A DNA stretch of 64,000 nt. Source: Malus domestica. Taxonomy: Eukaryota > Streptophyta > Magnoliopsida > Rosales > Rosaceae. Position 1 is the first letter of the stretch. Every line of letters starts with the position of its first letter. Shown piece after piece: positions 1 to 64,000 of this stretch. Made by a program: the position numbers and the translations under genes. Location of the stretch: assembly GCF_042453785.1 (NCBI RefSeq), contig NC_091670.1, positions 34,855,501 to 34,919,500 of the forward strand, in the 5' to 3' direction. The notes under the pieces were generated by a model. It saw only the letters and a program-made list of their open reading frames with translations. It made no database searches and was not told the origin of the DNA.

Positions 1-1198
1 GTATCGTATTAATCCAGCCTTCATCTTGAGCCAATGCAATGTTATTCAGGCAAATGAAATCATAACAAAATGACTTCTTACCATTAGCACAGGTGTATCT
101 TCTCATCATCTTGGATGGATCTAACAACCTTTTTAAGGAAGTACAATTGTGTACATTCACCCACAAATAACGCTCTGATGGAAGAGGGGGCAATTCTTGA
201 AGGCTTTTGCACCTATCGAGATCAAGACGCCGAAGCTTAGAAAGGCATCTAATGCTTTCAGGTAGACTGACGAAATTATTTCCACTAAGTTCCAATTCTT
301 CCAGAAAGGACAAGCAGCCAATATCATCGGGGATATCCCCTTCATAGAGTTCACAATCTCTTAGAGATAACTCTATCAAAGAGCATAAACGAGTTAGAGA
401 AGAGAACACCAAACCCCAATGAGGAGGATTAGAGAAGAGATTTTTGCTATTCGATAGACGCAAATATTTAAGGCCAACCAGATGTCCAATTGATGAAGGT
501 ATTTCCTCGATCGCACTACCACTTAAGGCAATCGACTCCAAATTCTTCTTCTGCTCCCCAAATTCTAGAATCTTTTTCAGATTTTTGCAATTATCTAGAT
601 GCAACTTCTGAAGGCCAACCAGATGTCCAAAGGATAAAGGTACTTCCTCGATCGCACTACCAATTAAGTCAATGAACGCCAAATTCTTCATCTGCTCCCC
701 AAATTCTGGAATCTTTTTCAGATTTTTGCAATTATTTAGATACAACTCCTTAAGGCCAACCAGATGTCCAATTGATGAAGGTATTTCCTCGATCGCACTA
801 CCACTTAAGACAATCGACTCCAAATTCTTCATCTGCTCCCCAAATTCTGGAATCTTTTCCAGATTTTTGCAATTATCTAGATGCAACTCATAAAGGCTAA
901 CCAGATGTCCAATTGATGAAGGTATTTCCTCAATCGCACTACCACTTAAGGCAATCAACTCCAAATTCTTCATCTGCTCCCCAAATTCTGGAATCTTTTT
1001 CAGATTTTTGCAATTATCTAGATGCAACACCTTAAGGCCAACCAGATGTCCAATTGATGAAGGTATTTCCTCGATCGCACTACCACTTAAGACAATCAAC
1101 TCCAAATTCTTCATCTGCTCCCCAAATTCTGGAATCTTTTTCAGATTTTTGCAGTTATCTAGATGCAACACCTTAAGGCCAACCAGATGTCCAATTGA
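1..1198 (-). pseudogene. Rest of the TNL LRR exon, downstream of the stop
   Basis: The same reading frame stays fully open from 1198 to the window edge after the TAA at 1199-1201. It encodes five more two-repeat LRR units and then non-repeated TNL LRR sequence (short stretches DCELYEGDIPDDIG, LSGNNFVSLPESI, LQELPPLPS), as found just before the C-terminal domain of TNLs. The lack of any other stop or frameshift over about 400 codons suggests the nonsense change is recent. The gene continues beyond base 1, so its real end is not visible. A stop read-through or sequencing error at base 1200 is the alternative. Confidence 0.8.
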
Positions 1199-1739
1199 TT
1201 AAGGTATTTCCTCGATCGCACTACCATTGAAGCTAATCGACTCCAAATTCTTCATCTGCTCCCCAAATTTTGGAATCTTTTTCAGATTTTTGCAATTACG
1301 TAGATGCAACACCTTAAGGCCAACCAGATGTCCAATTGATGAAGGTATTTCCTCGATCGCACTACCACTGAAGCTAATCGACTCCAAATTCTTCATCTGC
1401 TCCCCAAATTCTGGAATCTTTTTCAGATTTTTGCAATTATCTAGATAAAACTTCTGAAGGCCAACCAGATGTCCAATTGATGAAGGTATTTCCTCGATCG
1501 CACTACTACGTAAGTCAATCGACTCCAAATTCTTCATCTGCTCCCCAAATTCTGGAATCTTTTTCAGATTTTTGCAATAACGAAGATGCAACACCTTGAG
1601 GCCAACCAGATGTCCAATTGATGAAGGTATTTCCTCGATCGCACTACCACTGAAGCTAATTGACTTCAAATTCTTCATATGCTCCCCAAATTCTGGAATC
1701 TTTTTCAGATTGTAGCAGTCATCAAGAGAGAGAACCTCA
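471..1739 (-). repeat. Nine tandem 141-bp LRR-coding units
   Basis: The anchor AGGCCAACCAGATGTCCAA (one unit has AGGCTAACC) starts at 471, 612, 753, 894, 1035, 1176, 1317, 1458 and 1599, exactly 141 bp apart each time. Each unit encodes 47 aa, that is two LRRs: one with the core MKNLESI..SAIEEIPSSIG and one with LVGL..LHL..CKNLKKIPEFG. Units differ by only a few bases, so they spread recently by unequal exchange or are being homogenised. Only the sixth unit carries the stop (base 1200 is T where the others have G). Confidence 0.93.
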
Positions 1740-4192
1740 AGGGAATCCATTTCAAACTCACTTGGGAGGCTCTTAATACTGTGGCAGTCAAGACACAAAG
1801 ATTTAAGTCTTTTGAGGACTGCAATAGACGGGTGGATCTCAACTAAATTCTTACAATACGAAAGTTTCAACGTCTCAAGATTTGGAAGACTGCTGAAATC
1901 TGGAGTACTCATCAATTTATTGGAGTTGCAAAGATCGATATATTTCAAGTTGGGCAAGTCCTGTACAACACCAATAAGGTTTAGATCATATATTTAGCTT
2001 CTACAACCTTAATGTTTATTCAAAACAATAAATAAATAAATATATGATAATTTTGTAAGTTAAATAGCATTTATCCAATACTACTTCTTACCATTTTTCC
2101 CTCCCATAGCCGAACAAGTTTGCTCCCATACATCTTGAGTTGAGTAAGAAAACGCAGTTGAAAGTTGGTTGGAAGAAACTCGGATGGATAGAATCTCCAA
2201 TTTATAGTTCTCAAGGAACATGGAAGAAATTCGGGGCATGAAGAAAAAATCAAATTATCGAATTCCAAAATCCTCAGTCCATGGAGCTTAGAGAAGGCTT
2301 GCCAATTCCATTGGCGTACCTCCTCTACTTTGGGCAAGCATAAGGATATTGCTTCAATTGCTCCCGTACCCTAACAATTAAGAAAAGAGGGACAAATTAA
2401 TTTCACATTCAAGTCTACTATAGTGTCAAAAGAAATCATATCTTCTTTCAACTTGGTATTTAACTTCTTACCGTATTGGTCATGAATACACGTATAATGT
2501 CCTCGTAAAGCCACAACCTACTATGTAGACCAGGCTCTTTAGACTCATCACCAACAATTTTCCATGCCATTTCTTGTATCAAATCATGCATCCATATGCC
2601 ATTGTTGTGATCTTGACAGAGGAGAGACTTCTCAATTAGAACATCTATCACAATACGGCTAGAAATTCCAAAAGAATTAGAATTATCTAGTATTTCAATT
2701 ACTTGCTCTGTGTACTTCCCTTTGTGGAAACATGCAACATCGAGAAAAATGCTCTTTTGCATCTCTTCTAGTCCATCATAACTTATTTTAAGTTGATCAA
2801 AAATTTCTGGCTTTGGAATTTTTGACAAATTATGCCGCTCGCTACGCCAAGCATCTAGCCCTCTCTTAAACAAAGCCGACCCCAAAATTTGAAGAGCTAA
2901 TGGAAGGCCTCCAGCATGATTAATGAAATATTTGGACAGTTCCAAAAAATCTTTCTCAGGTTGGTCTTTTCTGAAGGCATGCAGGCTAAAGAGCTTTAGT
3001 GCTTCGGCATCCTTTAACACCTTGACATTATGACATAATGTTATGTCATGCTCGACCAGCAGACGTTCATTTCTAGTTGTAACGATAATTCTACTTCCCA
3101 TGCCAAACCAATCTTCCTTTCCAGCTAGTGCTTGTAGCTGGTTTATTTGATCCACATCATCAAGTACAAGAAGAACCTTTTTGTTGCATAAGCATTTCTT
3201 AGTGTAAATGATTCCCCATTGTTGGTCACTAACGTTTTCAATATTTTCTTTCAAGATTGGGGAAAGAAGTTGTTTTTGAAGACGAACTAGAGTACGCTTT
3301 CTTACAGAAACCTCTCTAACGTTTTCAAGAAAGCAGTGAACTTCAAAATGATGGAAGATTTTATCATAAACTAGCTTAGCAAGAGTAGTCTTGCCTACGC
3401 CACCCATCCCAGTTATCCCAATAAATCGAACATCATTTGCATCATGAGCTAACAGCAAACTTAGTTGCTCGAGTGCAGAATCAGTTCCGACTAACTTCTG
3501 CGAGGAATCTAATAGCGTCCATGTAGCTTGCACTTTCCGCCGCACACATTTGACGATGTCATCAATTAGCTGTCCTTCAGACCTGGAAGGAAGAAAAGTA
3601 TAATAAGTTAACCAAACAGGGGCACCGAAGCAAGAACAAGAACGAAACATTCAAATATGCATGCTTACTTAAAATTCTTCGAATGCCACCCAGAAATTTT
3701 GGATACTTTTTTCAAATCTGCTCTCCACTGGGTCACCTTCTTTTTGTCTTCGGTACTACTGAACTTTTCTTCATGCTCAGCCAAGGCTTTGGCAAAAGAC
3801 GCCCTCTGATTTCCTATGTCAGATGGATTTGTCTCATAAAAGACCGGCAGAATTGATTTCCTCGCTTCCATGCATTCAACAATGTTTCTGAGTTCGTCCA
3901 AGCACCATTTGGAAGAAGCATAGTTTGGAGAGAGAACAACGATTGCTGTGTGCGATGCTTTGATTGCACTTAGGAGCTCTGGAGGAATACTTGTGCCTCT
4001 TTCAAGCTCTTGATCGTCAAAGAAAGTCGTAATTCCTTGGCAATTGCACAATTCATGGTATAAATGGGATACAAAACCCTCACGGGTGTCTACACCCCGG
4101 AAACTCAAAAACACATCATACCTCCATCGAGGAGCTGATTCATTCGAAAGAAAAGATGTGGAGGCTCTTTGGGTGCTCAAAGTCAATGCCAT
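1199..4192 (-). CDS. TIR-NBS-LRR (TNL) resistance protein, cut short by a nonsense codon
   Basis: Intracellular immune receptor family: the TIR domain makes NAD-derived signals, NB-ARC is the nucleotide switch and the LRRs sense ligand. I read four exons with GT-AG introns: 4192-3669, 3582-2472, 2370-2092 and 1960 downward. Frames join cleanly, giving about 891 aa before TAA at 1199-1201. The start is the ATG at 4190-4192, opening MALTLSTQ; ATG-less frame upstream is ignored. TIR lies at about residues 24-165 (DVFLSFRG, then SSKWCLDEL with the expected glutamate). NB-ARC shows the P-loop GMGGVGKTT near 233, LLVLDDVD near 313, GSRIIVTT, GGLPLA near 400 and MHD near 506. Exon 3 carries the usual TNL linker (CPEFLPCSLR, KLVRLWEG). 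LRRs begin at exon 4. The family normally runs past 1000 aa and ends in a C-JID domain, so this product would lack about half the LRRs and the C-terminus. Confidence 0.9.
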
Positions 4193-6032
4193 CAGAACAA
4201 ACAGTTGCTGTAAATCGGGCACTGCAAACAGTAACTGAATGAACAAGTAAAACGATAGAAGATCAACGAGAAGCACATTTCACTCTATTCTTGATTTGTT
4301 CTTCTTTGAGAGCAGACTGTCCAACCCAACACCCATTTGCAGATATAAAGGTCCCCTGCTATACCAACACAAATTCAAATTCATATATATTATCCAAATG
4401 TAAACCAATTCTCAGCTAATTAACTGAGTAAAATTATTAACAAACAGAGTTTAATTAGTTATATATGTCCACCTACATGCATGGCAATTTAATTAGTTAA
4501 ACCCCAAAGATTAGAAAACTTAGTTAATTACAAATCAGGCATACACGCTTTCTTTGTGATAACTATGGATGTATGTATATAAATCCAGCTTTCATAGAAC
4601 CTCCATCTTTTGAACAATGAGCAGTTGAACAGTGCCAATCTTTTGATAATTATAAACTTATGTATACAAGTCTTTTAATAACAATGGGCAGTTCAAATAA
4701 CGTCAAGATTCTTTTTCAATAAAACTATTTAGACACACAATATCAAGATATTTGATGACATATTAATAGATGTGAGCTTTACAATTGCATATTGGACTAA
4801 TATGTATCTTAGAGTTTGTCAATAAGTGTGTTAGTTTTGTGTGTCTAAATTTATGGCATCGCTATTTCGATTAATAAATTGTCTGCATAGTGAGTCTGAT
4901 AAAATGATATATTATACGAGTCACATAATTAAGTAGCTATATTAAACATTGAGTAAAGAAAAATGTTCAAGCAACCCATTATCTGTAAATGACTATCCTT
5001 TAAATAGCCACAATTGGCAGCACTGATGAGGCAATTTGAACCCCAACGAAGAGGACGGAAGAACACATAGAACCCATTGAGCTAAAAGTATTTTGTTTCC
5101 TTTTTCCTGCATTTCAGAAATTTTTATGCCTTGAAGCACAGAAATACAAAGCACCCATAGCCCAAAAACAGCTCAAAAGCCAGGAATAGATAACCCATCA
5201 AGGAAAAATGATAAAGAAAGCAATTGGGAATAAAAAGTCGTTTCATTTGTAACTGATCATTCCTTATACATTTAGTGTATTAGTACTATATAACTGAAAA
5301 CACAATCGAAATTCATCAACAAAACAATCCTACAATTTAAACCATTCAAACTTAAACCAATCATAACCCCAAACAACCAAAGTCTAGGGAACGAAATCTG
5401 ATACTCATAGTACATAATTCATCTCTCTCTATGCGTAAAACATTTAAAAAAATCAAATGCCAGTTATTAGAATGGAAAGTTGAAGTACCTGGGCAAGCTT
5501 TTCTTTTTACCCGAAGATCATGTCCACTTGCTCTAAATAACAATTGTCATCTCGACTTTCCCTGCATTCAAAATATCACCACAAGGGCACTTATATAAGG
5601 GAAAAAACATGTGCATACAATCACCAAAGTTTACATAAATTTGTCACAAATCCATGCCACTGAGTGACACAATAGGATGTTCAAAATCAAAGCAGTTAAG
5701 AGTCAGTGTACACATCACGTGGAATGAAATCATCAAGTCCCACAAGAAAATGTTTCAAAGCATTCTCGTGAAATCAAAATCCAACAACCATTTGATTAGT
5801 TTAACACAAATCATTATGAAAACAATATACAATACACACACATACCCATCCGACTTTTTCTTAATTTCTTGAATTTCTTGACTATGTTTCCTTCTTGATT
5901 ATATTTCTTGAATTTTTTGACTATTTTTTTTTCTAAGATTAGGAGAGAAAAAAGGCTGATAGTGGAAAATCCTAAAAAATTAGAAAAATAAAAAGCCAAA
6001 ATTATAAATCTGGAAAGAGTACCCAAAGATAA
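4193..6032. other. Intergenic, upstream of the TNL
   Basis: AT-rich DNA holding the TNL 5' flank. No long open frame with recognisable content and no clear repeat ends were found. The minus strand has TA-rich stretches near 4380-4395 that could serve as a TATA region for the TNL, but nothing fixes a start site. Confidence 0.5.
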
Positions 6033-6624
6033 GAGCATGTTTGGTACTCTACTTGAATCCAACTTTTTAAACTCAAAAATAATTTTCAATTTTTAGGCCT
6101 TAAAAACTTGTTTGGTATGACTATTTTCAAAAACTGAACTCAAGACTAACTAAAAAATATAGTCTATTATCTAAAAACACAAAAAATGAGTTTTTAGAGT
6201 TTTTAAACTTAAACACACTCCTTTCTTTTCTCTCCCTCCTCCCCTCTCGCTCCAAATCTATCTCTCTTTTCTTCTTTCTCTCTCCCCCTTCTTTTTGTTT
6301 TTTTCACTTTTTTTCGTCTCTCTCCAATCCGCTCTCTTCATTCTCTCGGTTCTTTCTCTCACTCCTCTTCCTCTCTATCTCCTCCGATCTTCTCACTTCT
6401 TTTTCTTTCCTCCAATCATCTCTTACTTTCTTTCCTTATCTCTCATCTTTCTCTCTCGACCCTTTTTTATGGATCTTTTTGTCTAGTTTAAGTTGTAAGA
6501 TTTAAAAATTTTAAATCGCATACCAAAAGTTTTTTATTCTTAAAGAAAATTGTTTTCAAGAAAAATTCTTAAAAAATGTTTTGAGAAATTATAAAAAATT
6601 TCAAATAGGATACCAAACATGCTC
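6033..6624. mobile_element. Harbinger/Tourist-like MITE
   Basis: Terminal inverted repeats GAGCATGTTTGGTA (6033-6046) and its exact complement TACCAAACATGCTC (6611-6624), with weaker pairing further in. The element is flanked by the 3-bp direct repeat TAA (6030-6032 and 6625-6627), the target duplication typical of PIF/Harbinger elements. It is 592 bp with no coding capacity. The middle (about 6220-6470) is a strongly CT-rich tract, which produces spurious open frames. Confidence 0.85.
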
Positions 6625-7890
6625 TAAGATTTTCTGCCAGATTCGCGGTTTTTCAGTGAGAGGACGTTCTCGTTAGTAGTTTCTTAGAGATAAGAGGAAA
6701 AATAGAGATGAAAAAAATACCCAGAGATGGAGCGGAGGAGATGTTGTCCAACGGAGGAGGAGGAAGGAGGGAGGAGCCTGGATGGGGAGATGCTGTCGAA
6801 CGGATGAGGATGTTTCGTGGTTCTAAGAGGGAACTCGTGAGATTCGTTCTGGAAGCAAATTGAACCTCCTTCCTTTTGCAACGATGACCAGCTTTAGATT
6901 AGGGTAATGTTTTAAAATTTAAAAAAATAAAAATTGAAACCTCAAATCCTTTTATGGTAATTACAAGATGCAATTTTTATTCGTAACTATACAATCAGAT
7001 ATTTAGTACAAACACATATTTGACAATTTGATTTGATTTTACAATCTTCGATAACTCAGTTTAAGCCGTTAAATCATATTCAATTACTGAAAAATGAGCT
7101 ATACAAACAAAAAACAATAATCTACGACCGAGTAAACAAAAATGAGCGGAGAAAAGAAAATAAAAACTTTAAATCTTATTTTGGTAATTGAAAATGTAAA
7201 TTAAGCAAAAGAGACTAAGGACTTAGAGAATTACTAAACAAAATACAGGATCAACACAAACTTACACAAGTAAAGAGAAGTGACAAATGGCAAGACAAGA
7301 AGGAAATAAATCACACTGACAATTCTCGCAACGAGGTTGTAGGAATGTAGGAAATTCAGAGAGGTAGGGTGGGAAATAAGTGGGAGGGAAATGGACAGCT
7401 GTGTAATGATACTGGTAGTGAAGGTGGTGGGGATCACACGGTTATTTCTTTGACGAAGAAAAGTTAGTAGGATCACTTATCTAAATAGGAGTAAAAGTAC
7501 TAAAATTTTAGGATGATCCATGGTGAATGTGCGAAATATCGAATATCTCATACCCTCCGTTAAAATTTCAAACAATTGATCGGCCCTGACTAATGTTTAC
7601 TGTTGGATTTAGTGGCTCATTCCGATTGGACCGTTTACTTTGACAAAGCTAATTGATTGGCTGTTTGAATAGCCCCATGTGAACGCCACGTAATGACTAT
7701 GTTAAAGGCAGCAAGCAGCCAATATTATAACGCATTGGACGCTTTTTCTTTTGGTTCAAACTTCCCATCACCAAAGAGAAAAAGAGAGGCAACCCTTGCC
7801 TTTCGGTTCCTAAAAAACAGAGAGAGGCAATTAAAAAAAAAAAAAAAACGCTGTTGTAAAAGTTGTGAGTTTGAATGCCTATATAATTTT
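6625..7890. other. Intergenic
   Basis: AT-rich sequence with no supported gene. Short frames at 6684-6881 and 7234-7476 (minus) and 7693-7902 (plus) have low-complexity or unremarkable products. The motif around 7731-7790 (TTGGACGC, then TTTTGGTT, then AGAGAAAAAGA) recurs in looser form near 8677-8725. Confidence 0.5.
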
Positions 7891-8046
7891 AAGGAAAATT
7901 AACGAAAAGAGTTTAAAAACGTTCAGTTTTAAAGATAAGGACAAACTAAAGGATAAAGTGAATAGTATCATGATTAACTTTTTAGTGTAAAAATATGATT
8001 TTTCGTTAAAGTGAACAGTACCACAGGCTTTTCGTTAAAACTTCCT
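7891..8046. mobile_element. Short MITE with imperfect terminal inverted repeats
   Basis: The left end AAGGAAAATTAACGAAAAG (7891-7909) is the near complement of the right end CTTTTCGTTAAAACTTCCT (8028-8046). The 156-bp interior is non-coding and has internal repeats (AAAGTGAA.AGTA occurs twice). Flanks are TA/T-rich, so the target duplication cannot be set with certainty. It resembles a very abundant small repeat of rosaceous genomes, from memory only. Confidence 0.6.
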
Positions 8047-8289
8047 ATATTTTAGTAAAAAGAGAAAAAAACAAGGATAACTAAAATGATGGTGTCGTCA
8101 AATTTATTGTTGTTCGATGACATGATTTTCAACTCGTATAACATGATTTTTCAACATACCTTAAATTGCTTTGTAGAATTATGCATGTGGAAGACTTTAT
8201 ATAAAGAGCATCAATATATGATCAAAACACACAAGATCCAAAAGAGTAAAAACAATAATGTTGCTATTCCCCTCCTCTCTTTATCTATA

Positions 8290-8579
8290 CTAGCATATGG
8301 GCACACACAAAATGTGTGAGAAATTTTTTTTTTTTTTTTTTTTTGAAATAGAAGGAGAGTGAGGAAGAGAGTGACAGAGAATGTGGGAGTAGGAAGCTTT
8401 TTTTTTTCTTTTTTTTTTTAATTAGACATATGTTAGGATTAAAAAACAACAAAATTTAGTTGTGTGAAATTTCATTTCTGTCCCATATTTCTTATTCATG
8501 TTCCGTTTTAATTAAAGGGTTAAACTAGTAATTTCATAGAATTTTAGTTGACAATGAGTGTTTTATTAATTAGTAGAGA
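8290..8579 (-). mobile_element. Non-autonomous Helitron-like element, copy 1
   Basis: Read on the minus strand it starts TCTCTACTAATTAATAAAA directly after a host A (8580). It ends with a short hairpin (CACACATTTTGTGTGTG), a few bases, then CTAG (8293-8290) followed by host T (8289). A 5' TC, a 3' hairpin before CTRR, insertion between A and T and no target duplication are the Helitron hallmarks. It is 290 bp with no coding capacity. A second, inverted copy lies at 10199-10480. Confidence 0.72.
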
Positions 8580-10198
8580 TATTTTGTGTGATACATTGCA
8601 CCTGTTAGACTTTTATCTTTAGCAAAAATTACAACTCTTACTTTAACCTATTTATAACATGAGCGCATTATAAGGCATTGGATGCCTTTCTTTTGGTTCC
8701 CATTAGCAAAAGAGAAAAAGAAAGGTTTTGGGCAAATTACACGTTCAAGATATTGGTGCTACATTTTTTTTGTTTTTGGGAGAGATGAAATTATGTGTTT
8801 TCATCTTCTTTATTTAATTCTTTGTTTCAATGAGAACTATTGGGTGTAATAGGATTTGGGTTTTCAAAGTTAAAACTCTATTTGTGATCTCCATTGGTTA
8901 TTAATAAACTTTCCTTTCTGTTTTCGCAAAAGATGTGAGTTTTTGCCTAATCAATATAAATTTGTGTGTCACTTTGAATTGTTTGTTTTGTCCAAATTTT
9001 CAGAATTAATTTATTAGTTTCGCATTTTATGCTTTCAAACACCACTTACTACTAGAAGAATAAGCTAAACCATTTAATCAAATTAAACGACAAGTTTACT
9101 GCACAAAACTGCTCATTTTGGTTTCATTTGACTGATTTGAATGTTTCATCACATAAGTATGAAGATAAAATTCGATTAAACGGAAGAACAAATACTAATT
9201 AAGTGAGAACATCATCAATTAAACATTGGCATCCAATATCGAGCCAAAGATAAGTTGGAAGGACCTAGCAAGCAGCGCCATTAGCCAACATTTATATCCA
9301 ACACAATCACACAAATTAAACTCTCAACAGAAAAAGTTATATGTGGGAAAGAAAGAATGAATTACATGAAACAAGAATGTCAAAATAACGATGTAATCAA
9401 CTTATTACGTGTTGTCACGCCACAAAGTTAAATCTTCCTTAAAGAAGCAACAATGAAATCCCCATGCAAGAGCTGTCCACTTTCCAATACTTGTTCAAGA
9501 GGAAAAGCTGAAAGAAACACTTTAACATATGGACTTTTAAAGTGAAAGAACAAGTATTTTCCACAAAAAAAAAGTGGAAGACTGACTCTGATTTCCAATA
9601 CGCGTTACAAAGTGAAGAGAACGGTTTTCTACAAAGAAAAGTGGAAGACTGATCACTGTGAGAAATTTCCAGGAAGCTTCCCAGTTGGTAAGTGTTATCT
9701 TTCTTCACTTTTTCATTGCTCACTTAAGTTATTGGTTGTGACTTCTCTGCAACTTCCCAGCTTTCCCATTTTTCAAAATGAAAATAATTACGTCACCCAC
9801 CAGTGGCGAAATCAAGAATAAATGAATAAATGAGGAGAGGAGTGAATTTAAAAGCGTTAATAAAAAAAAACATGGACAACCAAATCCTTTTACATGTTAG
9901 ACAATATCGTTGTTTATAATGTATCAATACAAAGAAATATTGTTACAATTCTACAGGTGAGGTTTCAAGTTATAAAAATGTGGCATAATAGGTTCATTAT
10001 TAATAAAAGAAAAAGCATCTCTTTCAATGTAAAAAACCAAGATATCATTCAACAATAGATTTCGATTTTACTACGCAGTGATGTTTTAAAATATTCATAA
10101 CAATGTTTCTTATAGTTTTGTTCTATTATGTAGCTGTATAATGGAAAAAATTCTTAGACTCTTAATTTTATAGTACAGTCTTCTATATGACTAATAAC
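8580..10198. other. Intergenic
   Basis: AT-rich DNA without a recognisable gene. A short imperfect direct repeat with the core AAAGTGGAAGACTGA occurs at about 9568 and 9640, each copy preceded by a TTTTCTACAAA-like stretch. The two overlapping small frames here (9439-9723 minus, 9612-9821 plus) show no family features. Confidence 0.5.
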
Positions 10199-10480
10199 TC
10201 TATAAATTAATAAAATCCTCTTTGTCAACCAAAAGATGATGAAAAGACAACTTATTCTTCTATCACAAAAAAAATGATGGGCAATAATGTAATTTCACAT
10301 GTCTAAATTTTACTATTTTTTATTGAAATCTCACTTACATGTGATGTTAAAATATCTCTAATATTTAAAATTAAAAAAAAATCTCCCACTTCCCCACGTT
10401 CTCTCTCTATCTCTCTCTCTCTCTCCTCATTTTCTAAAAAAAATCTGTTCATACACACAAAGTGTGTAGGCAAATGCTAG
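10199..10480 (+). mobile_element. Non-autonomous Helitron-like element, copy 2
   Basis: Aligns along its length with the reverse complement of 8290-8579: start TCTATAAATTAATAAAA, then TTGTCAACCAAAA, an interior CT repeat, the hairpin ACACACAAAGTGTGT (10452-10467) and the terminus CTAG at 10477-10480 followed by T. The base before the 5' TC is C rather than A, so that edge may have decayed. It is 282 bp and non-coding. Confidence 0.7.
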
Positions 10481-11479
10481 TAATTAATTAAACTAACAAT
10501 TTAATTAATCAATATCAATAATCACATAAATTATTTAATATCATATAAACTATTCAATAATCATTAATTCAATTCATCAATAATAAACCATTTCATTCAT
10601 CAATAATCATATAATTCATATCAATAATAAATGATCAATACCATAAGTTATAATTCTGTATCAATTAAACACAATTTCATATTAAAGTATCAATTAGGAA
10701 TTTAAATAAAAAAACTAGAAATTTAACTTAAAAATTGGCTTTAAAATCCGGCTTTGAAGTAGAAGCTGTTGACTTGAATTGGAACTGGAAGCCTCTGGCC
10801 AAGGCTTGGCTTGAAGGCTGGAAAGGAAGGGGGTAATCTGGGCAGAATAACTGATTTGGGTGAGGGGATTGGGAATTTGGGACTGGGAGAATGAAGGATT
10901 AATGGGGCCAAGTGCTCCCCATATTGTATTATATAGTTTTTTTTTCATTAAAAATACGACGTTGGGGTTAATGGGGTGGTCCCCATATTGTATTATATAG
11001 TTTTTTTCATTAAATCAAACAAGGCTCAGTTCCTTTCGTTTTGGGCCTGAACTTTTCAGAAAAAATAGCCAACGCACACAGCAGCAGCAGAAAACATAAC
11101 CATCACCTGCAAATTTTTCGACGAACCAGAGGGACGGCTACTCGCTCATGGGCTTCATTTCCGGCGAGAGGAGAGACGGCTGACCCTCCTTGCTCCTCTG
11201 TAGCTTCGTCACTGTACATGAATGTTCGAATTCCTCCTCTATAATCTTCTATATCTATATATATAAAGGGAGAGCCCCAGTTTAGTGAAACATTCGATAA
11301 TGTCAAAAATACCCTTACTTAATGACATAGCACAAATCAAGGATTTGATACCAAAAGAGGGATAAAATGGTACAAACATTAACTACAGAATTTGAAACGT
11401 GGGAGGAAAGTGAAAAAGAATAAACAGTCGCCAGTTCAGCTATCAGTTCTTCTTCAACTTCCCATGATTGAAACAAACG
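10481..11479. other. Intergenic; AT-rich tract and a short duplication
   Basis: 10490-10690 is nearly pure A/T with repeated AATAATCA-type words. A duplicated segment of about 65 bp places CCCCATATTGTATTATATAG at 10916-10935 and again at 10981-11000, each followed by a T run and CATTAAA. At 11254 the sequence A|TCTATATATATAAAG resembles a Helitron 5' end, but I found no matching 3' end. No gene is supported. Confidence 0.5.
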
Positions 11480-12430
11480 GAAAATTTGGAAAAGTAGCCA
11501 AATTTTTAATCATTAACAGAGTTTTAGCCAACAATTATAATATTTAATAATTTTAACCAAAATTTGACGTAAAAATACTTAAACACCCTTATTGACTGAA
11601 AATTGCTAAAACTATTTTCTGCAACTTCTTTTCTTTCGTCCCAACCGGCATCAAATCAAAATCGTCTAATTGATTCCACGATCATATGGCTATCTTTTTA
11701 ATGTCAGATCTTCCAACGATCATCAAGGTCAGTGACGCTTTGATGCTCCAAAACCTTCAAATTGGACCAACTCAATATCAAATCCTCCATTGTCCGATTG
11801 AGTCCTAATTTCTCAACACAACCATTCCTCAAAACGGAGAACTGAAAATTGTAATTCCTGACTATATTGTCTGGAGAATCAAAGAATTCAAATTCAATTT
11901 CTTAACCTTGTCTGCAATTGCCAGCCATTGAAGCCATTTCTTCTTCACTACGCTTCCCTGAATTCACAATTTCCAAATTTGTCGCGGTAGATAGGAGTTA
12001 ATCGCAAACACTGAAAGCGAAGAACAGAAAAGGATGGTAAGGTGGAAGAAGATGAGGCATATATTCACCTTCTTCTTCTTCTCCCGTTGAGATTCATGGT
12101 CGCGTCTCAGCACCACTGCGTTTTTGGAACTCTTTCTTTCTCATTCATTCATCCTTTGTTTCCCAAGAAAATTTGTCGAAAAATTATATGAAATCTTGCG
12201 GCTTTGATTTTGATTCGAGAATGATTACAATGAGTTTCAATTGAGTCTGAATGCCAATTCTTAAGGGTTTTGCAGAAATTGGGTTGAAATTTTATGTTGG
12301 TAATTTTCTGTCAACATCAAGGATGTTTAAGTATTTTCAAATCAAGTTTTGGTTAGAATTACGATAAATTACAATAGTTGGCTAAAATTCTATTTATGGA
12401 CCAAAATTTGATCATTTTTCCAAATTTCCC
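11480..12430. mobile_element. Mutator-like element with long terminal inverted repeats
   Basis: Roughly the first 130 bp (from GAAAATTTGGAAAA) and last 130 bp (ending TTTTTCCAAATTTCCC) are imperfect reverse complements. Shared blocks include TTTTAGCCAAC, TAACCAAAA and AAATACTTAAACA. The flanks are AAACAAACG (11471-11479) and AAACCAACG (12431-12439), a 9-bp target duplication with one mismatch, as expected for Mutator-type elements. The roughly 650-bp interior has no transposase frame. It is less AT-rich than the surroundings and could be captured gene sequence (Pack-MULE), but I do not recognise it. Confidence 0.75.
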
Positions 12431-14822
12431 AAACCAACGTGTTTGACGATTCCCACGATCGAAACTAGAGAGCATTTTAATGATTCCTACGATTTGAGTT
12501 CAGTTGAAGGTTCAACAATTACTACCCACATACCACCACTATATACAGATGAATAATCGAAAAAAACCCAATTTTTTGAACCAGAATCCGGGATGCGTTT
12601 TGGAACCCATCCTTCTTCACACCTTCGATCCCGGACGCCCACCTTCAGGAGCCCAGTCTCTTGGCCATTGCTCCTCTTCCTCTCTCTCTTCCCGATCGCG
12701 ATATTCATTTAAGTTTTCCATTTTTTGCAAATCCCTAACCCCAACTTTCCTTACTATTTAGCTTTCGATTTCAACTTTTCATTCAACAAAATGCATGCTT
12801 TTAGGGTTTCTCAACCTTAATTTAATTATTCTTCATCCATTTTTCATCAATTTATGTCACTAATTTGGTCCATCTCTAATTCATTTGCTGGGAGAGGACA
12901 TTGGAATACCCCGAGTGTTTAGTTGGGGTTTCGATTTGATTACAATTGGTTTTAATTTTGTCTCTTCTACATTCACCATTGCTGAAACGATGCTATATAG
13001 TATTGTTTAAGATGCTTTGGGTGAGCATTGTAATTGTGATTGTCAAAGATATTTCCATATGAAAAACAAATTAGTACTGTCAAACAACTAATTGTAATTG
13101 TGATGAGCATTGTAATTGTGCAATGGGTCTTTTCAACTTGGGGGATCCCAACAAAGCAAAGGATGAAGGTCATGATTTGTAGGCACTCTTATTTACTGGA
13201 TTGCAAAATACAATTGTATTTTTAAGTGATTGCATTTAAGTTCTAATATTTGGTTTATTAGAACTTATTTAAATTCCTCTGTGCTATATCTTCTTCTTTA
13301 TTTTATAACTTTATGAGTTCCTTTTGTCTTCTTCTTACATTCTTATTTCAGAGAACTTTGCATATTTCGTTGAATTCTTAAACGAATTTTCTTGCTTTTT
13401 TATCTTTTTTTTACATATATCATGGAGACCCCTCCTCCGCGCCTTTTCCGTATATATATATTTTCTTCATCTTAAGCCGGCAATCCGGAAAATAAACGTG
13501 AGAATGTACAAAACTCGGTGAGCGTTTCCCCACTTTTTTCCAATTTCAGTTTTTTTATTTGGTCCCATCATCTGCACACCGTTTTTTTTTTCTATCTTTC
13601 CTTCTGTGTCCTTAGTAGCTTCCATCACTCTTGCTCTCTCAAGATTGCACTGAGACAGAACACTCACTCACTCAAGGATGATCTGGTAAGCATTTTCTTT
13701 TTATGTGATACTCTCTCATATTTTCTGTGTTTTCTTGGTGGGTTTTGTGTTTACTGTAGTTAATTTTGGGTTTTGTAGAATGAGACAGCAAGACGGAAAC
13801 TCGAAAACGAAGAAGTAGAGGAGGAGGTCGGTGATGAAAAGAGAAGCAAAAGTAAAAGGAAAAAAACGTGAGTTATTTTTTATTATTCTCCTTTTTTAAA
13901 GAGCAATTTTTGGATTTTTCTTTAATTAGTGTTTGGTTGTTGGGAAAATTGGGTAGCAAAGAAATTTGATTGTTTTGGTCGTATGAGGATAAAATCTTCT
14001 CAATTTAGCTTTTATTTGAATTTATTGGGTCCCACCCACATAGTGAGAAATGTGCCTTCATTTGAGGTTTCAGAGTAGTTGGAGGAAGTTAATTTAATTT
14101 ACATTGTGTCTATATTTCTACAAATAATTTGCGTCTAGCAGCGGTTTATATTGTTTTTGTCTATTTAATGACTGAGAAAGTTTTGAAAGTGGATGTCTTT
14201 TTGTTGTTTTAAACACTTAAACTATACCAATATTGTTTGTATTGCATTAACAATGAATGGAATTTTGGTGTTTCTACATCTCCATATTTGGGTGTGGTAC
14301 TGTCGTTAATCATCTAAAATCTCAATGCTCATATGTTTGATCAAATACCGAGTCTTTCTGGTTGTAAGCTGACATCAATTCATCTTTATGTCTCATTTTT
14401 TCTGATGACACTCATGTGTGACCCAAATGTATAAAATTTTGGACTCTACTTCCTTGCTCGCAGAATATGTTAAGGGATATATCATTGTTCTATTATTGCA
14501 TGTATGGTAGACAAGCTTTAAAGTGCCTTTTGTTAATAGGTTATTTGGACTTTGAATAATTGGATCCTTTCTATTTCCATTGAGCTCAAGCAGTAAGAAA
14601 AGCTTAATTGTTGAGTAGATGAGATGACATCTGCTTTTGTCTCTTTGCCTTTAACATTTTCTCACAAGTTTATTAGCTACTTTTTGTTTTTACATTTCAC
14701 CATGCAAACAAAGTATGAGACGATGGTGATGCATTGTAAGAAGGTTTAAAAATCATTGTACGTTTCTCTTGGTTGTGTTAAAAATTTATTAATTTTGTTT
14801 ATTTACAGAAACTCCACAAGAA
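12431..14822. other. Intergenic, possibly with exon-like remnants
   Basis: No gene can be supported. At 13779-13867 a lysine/glutamate-rich open stretch lies between an acceptor-like TTGTAG and a donor-like GTGAGT. It could be an upstream exon of the small gene model at 14823-15320, but the frames do not join: continuing from it gives a stop at about 14850. Confidence 0.4.
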
Positions 14823-15320
14823 ATGCAACAAAAAGTGAAGATGGCACCACCTAATAAAGATGAGACACCTAGCAGACGTGTTTCTATTTTTTCGCTTGGT
14901 TGGGGCATCTCCGTTGGGGTGAAAACTATTGATGTCAGCAAACTAATTCTCAAAGAGGTTAAAAAGAAGAAGCACGAGCAGTATGTATTCCTTAGCTTTC
15001 TTCTTAATTTTCTATAAATTGAAATTTTGGGAGGAAACATTGAACCTTATATATATCTTTTCATATAGGTGGCGCATGAAAAATGCTTTAGCAGAAATGA
15101 TAACTGCAACTACTCCTCACATCATACGAACCTACAAAAAAGTTCAACAAATTAGGTATAATCCTACTTACCATGCCTATCTATCTTTGACAAATTTCTT
15201 TCTTCGTAATATGTTTGCCAATTAATTATTCATAATTATACAAAACACATGAATATCCTATCTGGATAATTATGTTGGTGCAGGAAGAAGATTAATCGTA
15301 ACCATACAATTTTTCTATAA
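14823..15320 (+). CDS. Hypothetical small three-exon protein (about 93 aa)
   Basis: Unrecognised. An ATG at 14823 opens exon 1 (to 14980, donor GTATGT). Exon 2 runs 15069-15155 (acceptor ATATAG, donor GTATAA) and exon 3 15284-15320 (acceptor GGTGCAG, stop TAA). The three segments total 282 nt and keep one frame. The product is basic, with a hydrophobic-glycine stretch (SLGWGISVGVKT) followed by a lysine-rich segment (LKEVKKKKHEQ) and a helix-like WRMKNALAEM. An upstream exon may be missing, and further exon-like pieces exist to about 15740. It may be a gene fragment rather than a gene. Confidence 0.3.
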
Positions 15321-16492
15321 TATTTTTTTATAGTTAAGAATGTAGTACATTCTATTGCATTAGTTTGAAATCAATCACATAAGCCTTATCAAACTTAATT
15401 TTGTAACAGTTCTACAAGCATCATACCTCTCTCAAACTGAAAAAGTTGAAGCATAGGATTAAGGTACAATATCACAATTACTTATTTCATAAATGTGATC
15501 ACAATTTGCTAACTCGAACTTGACCAAATACTTACTTTACAGTCTTCTTCAAGCAATTGGAGAAAAAGTGTTGCTATGGACAAATTATCTAATATAAAGG
15601 TAATTATGTTATTCTACTCACTACTTATAATAATTTTTTTTTATAGTCAGACTTCTAATTTTCTCATATTATTTGTAGATGCACAATGAAAATGTGAAGC
15701 ATCAAGTGAAAACAAATGGGTGGCAACCATGGCATTGATGTTGCAAGAAAACTTTAGTTTGTAGATATAGTTCATCTTTTACTCAAGATGAATGTTTTAT
15801 TTTATTTTTAATGTTGCTAACTACAAACGTGTTTTCGAAACATATTGTAAGGTCTTTTTTTTTTTAGTTTCATGGATATGGATGTATTATAAAAATTCGC
15901 TCTTTGTAAGGTTTTTTTTCCTTTTCATTTTTTATTTGGTTTCTTGCATGTTTGTGAGATGCATTGCTTATGCAGGATGCCATGGATAAGAAATACTGAA
16001 AAGAAGGAAAAAAAATTGAAACAAAGAAGTTAGCTTGGTCTTAGAGAAGAATTCAGTATTGATTATTTTAAATGTTAGAAAAAAAATAACAGAAACAAGA
16101 AATTTGCTTGGTGTTGAACTTTAGACTTTAGAGGAAGTCAATGCAATAGTTAAGATTTAAAACGTAAATTATAAAATAAATAAAAAATGAAGACAAATTG
16201 GTAAAAAAATATAACTGAACAGAAAACTGTTTTGAAAAGTAATTAAATTAAAAAAAATATACACAATTATCCTCTCAAACTTTGTAGTTATTCGATTAAA
16301 AAGGTGAAACACACACCATGGCAAGTATTAAGATTAGTTGGCTGCACATGCTTATGTGCGTTAGTTTTTTTATGATTAATGTTGTGTCGGCATAAAAGTG
16401 ACAAATCAGTTTGTAGGTGGAATGGGAATTGTAAGATATTGTCAAGAAAAATAGTATTTTATACTATGAGAAAGTCTTTAAAGGAAAAGATT
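15321..16492. other. Intergenic up to the copia insertion
   Basis: AT-rich sequence. 15540-15740 has a few exon-like pieces (for instance before GTAATT at about 15600) that I could not join into a frame. The last ~40 bases (from about 16455) probably belong to the left end of the palindromic MITE described at 31975-32305. Confidence 0.45.
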
Positions 16493-16771
16493 TGTTATAA
16501 ATAGGCAAAAGTAGAGAAATAACATTTGCTAAGAGCGAGGACGAAGTGGTGCAAAATATCACACTGACAAAAGTATTGCAGATCTTAGAAAATGAAGGAT
16601 ACTGAGAGTATTATATTTCTTCCTTTTTCTCTTCTTGATCTTCTTTATCTTTGAACAATCAAAGTGCTCTATTTATAGAGCCACTTCAATGGAAAATTAC
16701 AAAATGATTACTATTTAGCTTGTGAGTTTATACTATACACATGTGGGCAAACATACCCACTATTTAAAACA
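16493..16771 (-). repeat. Copia 3' LTR
   Basis: The 279-bp terminal repeat at the low-coordinate end is the 3' LTR of the minus-strand element. In element orientation it begins TGTTTTAAATAGTGGG and ends CTATTTATAACA. A TATAAATAG-type box occurs inside (plus-strand CTATTTATAG near 16670). Confidence 0.93.
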
Positions 16772-17225
16772 CTCCCCCTTGGATGCTCACATATTAGTAT
16801 CAATTGCCTCGTTAAAACCTTGCTTGGAAAAACTCAGTGGGAAAAAACCATAGCGAAGGAAAAAGAGTACAACTTTACCCGGATGGTGTTGAGCATGCTT
16901 ATGTTGTCTCGTTAAAACCTTGATAGGAAAAACCCAATGGGAAAAATCCTAATCGAAGGAAAAATAGTACAACATGCATGTATCATGGATGCTCCCCCTG
17001 AATTGTATCTCCCCCTGATTTCGCATTCTTCAAATTTGTAAGCCGACGTAATCCGATTCCCTGCACCAACTTCTGAAATGTGCACTTTGGTAGAGATTTG
17101 GTGAACAAGTCTGCTAAATTTTCATTGGAACGGATTTGTCTGACTTCAATAACTTTACCCTTATGAAGCTCATGTGCACTGAAAAATCTTGGAGATATGT
17201 GTTTAGTCTTATCACCCTTGATGAA

Positions 17226-18600
17226 TCATTCCTTCATCTGGGCGACACAGGCTACATTATCTTTATGGATGACAGTTGGAGTGTCTGTCTTTGAAGGTAG
17301 ACCACATGAATTCCTGATGTGATGAATCATTGATCTTAACCAAGAACATTCACGACTTGCTTCATGTAAAGCAATTATTTCCGAGTGATTGGAAGATGTA
17401 GCAACTAGCGTTTGCTTCGTTGATCGCCATGAAATTGCAGTATCTCCATTAGTGAACACATATCCATTTTGTGAGCGGGCTTTATGCAGATCGGAGAAAA
17501 AACCAGCATATGCGTATCCAACAAGGATCTGTTCATTTATGGGCTTGTCTGAGTAGAAGAGACCCATATATGTTGTCCCACGAATGTATTATAGAACATC
17601 TTTGACTTCCTTTCAATGACGAATTGTTGGAGCATAGCTATACCTGGCTAACAAGTTAACTGAAAAAGTTATAACTGATCTAGTACATTGTGCTAAATAC
17701 AATAAAGCACCTATTGCACTTAAATATGGTACTTCTGGACCAAGGACCAGTTCAACATCTTCTTTTGGATGGAATGGATCTTTCTTAATGTCCAAAGAAC
17801 GAACTACCATTGGGCTGCTAAGTGGATAAGTTTTATCCATGCCAAATCGTTTCAATATTTTTTCAATGTAAGCTGATTGATGGACCAAAATTCCATTAAC
17901 ACAATGCTCGATCTGCAGTCCGAGACAATATTTTGTTTTCCCAAGGTCTTTCATTTCAAATTCGCTTTTCAGATATTCAGCAGTTTTGTTGAGCTCTTCA
18001 GAGGTTCCAACTAGGTTCATATTATCGACGTATACTGCCACTATAGCAAATCCAATATTTGATTTCTTAATGAACACACAAGGGCATATGACATTGTTGG
18101 CATATCCTTCTTTAATCAAATACTTACTGAGACGATTATACCACATTCGCCCAGATTGTTTTAGCCTATATAGTGATCGCCTTAATTTGATTGAGAACAT
18201 ATCTCGTGGTTTGTTAGTTGCTTTAGGTAACTTAAGTCCTTCTGGGACTTTCATATATATGTCTGTATTTAATTCTCCATATAGATACGCGATGATGACA
18301 TCCATAAGGCGCATGTCAAGTTTTTCTGAAATCACCAAACTTATTAGTAACGGAACGTAATTGCATCCATTATAGGAGAGTATGTCTCTTCATAATTAAT
18401 TCCAGATTTTTGTGAAAAACCTTGTGCAACGAGTCGTTCTTTATATCTTGCAATCTCATTTTTCTCGTTGTGTTTCCTTGTGAGTACCCATTTGTAACCT
18501 ACAGGGTTCACACCAGGGGGTTTGGACTACTGGTCCAAAAACACTTCGTCTTTCCAAGGAATTTAATTATGCATGGATTGCATCTTTCCACTTAGGCCAA
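17226..18600 (-). pseudogene. Copia reverse transcriptase and RNase H remnant
   Basis: Two main open pieces. 17613-18338 carries RT sequence (KLRRSLYRLKQSGRMWYNRL, then FEMKDLGKTKYCLGLQIE) and 17226-17567 carries RNase H sequence (HKARSQNGYVF, SEIIALHEASREC). The RT catalytic motif reads YVDNMN, so the second aspartate of the usual YVDD is lost. The first RNase H aspartate position reads GYAYAG where GYADAG is usual. A stop separates the two pieces and the N-terminal RT part is in other frames. No functional polyprotein can be made. Confidence 0.85.
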
Positions 18601-20321
18601 TCTTGTCTCTGTCTGCATTCATCAACAGAGCAGGGTTTAATATCATCACTTAATATAATTTCAGTGGTTATTGCAAATGCAAACATGTCGTCGATGATTA
18701 TTTCATTTCGATCCCACAATTCATTAGTACATGCATAATTTATGGATATTTCTTTGCTTTCATGTACTTCTGTCTCTTCAGGGACATGTGTCTCATCAAG
18801 GATATTTTCTTTTTCTAGAAGTACAAAATCATGAATTGTGGATTTATCATTCAATTTCTTTTCTTGAATGATATCATTTGGGTTCAACTGTGCCCTTATC
18901 TTTCTCTTTCGAGGGGCTGAATATTTTGAACCTGGGGGTCTACCACGCTTTAGGCGTGCACTGGATGAATCATTCGTTGCCACTTTATTTTGTCCAACAG
19001 GGACATTAATTCTTACAAGTGCGTTTGCAGCTGGTATATGTGACTTTGTCACTTTCGAAGCATCATTAAATGCATCTGGTATTTGATTAGCAATACCTTG
19101 AAGATGAACGATCATTTTCACTTCATTTTCACATTGATTGCTTCGTGGATCAAAATGAGATAAGGTGGAAACAACCCATGTTAGCTCTTGCCGTTCTTCT
19201 GGAACGGTATTTTCTTCCCTTAACAACTGGAAAACTGTTTCATCAAAATGACAATCAGCAAAACGAGCTGTAAACATATCACCAGTCAAAGGTTTCAAAT
19301 ATCTAATGATAGATGGTGAATCAAAACCCACATAAATTCCCAGTCTGCGCTGAGGTCCCATTTTAGTTCGTTAAGGCGGTGCAATAGGCATATAAATAGC
19401 ACAACCAAAAACTTGTAAATGTGAAATATTTGGCTGATGTCCAAACACGAGTTGTATTGATGAGTATTGGTGGTTGGTTATGGGTCTCAGTCGAACCAAT
19501 GATGTTGCATGTAAGATGACATGTCCTCACGTAGAGACTGGCAATTTCGTTTTCATGAGCAGAGTGCGAGCTATTAATTGAAGTTGCTTGATAAATGCCT
19601 CTGCTAAACCTTTTTGGGTGTGGACATAAGGAACATGATGTTCAACATCAATGCCCAGTGTCATGCAGTAATCATCAAAGGTTTGAGACGTAAATTCACC
19701 AGTGTTATCAAGTCGAATGGACTTAATGAGATGATCTGGGAACTATGCTCGCAATTTAATTATCTGAGTAAGAAGTCTCGCAAAAGCTACATTTCGAGTA
19801 GACAATAGGCAAACATGTGACCATTGGGTAGATGCATAAACCAAAACTATAAAATATCGAAATGGTCCACAAGGTGGTTGAATAGGTCCACAAATATCCT
19901 CTTGAATTCTTTGAAAAAATGATGGGGATTCATCATCAACCTTTAGTTATGATGGTATAATTACCAACTTCTCTTGGGAACAAGCCTTGCAAGGGTTATC
20001 ATTTGAGACATCAATGTGTCTGCTCAATAATGGATGTCCATTAGAGTTGGTAATGATTCTACGCATCATGGTAGATCCTGGATGACCTAGACGGTTATGC
20101 CAAAGCATGTAAACCTTTGAATCAATGAACTTCTGATTCATGACAGTATATGCCTCAACTGTCTTTATGTATGTATAATACACTCCACTCGATAAACCAT
20201 GCAACTTCTCAAATATATGCTTTTGGGTATCATTGGAGGTAATGCATAAATATTCCACATTTTTTACACTTTTTGTTTCAATGTGGTATCCATTTAGATG
20301 TATGTCTTTAAAACTCAACAA
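18567..20321 (-). pseudogene. Copia integrase region remnant
   Basis: 19947-20321 holds the pre-integrase zinc-binding segment (LWHNRLGHPGSTMMRRI, then CKACSQEK). The DDE core between about 19380 and 19940 is only visible as broken pieces. 18567-19361 matches the variable region between integrase and RT, with a basic SARLKRGRPPGSKYSAPRKRK stretch typical of copia polyproteins. Several stops and frame changes interrupt it. Confidence 0.8.
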
Positions 20322-20839
20322 ATTTCAAATGGATCGAGTAGCATATAATGCATTCTTTATGGATAATATTGTTCCATTTGGTAACATAATTTGGGCTTTT
20401 CCTGAGCCTTCAATTACATCTGATTACCCTGATATTGTTGTTACCTTTACTTTTGCAAGTACCAAATTCGAGAAGTACTTTCGATCTCGAAGTATTGAAT
20501 GCGTGGTTGAGCTATCTGCAAGACAAAAGTCTCTGTCATTGCTCTTATTTTGAGACTAACCATAATTTTTATCCATGTTCTCTGAGTAAAGAAAAAGCAG
20601 TTTATTCATACTGGAATACTACTTTTATTGAATTGAAAATGCGAGCATTAAACAACAAGTACAAATAACAAGAGTACATTAAACATAAATAATTCAATCG
20701 GACCCATAAACTTCATTCCCTCTTTCATTAATAAAGTCTGTAGCATCCAGGTGGGTTGTGTTTAACTGTCCTGATAAATTGGTCACTGGATCAGGTGTTT
20801 TCATTGGTTGAGCCTGGTCGAATAAATTGATCTCGACAC

Positions 20840-21801
20840 CCTTCTCCTTGAATGAGGCTTGATACAGTTCCACCAGATGCTTTGGGGTGCGATAAGTACG
20901 CGCCCAATGTTCGTTGCCACCACACCTATGGCAAACTCATTCAGGATTTCTATGAGTGTTCATATGAGTTTTTCCTTTCTAGCGATTTGCATTTTTAAAG
21001 CTCGGGCTTGGATTATGCCTTGGAACTTGGTTGTGAAATTGGACACCATGGTTTTTGCCTTTCCCGTTCCACCGGCCTCGCTTGTGGCCACATCTTTGTT
21101 TGTTATTATTGCCACGGGAGGATATGATGTTCCTTTCAAGGGAAGCAACATTCACTTATGGGAACGGTGTTGATCCAGTAGGTCGGGAATTATGATTTTT
21201 CATCAGAAGCTCATTGTTCTGTTCAGCTACCAGGTCGGGAATTATGGTTTTTCATCAGGAGCTCATTGTTCTGTTCAGCTACCGGGATCACATATATCAG
21301 CTGGTTGTAATCAGTGAAGCCTCGCGCTCTATACTGTTGTTGCAGGAGCATGTTAGAGGCACGAAATGTGCTGAAAGTCTTTTCCAATAACATTTCCTCA
21401 GTAATAGTATCCCCACAGAGCTTCATCTGAAAGGTAATTCTGAACAATGCCGAATTGTACTCAACCACTGACTTGAAATCCTAGATCCTTAGGTGAGTCC
21501 AGTCATAGCGAGCTCTTGGAAAAATCACCGTTGTCAGTTGATTGTATCTGTTTCTCAAGGCCTTCCAGATGGCTAACGGATCTTCAACCGTTAAGTACTC
21601 GCTCTTTAGTGCCTCATCAAGATGGCGACGAATAAAAATCATGGCATTTGCCCAATCTTGAGAGGATGACCTACTCTCTTCCCTGATGGTATCTCCAAGA
21701 TTCGCTGCTTCCAGATGGATCTTGGTATCCAGTACCGAGGTAAGGTAATTTTTTCCAGTAATGTCCAGGGCAGCGAAATCAAGCTTTGCCAAGTTTGCCA
21801 T
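20840..21801 (-). pseudogene. Copia gag remnant
   Basis: Starts at the ATG at 21799-21801 (MANLAKLDFAAL, the usual opening of this copia gag type). It runs to a stop at 21481, then continues in another frame (21223-21468) to a zinc knuckle near 20930. The knuckle reads C-x2-C-x4-H-x4-Y, so the last cysteine has become tyrosine. Non-functional. Confidence 0.82.
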
Positions 21802-21962
21802 TTTCTTTTCTAAAAGAAAAATGAGGTGTGTAAGAACTTGCAATAATATGTGTTCTGGAGGAATATATTGTTAGAACTTCTGATTCTTACAAATTTTTGA
21901 TCTTCAGGTCAAAATGTTAAGTACTCAAAACTTCAGGCTCGATATTTACATAATTAATGAGA

Positions 21963-22390
21963 AGGGCAATTGTACCGCACCATTCTCATCGAAACAAGTA
22001 TAGGATGGGCGATTATTCTGCACCACTTTAAACAGCAGGAAAATTTAAATATATCGAGCAAGGTGGACGATTATACCGCACCACCTAAAATTGCGATAAA
22101 ATTTAAATACCCAAAACAGGATGGACGATTATACCGCACCACCTAAAATTGCTATAAAATTTAAATATGCAAAGCAGGGTGGACGATTATACCGCACCAC
22201 CTAAAATTGCGATAAAATTTAAATATGCAGAGCATAGTGGGTGATTATTCCACACCACCTAAAATTGTGATAAAATTAAATAGCAGGTAAATTTAAATAT
22301 GCAGGATAGGGTGGGCGATTATACCGCTCCACTTAAAATTTGTAGTAAAATTAGATCTGCAATCCAAAATAGGCGATGATACCGCACCAT
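21963..22390 (-). repeat. Tandem repeat in the copia untranslated leader
   Basis: About eight variant copies of a unit around GGTGGACGATTATACCGCACC. Four copies are spaced 58-59 bp (about 22064, 22123, 22181, 22239), with looser copies at about 21963, 22008, 22313 and 22371. The array lies between the 5' LTR/primer site and the gag start. It could be an RNA packaging or structural signal, which is inference. Confidence 0.8.
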
Positions 22391-22629
22391 CTTGGATTGC
22401 ATAAATAAACACTGGGTTAGTAGTCAAGAGTTACACCAAACAAGAAATCAAAGATATAAGTAATTGCTAGGTTGAGAACTAGAAGTAAACATGGTGCAAA
22501 CAGTTCTTCGCGATGGTATATTCAGCAATTGAGGCAGAGGAAGAAGAAGAACAATAAAAACCTTAGAGGAAACATTTTTTTTTTCGATGAAGGGAAATGA
22601 GAAATTAATAGAGATTCGTGTTGATAACG

Positions 22630-22908
22630 TGTTATAAATAGGTAAAAGTAGAGAAATAACTTTTGCTAAGAGCGAGGACGAAGTGATGCAAAATATCACA
22701 CTGACAAAAATATTGCAGATCTTAGAAAATGAGGGATACTAAGAGTATTATATTTCTTCATTTTTCTCTTCTTGATCTTCTCTGTCTTTGAACAATCAAA
22801 GTGCTCTATTTATAGAGTCACTTCAATGGAAAATTACAAAAGAGTTACTATTTAGCTTGTGAGTTTATAATATACACATGTGGGCAAACATACCCACTTT
22901 TTACAACA
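22630..22908 (-). repeat. Copia 5' LTR
   Basis: 279-bp terminal repeat matching 16493-16771 with about 15 differences. It is the 5' LTR of the minus-strand element, followed (leftward) by the primer-binding-like sequence at 22611-22629. Confidence 0.93.
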
Positions 22909-22960
22909 AGATTCTCATTTTTTTTTTATAAAAATGGAGATTAGATGTGGAGTCCATACC

Positions 22961-25688
22961 TGTCACAGCCCGTCCCGGGATTTTTCATTCCGAGGACGTG
23001 AAATTTCAAAAATGACCTTAAACGAGATTAAGGTGTGTAAAGAGATGACATTTGTTTTATTTAAAGTTCCTGAACTATGGTTAATTTGTGTTAGGGACTA
23101 AAACTAGGTTGTAATGTTGTGTTTGGGTTAAGGTGGGATCCTCATACCTCAAAACACTCCCTAAAACCCGTAACCTTTCCTTTTCTCTCTTCTTCTTCCA
23201 TTTCAGATCTCTCTCTCTCCCACCCTCTCGAACACACGGCAACCACCAAGACCACCACAAAAACACCCTAAACTTCCACCAACGACGGATTTAAGAGTGC
23301 CATCGTACTCCTGAAGACCATACGATCACGATGATACCCATTTCAAGTAAGTTTCACTTCGAAAACCCTAGTTTCTAAAGTTGCCGTGAATGTGTACTGT
23401 TCATGAGCTTTGAATTGGTCGTGTTTTAGGCCAAACCAAGCTCATAGTGAGCTTTAGGAAGTCCCAAGGAAGCTCGGAGTGCTTCGTTGGAAGTTTTTGA
23501 ACGTAAGAACACGGAGATCGACAAGTTCAAAGTTTGGCCGGAGCTTTCGAGGCTTTTTCCGACAAATCCCCGGCGAGTTAGGAGTCGAGGTAGGTATCAA
23601 TCTCTTCGTCTCGTCAAGTACTACAACTTTCCTTTTTGTTTCACTCAATTTCGTTGAGTATTGAAGAAGTTATACTCATTTGAAAAATACCCAGTTTCCG
23701 GCGACCTCCGAGGCTTTCGAGGCAGTTTCCGGCCAAACCACGGCGAACTAGGTGTTGTGCAAGGTACCATTCTCTTTGTCTCTTCAAGGGATACAACTCT
23801 CGTTTTTGAATCACTTGATTTCGTTGAGAAATGACAAAGTTATGGCAATTTGAAAAACTGCCCGGAAAACGGCCGCCGGAAAAACCAGTCCGGCGACCCA
23901 AGGAAGAAGAAGGTGCTACAGTAAAAAAATAAAAATAAAATTATTTTAAAAATATGTCGACGTCCGTGACGTCGAGTAGATCACCGTGGTATATTCATAT
24001 ACCCAAATTGAGCACCGTATGAGAAAGTTATTAAGGATTGTTGGTTAGGTGTTCGAATAACGTTTTATAGTTTTCACATTTAGGTAAAAATGTGAATTGA
24101 CGATCCGACCGTTGGATCGTTACCAAACTTTGATACGTTGTAATACGTAATATTTGAGGATTATTGGAACTTACGGATTGGGAATCCGAGTTACGGATCT
24201 TCCGGAATTGGAATTGTAAGTCCATAATATAAAATGTTAACCGTCACTTAGTTTTGGAAATTTACGGAGATCCGACCGTTGGATGGTAATGAAATTTTAG
24301 GAGGTTATCCTAGAGATATATTGTGGACCTCTGGAAGTTATGGATTTAAAATCTGAGTGGCAGATCTTTCGGATCGAACTACGTAGTGACGTATTTTATA
24401 TAAGTTATATATTCTATCGATATGAATTCTGAGGTTGGATTTGATTACTATTCTAGGCGGCGATCGTCGTGACGCCTTGATGTGTGGTGCTAGGGAGTTG
24501 TTGGACGAACTCCAGGTGAATGGGCAGTTTTGTTTTCCGTATATATATATACTTGACGTTTCCCAGAAATTGAATTGAAATGAAAATATGTTTAAAATGA
24601 AATGCATATGAGTTATGTGGAAAAACGGGAAGTGAAATACCATGCATAGAATTGATATGAAAAGTATATAGAAATGTGAATTGAAATGCCATGCATGAAT
24701 TAATATATGATGCATATGTATGAATTGGTGCGGTGGACGCACAGGTAAGAATTGATTTATGATGCATATGTATGAATTGGTGCGGTGGACGCACAGGTAA
24801 GAATTGATTTATGATGCATATGTATGAAATGGTGCGGTGGACGCACATGTGAGTATTTATTTCTGTTATGATGATGTTGATGTATATTGAGCTCAAATCC
24901 TGCACCATAGTTTAGTGCTTATAGTATTCACCGCATCGCACGCTCGTCTTGGATCCAAGTAGATGCTAGTCGTACAGTCCACGCGGAGTGGGTACGACAG
25001 GCCAGTCGCGAGAGTGTTAGTGAGATTCCGACTGGTGGGTGACCTTAGATTATGTGCACAGATGATTATGAAAAGCACTAGAGCGTAACTTATGTGCAGA
25101 AGGCCGTACAGGTCACGCGGAGTGACTCCGGCAGAGAGTGAGAGTGATAGATTTTGAGCTCTAGGTTCAACCGTACAGGGCTATTAGAGGGCCTACGGTT
25201 GATTACTTTCTTGCACCTGATATGATTATGTTGATGCATTCATACCTTATTACTGTTGAGATGATGTGGCATGGCATAATTAATATGAGAAATGTTGAGA
25301 TGATGTGGCATGACATAATTGTTATGAAAATGTTGAGTTAACGACTTGAAGTTTTGAGAATATATATGTATATTTATATTTTACATTTCTGGGAAAGTAT
25401 ACAGGTTTTACGGAGAGGGGTTACAATGCTTTGAGAAAAAATTGGATTTGAAAAGAATTGTTTTACTGACCCACTCAATTTTGGTTTTGCGCCCCTCCAG
25501 GTTCAGGAATCACAAAGGTGTGGTGACTACGAGGAATTCGACGGTGTTCTGACAGATTGGACAAAATTAGGACTCACCTTCGGGTGTATCAACTTATAAA
25601 TTGTATCTTAAAGCTTCCGTGCTGTGCAAATGGTTACGTCACTCTCACGTGACGGCCAGCATGCCCTCCTTCGGGACGGGGTGTGTCA
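22961..25688 (+). repeat. Gypsy 5' LTR (2728 bp)
   Basis: Nearly identical to 29246-31974. Differences noted: about 23188 (T/C), 23512 (A/G), 23693 (C/T), 25134 (C/T) and one A-run length change near 23925. It contains a repeat of a roughly 54-bp unit (core GGTGCGGTGGACGCACA, three copies around 24728-24850) and two related blocks of about 165 bp (around 23540 and 23700). It also has palindrome-like words such as CACGCGGAGTG. Open frames here on both strands are by-products of these repeats. Confidence 0.95.
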
Positions 25689-27550
25689 GTTGGTATCAGA
25701 GTATGGTTGCAATCTTGGACATCTTGAGAAGTTTATAGTGAATTCTGTCAGAACTACACCGCCTCGTAGCAAGCCACTTAGTTAGAGGAATTTAGTCTCC
25801 CTAATATAGCGGTTTAGGGGAAACTATTATTATGGTGATTCAGTCTATTATAAAAAGGGACATTTTAAGACGGATTATGAGTCGAATTTGAATCACCTTA
25901 TGAAATAATGAACCAGAGGGAACGAAGTGACGGTTTAACCGTTTGGAAAAGATGTTTCAGATTATGCAAGTTAAAGGAAATTTCCTTCTGACAAGGGGTC
26001 GAGACGACTACCTGGTTTTGGGTATGAATTTGTATCCTGGTGGAAACAGGATTGTTAATTGTTGTCACCGGAGGAAACAGCTGATTGAGAATTATTTAAG
26101 GACTTGTTTAAGGAAAAGTTTATCCCCCGGCATTTATCGATGGTAGTAAACAAGAGTTTACAAATATGAGACAAGGAAGGTGATGATCGAGGGATATTAT
26201 AGAAAGTTTTCAGACTTGCCTCGTTCCATCCAGATATTGTTGTTAATTTGGTGGAGGTGTTATGTTGTTTTAGGCTGGGTGACAAAAAGGGAAGTGGTAT
26301 TTTGGGTGACCACTATCCATTGTACTTCTTACCAGGAATATACGAGATGCTGTTGAGTCTTGAGGACTCTGAGAACATGAGCAACGAGAATAAAGAAGAA
26401 TAAGAAATGAATGGGAATCAAAAGAAGACGATAAAGTTAATGATTCGTCATATCAAGGATATAGAAAGATTCAGAGCTTCGAAAGAAGTGAAGCTAGAGT
26501 TAATTCTTCCAGCTGAGGTTTTAACGCCACTAGTCAGAGGCGAAGTGATGGATATACTGGTAATCCCAGATTTTTGAGACAAGGTGTCTCGAGTACAGGA
26601 AATGTACCTTGTGCAGCAGGTACAAAATTAACACTTTGGGAAGTGTGAAATTAATGAATGTGTTTATGTGAACAGAGGGGACACAGAATTGTGAATCGTC
26701 CCTAAAATCAGTTGTACCCAACAGTTTTCTATGACATCGTAGTATCGATTCAGCAGGTTTATGGATTTAGTAGTTTGGTCGGATTGACCGTGGGTACAGA
26801 GAGATTTGATGAGTTATATGTTCAGCCATACAGGCCACGAGAGGTGGATCTGGCTGACGCATGAGAAATTGGTGAGTTATAGGCTCGGCCGTACCGACCA
26901 CGTGGAGTGGATCCGGCCGACGTATTATTGAGATAAGAGTTGAATCAGCCGTATTGGTCATTCTAGTTGACTTCGGCTGATATATTTCTTATTATGTATG
27001 TTATTACCTAGAGAGTAGTAAATAAATGTAGTTGAGACGAGTGTATGTATTTTGCATTGAGTGACAAAATAGTAATGTTATATCTTTGAGAGTGGTTGCC
27101 TACTTATCGAGACAACGATGATTTATCAGTATTGCGGGCTGCAGACCGTAATATTAATAACTCATTCGTGGATTCGTTAAGCAAGCAACCCGGTAGATTA
27201 TTTTATGTTAGTATTGTACTTATTTAGAATGCTTAATAATGATAGAATATATATTGTATCAGTTAATTTTGTTCCATTAGATTGGTTGGTTATAATTGTG
27301 ACAAGACGGAATGTTACGGGAAACCAGTATTTTCCATCGATCTGGATGACCAGGGATTTCTTTTGTAAGTATGCAAAGTGGATTGAGTCAGGCCGTTATT
27401 TATGCTGTGAAAGCAAAGAGATTGTTTTGAAAGGCTGCCCAAAAAAAAAATACTTAGTTCATGTGGTACTAAAGGATGTTGCTCGGAGAAGTGTGAAAAA
27501 TGAAAAAGGGGTTAGACTTTTCTTGATGTCTTCCCTGAAGTATACCTGGA

Positions 27551-28715
27551 TTGTCTTCAGGCATAGATATGAGGTTCATTATTGATTTGTTACCAGGTAT
27601 AAATTTATATTGGAGATTGGTTCAGGATGAGTTAAGGGAATTGGAAATTCAGTTGAGAGAATTGGTTGATAAAAGTTTTATTCAACCTAGTACAACACTT
27701 TTGAGGAGCCCCAGTTTGTTGGTGAAAAAGAAAATGGACTTAGAGATTGTGCATTGATTATAGACAATGGAATTGGTAACGATCGAGAACCGTTATCCAT
27801 GGTGCGTTGATGTTTGTTTGACCAGCTCAAAGGTATTTGTGTATTTTCAAAAGATTGATTGAGGTCTGGTTATTACCAATTGAAGATTTTGAGCGACATT
27901 GATCATAAGATAGTTTTCTGGACTTGTTATAGTCTTTATGAAGTTTGGTGATGCTATATGGATACTCATGCTGTTTTATGAGTTGATGGATGAAGTATTC
28001 CAATAATGCTTTGATAATTGATATCATTTTCGTTGAAGATATTCTGGCATATTATGAGCCAGAGCAGAGCATGTAAACGTATTAAGTCGGTGGAACAAAG
28101 ATTGGAAGAATGTCGATTGTATGCTAAGTTTAGCAAATGCGAAAGTTAGATGAATCAGGTGGCATTCTGAGATTGGTTATATCTGCTTAAGGTATTCAAA
28201 TGAATTCTTAAAAGGCAGCAGAATTGAGAAATTGGAACAACCACAAGCCATAATTGAGATTCGGAAATTCTTAACTTATCAGGCTATTTTGGATGGTTGT
28301 GAAAGAATTTTTAGTCATTGCTTTGTCATTGACAAGACTGTTGAGAAAGGAGGTTATGTATGAGTGGGAAGGAAATTGTGAGCAAAGGATTCAACAACTG
28401 GAGTATTTCCTCACTCATGCACGTATTTTAGTAATCCCAGAAGATAGCGGTAATTATTGGTTTATGGTGATGGTACATTAAATATTCTTGGAGATGTATT
28501 GATGCAAATGTTAGGGTGATTGAATATGTTTCACGACAAATGGAACCTAATGAGATGAATTACCCTACTGGTGACTTGGAAGTCACGATTATCATCCTTG
28601 CTGTGAAGTTGTGGAGACATTATATGTTGAAAAGAATGCAAGATTTTACAAATCAAAAGAGTCTCCAATATTTGTTTATTCGGAAGGATTTTGATATGAG
28701 GCAACAAAGGTGAAT
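27551..28715 (+). pseudogene. Gypsy reverse transcriptase / RNase H remnant
   Basis: 27620-27740 gives LRELVDKSFIQPS and SPSLLVKKK, the start of a gypsy RT. Downstream fragments in changing frames match the RT core (ENRYP, FDQLK), but many stops interrupt. 28290-28710 matches the RNase H end (SLTRLLRKEVMYEWEGNCEQ, then SRQMEPNEMNYPTGDLE and LWRHYML). Gag and protease are not recognisable in 25900-27500, and integrase is not found between 28715 and 29245. Confidence 0.75.
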
Positions 28716-29245
28716 TGTATTACTTAATGAACATGATGGTACGATCAGGGTGATCGTGAATTGTTGTAGCTGAAGCACTTGGTGAGAAGACTACAGTATG
28801 ATTAATGTCTGGCACGTTTGCCAAGAGTATCATCTTGTGAATTGAAAACCAACGGAAGAAAAATTAAGAATGGAAGATCGAGAAGAAGTTATACTTGTTA
28901 AATTTCAAGTTAGGCCTGTTTGGTAAGGTCGTACTCGAAACTTAAATGCTTGACGAAGAAATTTAAGAATTAACCAAGGTAGAGAAAGAAGGTAAGTTAA
29001 ATCCTAAGTGAATCGGACTTAAGTGATTATCGAAAAGTTGGTGAAGTTGCTTACAAGCTTGTGATGCCCTCAGAATTAAAACAGGGTAAGTGGTAAAAGT
29101 TTTGTGAAGAAATTATTCGGTGGAAGAAATTACGTGGGAGAAAGAGAATCGGATGAGAGAGATTTACCCGAGGCTATTGTATGAGTATGGTTGATTTAGT
29201 TGGTTGCTGGAATTTCGGGGACGAAATTCTATAAGGAGGGAAGAT

Positions 29246-31974
29246 TGTCACAGCCCGTCCCGGGATTTTTCATTCCGAGGACGTGAAATTTCAAAAATGA
29301 CCTTAAACGAGATTAAGGTGTGTAAAGAGATGACATTTGTTTTATTTAAAGTTCCTGAACTATGGTTAATTTGTGTTAGGGACTAAAACTAGGTTGTAAT
29401 GTTGTGTTTGGGTTAAGGTGGGATCCTCATACCTCAAAACACTCCCTAAAACCCGTAACCTTTCCTTCTCTCTCTTCTTCTTCCATTTCAGATCTCTCTC
29501 TCTCCCACCCTCTCGAACACACGGCAACCACCAAGACCACCACAAAAACACCCTAAACTTCCACCAACGACGGATTTAAGAGTGCCATCGTACTCCTGAA
29601 GACCATACGATCACGATGATACCCATTTCAAGTAAGTTTCACTTCGAAAACCCTAGTTTCTAAAGTTGCCGTGAATGTGTACTGTTCATGAGCTTTGAAT
29701 TGGTCGTGTTTTAGGCCAAACCAAGCTCATAGTGAGCTTTAGGAAGTCCCAAGGAAGCTCGGAGTGCTTCGTTGGAAGTTTTTGGACGTAAGAACACGGA
29801 GATCGACAAGTTCAAAGTTTGGCCGGAGCTTTCGAGGCTTTTTCCGACAAATCCCCGGCGAGTTAGGAGTCGAGGTAGGTATCAATCTCTTCGTCTCGTC
29901 AAGTACTACAACTTTCCTTTTTGTTTCACTCAATTTCGTTGAGTATTGAAGAAGTTATACTCATTTGAAAAATACTCAGTTTCCGGCGACCTCCGAGGCT
30001 TTCGAGGCAGTTTCCGGCCAAACCACGGCGAACTAGGTGTTGTGCAAGGTACCATTCTCTTTGTCTCTTCAAGGGATACAACTCTCGTTTTTGAATCACT
30101 TGATTTCGTTGAGAAATGACAAAGTTATGGCAATTTGAAAAACTGCCCGGAAAACGGCCGCCGGAAAAACCAGTCCGGCGACCCAAGGAAGAAGAAGGTG
30201 CTACAGTAAAAAAAATAAAAATAAAATTATTTTAAAAATATGTCGACGTCCGTGACGTCGAGTAGATCACCGTGGTATATTCATATACCCAAATTGAGCA
30301 CCGTATGAGAAAGTTATTAAGGATTGTTGGTTAGGTGTTCGAATAACGTTTTATAGTTTTCACATTTAGGTAAAAATGTGAATTGACGATCCGACCGTTG
30401 GATCGTTACCAAACTTTGATACGTTGTAATACGTAATATTTGAGGATTATTGGAACTTACGGATTGGGAATCCGAGTTACGGATCTTCCGGAATTGGAAT
30501 TGTAAGTCCATAATATAAAATGTTAACCGTCACTTAGTTTTGGAAATTTACGGAGATCCGACCGTTGGATGGTAATGAAATTTTAGGAGGTTATCCTAGA
30601 GATATATTGTGGACCTCTGGAAGTTATGGATTTAAAATCTGAGTGGCAGATCTTTCGGATCGAACTACGTAGTGACGTATTTTATATAAGTTATATATTC
30701 TATCGATATGAATTCTGAGGTTGGATTTGATTACTATTCTAGGCGGCGATCGTCGTGACGCCTTGATGTGTGGTGCTAGGGAGTTGTTGGACGAACTCCA
30801 GGTGAATGGGCAGTTTTGTTTTCCGTATATATATATACTTGACGTTTCCCAGAAATTGAATTGAAATGAAAATATGTTTAAAATGAAATGCATATGAGTT
30901 ATGTGGAAAAACGGGAAGTGAAATACCATGCATAGAATTGATATGAAAAGTATATAGAAATGTGAATTGAAATGCCATGCATGAATTAATATATGATGCA
31001 TATGTATGAATTGGTGCGGTGGACGCACAGGTAAGAATTGATTTATGATGCATATGTATGAATTGGTGCGGTGGACGCACAGGTAAGAATTGATTTATGA
31101 TGCATATGTATGAAATGGTGCGGTGGACGCACATGTGAGTATTTATTTCTGTTATGATGATGTTGATGTATATTGAGCTCAAATCCTGCACCATAGTTTA
31201 GTGCTTATAGTATTCACCGCATCGCACGCTCGTCTTGGATCCAAGTAGATGCTAGTCGTACAGTCCACGCGGAGTGGGTACGACAGGCCAGTCGCGAGAG
31301 TGTTAGTGAGATTCCGACTGGTGGGTGACCTTAGATTATGTGCACAGATGATTATGAAAAGCACTAGAGCGTAACTTATGTGCAGAAGGCCGTACAGGTC
31401 ACGCGGAGTGACTCTGGCAGAGAGTGAGAGTGATAGATTTTGAGCTCTAGGTTCAACCGTACAGGGCTATTAGAGGGCCTACGGTTGATTACTTTCTTGC
31501 ACCTGATATGATTATGTTGATGCATTCATACCTTATTACTGTTGAGATGATGTGGCATGGCATAATTAATATGAGAAATGTTGAGATGATGTGGCATGAC
31601 ATAATTGTTATGAAAATGTTGAGTTAACGACTTGAAGTTTTGAGAATATATATGTATATTTATATTTTACATTTCTGGGAAAGTATACAGGTTTTACGGA
31701 GAGGGGTTACAATGCTTTGAGAAAAAATTGGATTTGAAAAGAATTGTTTTACTGACCCACTCAATTTTGGTTTTGCGCCCCTCCAGGTTCAGGAATCACA
31801 AAGGTGTGGTGACTACGAGGAATTCGACGGTGTTCTGACAGATTGGACAAAATTAGGACTCACCTTCGGGTGTATCAACTTATAAATTGTATCTTAAAGC
31901 TTCCGTGCTGTGCAAATGGTTACGTCACTCTCACGTGACGGCCAGCATGCCCTCCTTCGGGACGGGGTGTGTCA
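29246..31974 (+). repeat. Gypsy 3' LTR (2729 bp)
   Basis: Matches 22961-25688 with an offset of 6285 (one extra A in the run near 30210). Directly followed by the second ATACC target copy. Confidence 0.95.
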
Positions 31975-32305
31975 ATACCACATCGAACTTTAACGATCAT
32001 AACCGTCTATTTTTTAAGTTGTACCTTATAGATCATCCTTGCAAAATATTAGCCAAATCAGAAGTATTTAAGGCATCTAATTGGGTTAAAAAAATAAACG
32101 AATACTTTATTTACAAGAAACAATAAAATTTGATCTTGATAATTAAATAGGCAAATGGTTTCGAATTGAATTGAATTTTTGCAAGAATGATCTATGAATC
32201 GAGATTTACAAAATAAACAATTCGGATCGTTAAAATTCGATGTAGAGTGGACTTCACACCTAATCTTCATTTTAAAAAATAGGGATCATTTACATAAAGG
32301 GCCTG
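31975..32305. mobile_element. Palindromic MITE, interrupted by the copia and gypsy insertions
   Basis: The right arm (about 32170-32300) read in reverse complement matches 22914-22960 (core GGAGATTAG.TGTGGAGTCCA) and, continuing across the gypsy, 31980-32060 (ACATCGAA.TTTAACGATC, then TAGATCAT.CTTGCAAAA). Looser matching continues leftward across the copia into about 16460-16492. The two LTR elements therefore lie in one arm of an older foldback element with arms of at least 130 bp. The true ends are not fixed. Confidence 0.7.
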
Positions 32306-33528
32306 TATACCATGAAGCACAAACCCTACATATTCATCATTATCAATTTTTAATAACATATATTAAAGCGAGTTGTATTTTGTAGTGTTGGAAGGAAAAG
32401 ATGATATGTGAATTCTTACTCTTAAACTCAATGTCGTAGATTAATTGTTTATTTTGTTTTCTTACAATATTATTTGGTTCCTTGCTATATTTCTTCATTT
32501 ATTTGTTACAAACCTATTTGAATGTGCTTGCAAGGACTTTTTTTATTATTTATTATTTATTATTATTTTTTTATCACATATTTTACACTCGACTTAATTA
32601 CGTTTTATTTCCTTCATCACTTAAAAACGTCTTGCATTAGTTGTTTTAATTTCATTGTAATTGTCCAATTACCTCACTAAATAAATTGAAAACAACTAAT
32701 GTAAGACATCTTTAGAGGTGCTACGTGTTAGGGTTTCAATATCAGCCAATGATGTTTCGTCTACCTTTTTTTTAATTTACATCTACATACTATTGCGTCA
32801 ATAAAACTATGTAGATACTATTGTTATGATGTGCGCACACGCACAATTTATGAAATAATCACCTTAAAAAATATAAAATTATCTAAAGAAACACATCTTT
32901 GGGGCGCGTATCGCCCGTGATGTAAAAATGTCTCTCCCATGCGCGTGAGTGCGTGCGGAGAGGCTAGTATTACTTTATGAGGTCTCGTGTTCAGGTAATC
33001 TTTTTGAGGTTTTTTGTTCAACTATCATTTCTAAGGTCTTATGTTCCGGTCTTTTATTGTTTGGAGGTCATGTGTTTGAATTTCTTCTAATATTGCTTTA
33101 TTTGGTTTTGTATTCAAATATCCTCACCTTGTTAATAAAAAACAAAAACTTAGGGTATTGAGCCACAAATTAGGTTAGTGTGTCGAAAACATGGTCTATT
33201 AAATTTAGTGTACTGGGTCGTATTCTTAACAAAATACAAAATCTCTCCTTTAACTGAATTGTTTATAAAAAAATTCCTACGTGAATTTTGGTCGGGCCCA
33301 TCCTCTCCGATTATTTCCACCAAGTTCACCAGGTACATAATCTGAGCTTTTAAAATTTAATTCAACAATTATAAATAAAATCTATAATAACTTGAGCCGT
33401 TAGATTAAATTTCAAAAACTCTACTCGGAAAGAATCGGAGGATTCTTTTCCAGATTTTTTAACATTCCCCTTGACTGTATCACTGAAGACACTCACCTAT
33501 CTCTCTCTTGTCTCACTGCCCACTTCCG
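32306..33528. other. Intergenic upstream of the glycosyltransferase gene
   Basis: AT-rich DNA with promoter-proximal sequence for the gene at 33566. The short frame at 32949-33161 shows no family features. A CT-rich leader (CTCTCTCTTGTCTCACTG) sits just before 33529. Confidence 0.5.
32931..32967 (+). mobile_element. Possible Helitron 3' terminus
   Basis: A hairpin with stem CTCTCC/GGAGAG and a GC-rich loop (about 32933-32962) is followed by G and CTAG (32964-32967), then host T. This fits a Helitron 3' end. No convincing 5' TC end was located, so the extent of the element is unknown. Confidence 0.35.
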
Positions 33529-33777
33529 ATGACACCCGATTCCGTTAACTCCAAACGGCCCCAAAATGCTGAGAAGTATTCGATCCCGGCGGCCCCACCG
33601 ACCGCGTTACGGCGTTTACATCTGCGCCGTTATCTCCGCTCTCCTCCTCCTCCTCTCCGTCTCTCTCCTCTACACTCGCCTTTCTCACTCCCAATCTCAC
33701 CACTTCCACTACCGTCACCAGAACCCCGATTCCCAATACGACGACGTTTCTCTCACCAACCCCCTCGTCTCCGATGA
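33529..33777 (+). other. Upstream ORF overlapping the glycosyltransferase start
   Basis: An ATG at 33529, 37 bp before the main ATG and in another frame, opens an 82-codon frame that ends inside the main coding sequence at 33777. If the mRNA starts upstream of it, ribosomes would meet this ATG first, which could lower translation of the main frame. No conservation information is available. Confidence 0.4.
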
Positions 33778-36700
33778 GGGCAACGACGTCGGCTCCATCG
33801 CCACCGAGGACAAGATCGACGAGCTCGACGACGTCGTAGAGGAGACACCCAAAGACGAGGAAGTGGACGATGAGGACGACCCCCAATCGGAGATTTCGCA
33901 ATCTAGGGTTTCCGGTTATGTATTCGATCACGTGACTGGGGTTATCAGGAGGGGTTTCATTAAGCGTAAAATTGAGGATTGGGAGGAGGATTACAATGGG
34001 TTTAACATGGGATTGGGTGCATTGGATAAGAGCAAGGTGGCGTTCGGATCGGACGATGTGCCGGTGGATATGGAGGTGCGGCGGAGGATGAGTGAGGTGG
34101 CGGGTATTGAGGACGCGCTATTGCTGAAGGTGGGGAAGAGGGTTTCGCCGCTAAGGGAGGGGTGGGGGGAGTGGTTTGACAAGAAAGGCGATTTCCTGAG
34201 GAGGGATAGGATGTTTAAGTCCAATGTGGAGAAGCTGAATCCGTTGCACAATCCAATGCTGCAGGACCCTGATGCGGTTGGGGTTACTGGGTTGACAAAG
34301 GGTGATAAGGTGCTGCAGAAATGGTGGCTGAATCACTTTAAGAAGGTCCCGTTTCTCGGGAAGAAGCCGCTGGGAGTTTCGGGGAGGCCCCGAGAAGTGA
34401 AGCTCCGGGAAAATGGCCGCGAGGGTAGGAAAATGGAGAGTGATGGTGGAGATGGTGTTGTGAATGGAAGGGGAAATGGAATAGGTGTAGGAACAGAAGT
34501 TGCTGAAAATGAGAGTAAGGGTTTGAATTCAGGTTCAAGTGGTAATTCTAGTACCGACAGGAATTTGTCTTACATGAGTAATGTGAGTGATAAAGCGATT
34601 GGGAACACCGTTGAACAAATTAGTGAGTCGGATCCGGATCAAGTGGGTGGCTTTAAGGATGAGTTTTCAGGTGTGATATATGCAGATGGCAAGAGATGGG
34701 GTTACTATCCCGGTTTGGACCCGCTTTTATCATTCTCTGATTTTGTGGATGTGTTTTTCAGGAAGGGGAAATGTGAGATGAGGGTTTTTATGGTGTGGAA
34801 TTCTCCCCCTTGGATGTATACTGTAAGACAGCAGCGGGGACTTGAGAGTTTACTATCCCGTCATCGAGATGCCTGTGTTTTGGTGTTGTCTGAGACAATT
34901 GAGCTTGATTTCTTTAAAAATAACTTTTTGAAGGACGGGTACTTTTTCAAACTTTGCTTATTTGATACATTTATTTGTTGGTTTTCTAATTTTCATTTTG
35001 TACTGAGGCAATTCTTTTTCCATAGTTACAAAGTTGCTGTTGCTATGCCAAATCTTGATGAATTACTAAGGGATACACCGACCCATATATTTGCTTCTGC
35101 CTGGTCCGAGTGGAGAAAGACCAAGTATTATGCTACTCATTACAGTGAGCTCGTCCGCCTTGCTGCTCTCTACAAGTAAGGTTATTTAATTGCAGATCTG
35201 TCCTTCTATGGGTCAGTCAATTTTTATTTTAATTTTAAATCCAGTTGGGACAAATGTGAACGTTTTGATTTGGATGGACAAAAGAGTACCGCTGAAGAGT
35301 GAAGAAAATGCATGAGAAATCTAAGTTCTTGTCAATTTACTTTAATGGTAGTTTAAGTTTTACCGTAGCTATTCAACACCGTCAATCTGATATGCTTGGG
35401 TAGGCATAATCCATGGCCCTAACTTTTGTCTTTCTTGTCATTAGGGTACACAAAGTTTTAAAGAGTTAGAGTTGCGTTAGGATTCATTATTTTTGTTGAA
35501 ATTAAATGCACAATCCCATTCAGCTTTTGGCTAGGAGCTTTCACCAGTTCAGAGCAGGAACTTAAACTAAGGGCTAAAAGCCTAAAAGTTTTAATATTTA
35601 ACCGGCTTTTTAGCCAAAATGGTCCCTGAGATTTGCATAACTCCTCACTCCGGTCCTTGAGATTTGAAATCAATAGAAGTGGTCCCTGAGATTGTCTACC
35701 GTGAATCATTTTGGTCCTTGGGTGAAAACTTATGTTAAATAAGGATCAAAATGACAAAATTAACCTCAATTTAATAAACAATAGACCAAAATAGTTTGAT
35801 CAAAATTGAGGGTATTTTGTCATTTCATTCTTATTTTATGGAGATATTTCACAGAATGACCAAAATGATTGATTGTGGACAAACTCAGGGACCAATTCTA
35901 TCTATTTCAAATCTCAGGAACCAAAATGAGGAGTTATGCAAATCTCATGGACCATTTTTGCTAAAAAGCCATATTTACCACTTGCCAATCTATGGAGGAG
36001 ATAATGGGTAGAAGTAGGATTCAACATAATATTTTAAATCGATCGTTTCATACATGCCGACCCCACTTAGTGGGAATAGGCTTTGTTGTTGTTGGTCGTT
36101 TCATACATTATAGATATATCAGAATGGAAATTTTCGCCTTTTATGTTTCTGTTTATATCCATTTTATATAATTTGGTATTTCATCAAAAAATAAAAAGAG
36201 AAATTCTGTCACTTCGGCTTAGAAGAAGACTATCCGGCTGTTACTTGGTTAAAAAGAAAACTACAGCCATTGGCAACTTTGGGTGAGATGGTAGTAACTA
36301 TCCACAGGTTGTTGATTCTTTACTTACTACCTTAGGCAATGAATTTAGCAGAATAGCTACAAGTTAGTATGGAGTTTGACATCTCATATTAACTGGACCT
36401 GCACAATTGTAGTCAACCATGCAATAATTTTCAAGCATTCTTGAGTGGGCACTATTAGTCTATTAGTTCTCCTTGTCGTTGCTAATGTTGTGAAGGGAGT
36501 TTAAACCTTAATCTTTCCTAATTGAATTTCATCTCTATACAAATTTTTTTTTTGAATTGTTTGTTGTAACAGAGCTGTGTGCTATAAGTTTTTGTTGTAA
36601 AGAGGGAAATCAAATGATTTCTTTTCCTTTTCTGGCGTGTAGAGAAGTATGAAGTATTGTTTAGGCAAAATGTAGTTCCTCTTCCTGAAGTTTTTGAGTT

Positions 36701-38527
36701 TCGTTCCTCCATTTTCACTTTCAGCAAAAATTCTTAAACAAATAAATGAGCTCAAGAGTTTTCATGGTAGTTGCTTTAGTGGTGAGTTTTAACAAATCAA
36801 TGAGCTCCATTTTCACTTCAGCAAAAAATTCTTAACAAATAAATGAGCTCAGAGTTTTCATAGTATGTGCTTGAGCAGTTGAGTTTTAAAGAGACTGCAA
36901 GTTTGCTAGATGAGCTCAATGCAACTAAAGAAGAGTTAAGTTTCCTGCTGAGCATATCATGGAAAACTTAACGCTTGTGATTACTTTTTAGGTTCAGAGT
37001 TTTCATTCTTTATGCCAATCTTAAGCATGGCCATTATCATCCTGTCTGATATGATCTGGTTATGTGTTACGTTTTGGATTATATGTGCAAACAGAATGGT
37101 GCATTAAACATGACATTTTTCTGTTGAGTTTAAAGATCTCCCTAACTTCATTTCTTTGCATTTGTAGATACGGAGGAATATATCTTGATTCTGATATCAT
37201 AGTTCTGAAGCCTTTATCATCACTTCACAATTCTGTTGGTAAAGAGGATCAACCTGCGGGAAGTTCTTTGAATGGTGCTGTAATGGCATTTAATAGGAGG
37301 AGGTATGAACATGACTTCATCTCTAATTGTGGGAATCAAAGTACTATTTCTGTTGAAATCATTTTGAATCAGAACAGACTTGTATTTATCATTGAATGTT
37401 AATAACGACATTTGTTTTCCTTTTTATCTAAGTGTGCTTTTTATATGGGTGCATTGCATAGAGTACTGGAGTTCTAAACCATAAACAGGAGCTTTCAATG
37501 GTTCTTCCTGACATTACACTAAACCCTAAACCCTTAACCCTTCAAAATAATTATGTTTGTTTGTGTGTGTACTGGGCTATATGTTTGCGTGTTTTATGTG
37601 TCTTAAATTGTTTTGAATTGCAAACCCTTTATTGGGTAAACGCCAAAGAGAGTCCAGGAGAATCACATGAAAATTAGGAAATTGTGTTATATTTGAAAAT
37701 TTAGTGGCATTGATCTTTTACATTTATTAGACGTCCTATTACAAATTTGAGTGGCACTGATGAGGAAAATTATAAACTAGTATATTTGATTTGTATAAAA
37801 ATTTTGGATTTTGATATTTGGTTCACTTTTCCATGCAGCCCCTTCATAATGGAGTGCCTGAAAGAGTTTTATATGACATATGATGATACTCGTTTGAGAT
37901 TGAATGGGGCTGATCTTTTGACAAGAGTTGCACGAAGGTTTTTGAGTAGTCGTAATAAATCAGTTAGACAGCTGGAGCTGAAAGTGCAGCCTTCTTTCAT
38001 ATTTTTTCCAATTGCTTCTCAGAATATCTCAAGGTAATCTTATATGAATTCTTTTCCAATGGAGAGGAGTGTTGTGGGCTGTGAGTGCCTATCAATCTGT
38101 GAAAAGTCACCTTTGATCGCCACTCATTTTCCGCAGCAGTCCTGGAACATTCATCCCGCATTGAAGAAAACCCCATCTTCTGATTTCTTACACTTATGTG
38201 TTTTATATTTGGATGCATGCTGGTGCATTTATTCAAATATTCTTGAACCTCTTGTGCTTTTGTATAGCAGTTTTTAACTTTTGGTTTACTATTCTCCCAT
38301 GAGCTTTCTTCCTTTATGAATTAACTCGATGTGGAAACAGATACTTCACTGCACCGTCAACAGAGACTGAAAAGGCTCAACAAGATGCCCTGTTCAGAAA
38401 GATTCTAGATGAGTCGTTAACATTCCATTTTTGGAACAGCTTGACCTCTGCTCTCATTCCAGAGCCAGAGAGCCTTGCTACCAGACTTATTGACCACCCT
38501 TGTATCCGATGCACTGATGTGTTGTGA
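33566..38527 (+). CDS. GT32-type (alpha-1,4-) glycosyltransferase, At4g19900-like
   Basis: Likely Golgi type II membrane enzyme with a sugar-binding DXD motif; donor and acceptor unknown. Five exons: 33566-34938, 35026-35175, 37168-37302, 37839-38033 and 38341-38527. They total 2040 nt, giving 679 aa; all introns are GT-AG and frames join. The first ATG of this frame at 33566 gives a short basic N-terminus, then a membrane anchor (about residues 16-38, VISALLLLLSVSLLY). A long charged stem, acidic at first, follows. The catalytic region begins near residue 404 (MRVFMVWNSPPWM). The DXD motif lies in YGGIYLDSDIIVLKP near 508-522, formed across the exon 2/3 junction. The C-terminus (HFWNSLTSALIPEPES, then HPCIRC) fits the Gb3-synthase-like end domain. 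Intron 1 is 87 nt, a multiple of three without a stop. Large intron 2 holds a MITE and a SINE piece. Confidence 0.92.
35604..35970. mobile_element. MITE in intron 2 of the glycosyltransferase gene
   Basis: Long imperfect inverted ends. The left one (from GGCTTTTTAGCCAAAATGG, containing TGGTCCCTGAGATTTG) is mirrored by the right one (ending CCATTTTTGCTAAAAAGCC). Flanks ATATTTAACC (35594-35603) and ATATTTACC (35971-35979) form a 9-10-bp near-perfect target duplication, as for Mutator-derived MITEs. 367 bp, non-coding, in an intron. Confidence 0.78.
36054..36095 (+). mobile_element. 5'-truncated SINE fragment (Au-SINE-like 3' end)
   Basis: The sequence CCGACCCCACTTAGTGGGA, then AGGCTTTGTTGTTGTTG, is the 3' end of the plant Au SINE family as I remember it. 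It is flanked by the exact 11-bp direct repeat TCGTTTCATAC (36043-36053 and 36096-36106), showing a retroposed, heavily truncated insertion of only about 42 bp. Confidence 0.68.
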
Positions 38528-39325
38528 GTTAACATAATTCCTCTGGTTGGTTGGTACCGAACGGGCCAATAACACTGAAGCTTATCAAGTTTTCACTTCC
38601 TGTCAATAATTAAAAGATAAGTGCAAGCCCGTTCGTGTAGCTGTAAGATCGTGTATCTTCTCTGTATGCTCATGAAAAGACGGAGTTCTTTTCTTTGTGA
38701 AATGCTGGTAGAAGCTCTGTTGTATTTGGAAGTTATTTTTTCGATCTAGCTAGTTTCTGAGGTGGCTCTTGTTGTTTAATCACTAGTCTGTGCCATTCTT
38801 CTTCCGAGTATCACGGGTGAAAGGTTTTGAATTCTACGTTGGTTCGGCCAACGTTTCAGGTTTCAGCTGTAGTGAAGAAACTATTTGTTACTAGTTTACA
38901 TGGAAATATAGAAAGATGTCTGATTCTTTGTTATATATGCCCTCTCTCTCTCTTTCTCTCTCCAGAATGTACATAATATTATTTATTCATATGGTGGTAC
39001 AATTGCAAAATAGTGCCTTTACTTGCATCTTCTACATCAATTATTCATTACAAAAAAAGCAGCGTATAAATAGAACAAGCAAAGCATGAAAGTGCTTTTG
39101 TCCAGTCTCCATGACAACCGCTAATAAGTAAAAATTTCCAACAAATCAAGCATCCTAAATCGCCAATCCCTTTACCAATAGGGCCCTCCACCCTTTTGAA
39201 TCATTTGATTACATAATTACATCCCTCTCTCTCTCTCTCCTCTGACCTCAAAAGCAAGAAAGAGATCCATAAGCACTTTTGCACAAAAGCATTAAGCAGC
39301 TGTTAACCACAGTTCCATCCTCCTC
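38528..39325. other. Convergent intergenic region
   Basis: Holds the 3' UTRs of the glycosyltransferase (plus) and the EXORDIUM-like gene (minus). CT microsatellites lie at about 38941-38965 and 39223-39240. No further gene seen. Confidence 0.6.
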
Positions 39326-40342
39326 CTAGTCCATAGCATTGGGACCAAAGCATCTTCTTTTCACAGGGTTCCAAATCCACTGTACCAAAAACTTTCTTCC
39401 TTTCACCCCATTTACATTAAACCCATTTCCCCATCTGTCCTTTGAAACCGCCCCAACATACCCTCCGCCCCCGCCACTACCATAAACCCCCAGACACAAA
39501 TCTGCAATTTCTGTCGGTGCAGTTGGATCATCGCCTGCGTACCACGCATTCACAAGCGGGTTGCTCGAGACCTCCGCTAGCTCATGAGCTATCACACTTA
39601 TCATCCCATCAGTGCCCGCGTCCCCGTTGGGCGCGCGCATAATGGTGTTCCCTCCAGGTGTGCCTGGTGGCGGCCGGCCTGAGTCCTTAGGCCAGGCAAA
39701 AGGGTAAGCGCATACGCCCGGACACTGACTCCCGCTATAACCCACCCATGCATACGGCACAGTCACACCAACTAGGGTTGGAAATGTGAAGTAGTGAAAA
39801 CCACATACCGCCCTGCAGAAGTCTTGAACCCTAACATCAGATGAGCTCAGAACTAAGTAAACGCCGTTTCTCGGGTTGAGAGGCAAGGCTCTTGGATGTG
39901 AAGTGACAGCATTTTTTATGATGGACTGCATCGAAAGGCGGCTGAGAGAGCTTCCATGGGAGTATGAAGAATCGTAAAACTCTCCGGAGAGAGCAATGGT
40001 TCTAGTGATGTTTGAGCCAGTTTGATCAGTGTAGAGCCTCACAGTGCTCCACCAATCAGCAACAGAAGGGTAAGGGGCAGGAGAGGAGAGAGAGTAGAGG
40101 AAGTCTCTAATGGTGGATTGATGAGTAGGGTTCCAGTGGCCATACCATATAACATAAAGGTTGATGGGAGAAGCAAGGACAGGACCCATATGGTACTGAA
40201 GGTCCACCAGATCAGATGAACCCTCATAGTTTTTGGCTTGGTTGAATTGTGTGTTCTGGCTCCATGAATATTGAGCCAGAATTGTAAAGAAAAAAAATGA
40301 AGAGAAGAAGAAGAAGAAACTGCAAAGTTGCAGATTTTGCAT
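39326..40342 (-). CDS. EXORDIUM-like / phosphate-induced protein 1 family protein
   Basis: Single-exon gene of 338 aa with ATG at 40340-40342 and stop TAG at 39326-39328. The N-terminus is a hydrophobic, phenylalanine-rich signal peptide (about residues 1-28), so the product is secreted to the apoplast. The rest is the conserved PHI-1/EXO domain: [19 protein letters not shown] near 50-68, then [11 protein letters not shown] and [12 protein letters not shown] near 251-262. The end is [17 protein letters not shown]. Family members (EXO, EXL) are linked to brassinosteroid- and carbon-dependent cell expansion; the biochemical activity is not established. Length and lack of introns fit the family. 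Which EXL member it is cannot be told here. It converges with the glycosyltransferase gene. Confidence 0.94.
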
Positions 40343-40380
40343 GTTTAATGGTGGGTGGTGAGAGACTTGGAGTGGGAGGT

Positions 40381-40388
40381 TCTTATAG
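40381..40388 (-). promoter_or_regulatory. Probable TATA box of the EXORDIUM-like gene
   Basis: Minus-strand CTCTATAAGA about 40 bp before the ATG, within CT-rich sequence. It would give a very short 5' UTR, so another start site is possible. Confidence 0.4.
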
Positions 40389-42624
40389 AGAGAGAAACCA
40401 ATGAATGTAAATAATGGGGTTGGTGAAGATTCTTATATTATAATTTTTGCTTGTGGTGATGAGCAGTTGTTTGCATGTTTTGCATAATTTCAAGTCCTCG
40501 TCTACTTTTTAATGATAACTATGTTGTTTGCATTTCTTTTGTTTTGGTAACCTTTTTCGGTTCTTATACATTTTTATTTATTTCTGGTATTTAGATCGAA
40601 GAAATAAAGAATGAATCAAGAGACATGTAAACATGGATGTGTACAAAGAAAAAAGGAATTGTTAAAATTATTTCCCTTTACTTTTCTATCATTATAAGAA
40701 GAAAAAAGAAATTGCAAACATGCTCATCGAAACTCTATTTTATTGTACAAATTTAAAGATCTAGTTTTTGAATGGAAAAAAGCTACGTACACGACTTTCA
40801 TTATAATCGACAGTTATTTCATAGTAATGATTTAAAGGCCTAAATTGAACAGAAAAAATTATAAACACAATTTATTGCACTCAATCATTATAACACTATA
40901 GATGAGGAGTTTTGTATTATGTAATTTTGTTCTTTTGTGTGTTTTTTACTATGATCATTAGTTGTCATGAACTAAATTAATTAAATAAAGGATGAGCTCT
41001 ATGATATTCTTATTCCCATATTAGAATAAAGGTGTTATGCTAACCAACCTCTTTATCTATATATAATTGTTCTAGCCTACACTTGGGGTAGAAGATTGGG
41101 ATCATAGAAGAAACTGTTTGTTTGTCCCCAATACAATTATGGCACTAATTTTTATATGTGATTCTTTCTTGATTCAGAAATTTTTATTTTCAAGTTTCTA
41201 ATCAATTGATTATTACTGAAACTTTGTCCAAGCACACTGAAAAGTCTATCTCCTCTCTTAGATTTTTCTTGTGTCTTGCCACCTCTCTTCAAATTTTCAA
41301 GTTTAAAAATCTTTGATACTATGAGATACTAGATTACTGTTGTTGTCAAACTCCACAACTTTCTTTAATACAAAACTTATTCTTCTGCGGTTGTGGCCAC
41401 ATGTTATGGTTCTTGCTCATAAACTAACTTATCATTTGGATAATCAGCAACCTGATTAACTTCCAATGACTAGAAAGACTACTTAATTTGTTCAATTTAC
41501 TCTGACAACTGATAATATTTAGTGAGAAACACTGAACGAGTCAAACTCCAGAAAGAAAAGAAGAAAAGAAATGAAAAAACCCTAGCTTGTGGTGCAATAG
41601 CAATAGGGTGGTGCAATAGCGATCGGGTAGTGCAATTGAGAGTACATAATTTTTTTTCTTTGTTCAAAGCGGAGTTTTAAGTGTTTTTGATGTTTACCTT
41701 TAAAATCAAGAGTTTTATGCACTGCCAATTATCCTTAAAAGAGTCCCACACGGTTTTGCATCAATGGAATTGTGATATACTTTTTTTCATTAAAAGTTGG
41801 AACAATCGACAAACTGTGATTACCCCATCTCTTCTCAGATGGTTGTTCGCCTCAATCCCCGATTGTCGGTGGTTGTGGCCCTGAGCAACATTTCAATTTG
41901 GGAACTTAATTTCCTCTCTTTTGTTTATCTTCCAAATTCTCTCTATTCCTTGCTATTGTGTTCCAAATTTCCATTAGCCCCAAATGAACCTCAAATCCCT
42001 AACGCATACGGATCCAGCACTCAAGACTCTATTTTGCCGTCAATTTGCCCACTTTCGATTGAGAAGTCCGACCGAGCAGTTGTGTCTGCTATCCACCTCA
42101 AGAGCGAATCGTCACTCATTTAGTTGAAGATGTGTGGAACTAAGACTTTGTAGGTTAATTGGTGATAATTTTTCAGTTTTATTTTGGTTATTTTAATGTT
42201 GTTTGTTTGCGTTTATTATTTAGGGTTTTTGAAGGTTTGGAATAATTGTTGTTTTGTGGAGCGGAATTGACGGTGTGGGTTGTCGGCTGTTTCTGGTTTT
42301 CAGGCAGCTACGGCGGGTCATCTCTCACGTAGGCTTGGTTTACTCCACTAGCCACCTTTGACCTCTATTGTTTGGCCTTATGTGGAGGATTTTCTTTTTA
42401 GGTTGAAACTCTTTCATGTTTTTTCATTTATGTAATATTTTGTATTTGCTGCTAAAGAACCATTACTCATGTTTTGTTAGTGTAAGCGGCGTTTTCTTTC
42501 TATATGCCGATCCTTTCTAGAGCTATAAGAGTTATAATTCGTCTATTTGACTTCTTTTTATGAATGTTTCTCTACCATTGACAATTAAAGAAAAACTGTG
42601 ATTAGGGTTTTGGATAAAGGTGTC
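40389..42624. other. Intergenic
   Basis: AT-rich upstream region of the EXL gene and beyond. 41590-41640 has three near copies of GGTGCAATAGC. A stretch at 41797-42123 is open in the plus strand, but its product (108 aa) shows no recognisable domain. No repeat ends identified. Confidence 0.45.
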
Positions 42625-42815
42625 ACATGAAAGAAGAAGAAGCAAGATGATGAGGGTCAAAACCAAGTATTAGAAAATGAATGATGGGTGTGGTAAAAAG
42701 CAAGGCATGTGATGCCTTTCCATACTTTTCTCCCTTTTCGACTACACCCCTTTCCTTTTCATGATCATTGACTATCTATGTTCTTCTTCTTCTTTTTTCA
42801 TTAGTTAATACATCA
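42625..42815 (+). ncRNA. Long foldback, candidate microRNA-type precursor
   Basis: The 5' arm AAAGAAGAAGAAGCAAGATG... pairs with the 3' arm ...CTATGTTCTTCTTCTTCTTTT. Further in, GGGTGTGGTAAAAAG (about 42685-42699) pairs with CTTTTCGACTACACCC (about 42734-42749, including a G-U pair). The top is a perfect AAGGCAT-GTG-ATGCCTT stem. The 3' arm segment TTTTCGACTACACCCCTTTCC loosely resembles the miR482/2118 superfamily. No expression evidence. It could instead be a small foldback transposon remnant. The opposite strand would fold equally well. Confidence 0.3.
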
Positions 42816-44000
42816 AATGCATGGAATAGTGCTTTCTTATAAAATTTTCTGACCAATTTGTTCTCTCTCTCAACAAGTTAATTAGTGTAAACCACTAATA
42901 ATAATTAATAGCAGCGAAAAACACTTCAAGAATTAAATTACATATAAAAAAATTTAACGTATCAACATATAATAAATGGTGCAATTCAAGTTTTTCTTTT
43001 TTCAAACCAGTACTTTAAGTGTTTTTAATTGTAAAATAGAGTTTGAAGAGTTGATTTGTGAATATATATAGGTAACTTGAATCGATGGTATTTCATAGTC
43101 TAAAGATTGACAATAGGTGGGAGCATAGCACATTTTCAACTCTCATCAGCCCTTAAAATTAGGGATGGATTGGATTCTTAAAGGCAAAGCTTAAAAGAAG
43201 GGAACTATAAATGAGAATTGCTGGCCTGCTGCCACCTAATCATCATAAAGGTCTTCCCTTCCAATTGAGTGTCAAATACCCGGATGCTTTTCAGCTACCC
43301 TTCAGAGTCGCACTCTACTGCTAGTACTTCCTAAAGTTCTAAACCCGCTTTTAAATAACTAAAAACGCTTGCCACAATTTTTACGTAAACGAGCTTCTTA
43401 CAAAACTGGTAGAAAAAACTTGAAGACTCTTTTTGTGATAATCACATGTTACAGTGTACTTTCATAGAAAGCAAGCAATTATAATAGAAATGTTTGTAAG
43501 CAGAATTGACTCATATAGGAGCAGTCTTCACGGACCTTAGAAGTATATTATAAAAATAATTGGATAATAATTTTTTTACTGTGCTTCTCTAGTAAGTGCT
43601 TCTAATAAAAAGCACTCCTAGACAAACATCAAAACCTATTTACTATATTAAGAGGAGCAGAAGAAAAATAAGAATCTAGTGCACTACAATCTGAGGCTAT
43701 ATATGTTCATGACAGCATCATAAAGTGCACCCCAAGAGAATAATTACAATGGATTATGCTTAGTTCTTTTGTCTTTTTCACTATATCTAGAAATCGTGGT
43801 TAGAAGGATCTTGGAAGATCTTTATTTTCTTGTAAGTAAGTAATCCTATCACATTACCAATTAATGATGTGATTCAGTTAATATGTCATTACAATTACTT
43901 AAAAAACGATTCATAATTGCTAATGAAAATTGCATTGTACCTTGAAAAATTTGGAAGTTCACATGCAAATTAAATAATAAAGTTAGGTGTATACTTATGG
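42816..44000. other. Intergenic
   Basis: AT-rich; no gene. 43330-43630 has CTTCTTACAAAACT, AGTGCTTCTAATAAAAAGCACT and similar words that look like remains of a small MITE, but ends could not be fixed. Confidence 0.45.
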
Positions 44001-44222
44001 GAGGGCGAGCTTTGGCGCAATAGACAGGTTGCTCTTTTGTGATTGAAATGTCACATGTTCGAGTTGTGGAAATAGTTTTTTTGCAAAGTAAGGGTAAGAT
44101 AGGCGTTCCCTCTTGACCCTCACAACCTTTTTTGCAAAATAAGGGTAAGAGACTACGTACGATAGGCGTTCTACCTGATCCTCGAAAACAGGGAACCTTG
44201 TTAGCTTGGGATCGCTTTTAGG
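44001..44222 (+). mobile_element. tRNA-derived SINE
   Basis: Pol III promoter-like boxes: an A box in GCTTTGGCGCAATAG (about 44010-44024) and a B box GTTCGAGTT (44057-44065), with tRNA-like spacing. A SINE body follows with the word TTTTTTGCAAA.TAAGGGTAAGA present twice (about 44079 and 44128), an internal duplication. The 3' end (CTTTTA) abuts the Tat-type retrotransposon inserted at 44226. Confidence 0.68.
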
Positions 44223-44225
44223 TAT

Positions 44226-45146
44226 TGTTGACCCTAGAAACTACAAAGCCTACGTGGCGCGTAGGCCGAGTATATTCTAAGCTAACTACGTCCTTTGGTG
44301 ATTGCGGGGCGTGTCAACTCGTCGGCCGAGGCTCGGCCGAGGAGTAAATTTGATGATGCTGCGTTGGGTCGCGCTACTGACTTCTACGTCTTGCGATTGC
44401 GGCCGAGAAAGGAACACGTCTCGGCCTCTTGGGTTCTCGAGCCTGAAGACAAGGCTGCTATTTCTTACAAAGTTCACGAACCGAATTCGGCTTGCAATGT
44501 GCCGAATGTAATAACTGTGACACCTCACCTCGCCGAGAAGGCTAATGAGATGACCTCGACCAACAAGGATTCGAAAACCCTTCTCGACCGAGACTTAGAT
44601 AGGTAATCGACCGTTCTCGCCGCAGTGCTGTTGATGCCAACGGAAGATACTGCGAGACCGACCGACTCTACGGTGACAGAGCTATCTATGCCGACTTAAG
44701 ATATCACCGGTTGCTTCCACAGTGCTGTTGATGCCAACGGAAGATGTGTCAGCGAAAAAAGGAAAAGAAAAAGATCTCAAGTTGTGAGAGTTGCGCAGGG
44801 CAATTTTGTATTGATTTTGTGGGGCTTCTCCTGATGCACAGCGTCCCCTATTTATAGTGCTGAACCTTGAGTCCGAGTTTAAATCCTACTCGGACTAGGT
44901 TTCCCTCTCCGGATTGCCTCGACCAGTCCTACATCTATTAGGACTATGAACCTAGTCCTTAGCTAAGCTGGATTAGTTTCCTGGATATCCGATCCCGTCG
45001 AGACTCCCCATTGCACCAGGATTCGTCCTAACCGCCCTAGGTTTGGATTCCCACGGGTTGACCGATCCATGGTCCTTTTACCGCCCGGCCTCCTGGGCCG
45101 AGAGTGATCCTACCCTCGGCCCAAACTATTATTTTGGGCCCAAACA
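44226..45146 (-). repeat. Tat element 3' LTR
   Basis: 921 bp. Contains a TATA box in element orientation (TATAAATA, plus 44849-44856), repeated GGCCGAG words and a duplicated CAGTGCTGTTGATGCCAACG (about 44623 and 44720). Confidence 0.95.
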
Positions 45147-45619
45147 TTGCCCCCTCGCTTCTGAGGTCCTCGGCCTGAAACCTTCGGCCGAGTTTCGGCC
45201 TTGAAGAAGCGAATCTACCACTCAGGATCCTACTACCCGCGTTCCAAGGCGCATTTATTGAGCACGATCGCACGATCTTGATCCTGCTAACCCATTCGCC
45301 ACATGGCGTCTTCTAACATGGCCAACTCCCCCATAATGACGTCTAAGGCGTGCGGCAGCCTGAACCGTCTTACCATCATGACCACTATCTCAATCCGCGA
45401 GCCACCACCTCAGTCCGTGAGCCCACTTGTCATCGTGCGGGCGTCGAACCGTCTTTCGTCATTAATTTTGCCGTCACACTCAATCGTGCGCCCCCAAAAC
45501 CCTAAAACCTTCGGTCTTCTCAACCGCATTTCCCAAATGTTCATCATGATCAACAATTCCTTCGATCGATTTTGCCCTTTGTTTTGAATTTCGAACGATT
45601 GCTCTACCTCCCATTACTC

Positions 45620-45627
45620 TATAAATA
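45620..45627 (+). promoter_or_regulatory. TATA box of the antisense PMD gene
   Basis: TATAAATA on the plus strand, 138 bp upstream of the ATG at 45765 and outside the LTR, in a CT-rich setting. It suggests the antisense gene has its own Pol II promoter in the element's 3' region. Confidence 0.6.
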
Positions 45628-45764
45628 CCGAAATTTCCTCATTTGTACTTTACGTTCTCAAACTTCCTGAAATCCCCTACCCTTGCTCTCAAGTGCATTC
45701 CTCAATTCCAAGTTTTCGTCCTCAAATCCCCAACCCAGAAAACCTCCTTACGCTGTGCTTTACA

Positions 45765-48700
45765 ATGGCCTCCTTCATCTCCAAGCTTTCCCAGGAATGC
45801 GACCAGCATCAAAAGATCCTTGATCGGAGCTCGATCAAGACTATACGGTTCGAGAACGACATGAGCACCGTCCACCAAATCCTGGGTCCTCTCTTCAAGG
45901 CAACAATCCCGCCGACCATCACTGGTCTTCTCCAGGAACATTGCCTTACACCCTTGCTCCAAGGGTTTGAATGGTCGAGATGGGAAGCGGCAAAGCCCCA
46001 AGGCTCCTGGCCCTCGACGACCACCACCTGGGCGACCTGGGTCGTCGGAATGGAACGGCTCTTCGGCGAAAAATGGAAAATCCTGGGTATCTACGACGCC
46101 ATCCTCCTTTCATCGATGGACGTTGTCCCTGACAAGGAGCTGCTCCTAGCCGCTCTATGCTTCTGGTGCTCAGCCACCAACACAATGGTCCTTCCCCTTG
46201 GTCCCATTGGTCCCACCATCCTGGACATCACCGCCATTGTGGGGACCTCGGCCACCGGGATCCCTGTCGACGCGACCCTCTCCGGGCACCCGTCGAATAT
46301 CGATCTGAAGACGCTCTTCGACCGTCGAGCCTTCGAGACCCTGAACAGTGACGGTCACATCCCGTCGAGGGATGAAATACAGAAGCTCCACAAGAACTTT
46401 CTCAACTACAACACCCTCTACCTTCACTTCGCCGGCCGAGGGGAAGAGGACCTGCAAGAGGGAGAGCATGAAGCCTTCCTCTTCTACTGGTACAACAAAT
46501 ACATTTGTTGTACCAAGTCAAACAAATGTTTGGTCGAGAATATGCCAGTGGCCGAAGCCCTGGCCAGTGGTCACGTCCTGGCGCTGAGTTCCAATATTCT
46601 TGCCCACCTCTACCGTTGCCTGGCCGAGGCGACTCTCCACACGGTGGACCCCCACCAGAATGGCCCTCTATGGGTCTTCCAGCTCTGGTTGCAGGTGTAC
46701 TTCGCCTCCCTTCGGCCGGCTATAGCTGATTTCTCAGCAACAGAGGCTCTTGGTCCTCAGCTAGCCTCCCGACCAACACCTCCTCATCAGGCCGAAGAGA
46801 TATTTAGGTACCTCTTTGCCCTTGACGATCTCTCAAGCGACGAATTCCTGATTTGTCGTCGTCGCGACTACCCCCCTCCATCAGACTGCCTACCTCTACG
46901 TGGGCCGCAGAGGAGGATGCCGCTCTTCGCCAAACCTGGGGGTCGTTCGTGCTTGCTCACGACCTTCCTCTCGGCTGCGACGGGAAACGGTCGGGGTGGG
47001 AAGTGTACCATCCGAACTTCCTTGCCCGTCAGCTCGGCTATCTTCAGGGCTGTCCCGTCCCCCTTCTCTCTTCCCGCACAGTCTTGAGCCGCGGACGCGA
47101 GCCTCGCTCTTCAGAGAACGAGTGCAGGACAGCCGCGAAGGAATTTCAAGAGTACTACCAAAGATTTCGCCTTCGACCGGCCACCCCAGAAACCCATTGT
47201 ACTGACACCTTCGGTGAGTGGTGGGAAAATTACACTCAGGAGTTCTTCGGTGCGCCGGTCGAAAATGTGCTAAGCAGGCTCTTCGGTGACCGACCTAAGA
47301 AAGCCCCGGCCCCCCATTCTCAAGGTAGTTGTTCAATTCCCCCTTTTTTCTTCAACCTTGCATATTGTACACCCTACTGAATTGTCTTTATCCTTTTAGG
47401 TAGTCGGCCTTTGAGAAAGACGGAGGCAGTTGCCGCTGCTACGGCCGGGAAAAAATCGGTCGTGGCCCAAAAGGACAAAACCGCTGGTAGGGCCGTGCTA
47501 ATCAAACGGCCTCGCCAAGAGGCCGGGCCGGCTATCGAGTCTTCCCCGCCTGCCAAGCGGGTCAAACAACTGGCGAAGAAAGGTGCACGGGAGATCCACG
47601 TTATCTCCAGCCACATGACGACTCCTAGTGCTTCCCCTTCTCCCGCCGCCGGCCATTCCGGGGTCAAGAAACAGCCGGCTTCGGCCATAGAGACGGTCCC
47701 AACGCGGCCTGCCTCTGTGGCCGGCGAATCAGTCGTACCTCCCTCTGTCGAGAAGGCACCTGTCTCACACCAGGCGGTTCCTACGACCGAGGAAACCTCT
47801 CCCAAGAATCCAAAGCCCACGGTCTTCGTGTTGGAAGAGAGTGAGAGGAGCGACGAGGTCCCGCTGGCGCGTCGTCCTCCTACTCGTCAACAACCTCCTC
47901 CAGTATCCGAGATGGCGGTTCAACCCGGCCCCTCCTCTGCTAATCGTGGCAAGCGCACGGTCGAGGAACCGACCGCGGCGGCCGAACCTCTCGTTCCTTC
48001 CCAGGACCAGAACGTCCCTGCCTCCACTGAAGCAGCTGCGCCAGTCGGCCCATCGGCAGCCGACCGTGGCAAACGCCTGCTCGAGGAACCCAAGGCCACG
48101 GCGGAATCGCCGGTCCATCCTCAAGACCAAGGCTTCCACATCCCTCCACAGGAGGTTACCTCGGCTTTTGTAAGTACCTTCAATTTTCCTCCTGATTGCT
48201 TTTCTGCTTTAGAATTCTAAACAAGGAAAAACTAAATGTCAGGTGCCTGTACATTCTTTTCACCGTCAATTCTATGCGCCGAAGGGCGTTATCTATATTT
48301 CCTGGCCGCCTCAGTGGCCATCAAACGTAGATAACCTCCATCGGCCGCGTGAAGTGAGAAGCAATCTGAAACATTGGGCTCGGCCATTGAGTTCTTTAGG
48401 TTCGAGCAACAACCCTGGGGACATGGCCGAGGTCTCTTCTCGGCAGGTTAAAAAACGACACCTTCTTGCTATTCTTGCCATGACTTCCTTTAAGCTTAAC
48501 CTTGTCTATTCGTGCAGGCTTCATGGGAGGTTGAATTCAAAGCTCTCCTCTCCAGCACGACCGCAGAGTCCGGCCCTTCGGCCGCTCCGACTGAGGCTGC
48601 CGATCCAAGCGCCCTATCCCAATTGCGAGAAGTCCTGTCGCTCTCATCATCGCAAGTACTTGAGCGCAACGGTCTTGATCTGCTCGGCGTGTGTCTGAAC

Positions 48701-49132
48701 GACCTTGGAGCCGACGGTCGCCTGAGCGGAGATGCCATTGTTCGGGCATCGTCTGCCTTGGAGCGCGTTCGGGAGACATTTAGCATCTTCCAGACTACTC
48801 TGAAGGCCGAACAGGACCTGCAAGCCGCCACGGCCGTTCAAGACACCCTCCGTCCGAAGATTGACGATCTACGGGCAAAAGGAGAAGCGTTAGCCGAGCT
48901 CGACCGTCAAATGGCCGAACTAGCAAAACGCCGTTCGGTCATCGCTTCTGAGCTTGCGAGGGACTTCGAGTCAGGCGGGAAGGATCGCCTAACTGAGTAT
49001 GCGGCGGCCAAAAAACGGGCCGAGCGCCTGAGGCTGGACAAAAAGAATCGGCAAGCCGAAGTCATCATGGCCGACGTGCGGTGGTTGGAGTTGAAAGCTC
49101 TGCTCAGCACTCTTCTTCCCTCGTCTCCTTGA
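45765..49132 (+). CDS. Plant mobile domain protein with coiled-coil tail, carried antisense inside the Tat element
   Basis: Four exons on the strand opposite gag-pol: 45765-47324, 47400-48169, 48243-48446 and 48518-49132, all with GT-AG introns of 71-75 bp. Exon 1 encodes a plant mobile domain (aminotransferase-like PMD). Short markers are WATWVVGMERLFG, LLAALCFWCSATNTMVLPLGPIGPT and FLFYWYNKYICC, then HPNFLARQLGYLQGCP. Exon 2 is a low-complexity, proline/alanine/lysine-rich linker. Exon 4 is helical and charged (LRAKGEALAELDRQMAELAKRR), a probable coiled coil. The length would be about 1050 aa. A frame change at about 46871-46905, near a C6 run, breaks exon 1, so this copy is probably not translated in full. 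PMD proteins occur both as host silencing factors (MAIN, MAIL1) and in transposons. It ends 75 bp from the integrase frame, tail to tail. Confidence 0.78.
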
Positions 49133-49206
49133 ATGTATTCGACCTACCCATTTTTGTAATACCTATCAATTTTAATGGAATGATTTTTTCTACAACAATT
49201 TTTTTT

Positions 49207-50640
49207 TTATTCACGCATTTCCCATGTGACCGGATAGTATTTCTTCAAGAACTTCCCATTAATCGGTAATTTGTGAACTACTCCAGTCCGGTCTTTAAGA
49301 TGATACGCCCCTTTGCCGTATACCTTATGCACAATGAACGGCCCTTCCCAATTCGGCGACCACTTGCCGAACCTAGGATCTTTTATTCCTACGGGCAACA
49401 CCGTTTGCCACACCAATTCACCCTCGCCGAACGTTTTTTGTCGTACCTTTTGATTATAGGCTCGCTCGGCAATCTGTTTTTGTGCCACCAGTAAGTTATA
49501 AGCGTCAAGTCGCGCCTCTTCCAAATCTTCTAGTTCCTGTCTCATGGACTGATTATATTCGGCGCTAAACAAACTACTTTGTTCAATTAATCGCAACGAA
49601 TTTATGCTCAACTCGACTGGTAGCACCGCATCGTGCCCATAAGTCAATGCGTATGGGGTTGTTGCAGTCGCCGATCGGGGCGACGTTCGGTATGCCCATA
49701 ATGCCTCGTTCAACTTCAAATGCCACATGCCAGGCCTTTCTTTTATTATTTTTTCGAGGATGCCAATCAACACTTTATTACTTGCCTCGGCCTGCCCATT
49801 CGCCTGTGGATAATACGGTGTGGACTGTTCCAGCCGAATTTTCAAATTGGCCGTGTATTCCTTAAACCTTTCGGCTGTGAAGATTGTTCCATTGTCGGTT
49901 ATGATCGTTTCTGGCACACCGAACCGGGTCACAATGTGTTCCTCCACAAAATCGCAAACTTCTTTAGATGTTAACTCGGCATATGATTTTGCTTCGACCC
50001 ACTTAGTAAAGTAATCAGTTGCGACTATTATCCATGCATGCTTAGTAGCTCCAGAAGTCGGCGTGATTTTACCGATTACGTCCATGGCCCATCCTCTAAA
50101 CGGCCACGGCTTAATGACCGAATGTAGCGATTCGGCCGGGACCCTTTGTATAGGCCCATGGATTTGGCACTGCACGCATCCTCGTGCAAACTCGATACAA
50201 TCCTTTAGTATCATTGGCCAAAAATAGCCGTGCCGTCGAAGTAGCCATCGCATTTTCCGTCCAGACTGGTGAGCTCCGCATACCCCTTCATGAACCTCTG
50301 CGATCGCTCGAGCACTCTCTTGGGGGCCAAGGCATAGCAATAACAAACCATCTTCGCCCTTTCGGTACAACTCGTTCTGGTACGTGACATAGTTCGTGGC
50401 GTGAGCCCGTGTCCTGCGACTATGTTTTCCGTTAGGATTGTCAAGGTACTGCATAATGGGCTTTCTCCAATCATCTGGTACTGCCTCGGCCGCGCAAATG
50501 TCTATAGAGTCCTGCCGATCTAACAACGAAGGCAAGGACATGACCCTGGTGCGTATCACATTGTCTCGACGGAGGATTTGCTGATCAACCAAGGCCGGGT
50601 ATAATTGTTGTAATATTGGTATCTCCCGGCCTAGCTTGCC
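49207..50640 (-). CDS. Tat integrase region of pol
   Basis: Open frame with the zinc-binding HHCC segment (EGVCGAHQSGRKMRWLL, then CVQCQIHG) and the DDE core: aspartates in WAMDVIG and IITDNGT and the glutamate in GQAEASNKV. A C-terminal part with SINSLRL and FGKWSPNWEGPF follows. The frame stays open up to about 50640, where it fails to join the RT frame. The switch lies at a C5 run (50639-50643), fitting a one-base length change. No ATG at its start, so it would be made only as part of pol. Confidence 0.9.
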   Translation of the reverse strand, partial: GKLGREIPILQQLYPALVDQQILRRDNVIRTRVMSLPSLLDRQDSIDICAAEAVPDDWRKPIMQYLDNPNGKHSRRTRAHATNYVTYQNELYRKGEDGLLLLCLGPQESARAIAEVHEGVCGAHQSGRKMRWLLRRHGYFWPMILKDCIEFARGCVQCQIHGPIQRVPAESLHSVIKPWPFRGWAMDVIGKITPTSGATKHAWIIVATDYFTKWVEAKSYAELTSKEVCDFVEEHIVTRFGVPETIITDNGTIFTAERFKEYTANLKIRLEQSTPYYPQANGQAEASNKVLIGILEKIIKERPGMWHLKLNEALWAYRTSPRSATATTPYALTYGHDAVLPVELSINSLRLIEQSSLFSAEYNQSMRQELEDLEEARLDAYNLLVAQKQIAERAYNQKVRQKTFGEGELVWQTVLPVGIKDPRFGKWSPNWEGPFIVHKVYGKGAYHLKDRTGVVHKLPINGKFLKKYYPVTWEMRE

Positions 50641-52781
50641 CCCAGGAGTTGTGCACCGGAGGCGATTTGAGCCAAATCGTCTGCATCGGTATTATGAACC
50701 CGAGAAATATGCTCGAATGTAATACCGTCAAAGGACTCGGCCAAATAGCTGGCGACCATGTGGTAAGGCGCTAGAGTACAACTCATGCAACGAAAAGACC
50801 CATTAATTTGGTTAATCACTAGTTCAGAATCCCCGAGGACGAGGACACGAGTGGCATGTAGGTCAAGAAGGAGGCCTAAACCAATGACTAAAGCCTCGTA
50901 TTCGGCCTGATTATTGGTGCAGTCGAAATCCAATTTGAGCGAAAAATACCAACGATCGTTGTAAGGAGATTGAATGACGATGCCTACGCCGGCCGAGGAC
51001 GAAGTACTGGAACCATCGAAATACATCGTCCAATAGTTGTCGCGGGTCACCACCATGCCAATCTCGACATCAGCACCCCCGAAATCGTAAGGCGAAGGGT
51101 GCTGGGCAAGGAAATCGGCCAACGCCTGTCCTTTCACAGCTTTTTGCGGCACGTATTGCAAACTAAACTCGGACAACGCCATCGTCCATTTCCCAATTCG
51201 GCCCTTCACAATTGGCCGGGTAAGCATGTACCGGATAACGTCGGTCTGGGCAATGACTTGGGTGACCGACGGGAGCATGTAATGCCGAAGCTTGGATGCA
51301 GCGAAGAACACGGCGAGACAGAGCTTCTCAACGGCGGAATAATTGATCTCCGGAGGACTCAGATTACGGCTAAGGTAAAAGATAGCCTGTTCCCGCCCGG
51401 CATCGTTGTCTTGCGCGAGGAGGCAACCGATGGACTCGTCGACCGCCGAAATGTACAGCTTGAGAGGCTTACCGCGCTGAGGAGGGACCAGGACAGGTGG
51501 GTTTGTAAGGGAAACCTTGATCTGCGTGAACGCCGCCTGGTGCTCCTCATTCCACATGAACTTATCTGAGTCCCTGAGCTTCAAAAGTGTGGAAAATGCT
51601 TTCATTTTACCTGCCGAATTAGCAATAAATCGGCGTAAAAAATTGATCTGGCCGAGTAAGGACTGTAATTGTTTCTTCGTTGTTGGGGGTGGGGCGGTGA
51701 CGATTGCGCGTGCCTTATTCTCATCGACTTCAATCCCACGATGATGTACGAGGAAACCAAGAAAATTCTCGGCCGATACACCGAAGGCACACTTGGCAGG
51801 ATTCATCTTGAGGTTGTGCTGACGCATACGGAGGAAAGCCTGTCGGAGATCGTCCAGATGCGTCTGTCGGCGTTTAGATTTGACGACAACATCGTCGATA
51901 TAAACTTCGACGATGGTGCCAATTAAATCATGGAAGATGGTGTTCATCGCCCGTTGGTACGTGGCGCCGGCATTCTTGAGGCCGAATGGCATGACAACCC
52001 ATTCGTAAGTGCCGAGTGCCCCCGGGCAACGGAAAGCAGTTTTGTGCACATCGGCTTCGGCAATAAATATTTGGTTGTATCCGGCATGTCCATCCATAAA
52101 GGATAAGATCGCATGATTCGCCGCGGCATCGATTAACAGATCTGAAATCGGCATTGTATACTCATCCTTGGGCGTTGCCAGATTCAGATTTCGAAAATCG
52201 GTGCAGATGCGCAGCGCACCACTTTTCTTTAATACAGGAACAATATTCGCCAACCATTCGACATATCGAGCTGTCCGAATGAACCCGGCTTTCAAAAGCC
52301 GAACTAGTTCGTCCTTGACACTGAGTTGTACTTCGGTCGAGAATCGACGAGGTGGCTGACGGAAAGGCTTGAATCCGGGCTTAATACGTAATTCATGCTC
52401 GACTAAAGCACGATCTAAGCCGGGCATTTCATGATAACTCCAAGCAAAACAATCTTTGAATTCCGTAAGCAAGGCCCGCAACTCGTCCTTCATTTGTTGA
52501 GGAAGTAACGCACTAATAAACAAAAGTCGTGGGTCATCGGCCGTCCCAACATTAATCTCTTCCAAAGGGTCCTTAACAAGGGGCCGATGATCTTCGAGCT
52601 CGGCCGGGGCGGCTCGAATTTTATCAAAAGATAATACAGGCCCATTATCTCCCTCAGCAAGGAACTCGACGAGGTTGACGCCCGAATTTGGTTGTTTAGA
52701 TATCGTATACCAATGGGCCAGCAGTCGTTCCATAGTAGATGAAACCGCGGCCCTACGTGCTTCCCGATCGGCGTCAAACAT
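50631..52781 (-). CDS. Tat reverse transcriptase, RNase H and archaeal-type RNase H
   Basis: 716 aa frame. RT shows VMPFGLKNAGATYQRAM and the catalytic YIDD in VEVYIDDVVVKS, then FLGFLV. RNase H shows FYLSRNLSP and SKLRHYM, then GKWTMALSEF. A second RNase H follows (MYFDGSSTSSSAGVGIVI, NNQAEYEALVIGL), the extra domain known from Tat elements. Its ATG (52779-52781) overlaps the TGA of the preceding frame in ATGTTTGA. This could be a break or an expression feature. It ends at TAG 50631-50633, just past the C5 run. Confidence 0.92.
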   Translation of the reverse strand: MFDADREARRAAVSSTMERLLAHWYTISKQPNSGVNLVEFLAEGDNGPVLSFDKIRAAPAELEDHRPLVKDPLEEINVGTADDPRLLFISALLPQQMKDELRALLTEFKDCFAWSYHEMPGLDRALVEHELRIKPGFKPFRQPPRRFSTEVQLSVKDELVRLLKAGFIRTARYVEWLANIVPVLKKSGALRICTDFRNLNLATPKDEYTMPISDLLIDAAANHAILSFMDGHAGYNQIFIAEADVHKTAFRCPGALGTYEWVVMPFGLKNAGATYQRAMNTIFHDLIGTIVEVYIDDVVVKSKRRQTHLDDLRQAFLRMRQHNLKMNPAKCAFGVSAENFLGFLVHHRGIEVDENKARAIVTAPPPTTKKQLQSLLGQINFLRRFIANSAGKMKAFSTLLKLRDSDKFMWNEEHQAAFTQIKVSLTNPPVLVPPQRGKPLKLYISAVDESIGCLLAQDNDAGREQAIFYLSRNLSPPEINYSAVEKLCLAVFFAASKLRHYMLPSVTQVIAQTDVIRYMLTRPIVKGRIGKWTMALSEFSLQYVPQKAVKGQALADFLAQHPSPYDFGGADVEIGMVVTRDNYWTMYFDGSSTSSSAGVGIVIQSPYNDRWYFSLKLDFDCTNNQAEYEALVIGLGLLLDLHATRVLVLGDSELVINQINGSFRCMSCTLAPYHMVASYLAESFDGITFEHISRVHNTDADDLAQIASGAQLLGAS

Positions 52782-52949
52782 CGGTTTCGGGGAGAAAGTT
52801 AGCTAATCCGAGTCTCGCCGAATCCTGCTGGACAGTCTCGGCGCCAACCTCGATAGCTTTCTGAACGGAAATCCGAGTCGGCCGTCCCTCTTCATTGAAG
52901 CCTTGCAACGTAATATAGCCGACGTGATCGTCATAATACCGTGCTTGAA

Positions 52950-55900
52950 TCATGTTGGCTTCGAAGGGCTGGCTATGGCCGGATGAACAGTGACCGATTT
53001 GCCGTCCCAAAAGACAAGCACTTGGTACAACGAGGAAGGAATACAGCTGGTTTGATGAATCCAATCTCGGCCGAGCAGTGCATTATACTCGGTTTTGGAA
53101 TCAACCACGAAAAAGGCGGTCATATGGGTGCGACCGGCAATATTCACAGTTAACGGAAGCACACCTTTAGTGTGGGACTTGTCGCCGACAAAACTGCTCA
53201 TTGTGATCCCCGACGGAATAAGTTCGTCATTTGAACGGCGCAAGGCCTTCATGATGTTCAGGGGCATGATATTGACAGTAGCTCCACAATCGACGAAAAC
53301 TTTAGAAACCGGATATCCCTCGATGTGTGCCGTTACATACAATGGCTTTAAATGGTGAAGTTTGGCGGATGATAAACGAGGGAACAATTCGGCCAAAGCA
53401 GCCTTTAGACTATCATCTTTTGTTGTTGGCTCGCCTTCAGCAATTGATACAAAATCCACATGGCCGGGTTCCTCAGCAACCACATCTCCATCGAGGAAAT
53501 TTGGTTGAGCCGTGCTTGATTGAAAATCAGCAGGTAACACATGAACCATACTGATTTCCATATTATCCAAGACTGACGGGCCCAACTGGTCAAGACCTTC
53601 CTCGTTCGGTTGGTCAGCGACTACGTATTCAGTTATCGTCAGAGTCGGACAATGAGATTCTTCCGTCCCTTCTTCAATAATGTCACTCGGCGGAGCCGCT
53701 TCGGCCACTTGTTGGTTCTGCGTGATCGCCTCAGGTAAGGTCGAGATTGACAATGAACTTGGGGTCAAAACCTGAACCTGCTCCTGGTAGTGTAGCCGAG
53801 CATCCCTAGTGTCAAGATAAGCATCCAGACGGGCAATACGTGCGATTTCATCGGTCATAAGGCCGAAGAGAGAAACCGCCGAAAATACTTCAAAGTGATA
53901 CCGTAAATACTGAAGGTCCTCCAGCGAGAAAGGAAGGTCGGCTGCATTGATATCGATGTACGGGTCGACTTCAAACCCAAAAACACGAGCTTCTCGTATG
54001 TGCTGGAACCTTGCTTTCAATCCGGGGTCTGAGGTTTTCTGGATGATCCGCTCGGCATCCGGACAAGTCAGGATTAGATCAATGATGTCCTGGCATGCCT
54101 TCGGCAAACCATATAGATCGTTGGCCGAATGACTCTTATGAAATTCTCGCATATACTCTAAAGACTCCCCAAGGAACGGGGGATGCAAATTCCGTCTAAT
54201 TTTGACCAAAGGCTCTTGCATAGCTAGCGGGGATAATTTGCTTTCGGCCTCTTGCCTGAAATGTTCAAAACGTGCCTTCATTTCCCCCGGTCGAATGAGA
54301 AGTTTGATCCGTTTATCAGCTGCTTCAAACATGGTCTCGACATCTTGATCGACCAACCGTTTCCCCTGAGCCAACTCTGTCATAATTGCTGGAGGTGGTC
54401 GGTCCTCTTCAGTGGCAACTATATCCTTCGGCCGCCACTTAGGGGCCGAAGCTTCTTGGGCTACTTGTCGTCGAGCCATGCAATCTATCCGTTGATGCCG
54501 GCGTTTCTGAGATTTGGACAACGCGGTGTAAACGCCCCTCGAAGAATGGTATGTATACCAACGTTGATCTCTAGGCTCGGGAGGCTTGAAGGTCTTTTGA
54601 CTCCGCGATGATCCTGAACCGCTAAAATTACGCTTATAGTAATCATCGTCATAAAATGAAGCATCAAAATCGAGGCGCCGCCTGACCGGGGGTGTCTCTT
54701 CCACCCGTGCTTTAGGACCGAGCCTCCCAAAAACCCCATGATGTTGGTTTTCATTGGCTATCTTTTGCCGAGTTACGGCCATGGGTTGCGAAGAAGGCTT
54801 CTCCTCTGGTTCATTGTCGACCTTCGCTTTACATTTCCTACACAGAACCGCCGTCCCACTATCTTCATCGGCGCTACACTCCGTCATAGATTTGACAAGA
54901 GCGAGCCCCGTTAAGGCCGCAGATGGTTTATTCGAACGCGAATCGGCCATGAACCGTGGCCGAACATTCTGATTCCACGGGCGTTGTGTCTCAACCACTT
55001 CAGCCTTGCCTTTCCCTTTGTCCTTGGGTAGGTACGCGTCGACCATATTTACTGTTGCCGTGGGGAACGGATCAGTATCAACACTCATCCTCTTCTCGGG
55101 GAACTTCAGTTTGCCATTATCAATCCAGCTTTGGACGTTATCACGAAATACGACGCAATTGTTTGTCGTGTGTTTGCTCGAATTGTGGTATTTGCAATAC
55201 GCATTTCCTTTAAGCTCTTCGGCCTTAGGAATGTTATGACCGGGCCGAAGCTTAATGATTCTTGCTGATAACAGTTGGTTAAAAATTGCGTCAGCCTTGG
55301 TGATATCAAAAGTATAAACCTTTGACGGTTTCGATGTTCCTTCAGTGGCCGAGCGACTTTTGGCTTCTCTAGAATCAACCTGAGTCAATGCCTTGCAAAT
55401 GTATGGCTTATCTATTACTATCTCAGCCGCATCCACACTAACACATTCATCATCGGTTGATGCATAATTAACAGTAGGGTTCTTGTAAATCGTTCCCCGA
55501 GTTGGGGTCTTCGAAGTCTTTTCCTCACGGAGCAAATAATCATACTGCTCGACATGTTGGGCCAATTCGTACATATCCCGAAAATTTGCCCCCAAGAATT
55601 TCTTTTTGTATTTGACGTCGAGGCCATTCAAAGCAAGCCTGACAAATTCGACTTCGGGTAAGGGCACTCGATACCAATTCCTGGTCGATTTGAACCTGGT
55701 AAGATAATCCATTGGTGACTCATCAGATGCTTGAGCCATCCGTGCTAACGAAGAGACTGACATCTCCATCCCCGGCCGATAAAACTGCTCGTGGAACTTC
55801 TCGACCAACTCCTCCCAATTTTGGACAGAATTAGGCGGGAGATTGATGTAACAGGCAAACGCCGAGCCGGTCAATGAAAAATTGAACAGCCATAACTTGT

Positions 55901-56717
55901 GGAAATCACTATTAACATCTCCGCATTGCGCGGTGAAACGAGCCACATGCTCCAACGAAGACAGGGACGATTCACCAGCAAAAAGACTAAAATCTGGGAT
56001 CTTGAAACCCTTCGGGTACCCAAACGTCTCCACGTAAGCTGGGTACGGATGAATAAACTTGGGAAACTTTGGCCCTTTCTTCATGGCCGAGTCGATCATC
56101 CGCTGAACTTCGGTCATATCAACAGGTGTTGCTTCGACCCTCTGGTTGGTCCCGTCTAACCTGCTATTCGACCCTCCTCCCTTCTCCAAGTTAATTGGTT
56201 TAAGCGGGGCAGGAATGGGTTCGGCCGGTACAATCGATACCGAGTTGTTTCCTGGTAAACAATGTTGGCGAAGATCAAAAGGCCTGCTGCCACCAACTTG
56301 ACTAACCAACATTTCAAGCAGCCTGGTTTGTCGATCATTGGAACTGAGTATCGCGTCATGCAGCTTGTCAATGCCTCGACTAAACGTCTGCTCGACTGAC
56401 CGAGACTGCTCGTCCAGTCGCTTTCGAAGAAACGACCTTGTTGGTGGATCAGATCCTTCACAACCATCCTCGTCACACTCTTCTACTATCCCTTCAGTGA
56501 GAATGCAGGTGTTCCGGTTAGGGATTTCTGGACCGCGGAGTTGACTGCCGAGATTAACTTCTCTCTCTCGGCGGGTCGCACTCGTGGACTCAGGTGTCAC
56601 GGCGCCAATGGGATTCTGCGCTTGTGGCACACTTTGTCCCGTGCTTTGATTCGGCAAATCAGCTATCGACTTTCCCATAGTGATTTTCTTTTTTACCGAT
56701 CGTGTTTCAATTGGCAT
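52950..56717 (-). CDS. Tat gag-protease
   Basis: 1255 aa frame from ATG 56715-56717, 43 bp inside the 5' LTR edge. The gag capsid-type domain is at about residues 245-395 (PDFSLFAGESSLSSLEHV, WEELVEKFHEQF, SDESPMDYLTRF). A reduced zinc-binding stretch CKYHNSSKHTTNNC follows, then a CxxC. The aspartic protease near residue 1145 reads VFVDCGATVNIMP (DCGA in place of DSGA, usual for this lineage) and ends with ALLGRDW. The frame runs out at 52950. The reading continues in another frame (52774-53064), so a one- or two-base change near 52990 separates protease from pol. Confidence 0.92.
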   Translation of the reverse strand: MPIETRSVKKKITMGKSIADLPNQSTGQSVPQAQNPIGAVTPESTSATRREREVNLGSQLRGPEIPNRNTCILTEGIVEECDEDGCEGSDPPTRSFLRKRLDEQSRSVEQTFSRGIDKLHDAILSSNDRQTRLLEMLVSQVGGSRPFDLRQHCLPGNNSVSIVPAEPIPAPLKPINLEKGGGSNSRLDGTNQRVEATPVDMTEVQRMIDSAMKKGPKFPKFIHPYPAYVETFGYPKGFKIPDFSLFAGESSLSSLEHVARFTAQCGDVNSDFHKLWLFNFSLTGSAFACYINLPPNSVQNWEELVEKFHEQFYRPGMEMSVSSLARMAQASDESPMDYLTRFKSTRNWYRVPLPEVEFVRLALNGLDVKYKKKFLGANFRDMYELAQHVEQYDYLLREEKTSKTPTRGTIYKNPTVNYASTDDECVSVDAAEIVIDKPYICKALTQVDSREAKSRSATEGTSKPSKVYTFDITKADAIFNQLLSARIIKLRPGHNIPKAEELKGNAYCKYHNSSKHTTNNCVVFRDNVQSWIDNGKLKFPEKRMSVDTDPFPTATVNMVDAYLPKDKGKGKAEVVETQRPWNQNVRPRFMADSRSNKPSAALTGLALVKSMTECSADEDSGTAVLCRKCKAKVDNEPEEKPSSQPMAVTRQKIANENQHHGVFGRLGPKARVEETPPVRRRLDFDASFYDDDYYKRNFSGSGSSRSQKTFKPPEPRDQRWYTYHSSRGVYTALSKSQKRRHQRIDCMARRQVAQEASAPKWRPKDIVATEEDRPPPAIMTELAQGKRLVDQDVETMFEAADKRIKLLIRPGEMKARFEHFRQEAESKLSPLAMQEPLVKIRRNLHPPFLGESLEYMREFHKSHSANDLYGLPKACQDIIDLILTCPDAERIIQKTSDPGLKARFQHIREARVFGFEVDPYIDINAADLPFSLEDLQYLRYHFEVFSAVSLFGLMTDEIARIARLDAYLDTRDARLHYQEQVQVLTPSSLSISTLPEAITQNQQVAEAAPPSDIIEEGTEESHCPTLTITEYVVADQPNEEGLDQLGPSVLDNMEISMVHVLPADFQSSTAQPNFLDGDVVAEEPGHVDFVSIAEGEPTTKDDSLKAALAELFPRLSSAKLHHLKPLYVTAHIEGYPVSKVFVDCGATVNIMPLNIMKALRRSNDELIPSGITMSSFVGDKSHTKGVLPLTVNIAGRTHMTAFFVVDSKTEYNALLGRDWIHQTSCIPSSLYQVLVFWDGKSVTVHPAIASPSKPT

Positions 56718-56760
56718 GAACTTCGTAGTTTAGCACTGGGTCCCACTGGGCGTGCCAAAA

Positions 56761-57681
56761 TGTTGACCCTAGAAACTACAAAGCCTACGTGGCGCGCAGG
56801 CCGAGTATATTCTAAGCTAACTACGTCCTTTGGTGATTGCGGGGCGTGCCAACTCGTCGGCCGAGGCTCGGCCGAGGAGTAAATTTGATGATGCTGCGTT
56901 GGGTCGCGCTACTGACTTCTGCGTCTTGCGATTGCGGCCGAGAAAGGAACACGTCTCGGCCTCTTGGGTTCTCGAGCCTGAAGACAAGGCTGCTATTTCT
57001 TACAAAGTTCACGAACCGAATTCGGCTTGCAATGTGCCGAATGTAATAACTGTGACACCTCACCTCGCCGAGAAGGCTAATGAGATGACCTCGACCAACA
57101 AGGATTCGAAAACCCTTCTCGACCGAGACTTAGATAGGTAATCGACCGTTCTCGCCGCAGTGCTGTTGATGCCAACGGAAGATACTGCGAGACCGACCGA
57201 CTCTACGGTGACAGAGCTATCTATGCCGACTTAAGATATCACCGGTTGCTTCCACAGTGCTGTTGATGCCAACGGAAGATGTGTCAGCGAAAAAAGGAAA
57301 AGAAAAAGATCTCAAGTTGTGAGAGTTGCGCAGGGCAATTTTGTATTGATTTTGTGGGGCTTCTCCTGATGCACAGCGTCCCCTATTTATAGTGCTGAAC
57401 CTTGAGTCCGAGTTTAAATCCTACTCGGACTAGGTTTCCCTCTCCGGATTGCCTCGACCAGTCCTACATCTACTAGGACTATGAACCTAGTCCTTAGCTA
57501 AGCTGGATTAGTTTCCTGGATATTCGATCCCGTCGAGACTCCCCATTGCACCAGGATTCGTCCTAACCGCCCTAGGTTTGGATTCCCACGGGTTGACCGA
57601 TCCATGGTCCTTTTGCCGCCCGGCCTCCTGGGCCGAGAGTGATCCTACCCTCGGCCCAAACTATTATTTTGGGCCCAAACA
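56761..57681 (-). repeat. Tat element 5' LTR
   Basis: 921 bp, about six substitutions from 44226-45146. The promoter TATA in element orientation is at plus 57384-57391. The primer-binding site abuts at 56742-56760. Confidence 0.95.
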
Positions 57682-59541
57682 GGTATATACTCAGTAATAA
57701 AACAAAACCAATATTTTTGTACGTGTGAGTTCAGGTTCTAAATCCAATCACTTCTTTTCTTCCATACGAATTTAATTTATACTTTCACTTTGTATGTATT
57801 AATGTCAGACGCAGTATGTTGAATGTATTATACTAGAATTAGAATAATTAATCTGATCTGAATGCAGTGAATTATATAGAACATTACTTCAACAGCTTCA
57901 AATTTATAAACCTAAAACAATTAATTGCAGCCATAAAACTAAAAAACAAATAAAAACATCATGGCAAAATCCCCTATGTTCTGGAGCCCAAAGAAAAGCC
58001 CAATGTTCAAATTCGTCCAGCCCGGCCCGTCCAATATTAAAGAAACCCATCATCCTCCTGGACACTCTCACTCCCAAACTCTCAGACCTCAGTCCCTCGA
58101 CAGTTCCCTCGACTCCAATCGTCCTCCCCCTCACCAACCGTCGATTCTCCTCGGCGAACACAACGGCACCACCCATCATCCTCCTCGACAACATCCCAGA
58201 GAACCCAGGCCATCACCCCTGCCGTCGATTCTCTCCTCTTAGACAGTAACCCCGGCCGTCGTGACCGCCATCACCCCATCACCGTCGTCGAGGACACTGG
58301 TACCAGTCATCATCCCTCTAAAATTTAGGTAATTTTGAATTAGGGTTTTGTTATTAATTTGAATTTTGGGTGTAGGAATTTTAAATTGGAATTTGGGATT
58401 TTAGGGTTTTCGAACTAGGTTACTAGAGTTATTTTGCAGTAGATTGATGATTGAATTGGTAATTTTGCAGTAATTTGGCAAGCTTTGATGCCTTCTAACT
58501 TCTAAGTTCTTAAGGAAATTAGATACTAGATTAGTAGAGAGTGTGAGTCTATACATTTCTTCTTCCTTTTGAGTTGAGTTGGATCTTGGATGCAAAAACT
58601 GGTCAAAATCTTGGTCTGCATCTGCACCACAATCATTTTTCATGGAGCTTTCGAGCCCCACTCTGAGTTTGACAATATGTAGTCTCAAACCATTTGGTCT
58701 GTTAGAGCACGGAGTCGTGTTCTGCATATGCATTAGTATTTGGCTTTACCCTCGGCCCCTCATCTGCATATCAAATTTCGCTTTGATTGCTGTTGCAGTT
58801 GTGTCAAATGTCCAACCTTCATCCACCGTATAAAACGCTCTTCTGTGTAAAGGATCATTGATGAAAAATTACAAAATTTCGTTTGTCCTCTTTGATTCAA
58901 AAAATGATCTTTGAATCTGAAAATGCCGTGAAGAAAATTGAGTTGCTTTATCTATTGGTATCCGAGGAATACTTTAGGTTTTCTAAATTTCCAGTCTGTT
59001 AATTTGGTAGTCCTACAATCTTGTCATTCCTGGATCAGAAGCAGACCGGAATATTTTTTTTTACTTTGTGAAGCTGCTACTAGCATTTCTGTTAATAATT
59101 CCTCTATTTCCTAAATATCATTTATCATACTGTTTTATTGTAAATTTCCCAAATGGTCTAGACTCTAGAGTAACTCATGTTTATGTTGTTTTGGATTATT
59201 TGATTCTTGGAATTTGGATGTCTTGGACTTTCGGAAATTTTGTATGTTGATTTGTTTTTTGGATGTTGGACGATTTAATATTGTTATTTTGGATGTATTG
59301 TTAATCTATGAACTTGGATGTTGGACTTTGTATTTAGATTGGATGTGAATAATGGTGAATTTGTGCAAAATCTGCATAAATGCAATATTCCCAAATCCTA
59401 ATGTTGGACTTTAGGATATCTAATCTGAACCGTTTGTAATTAAAATGCAATTAAATCCTAACGTTGGACTTTAGGATATTCCCATCTTGTATACTTTAGG
59501 ATATTCATCAAAATGCAATTAAATCCTAACGTTGGGCTTTA
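57682..59541. other. Intergenic
   Basis: Frames at 57961-58242 (plus; 93 aa, proline/histidine/serine-rich), 57904-58194 (minus), 58579-58833 (plus) and 58401-58733 (minus) overlap each other and match no family I know. 59395-59540 has three imperfect copies of a unit with AATCCTAACGTTGGACTTTA. No gene is supported. Confidence 0.45.
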
Positions 59542-60944
59542 AGACACAATAAAATAAATTAACTTTTATAAAACCAAATTACTTCATATAATAAAGCAAC
59601 TCAACTGCACTGGGATTGTTGGCCAAAAACAAAATACACTACAGGCAATGATGGTTTAACAAAACCCAATATAATATATCAGTTAGAAAGGGGCCAAGCG
59701 ACCAAGGGAATTTCGAAAAATTAAGTCAGGTAACTAGATATTTCTTTTTAATGTCAACAAGTAACTAAATTTTAATAGATTAATTTTGCGTTAACAGTTT
59801 CATACAGCCTGCAATATCTAAATTAATAACCTTATGGTTCCAATCATTTAATCAAATCATTTGTTATCGAAACTTTCCAGTCCTTTAATCTAAACATTAG
59901 TTATTGAAACTTATGAAATATACTGTCATGCTTGAGTTCAAACTTTCCAACTTCATAGCTACATCTCAAAAAATTCTCTTTGTTAACGGTAAAACATGCA
60001 AGTCTGCAAAGGAGGTAGAGGTATAAACGTACCTGATTTCGAGCTAGAAGGAGATGCTCAGCTTCAGTCTCGAGCTCAATTAAGCTTTTCTGGAACTGCT
60101 TCATGGTCTCATCTATTCTTTACTCCTCAATAAGTATCCACCTAATCGTATTCTGAAACATAAGCCATTATATGCTATTCTTAGTCTCTAAAAGAAAACT
60201 TTGTCAGGGCATAGAAACCAAAAGAGTGGTCTAAACGGAAACATGTCATCCGCTTTAAAACCCGGTCATCCCAAGAACAAACACAAAGACGAGCAAATAT
60301 GATAATATACAAAGAAAATCTAAAAACAAGTGAAGGAGAAAGAAACATAAGAATCTCATCAACTTTCCAAGCAATTTAGACATCTCCCATCAAAATTTTC
60401 TTGCTTAGACAGAAAACATTATTATCTGACTGAAAAATATCTAGCCCCTTCTAATACACTTGAATTCAAATACAGTGTAAATATCAAGCCAACCACACCT
60501 ACTTAGTCTAATAATCATACAAATAACACAAAATAAGCAACCGTCCACACTCTAAATCTCAAAAATCCGAATTAATGATGCAGAAATAATAATGTAAATC
60601 CAAAAATCAGAAGAAAAATTAGCAAATGTATTAAATACCAAAAAAAAAAAAAAAACCAAATCAAAGAAATACCTGATCAAAGAATGGAGACGATTAGATG
60701 ATTTGTTGGGAATATTAGTGTGGGTAGATGAGAAGCGGTGCTAAACCCTAGAAATTTAAAAGGGGAAGAACAATACCAAATTGAAAAACGATGCTGATTC
60801 ATTTGTAATTGAGGATACGAGATGGAAATTGCAAATATTCACAAGGGTAATTTCGGTAATTTAGTCGAAATACCCCCTATCTGTTTCCCCTGTCAAACTT
60901 TTGGCAGTATACTAAACACGGGCTTTACTCGGTATTGCGTAATG
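59542..60944 (-). repeat. Left arm of a 1.4-kb inverted duplication
   Basis: The reverse complement of this stretch matches 61173-62551 along its whole length. It carries a mirror copy of the PDRG1-like gene's promoter, 5' UTR with its intron, first coding exon and most of intron 1. Outer edge: AAGACACAATAAAAT here against ATTCTATTGTGTCGT at 62540. Inner edge: GGTATTGCGTAATG here against CATTACGCAATACC at 61173. By eye the arms differ by scattered substitutions and small indels, a few percent. Confidence 0.92.
60033..60116 (-). pseudogene. Mirror copy of PDRG1-like exon 1 with lost start codon
   Basis: Same length (84 bp) as the real exon 1 and bounded by a donor-like CAG|GTACGT. The first codon is ATA where the gene has ATG. 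The next ATG (60102-60104) is four codons in. There is no exon 2 or 3 on this side, so no complete protein can be made. Confidence 0.85.
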
Positions 60945-61172
60945 TTTAGATTAAAGGATTGGAAAGTTTCGATAACAAATGATTTGATTAAATGATTGGA
61001 ACCATAAGGTTATTAATTTAGATATTGCAGGCTGTATGAAACTGTTAACGCAAAATTAATCTATTAAAATTTAGTTACTTGGTGACATTAAAAAGAAATA
61101 TCTAGTTACTTGGCTTAATTTTTCAAAATTCCCTTGGTCGCTTGGACGCTTTCTAACTGATATATTATATTA
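60945..61172 (+). repeat. Spacer of the inverted duplication, a third copy of an intron-1 segment
   Basis: The 228-bp spacer matches about 62218-62440 of intron 1 in direct orientation (TTTAGATTAAAGGA, then ATATTGCAGGCTGTATGAAAC). The left arm holds it inverted at about 59680-59890. The segment thus occurs three times in 3 kb and may be a small mobile or recombining unit. Confidence 0.8.
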
Positions 61173-62551
61173 CATTACGCAATACCGACTAAAGCCCGTG
61201 TACAGTATACTGCCAAAAGTTTGACAGGGGAAACATATAGGGGTATTTTGGGTAAATTACCGAAATTACCTTTGTGAATATTTGCAATTTCCATCTCGTA
61301 TCCTCAATTACAAATGAATCAGCATCGTTTTTCAATTTTGTATTGTTCTTCCCCTTTTAAATTTCTAGGGTTTAGCACCGCTTCTTATCTACCCACACTA
61401 ATATTCCCAACAAATCATCTGATCGTCTCCATTCTTTGATCAGGTATTTCTTTGATTTGTTTTTTTTTTTTGGGTATTTAATACATTTGCTAATTTTTCT
61501 TCTGATTTTTGGATTTACATTATTATTTCTGCATCATTAATTCGGATTTTTGAGATTTAGAGTGTGGACGGTTGCTTATTTTGTGTTATTTGTATGATTA
61601 TTAGACTAAGTAGGTGTGGTTGGCTTGATATTTACACTGTATTTGAATTCAAGTGTATTAGAAGGGGCTAGATATTTTTCAGTCAGATAATAATGTTTTC
61701 TGTCTAAGCAAGAAAATTTTGATGGGAGATGTCTAAATTGCTTGGGAAGTTGATGAGATTCTTATGTTTCTTTCTCCTTCACTTGTTTTTAGATTTTCTT
61801 TGTATATTATCATATTTGCTCGTCTTTGTGTTTGTTTTTGGGATGACCGGGTTTTAAAGCGGATGACATGTTTCTGTTTAGACTACTCTTTTGGTTTCTA
61901 TTCCCTGACAAAGTTTTCTTTCAGAGACTAAGAATAGCATATAATGGCTTATGTTTCAGAATACGATTAGGTGGATACTTATTGAGGAGTAAAGAATGGA
62001 TGAGACCATGAAGCAGTTCCAGAAAAGCTTAATTGAGCTCGAGACTGAAGCTGAGCATCTCCTTCTAGCTCGAAACCAGGTAAGTTTATACCTCTACCTC
62101 CTTCTTTGCAGACTTGCATGTTTTAGCGTTAACAAAGAGAGTTTTTTGAGATGTAGCTATGAAGTTGGAAAGTTTGAACTCAAGCATGACAGTATATTTC
62201 ATAAGTTTCAATAACTAATGTTTAGATTAAAGGACTGGAAAGTTTTGATAACAAATGATTGGAACCATAAGGTCATTAATTTAGATATTGCAGGCTGTAT
62301 GAAACTGTTAACGCAAAATTAATCTATTAAAATTTAGTTACTTGTTGACATTAAAAAGAAATATCTAGTTACCTGGCTTAATTTTCGAAATTCCCTTGGT
62401 CCCTTTCTAATTGATATATTATATTGGGTTTTGTTAAACCATCATTCCCTGTAGTGTATTTTGTTTTTGGTCAACAATCCCAGTGCAGTTGAGTTGCTTT
62501 ATTATGTGAAGTAATTCGGTTTTATTGAAGTTAATTTATTCTATTGTGTCG
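61173..62551 (+). repeat. Right arm of the inverted duplication
   Basis: Contains the upstream region, the 5' UTR intron (61444-61959), coding exon 1 and intron 1 of the PDRG1-like gene. The arm stops 46 bp before exon 2 (62598). Confidence 0.92.
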
Positions 62552-63701
62552 TGTTAGTAACACAGTGGAGGATTGTGTTTGTTATATGAAAACGCAGATG
62601 GTTGAAAATGACAGGGTGAGGAATGGGAACAGAGAAGCACTTACATCTCTGAGGAAGATAGCTCGGACAACCAAAACTAGCGTTCCATCTCCTTTCGAGT
62701 CAATAATGAAGGAGATTGGAGGGCCTCAATCAAGACCTCTGGTGAAGGAGGTATGCCCTACCTGTGGCAACCATGACTCAAATGACCGTACTTGGATGAT
62801 GTTCCCGGGAACTGATGTCTTTGCAAGGATTCCATTTCATGCTGCCCATACCATCTTGGAGACAGGTTTTCTCTCAAGCCGCTTATTTTTCATTTTATGC
62901 AACTATTTGGGACATATATCAACTGTATCAGTAAGAAGTTTAACTCTTTCACATATCAATATGTGCATTTAACCATATCCCGATGGATTAATGAGTAATC
63001 TTGAATGTCCACTGTAGTAGCCCTTGTGAGCAAAAAGGGTTAAATAAACTATTTAGGATCTTTTAATAAATTGGTTGAGTTATTTATGAATTCTTAAACT
63101 CTTGAAGCTCTAGTGTTTTGTTTAAAAGGCCTATAGATGTTCATGAAGGTGCCATCTTCTTAATGCAATTTCCATTAAGCTTACAAAAGGAAGCTATGCT
63201 TGAGATTACCTTGGCAAATTTGAAATAAGATCAGAGGGATTTGTCCAGCAAACTTTTAATTTGTCGACTTCATAGTGTTCTTGCTTGTCAATCATAATTT
63301 CTCAAACTTAACCACTGATGCTTCTAAGAGGAATTCATTCGAGTTTTTAGATATGTATTGTTGTCCAGTCTCTTTTACCGCCAAAGTTGGGAGTATGGCT
63401 CGTGAACTCTCAGAATTCATGAGCTTTCATCTGTGCTTTCTTTTTCTATGTTTTATAGATATATTATTTTATAAGTCGAATGCTTTGTAGCTTCATTATT
63501 TATTTTTCAGAAAGAAGATTCTGAACTTTTGGTTGTTGCCTTTACGATGCAGAACAAGAACAACTTGATTTAGACTCTAGAAGGTTGCAAGGCATTGTGA
63601 AGGAGAAATCCCTTGTGATTTCGGGCAAAGGTGCCCTTGCTGATAAGATCTGTCCGGGTGTGCTGAAGTCCTTGGTAACCCTGACAGACAAACCAAGGTG
63701 A
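61996..63701 (+). CDS. PDRG1-like (p53 and DNA damage-regulated 1) protein
   Basis: Three coding exons: 61996-62079, 62598-62865 and 63553-63701. They total 501 nt (166 aa), with GT-AG introns in frame. The ATG at 61996 follows a 5' UTR that itself seems split by an intron (61444-61959, CAG|GTATTT to TTTCAG). The product is a small helical protein: MKQFQKSLIELETEAEHLL at the start, then NGNREALTSLRKIAR. A CPTC motif lies near residues 81-84 within CPTCGNHDSNDRTWMMFPG. The last helix is DLDSRRLQGIVKEK. It resembles the Arabidopsis At3g15351 type annotated as p53/DNA-damage-regulated. Animal PDRG1 is a prefoldin-like subunit of the R2TP/URI complex; a similar chaperone role here is inference. 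Its promoter and exon 1 are duplicated head to head upstream. Confidence 0.85.
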
Positions 63702-64000
63702 ATTGTGCTTGATGCATTAATATTCAATTCTGTTATAACCTCACATCCACGCCCAACTAAGGAGAAAAGGAATGAATGTTAATCACTCTGGCTACCATCA
63801 CAGACAGAGCTCCGTGTAGACTAGTGTTCATAATTTTTCCATTGTAGCTCTGGTGCTGTTAACATCAGAAGTTTCGCCAAAACGGGGATTGATTGGAATG
63901 GAAAAGCTAGCAGTTGTCACATACTTGCAGAATAGGAAAAGTGTGATGTATCATATTGAAGGGATTCATAATTTTGTTGTTAAACGCTATATTTTTGTGC
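63702..64000. other. 3' region of the PDRG1-like gene
   Basis: Probable 3' UTR and start of the next intergenic stretch. No other gene is seen before the window end. Confidence 0.5.

Follow-up and report, generated by a model that had tools for sequence, protein, structure and literature searches.

The window, i.e. the whole analyzed stretch of 64,000 nucleotides of Malus domestica DNA on C10, carries on its plus strand an intact PDRG1-like gene whose three-exon frame encodes 166 amino acids. Coding exons 1 (61996–62079) and 2 (62598–62865) are delimited by the open frame and GT-AG signals, and exon 3 (63553–63701) contains the stop codon, an alternative acceptor at 63559 reducing the protein to 164 amino acids. 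The name PDRG1-like, taken over from the original prediction, seems plausible on the basis of the protein sequence: between residues ~26 and 48, 11 of 23 positions are shared with human PDRG1 (E 6e-4, in a single comparison), and Pfam yielded no family at cut-off for this protein. A relative of solved structure was discarded, the sole match having a meaningless E value of 0.84. The Arabidopsis PDRG1 (AT3G15351) is described as a prefoldin-like subunit of unknown function (PMC10893143). Elsewhere in the window two LTR elements were mapped, one at 44226–57681, whose frames lie on the minus strand, whose 921-bp LTRs differ by 6 substitutions and which has the 5-bp target duplication GGTAT, and a second one at 22961–31974 with LTRs of 2.7 kb, 4 substitutions and the target duplication ATACC. 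The minus strand at 438–4279 holds what we take, by the look of its TIR, NB-ARC and LRR parts, to be a disease-resistance-like gene, the LRR region of which is a run of 141-bp direct repeats. Furthermore, the stretch 35604–36092, which is missing from C5, includes an imperfect palindrome of about 370 bp (35604–35970, 79% self-complementary) that looks like a small inverted-repeat transposon.

The 5′ half of the PDRG1-like gene is accompanied by a head-to-head inverted duplication of itself, which proved real and whose outer coordinates lie within about 1 base of those originally predicted. BLAST comparison of the window with itself pairs 59543–60945 inversely with 62550–61172 (95.4% over 1406 gapped columns), and the global alignment of the two arms contains 34 substitutions in 1376 ungapped columns, comprising 23 transitions and 11 transversions (K2P 0.025), together with six gap runs of 1, 4, 3, 13, 1 and 8 bases. 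Since the longest exact inverted match within 58500–64000 spans 273 bases and the maximum in 100 first-order Markov resamples was 20, a chance origin of the repeat is excluded. The inner ends of both arms coincide in base, 60945 mirroring 61172. Two nearly identical arms of ~1.4 kb had thus been recognized correctly, but not their separation of 228 bp: the spacer measures 226 bp (60946–61171), or 232 bp if a 6-bp overlap with the left arm is included. The substitutions are unevenly spread, the longest identical run of 273 columns being reached in only 79 of 5000 permutations; arm-to-arm gene conversion is therefore possible and may have blurred the dates given below.

The left, mirror arm (59543–60945, minus strand) carries the promoter, the 5′UTR exon with its intron, the first coding exon and the larger part of intron 1, its homology to C7 covering 59541–60910, and the right arm (61172–62550, plus strand), delimited by self-comparison and arm alignment, is the 5′ half of the real gene. 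In correction of the original prediction, each arm comprises ~0.2 kb of promoter, the 5′UTR exon and the intron that follows it, coding exon 1 and 471 bp of intron 1, which is 518 bp long, with exon borders deduced from GT-AG signals and the open frame, i.e. from sequence alone. As had been proposed, the promoters of the two arms diverge and point outward. The innermost 35 bp of the right arm (61172–61206, plus strand; mirrored at 60911–60945) have no C7 homology, which begins at 61207, and a 69-bp query covering 61172–61240 matched only the two arms in the genome search. These 35 bp may represent C10 sequence adjoining the inserted gene copy. A full inverted gene that was later cut down was rejected, no trace of exons 2 and 3 or their introns (62551–64000) being found in 57682–59542.

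Coding exon 1 is unchanged in the right arm. Its mirror copy (60033–60116, minus strand) has lost the start codon, ATG having become ATA at 60114, and its donor GTAAGT reads GTACGT; C7 has ATG and GTAAGT at these positions. Even so, the in-frame ATG at codon 5 leaves a potential frame of 67 amino acids, which runs into the intron. The mirror arm is thus a 5′ end with a putative promoter but without its start codon. Polarized by C7, the arm differences comprise 19 left-arm changes, 13 right-arm changes and 2 unclear ones, one of the 13 (61189) lying in the 35 bp without C7 homology. The 5′UTR exon and the start of its intron (61367–61534, mirrored at 60578–60749) are part of a dispersed repeat: 16 short matches, among the 22 listed for the left arm, fall within left-arm positions 1036–1207. 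C1 does not align over 61367–61534, and since C1 is the homoeologue of C7, this 5′ end may have been acquired by the C7 gene only once the genome had been duplicated.

The spacer turned out to be a third copy of an intron-1 piece. In the orientation of the gene, 60946–61171 repeats the right-arm piece 62216–62425, and the copy overlaps the left arm by the 6 bp TAATGT at 60940–60945. Including this overlap, 60940–61171 matches 59668–59899 inversely with 7 mismatches in 232 positions and 62216–62425 directly, with deletions in the right copy. Two of these deletions (13 and 8 bases) occur in the right arm alone, the left arm, the spacer, C7 and C1 having retained the bases. The nine private substitutions among the three intron copies are distributed as 5 in the spacer, 1 in the left arm and 3 in the right arm, and the excess in the spacer over an expected third has a P value of 0.145; although the spacer has most of them, the counts are compatible with one event. 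Compared with C7 and C1, the G in AAAAAGAAAT is a C10-specific base common to the spacer and both arms. A second candidate is the T of TAATGT, an ambiguous base within the overlap, which leaves only one clean C10-specific base tying the spacer to C10. As the same piece is also present in the unduplicated introns of C7 and C1, it is ordinary intron sequence. Terminal inverted repeats are lacking in the spacer itself.

The gene is not the only one of its kind in the genome (651 Mb, 19 contigs), as seen in a DNA search with the left arm as query, a search that may miss more distant copies. The 22 matches listed consist of the left arm itself, the right arm, a copy on C7 (91%), a copy on C1 (85% over 872 bases), the spacer and 17 short matches spanning 68 to ~170 bases. 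The C7 match extends over 61207–64351 of C10 with 93% identity and the C1 match over 61698–63957 with 85%, the coding exons being 94–99% identical to both. In the 9901 bases retrieved at each of these two loci, C7 and C1 are free of inverted self-matches at E 1e-4. Between C10 and C7, 6 of 501 coding versus 133 of 2599 non-coding columns differ (P 1.6e-5). When the C10 branch is taken by itself, however, 3 coding changes stand against 40 non-coding ones (P 0.14), and purifying selection on the C10 copy itself is thus unproved.

Pairwise, the arms differ at 34 of 1376 positions, the right arm and C7 at 83 of 1321, the left arm and C7 at 93 of 1345, the right arm and C1 at 150 of 972 and C7 and C1 at 154 of 1006. 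The arms are thus 2.5% apart, versus 6–7% between C10 and C7. In the tree the two arms are sisters to the exclusion of C7 and C1 (support 100/99). Given this sister position and arm and C7–C10 divergences of ~0.16 and 0.41 of the homoeologue distance, respectively, the inverted duplication is younger than the C7–C10 split. With generic plant rates, which may differ from that of this species, the arms would be 0.8–2.1 million years apart, and conversion between them would make this age too young. The LTR retrotransposon at 44226–57681, which is absent from C5, was probably inserted after the inverted repeat had formed, because its LTRs differ less than the arms (P 9e-4).

The homoeologous site on C5 is empty. 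C5 is collinear with C10 on the left, where 57819–58045 corresponds to C5 37203789–37204017, and on the right, where 64445 onward corresponds to C5 37204134 onward; between these flanks lie 116 bp on C5 versus 6399 bp on C10 (58046–64444). The 6399-bp insert begins with a stretch of 1.5 kb (58046–59542), delimited by the C5–C10 comparison, which is followed by the inverted repeat and the gene and, at the right end, by a short dispersed repeat. The latter, a GC-rich piece just past the copied gene (64362–64438), is dispersed, with at least 27 occurrences among the 45 matches listed. C7 and C1 also match past the 3′ end of the gene, and for this reason C7 is taken as the older and C10 as the newer site. 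Since C5 is empty and the arms differ by 2.5% compared with 6–7% between C10 and C7, we conclude that a C7-like gene came to C10 and that the inverted duplication arose there later. The arrival of the gene on C10 may have involved a transposon.

Considering these comparisons, the inverted duplication is likely to stem from the repair of one double-strand break with template switching, an origin that fits the sequence better than a transposon or an assembly artefact. From the three intron copies, their borders, the order of divergence and the unduplicated relatives we infer the break, the polymerase steps, their order and the enzymes as follows. After a copy of the C7 gene had come to sit on C10, a double-strand break would have occurred upstream of this copy, at a distance of 35 bp. 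By means of a 2-bp match in intron 1 of the right fragment, the left end of the break (now 59542) would then have primed synthesis and copied the gene backwards up to the tip of that fragment (now 60945). Subsequently, the last six bases, TAATGT, would have annealed to a TAATGT in intron 1, and extension over a further 226 bp would have produced the spacer before the strand and the right-fragment end (61172) were joined. The product of such steps would be the order reverse complement of the 5′ half, templated filler and gene, with 59542 and 61172 assumed to have been adjacent formerly.

A break at 61172, of which one side was copied up to its tip, would explain the symmetry and the shared end of the arms without coincidence. 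At the left spacer junction, the 6-bp microhomology TAATGT (60940–60945) is of a kind that occurred in 0.04% of 200,000 random inverted junctions, and at the outer junction (59541–59542) the 2 bp AA would match, provided that 62550 was formerly followed by T, the state of C7 and C1. The filler is templated from nearby, the spacer copying intron 1 from a distance of ~1.3 kb. Templated insertions and fillers copied from the flanks of breaks are reported for polymerase theta repair in Arabidopsis (PMC10923293), and similar copying steps are described for microhomology-mediated break-induced replication, MMBIR (PMC2621351). An Arabidopsis T-DNA line is reported to carry a 20-kb inverted duplication joined by a 652-bp plastid filler (PMC8348815). 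Break-induced replication may be the better fit than theta repair, considering the great length of the copied arm (1.4 kb) and of the filler (226 bp); the fillers cited above for theta repair are not described as this large (PMC10923293). The event on C10 shares with these systems the microhomology, the flank-copied filler and the inverted duplication beside a filler (PMC10923293, PMC8348815, PMC2621351), but it is natural and older, its arms measure 1.4 kb and its filler stems from inside the duplicated gene.

A transposon could have produced the structure by capturing the piece, by providing the arms as its long terminal inverted repeats or by alternative transposition; for Ac, sister-chromatid transposition is reported as able to generate flanking inverted duplications (PMC3744419), and mobile DNA is indeed close by, with the dispersed repeat at 64362–64438 to the right of the gene and another one covering the 5′UTR. 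We regard this as distinctly improbable, considering that the spacer lacks terminal inverted repeats and equals intron sequence common to C7 and C1, that no target-site duplication was seen at the outer arm ends when compared by eye, and that the 35-bp inner ends do not occur elsewhere in the genome at the search threshold. The more specific proposal that the spacer is a transposon inserted at the centre of an older palindrome was rejected on the grounds of the C7 and C1 introns and the missing terminal repeats. It is harder still to believe in an artefact of library or assembly, i.e. a fold-back read or the false join of two haplotypes. Head-to-head structures are reported to give low-quality reads and misassemblies (PMC8348815), but the arm differences are mostly transitions (23 of 34) and are polarized onto both arms, which moreover share changes versus C7, and the spacer adds a third version, marked by private changes, which two haplotypes cannot supply.

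A different question is whether the repeat, however it was made, acts as a silencing locus, in which RNA across both arms would give rise to small RNAs repressing the gene on C10 or those related to it on C7 and C1 in the manner of PAI1-PAI4 or SULF. The arms are long and near-perfect, with 273 bp exact, the coding exons are similar enough to those of C7 and C1 to make them possible targets, and other inverted gene duplications can silence according to the published accounts (PMC3203196, PMC5223194, PMC9750854, PMC12371187). The original prediction held that read-through across either gene start would yield a hairpin. Folding supports the hairpin as such, as 1359 of 1417 predicted pairs in a transcript of the full repeat connect arm to arm, but not its source: the promoters diverge, each transcript carries one arm, and a hairpin would need RNA synthesis that starts outside the repeat. 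No promoter pointing inward is known, and the LTR retrotransposon at 44226–57681, the only mapped element just to the left, has its long minus-strand frames pointing away from the repeat. Long-lasting methylation would show as an excess of C to T changes at CG. Such transitions account for 4 of 23, compared with CG making up ~9.5% of cytosines (P 0.27), and hence show no concentration; the C-bearing allele lies in the left arm in 9 cases and in the right arm in 14 (P 0.40), without arm bias. CpG dinucleotides number 21 in the left arm, 17 in the right arm and 23 in the same stretch of C7, and the CG sites of C7 are kept at 15 of 22 positions in the left arm and 12 of 22 in the right arm, a slight shortfall that can be read either way. 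The sequence thus suggests no strong methylation footprint, which argues weakly against heavy methylation and not at all against weak or recent methylation. None of 4227 Rfam families reached the gathering score in the window, a result still compatible with a new small-RNA locus. Taken together, a silencing function appears unlikely. An effect in trans on the unlinked C7 and C1 genes is as conceivable as the effect in cis originally proposed. Less likely again is the fuller version of a young trans-acting silencer, in which a hairpin of rare leftward or read-through RNA would supply small RNAs that span promoter and exon 1, methylate the C10 promoter and repress the C7 and C1 genes; if it were true, a repair scar would set the dosage of a prefoldin-like subunit of the PAQosome. 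With break repair as the likely origin, the mirror arm would be a bystander next to an intact gene; it may have a regulatory role, but nothing indicates one.

Among the known silencing systems, PAI1-PAI4 of Arabidopsis Ws consists of whole genes arranged tail-to-tail with an outside promoter, for which methylation and small RNAs have been reported (PMC3203196). The locus on C10 resembles it as an inverted gene duplication with unlinked single relatives elsewhere in the genome, but it is head-to-head, covers half a gene and has no known inward promoter. Similarly, SULF of Antirrhinum, MIR1444, MIR161 and MIR163 contain an inverted copy of a protein-coding gene or of part of one (PMC9750854, PMC12371187, PMC5223194). 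These loci are reported to make small RNAs acting on the target gene, whereas any small RNAs of the C10 locus would be hypothetical; the MIR1444 model, as described, is tail-to-tail in contrast to the head-to-head repeat on C10. A search of the literature found no paper on long inverted repeats with gene fragments and none on this locus, the latter being weak evidence. The nivea alleles of Antirrhinum, reportedly semi-dominant silencing alleles linked to Tam3, are reported to have an inverted copy of the chalcone synthase promoter and 5′ end before the gene. The literature search did not confirm this account of the inverted copy, and unlike nivea, the C10 locus has no known transposon or phenotype.

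The inverted repeat is of a known kind, and it is of value because the steps of its formation are finely resolved. It represents a natural case with readable steps, as three copies of an intron piece, two unduplicated relatives and the homoeologous empty site are available within one genome. Some MIRNA and silencing loci of plants are proposed to have started as inverted gene duplications, and cases with a known order of events, even apparently inactive ones, can serve as controls for when such a repeat starts silencing.
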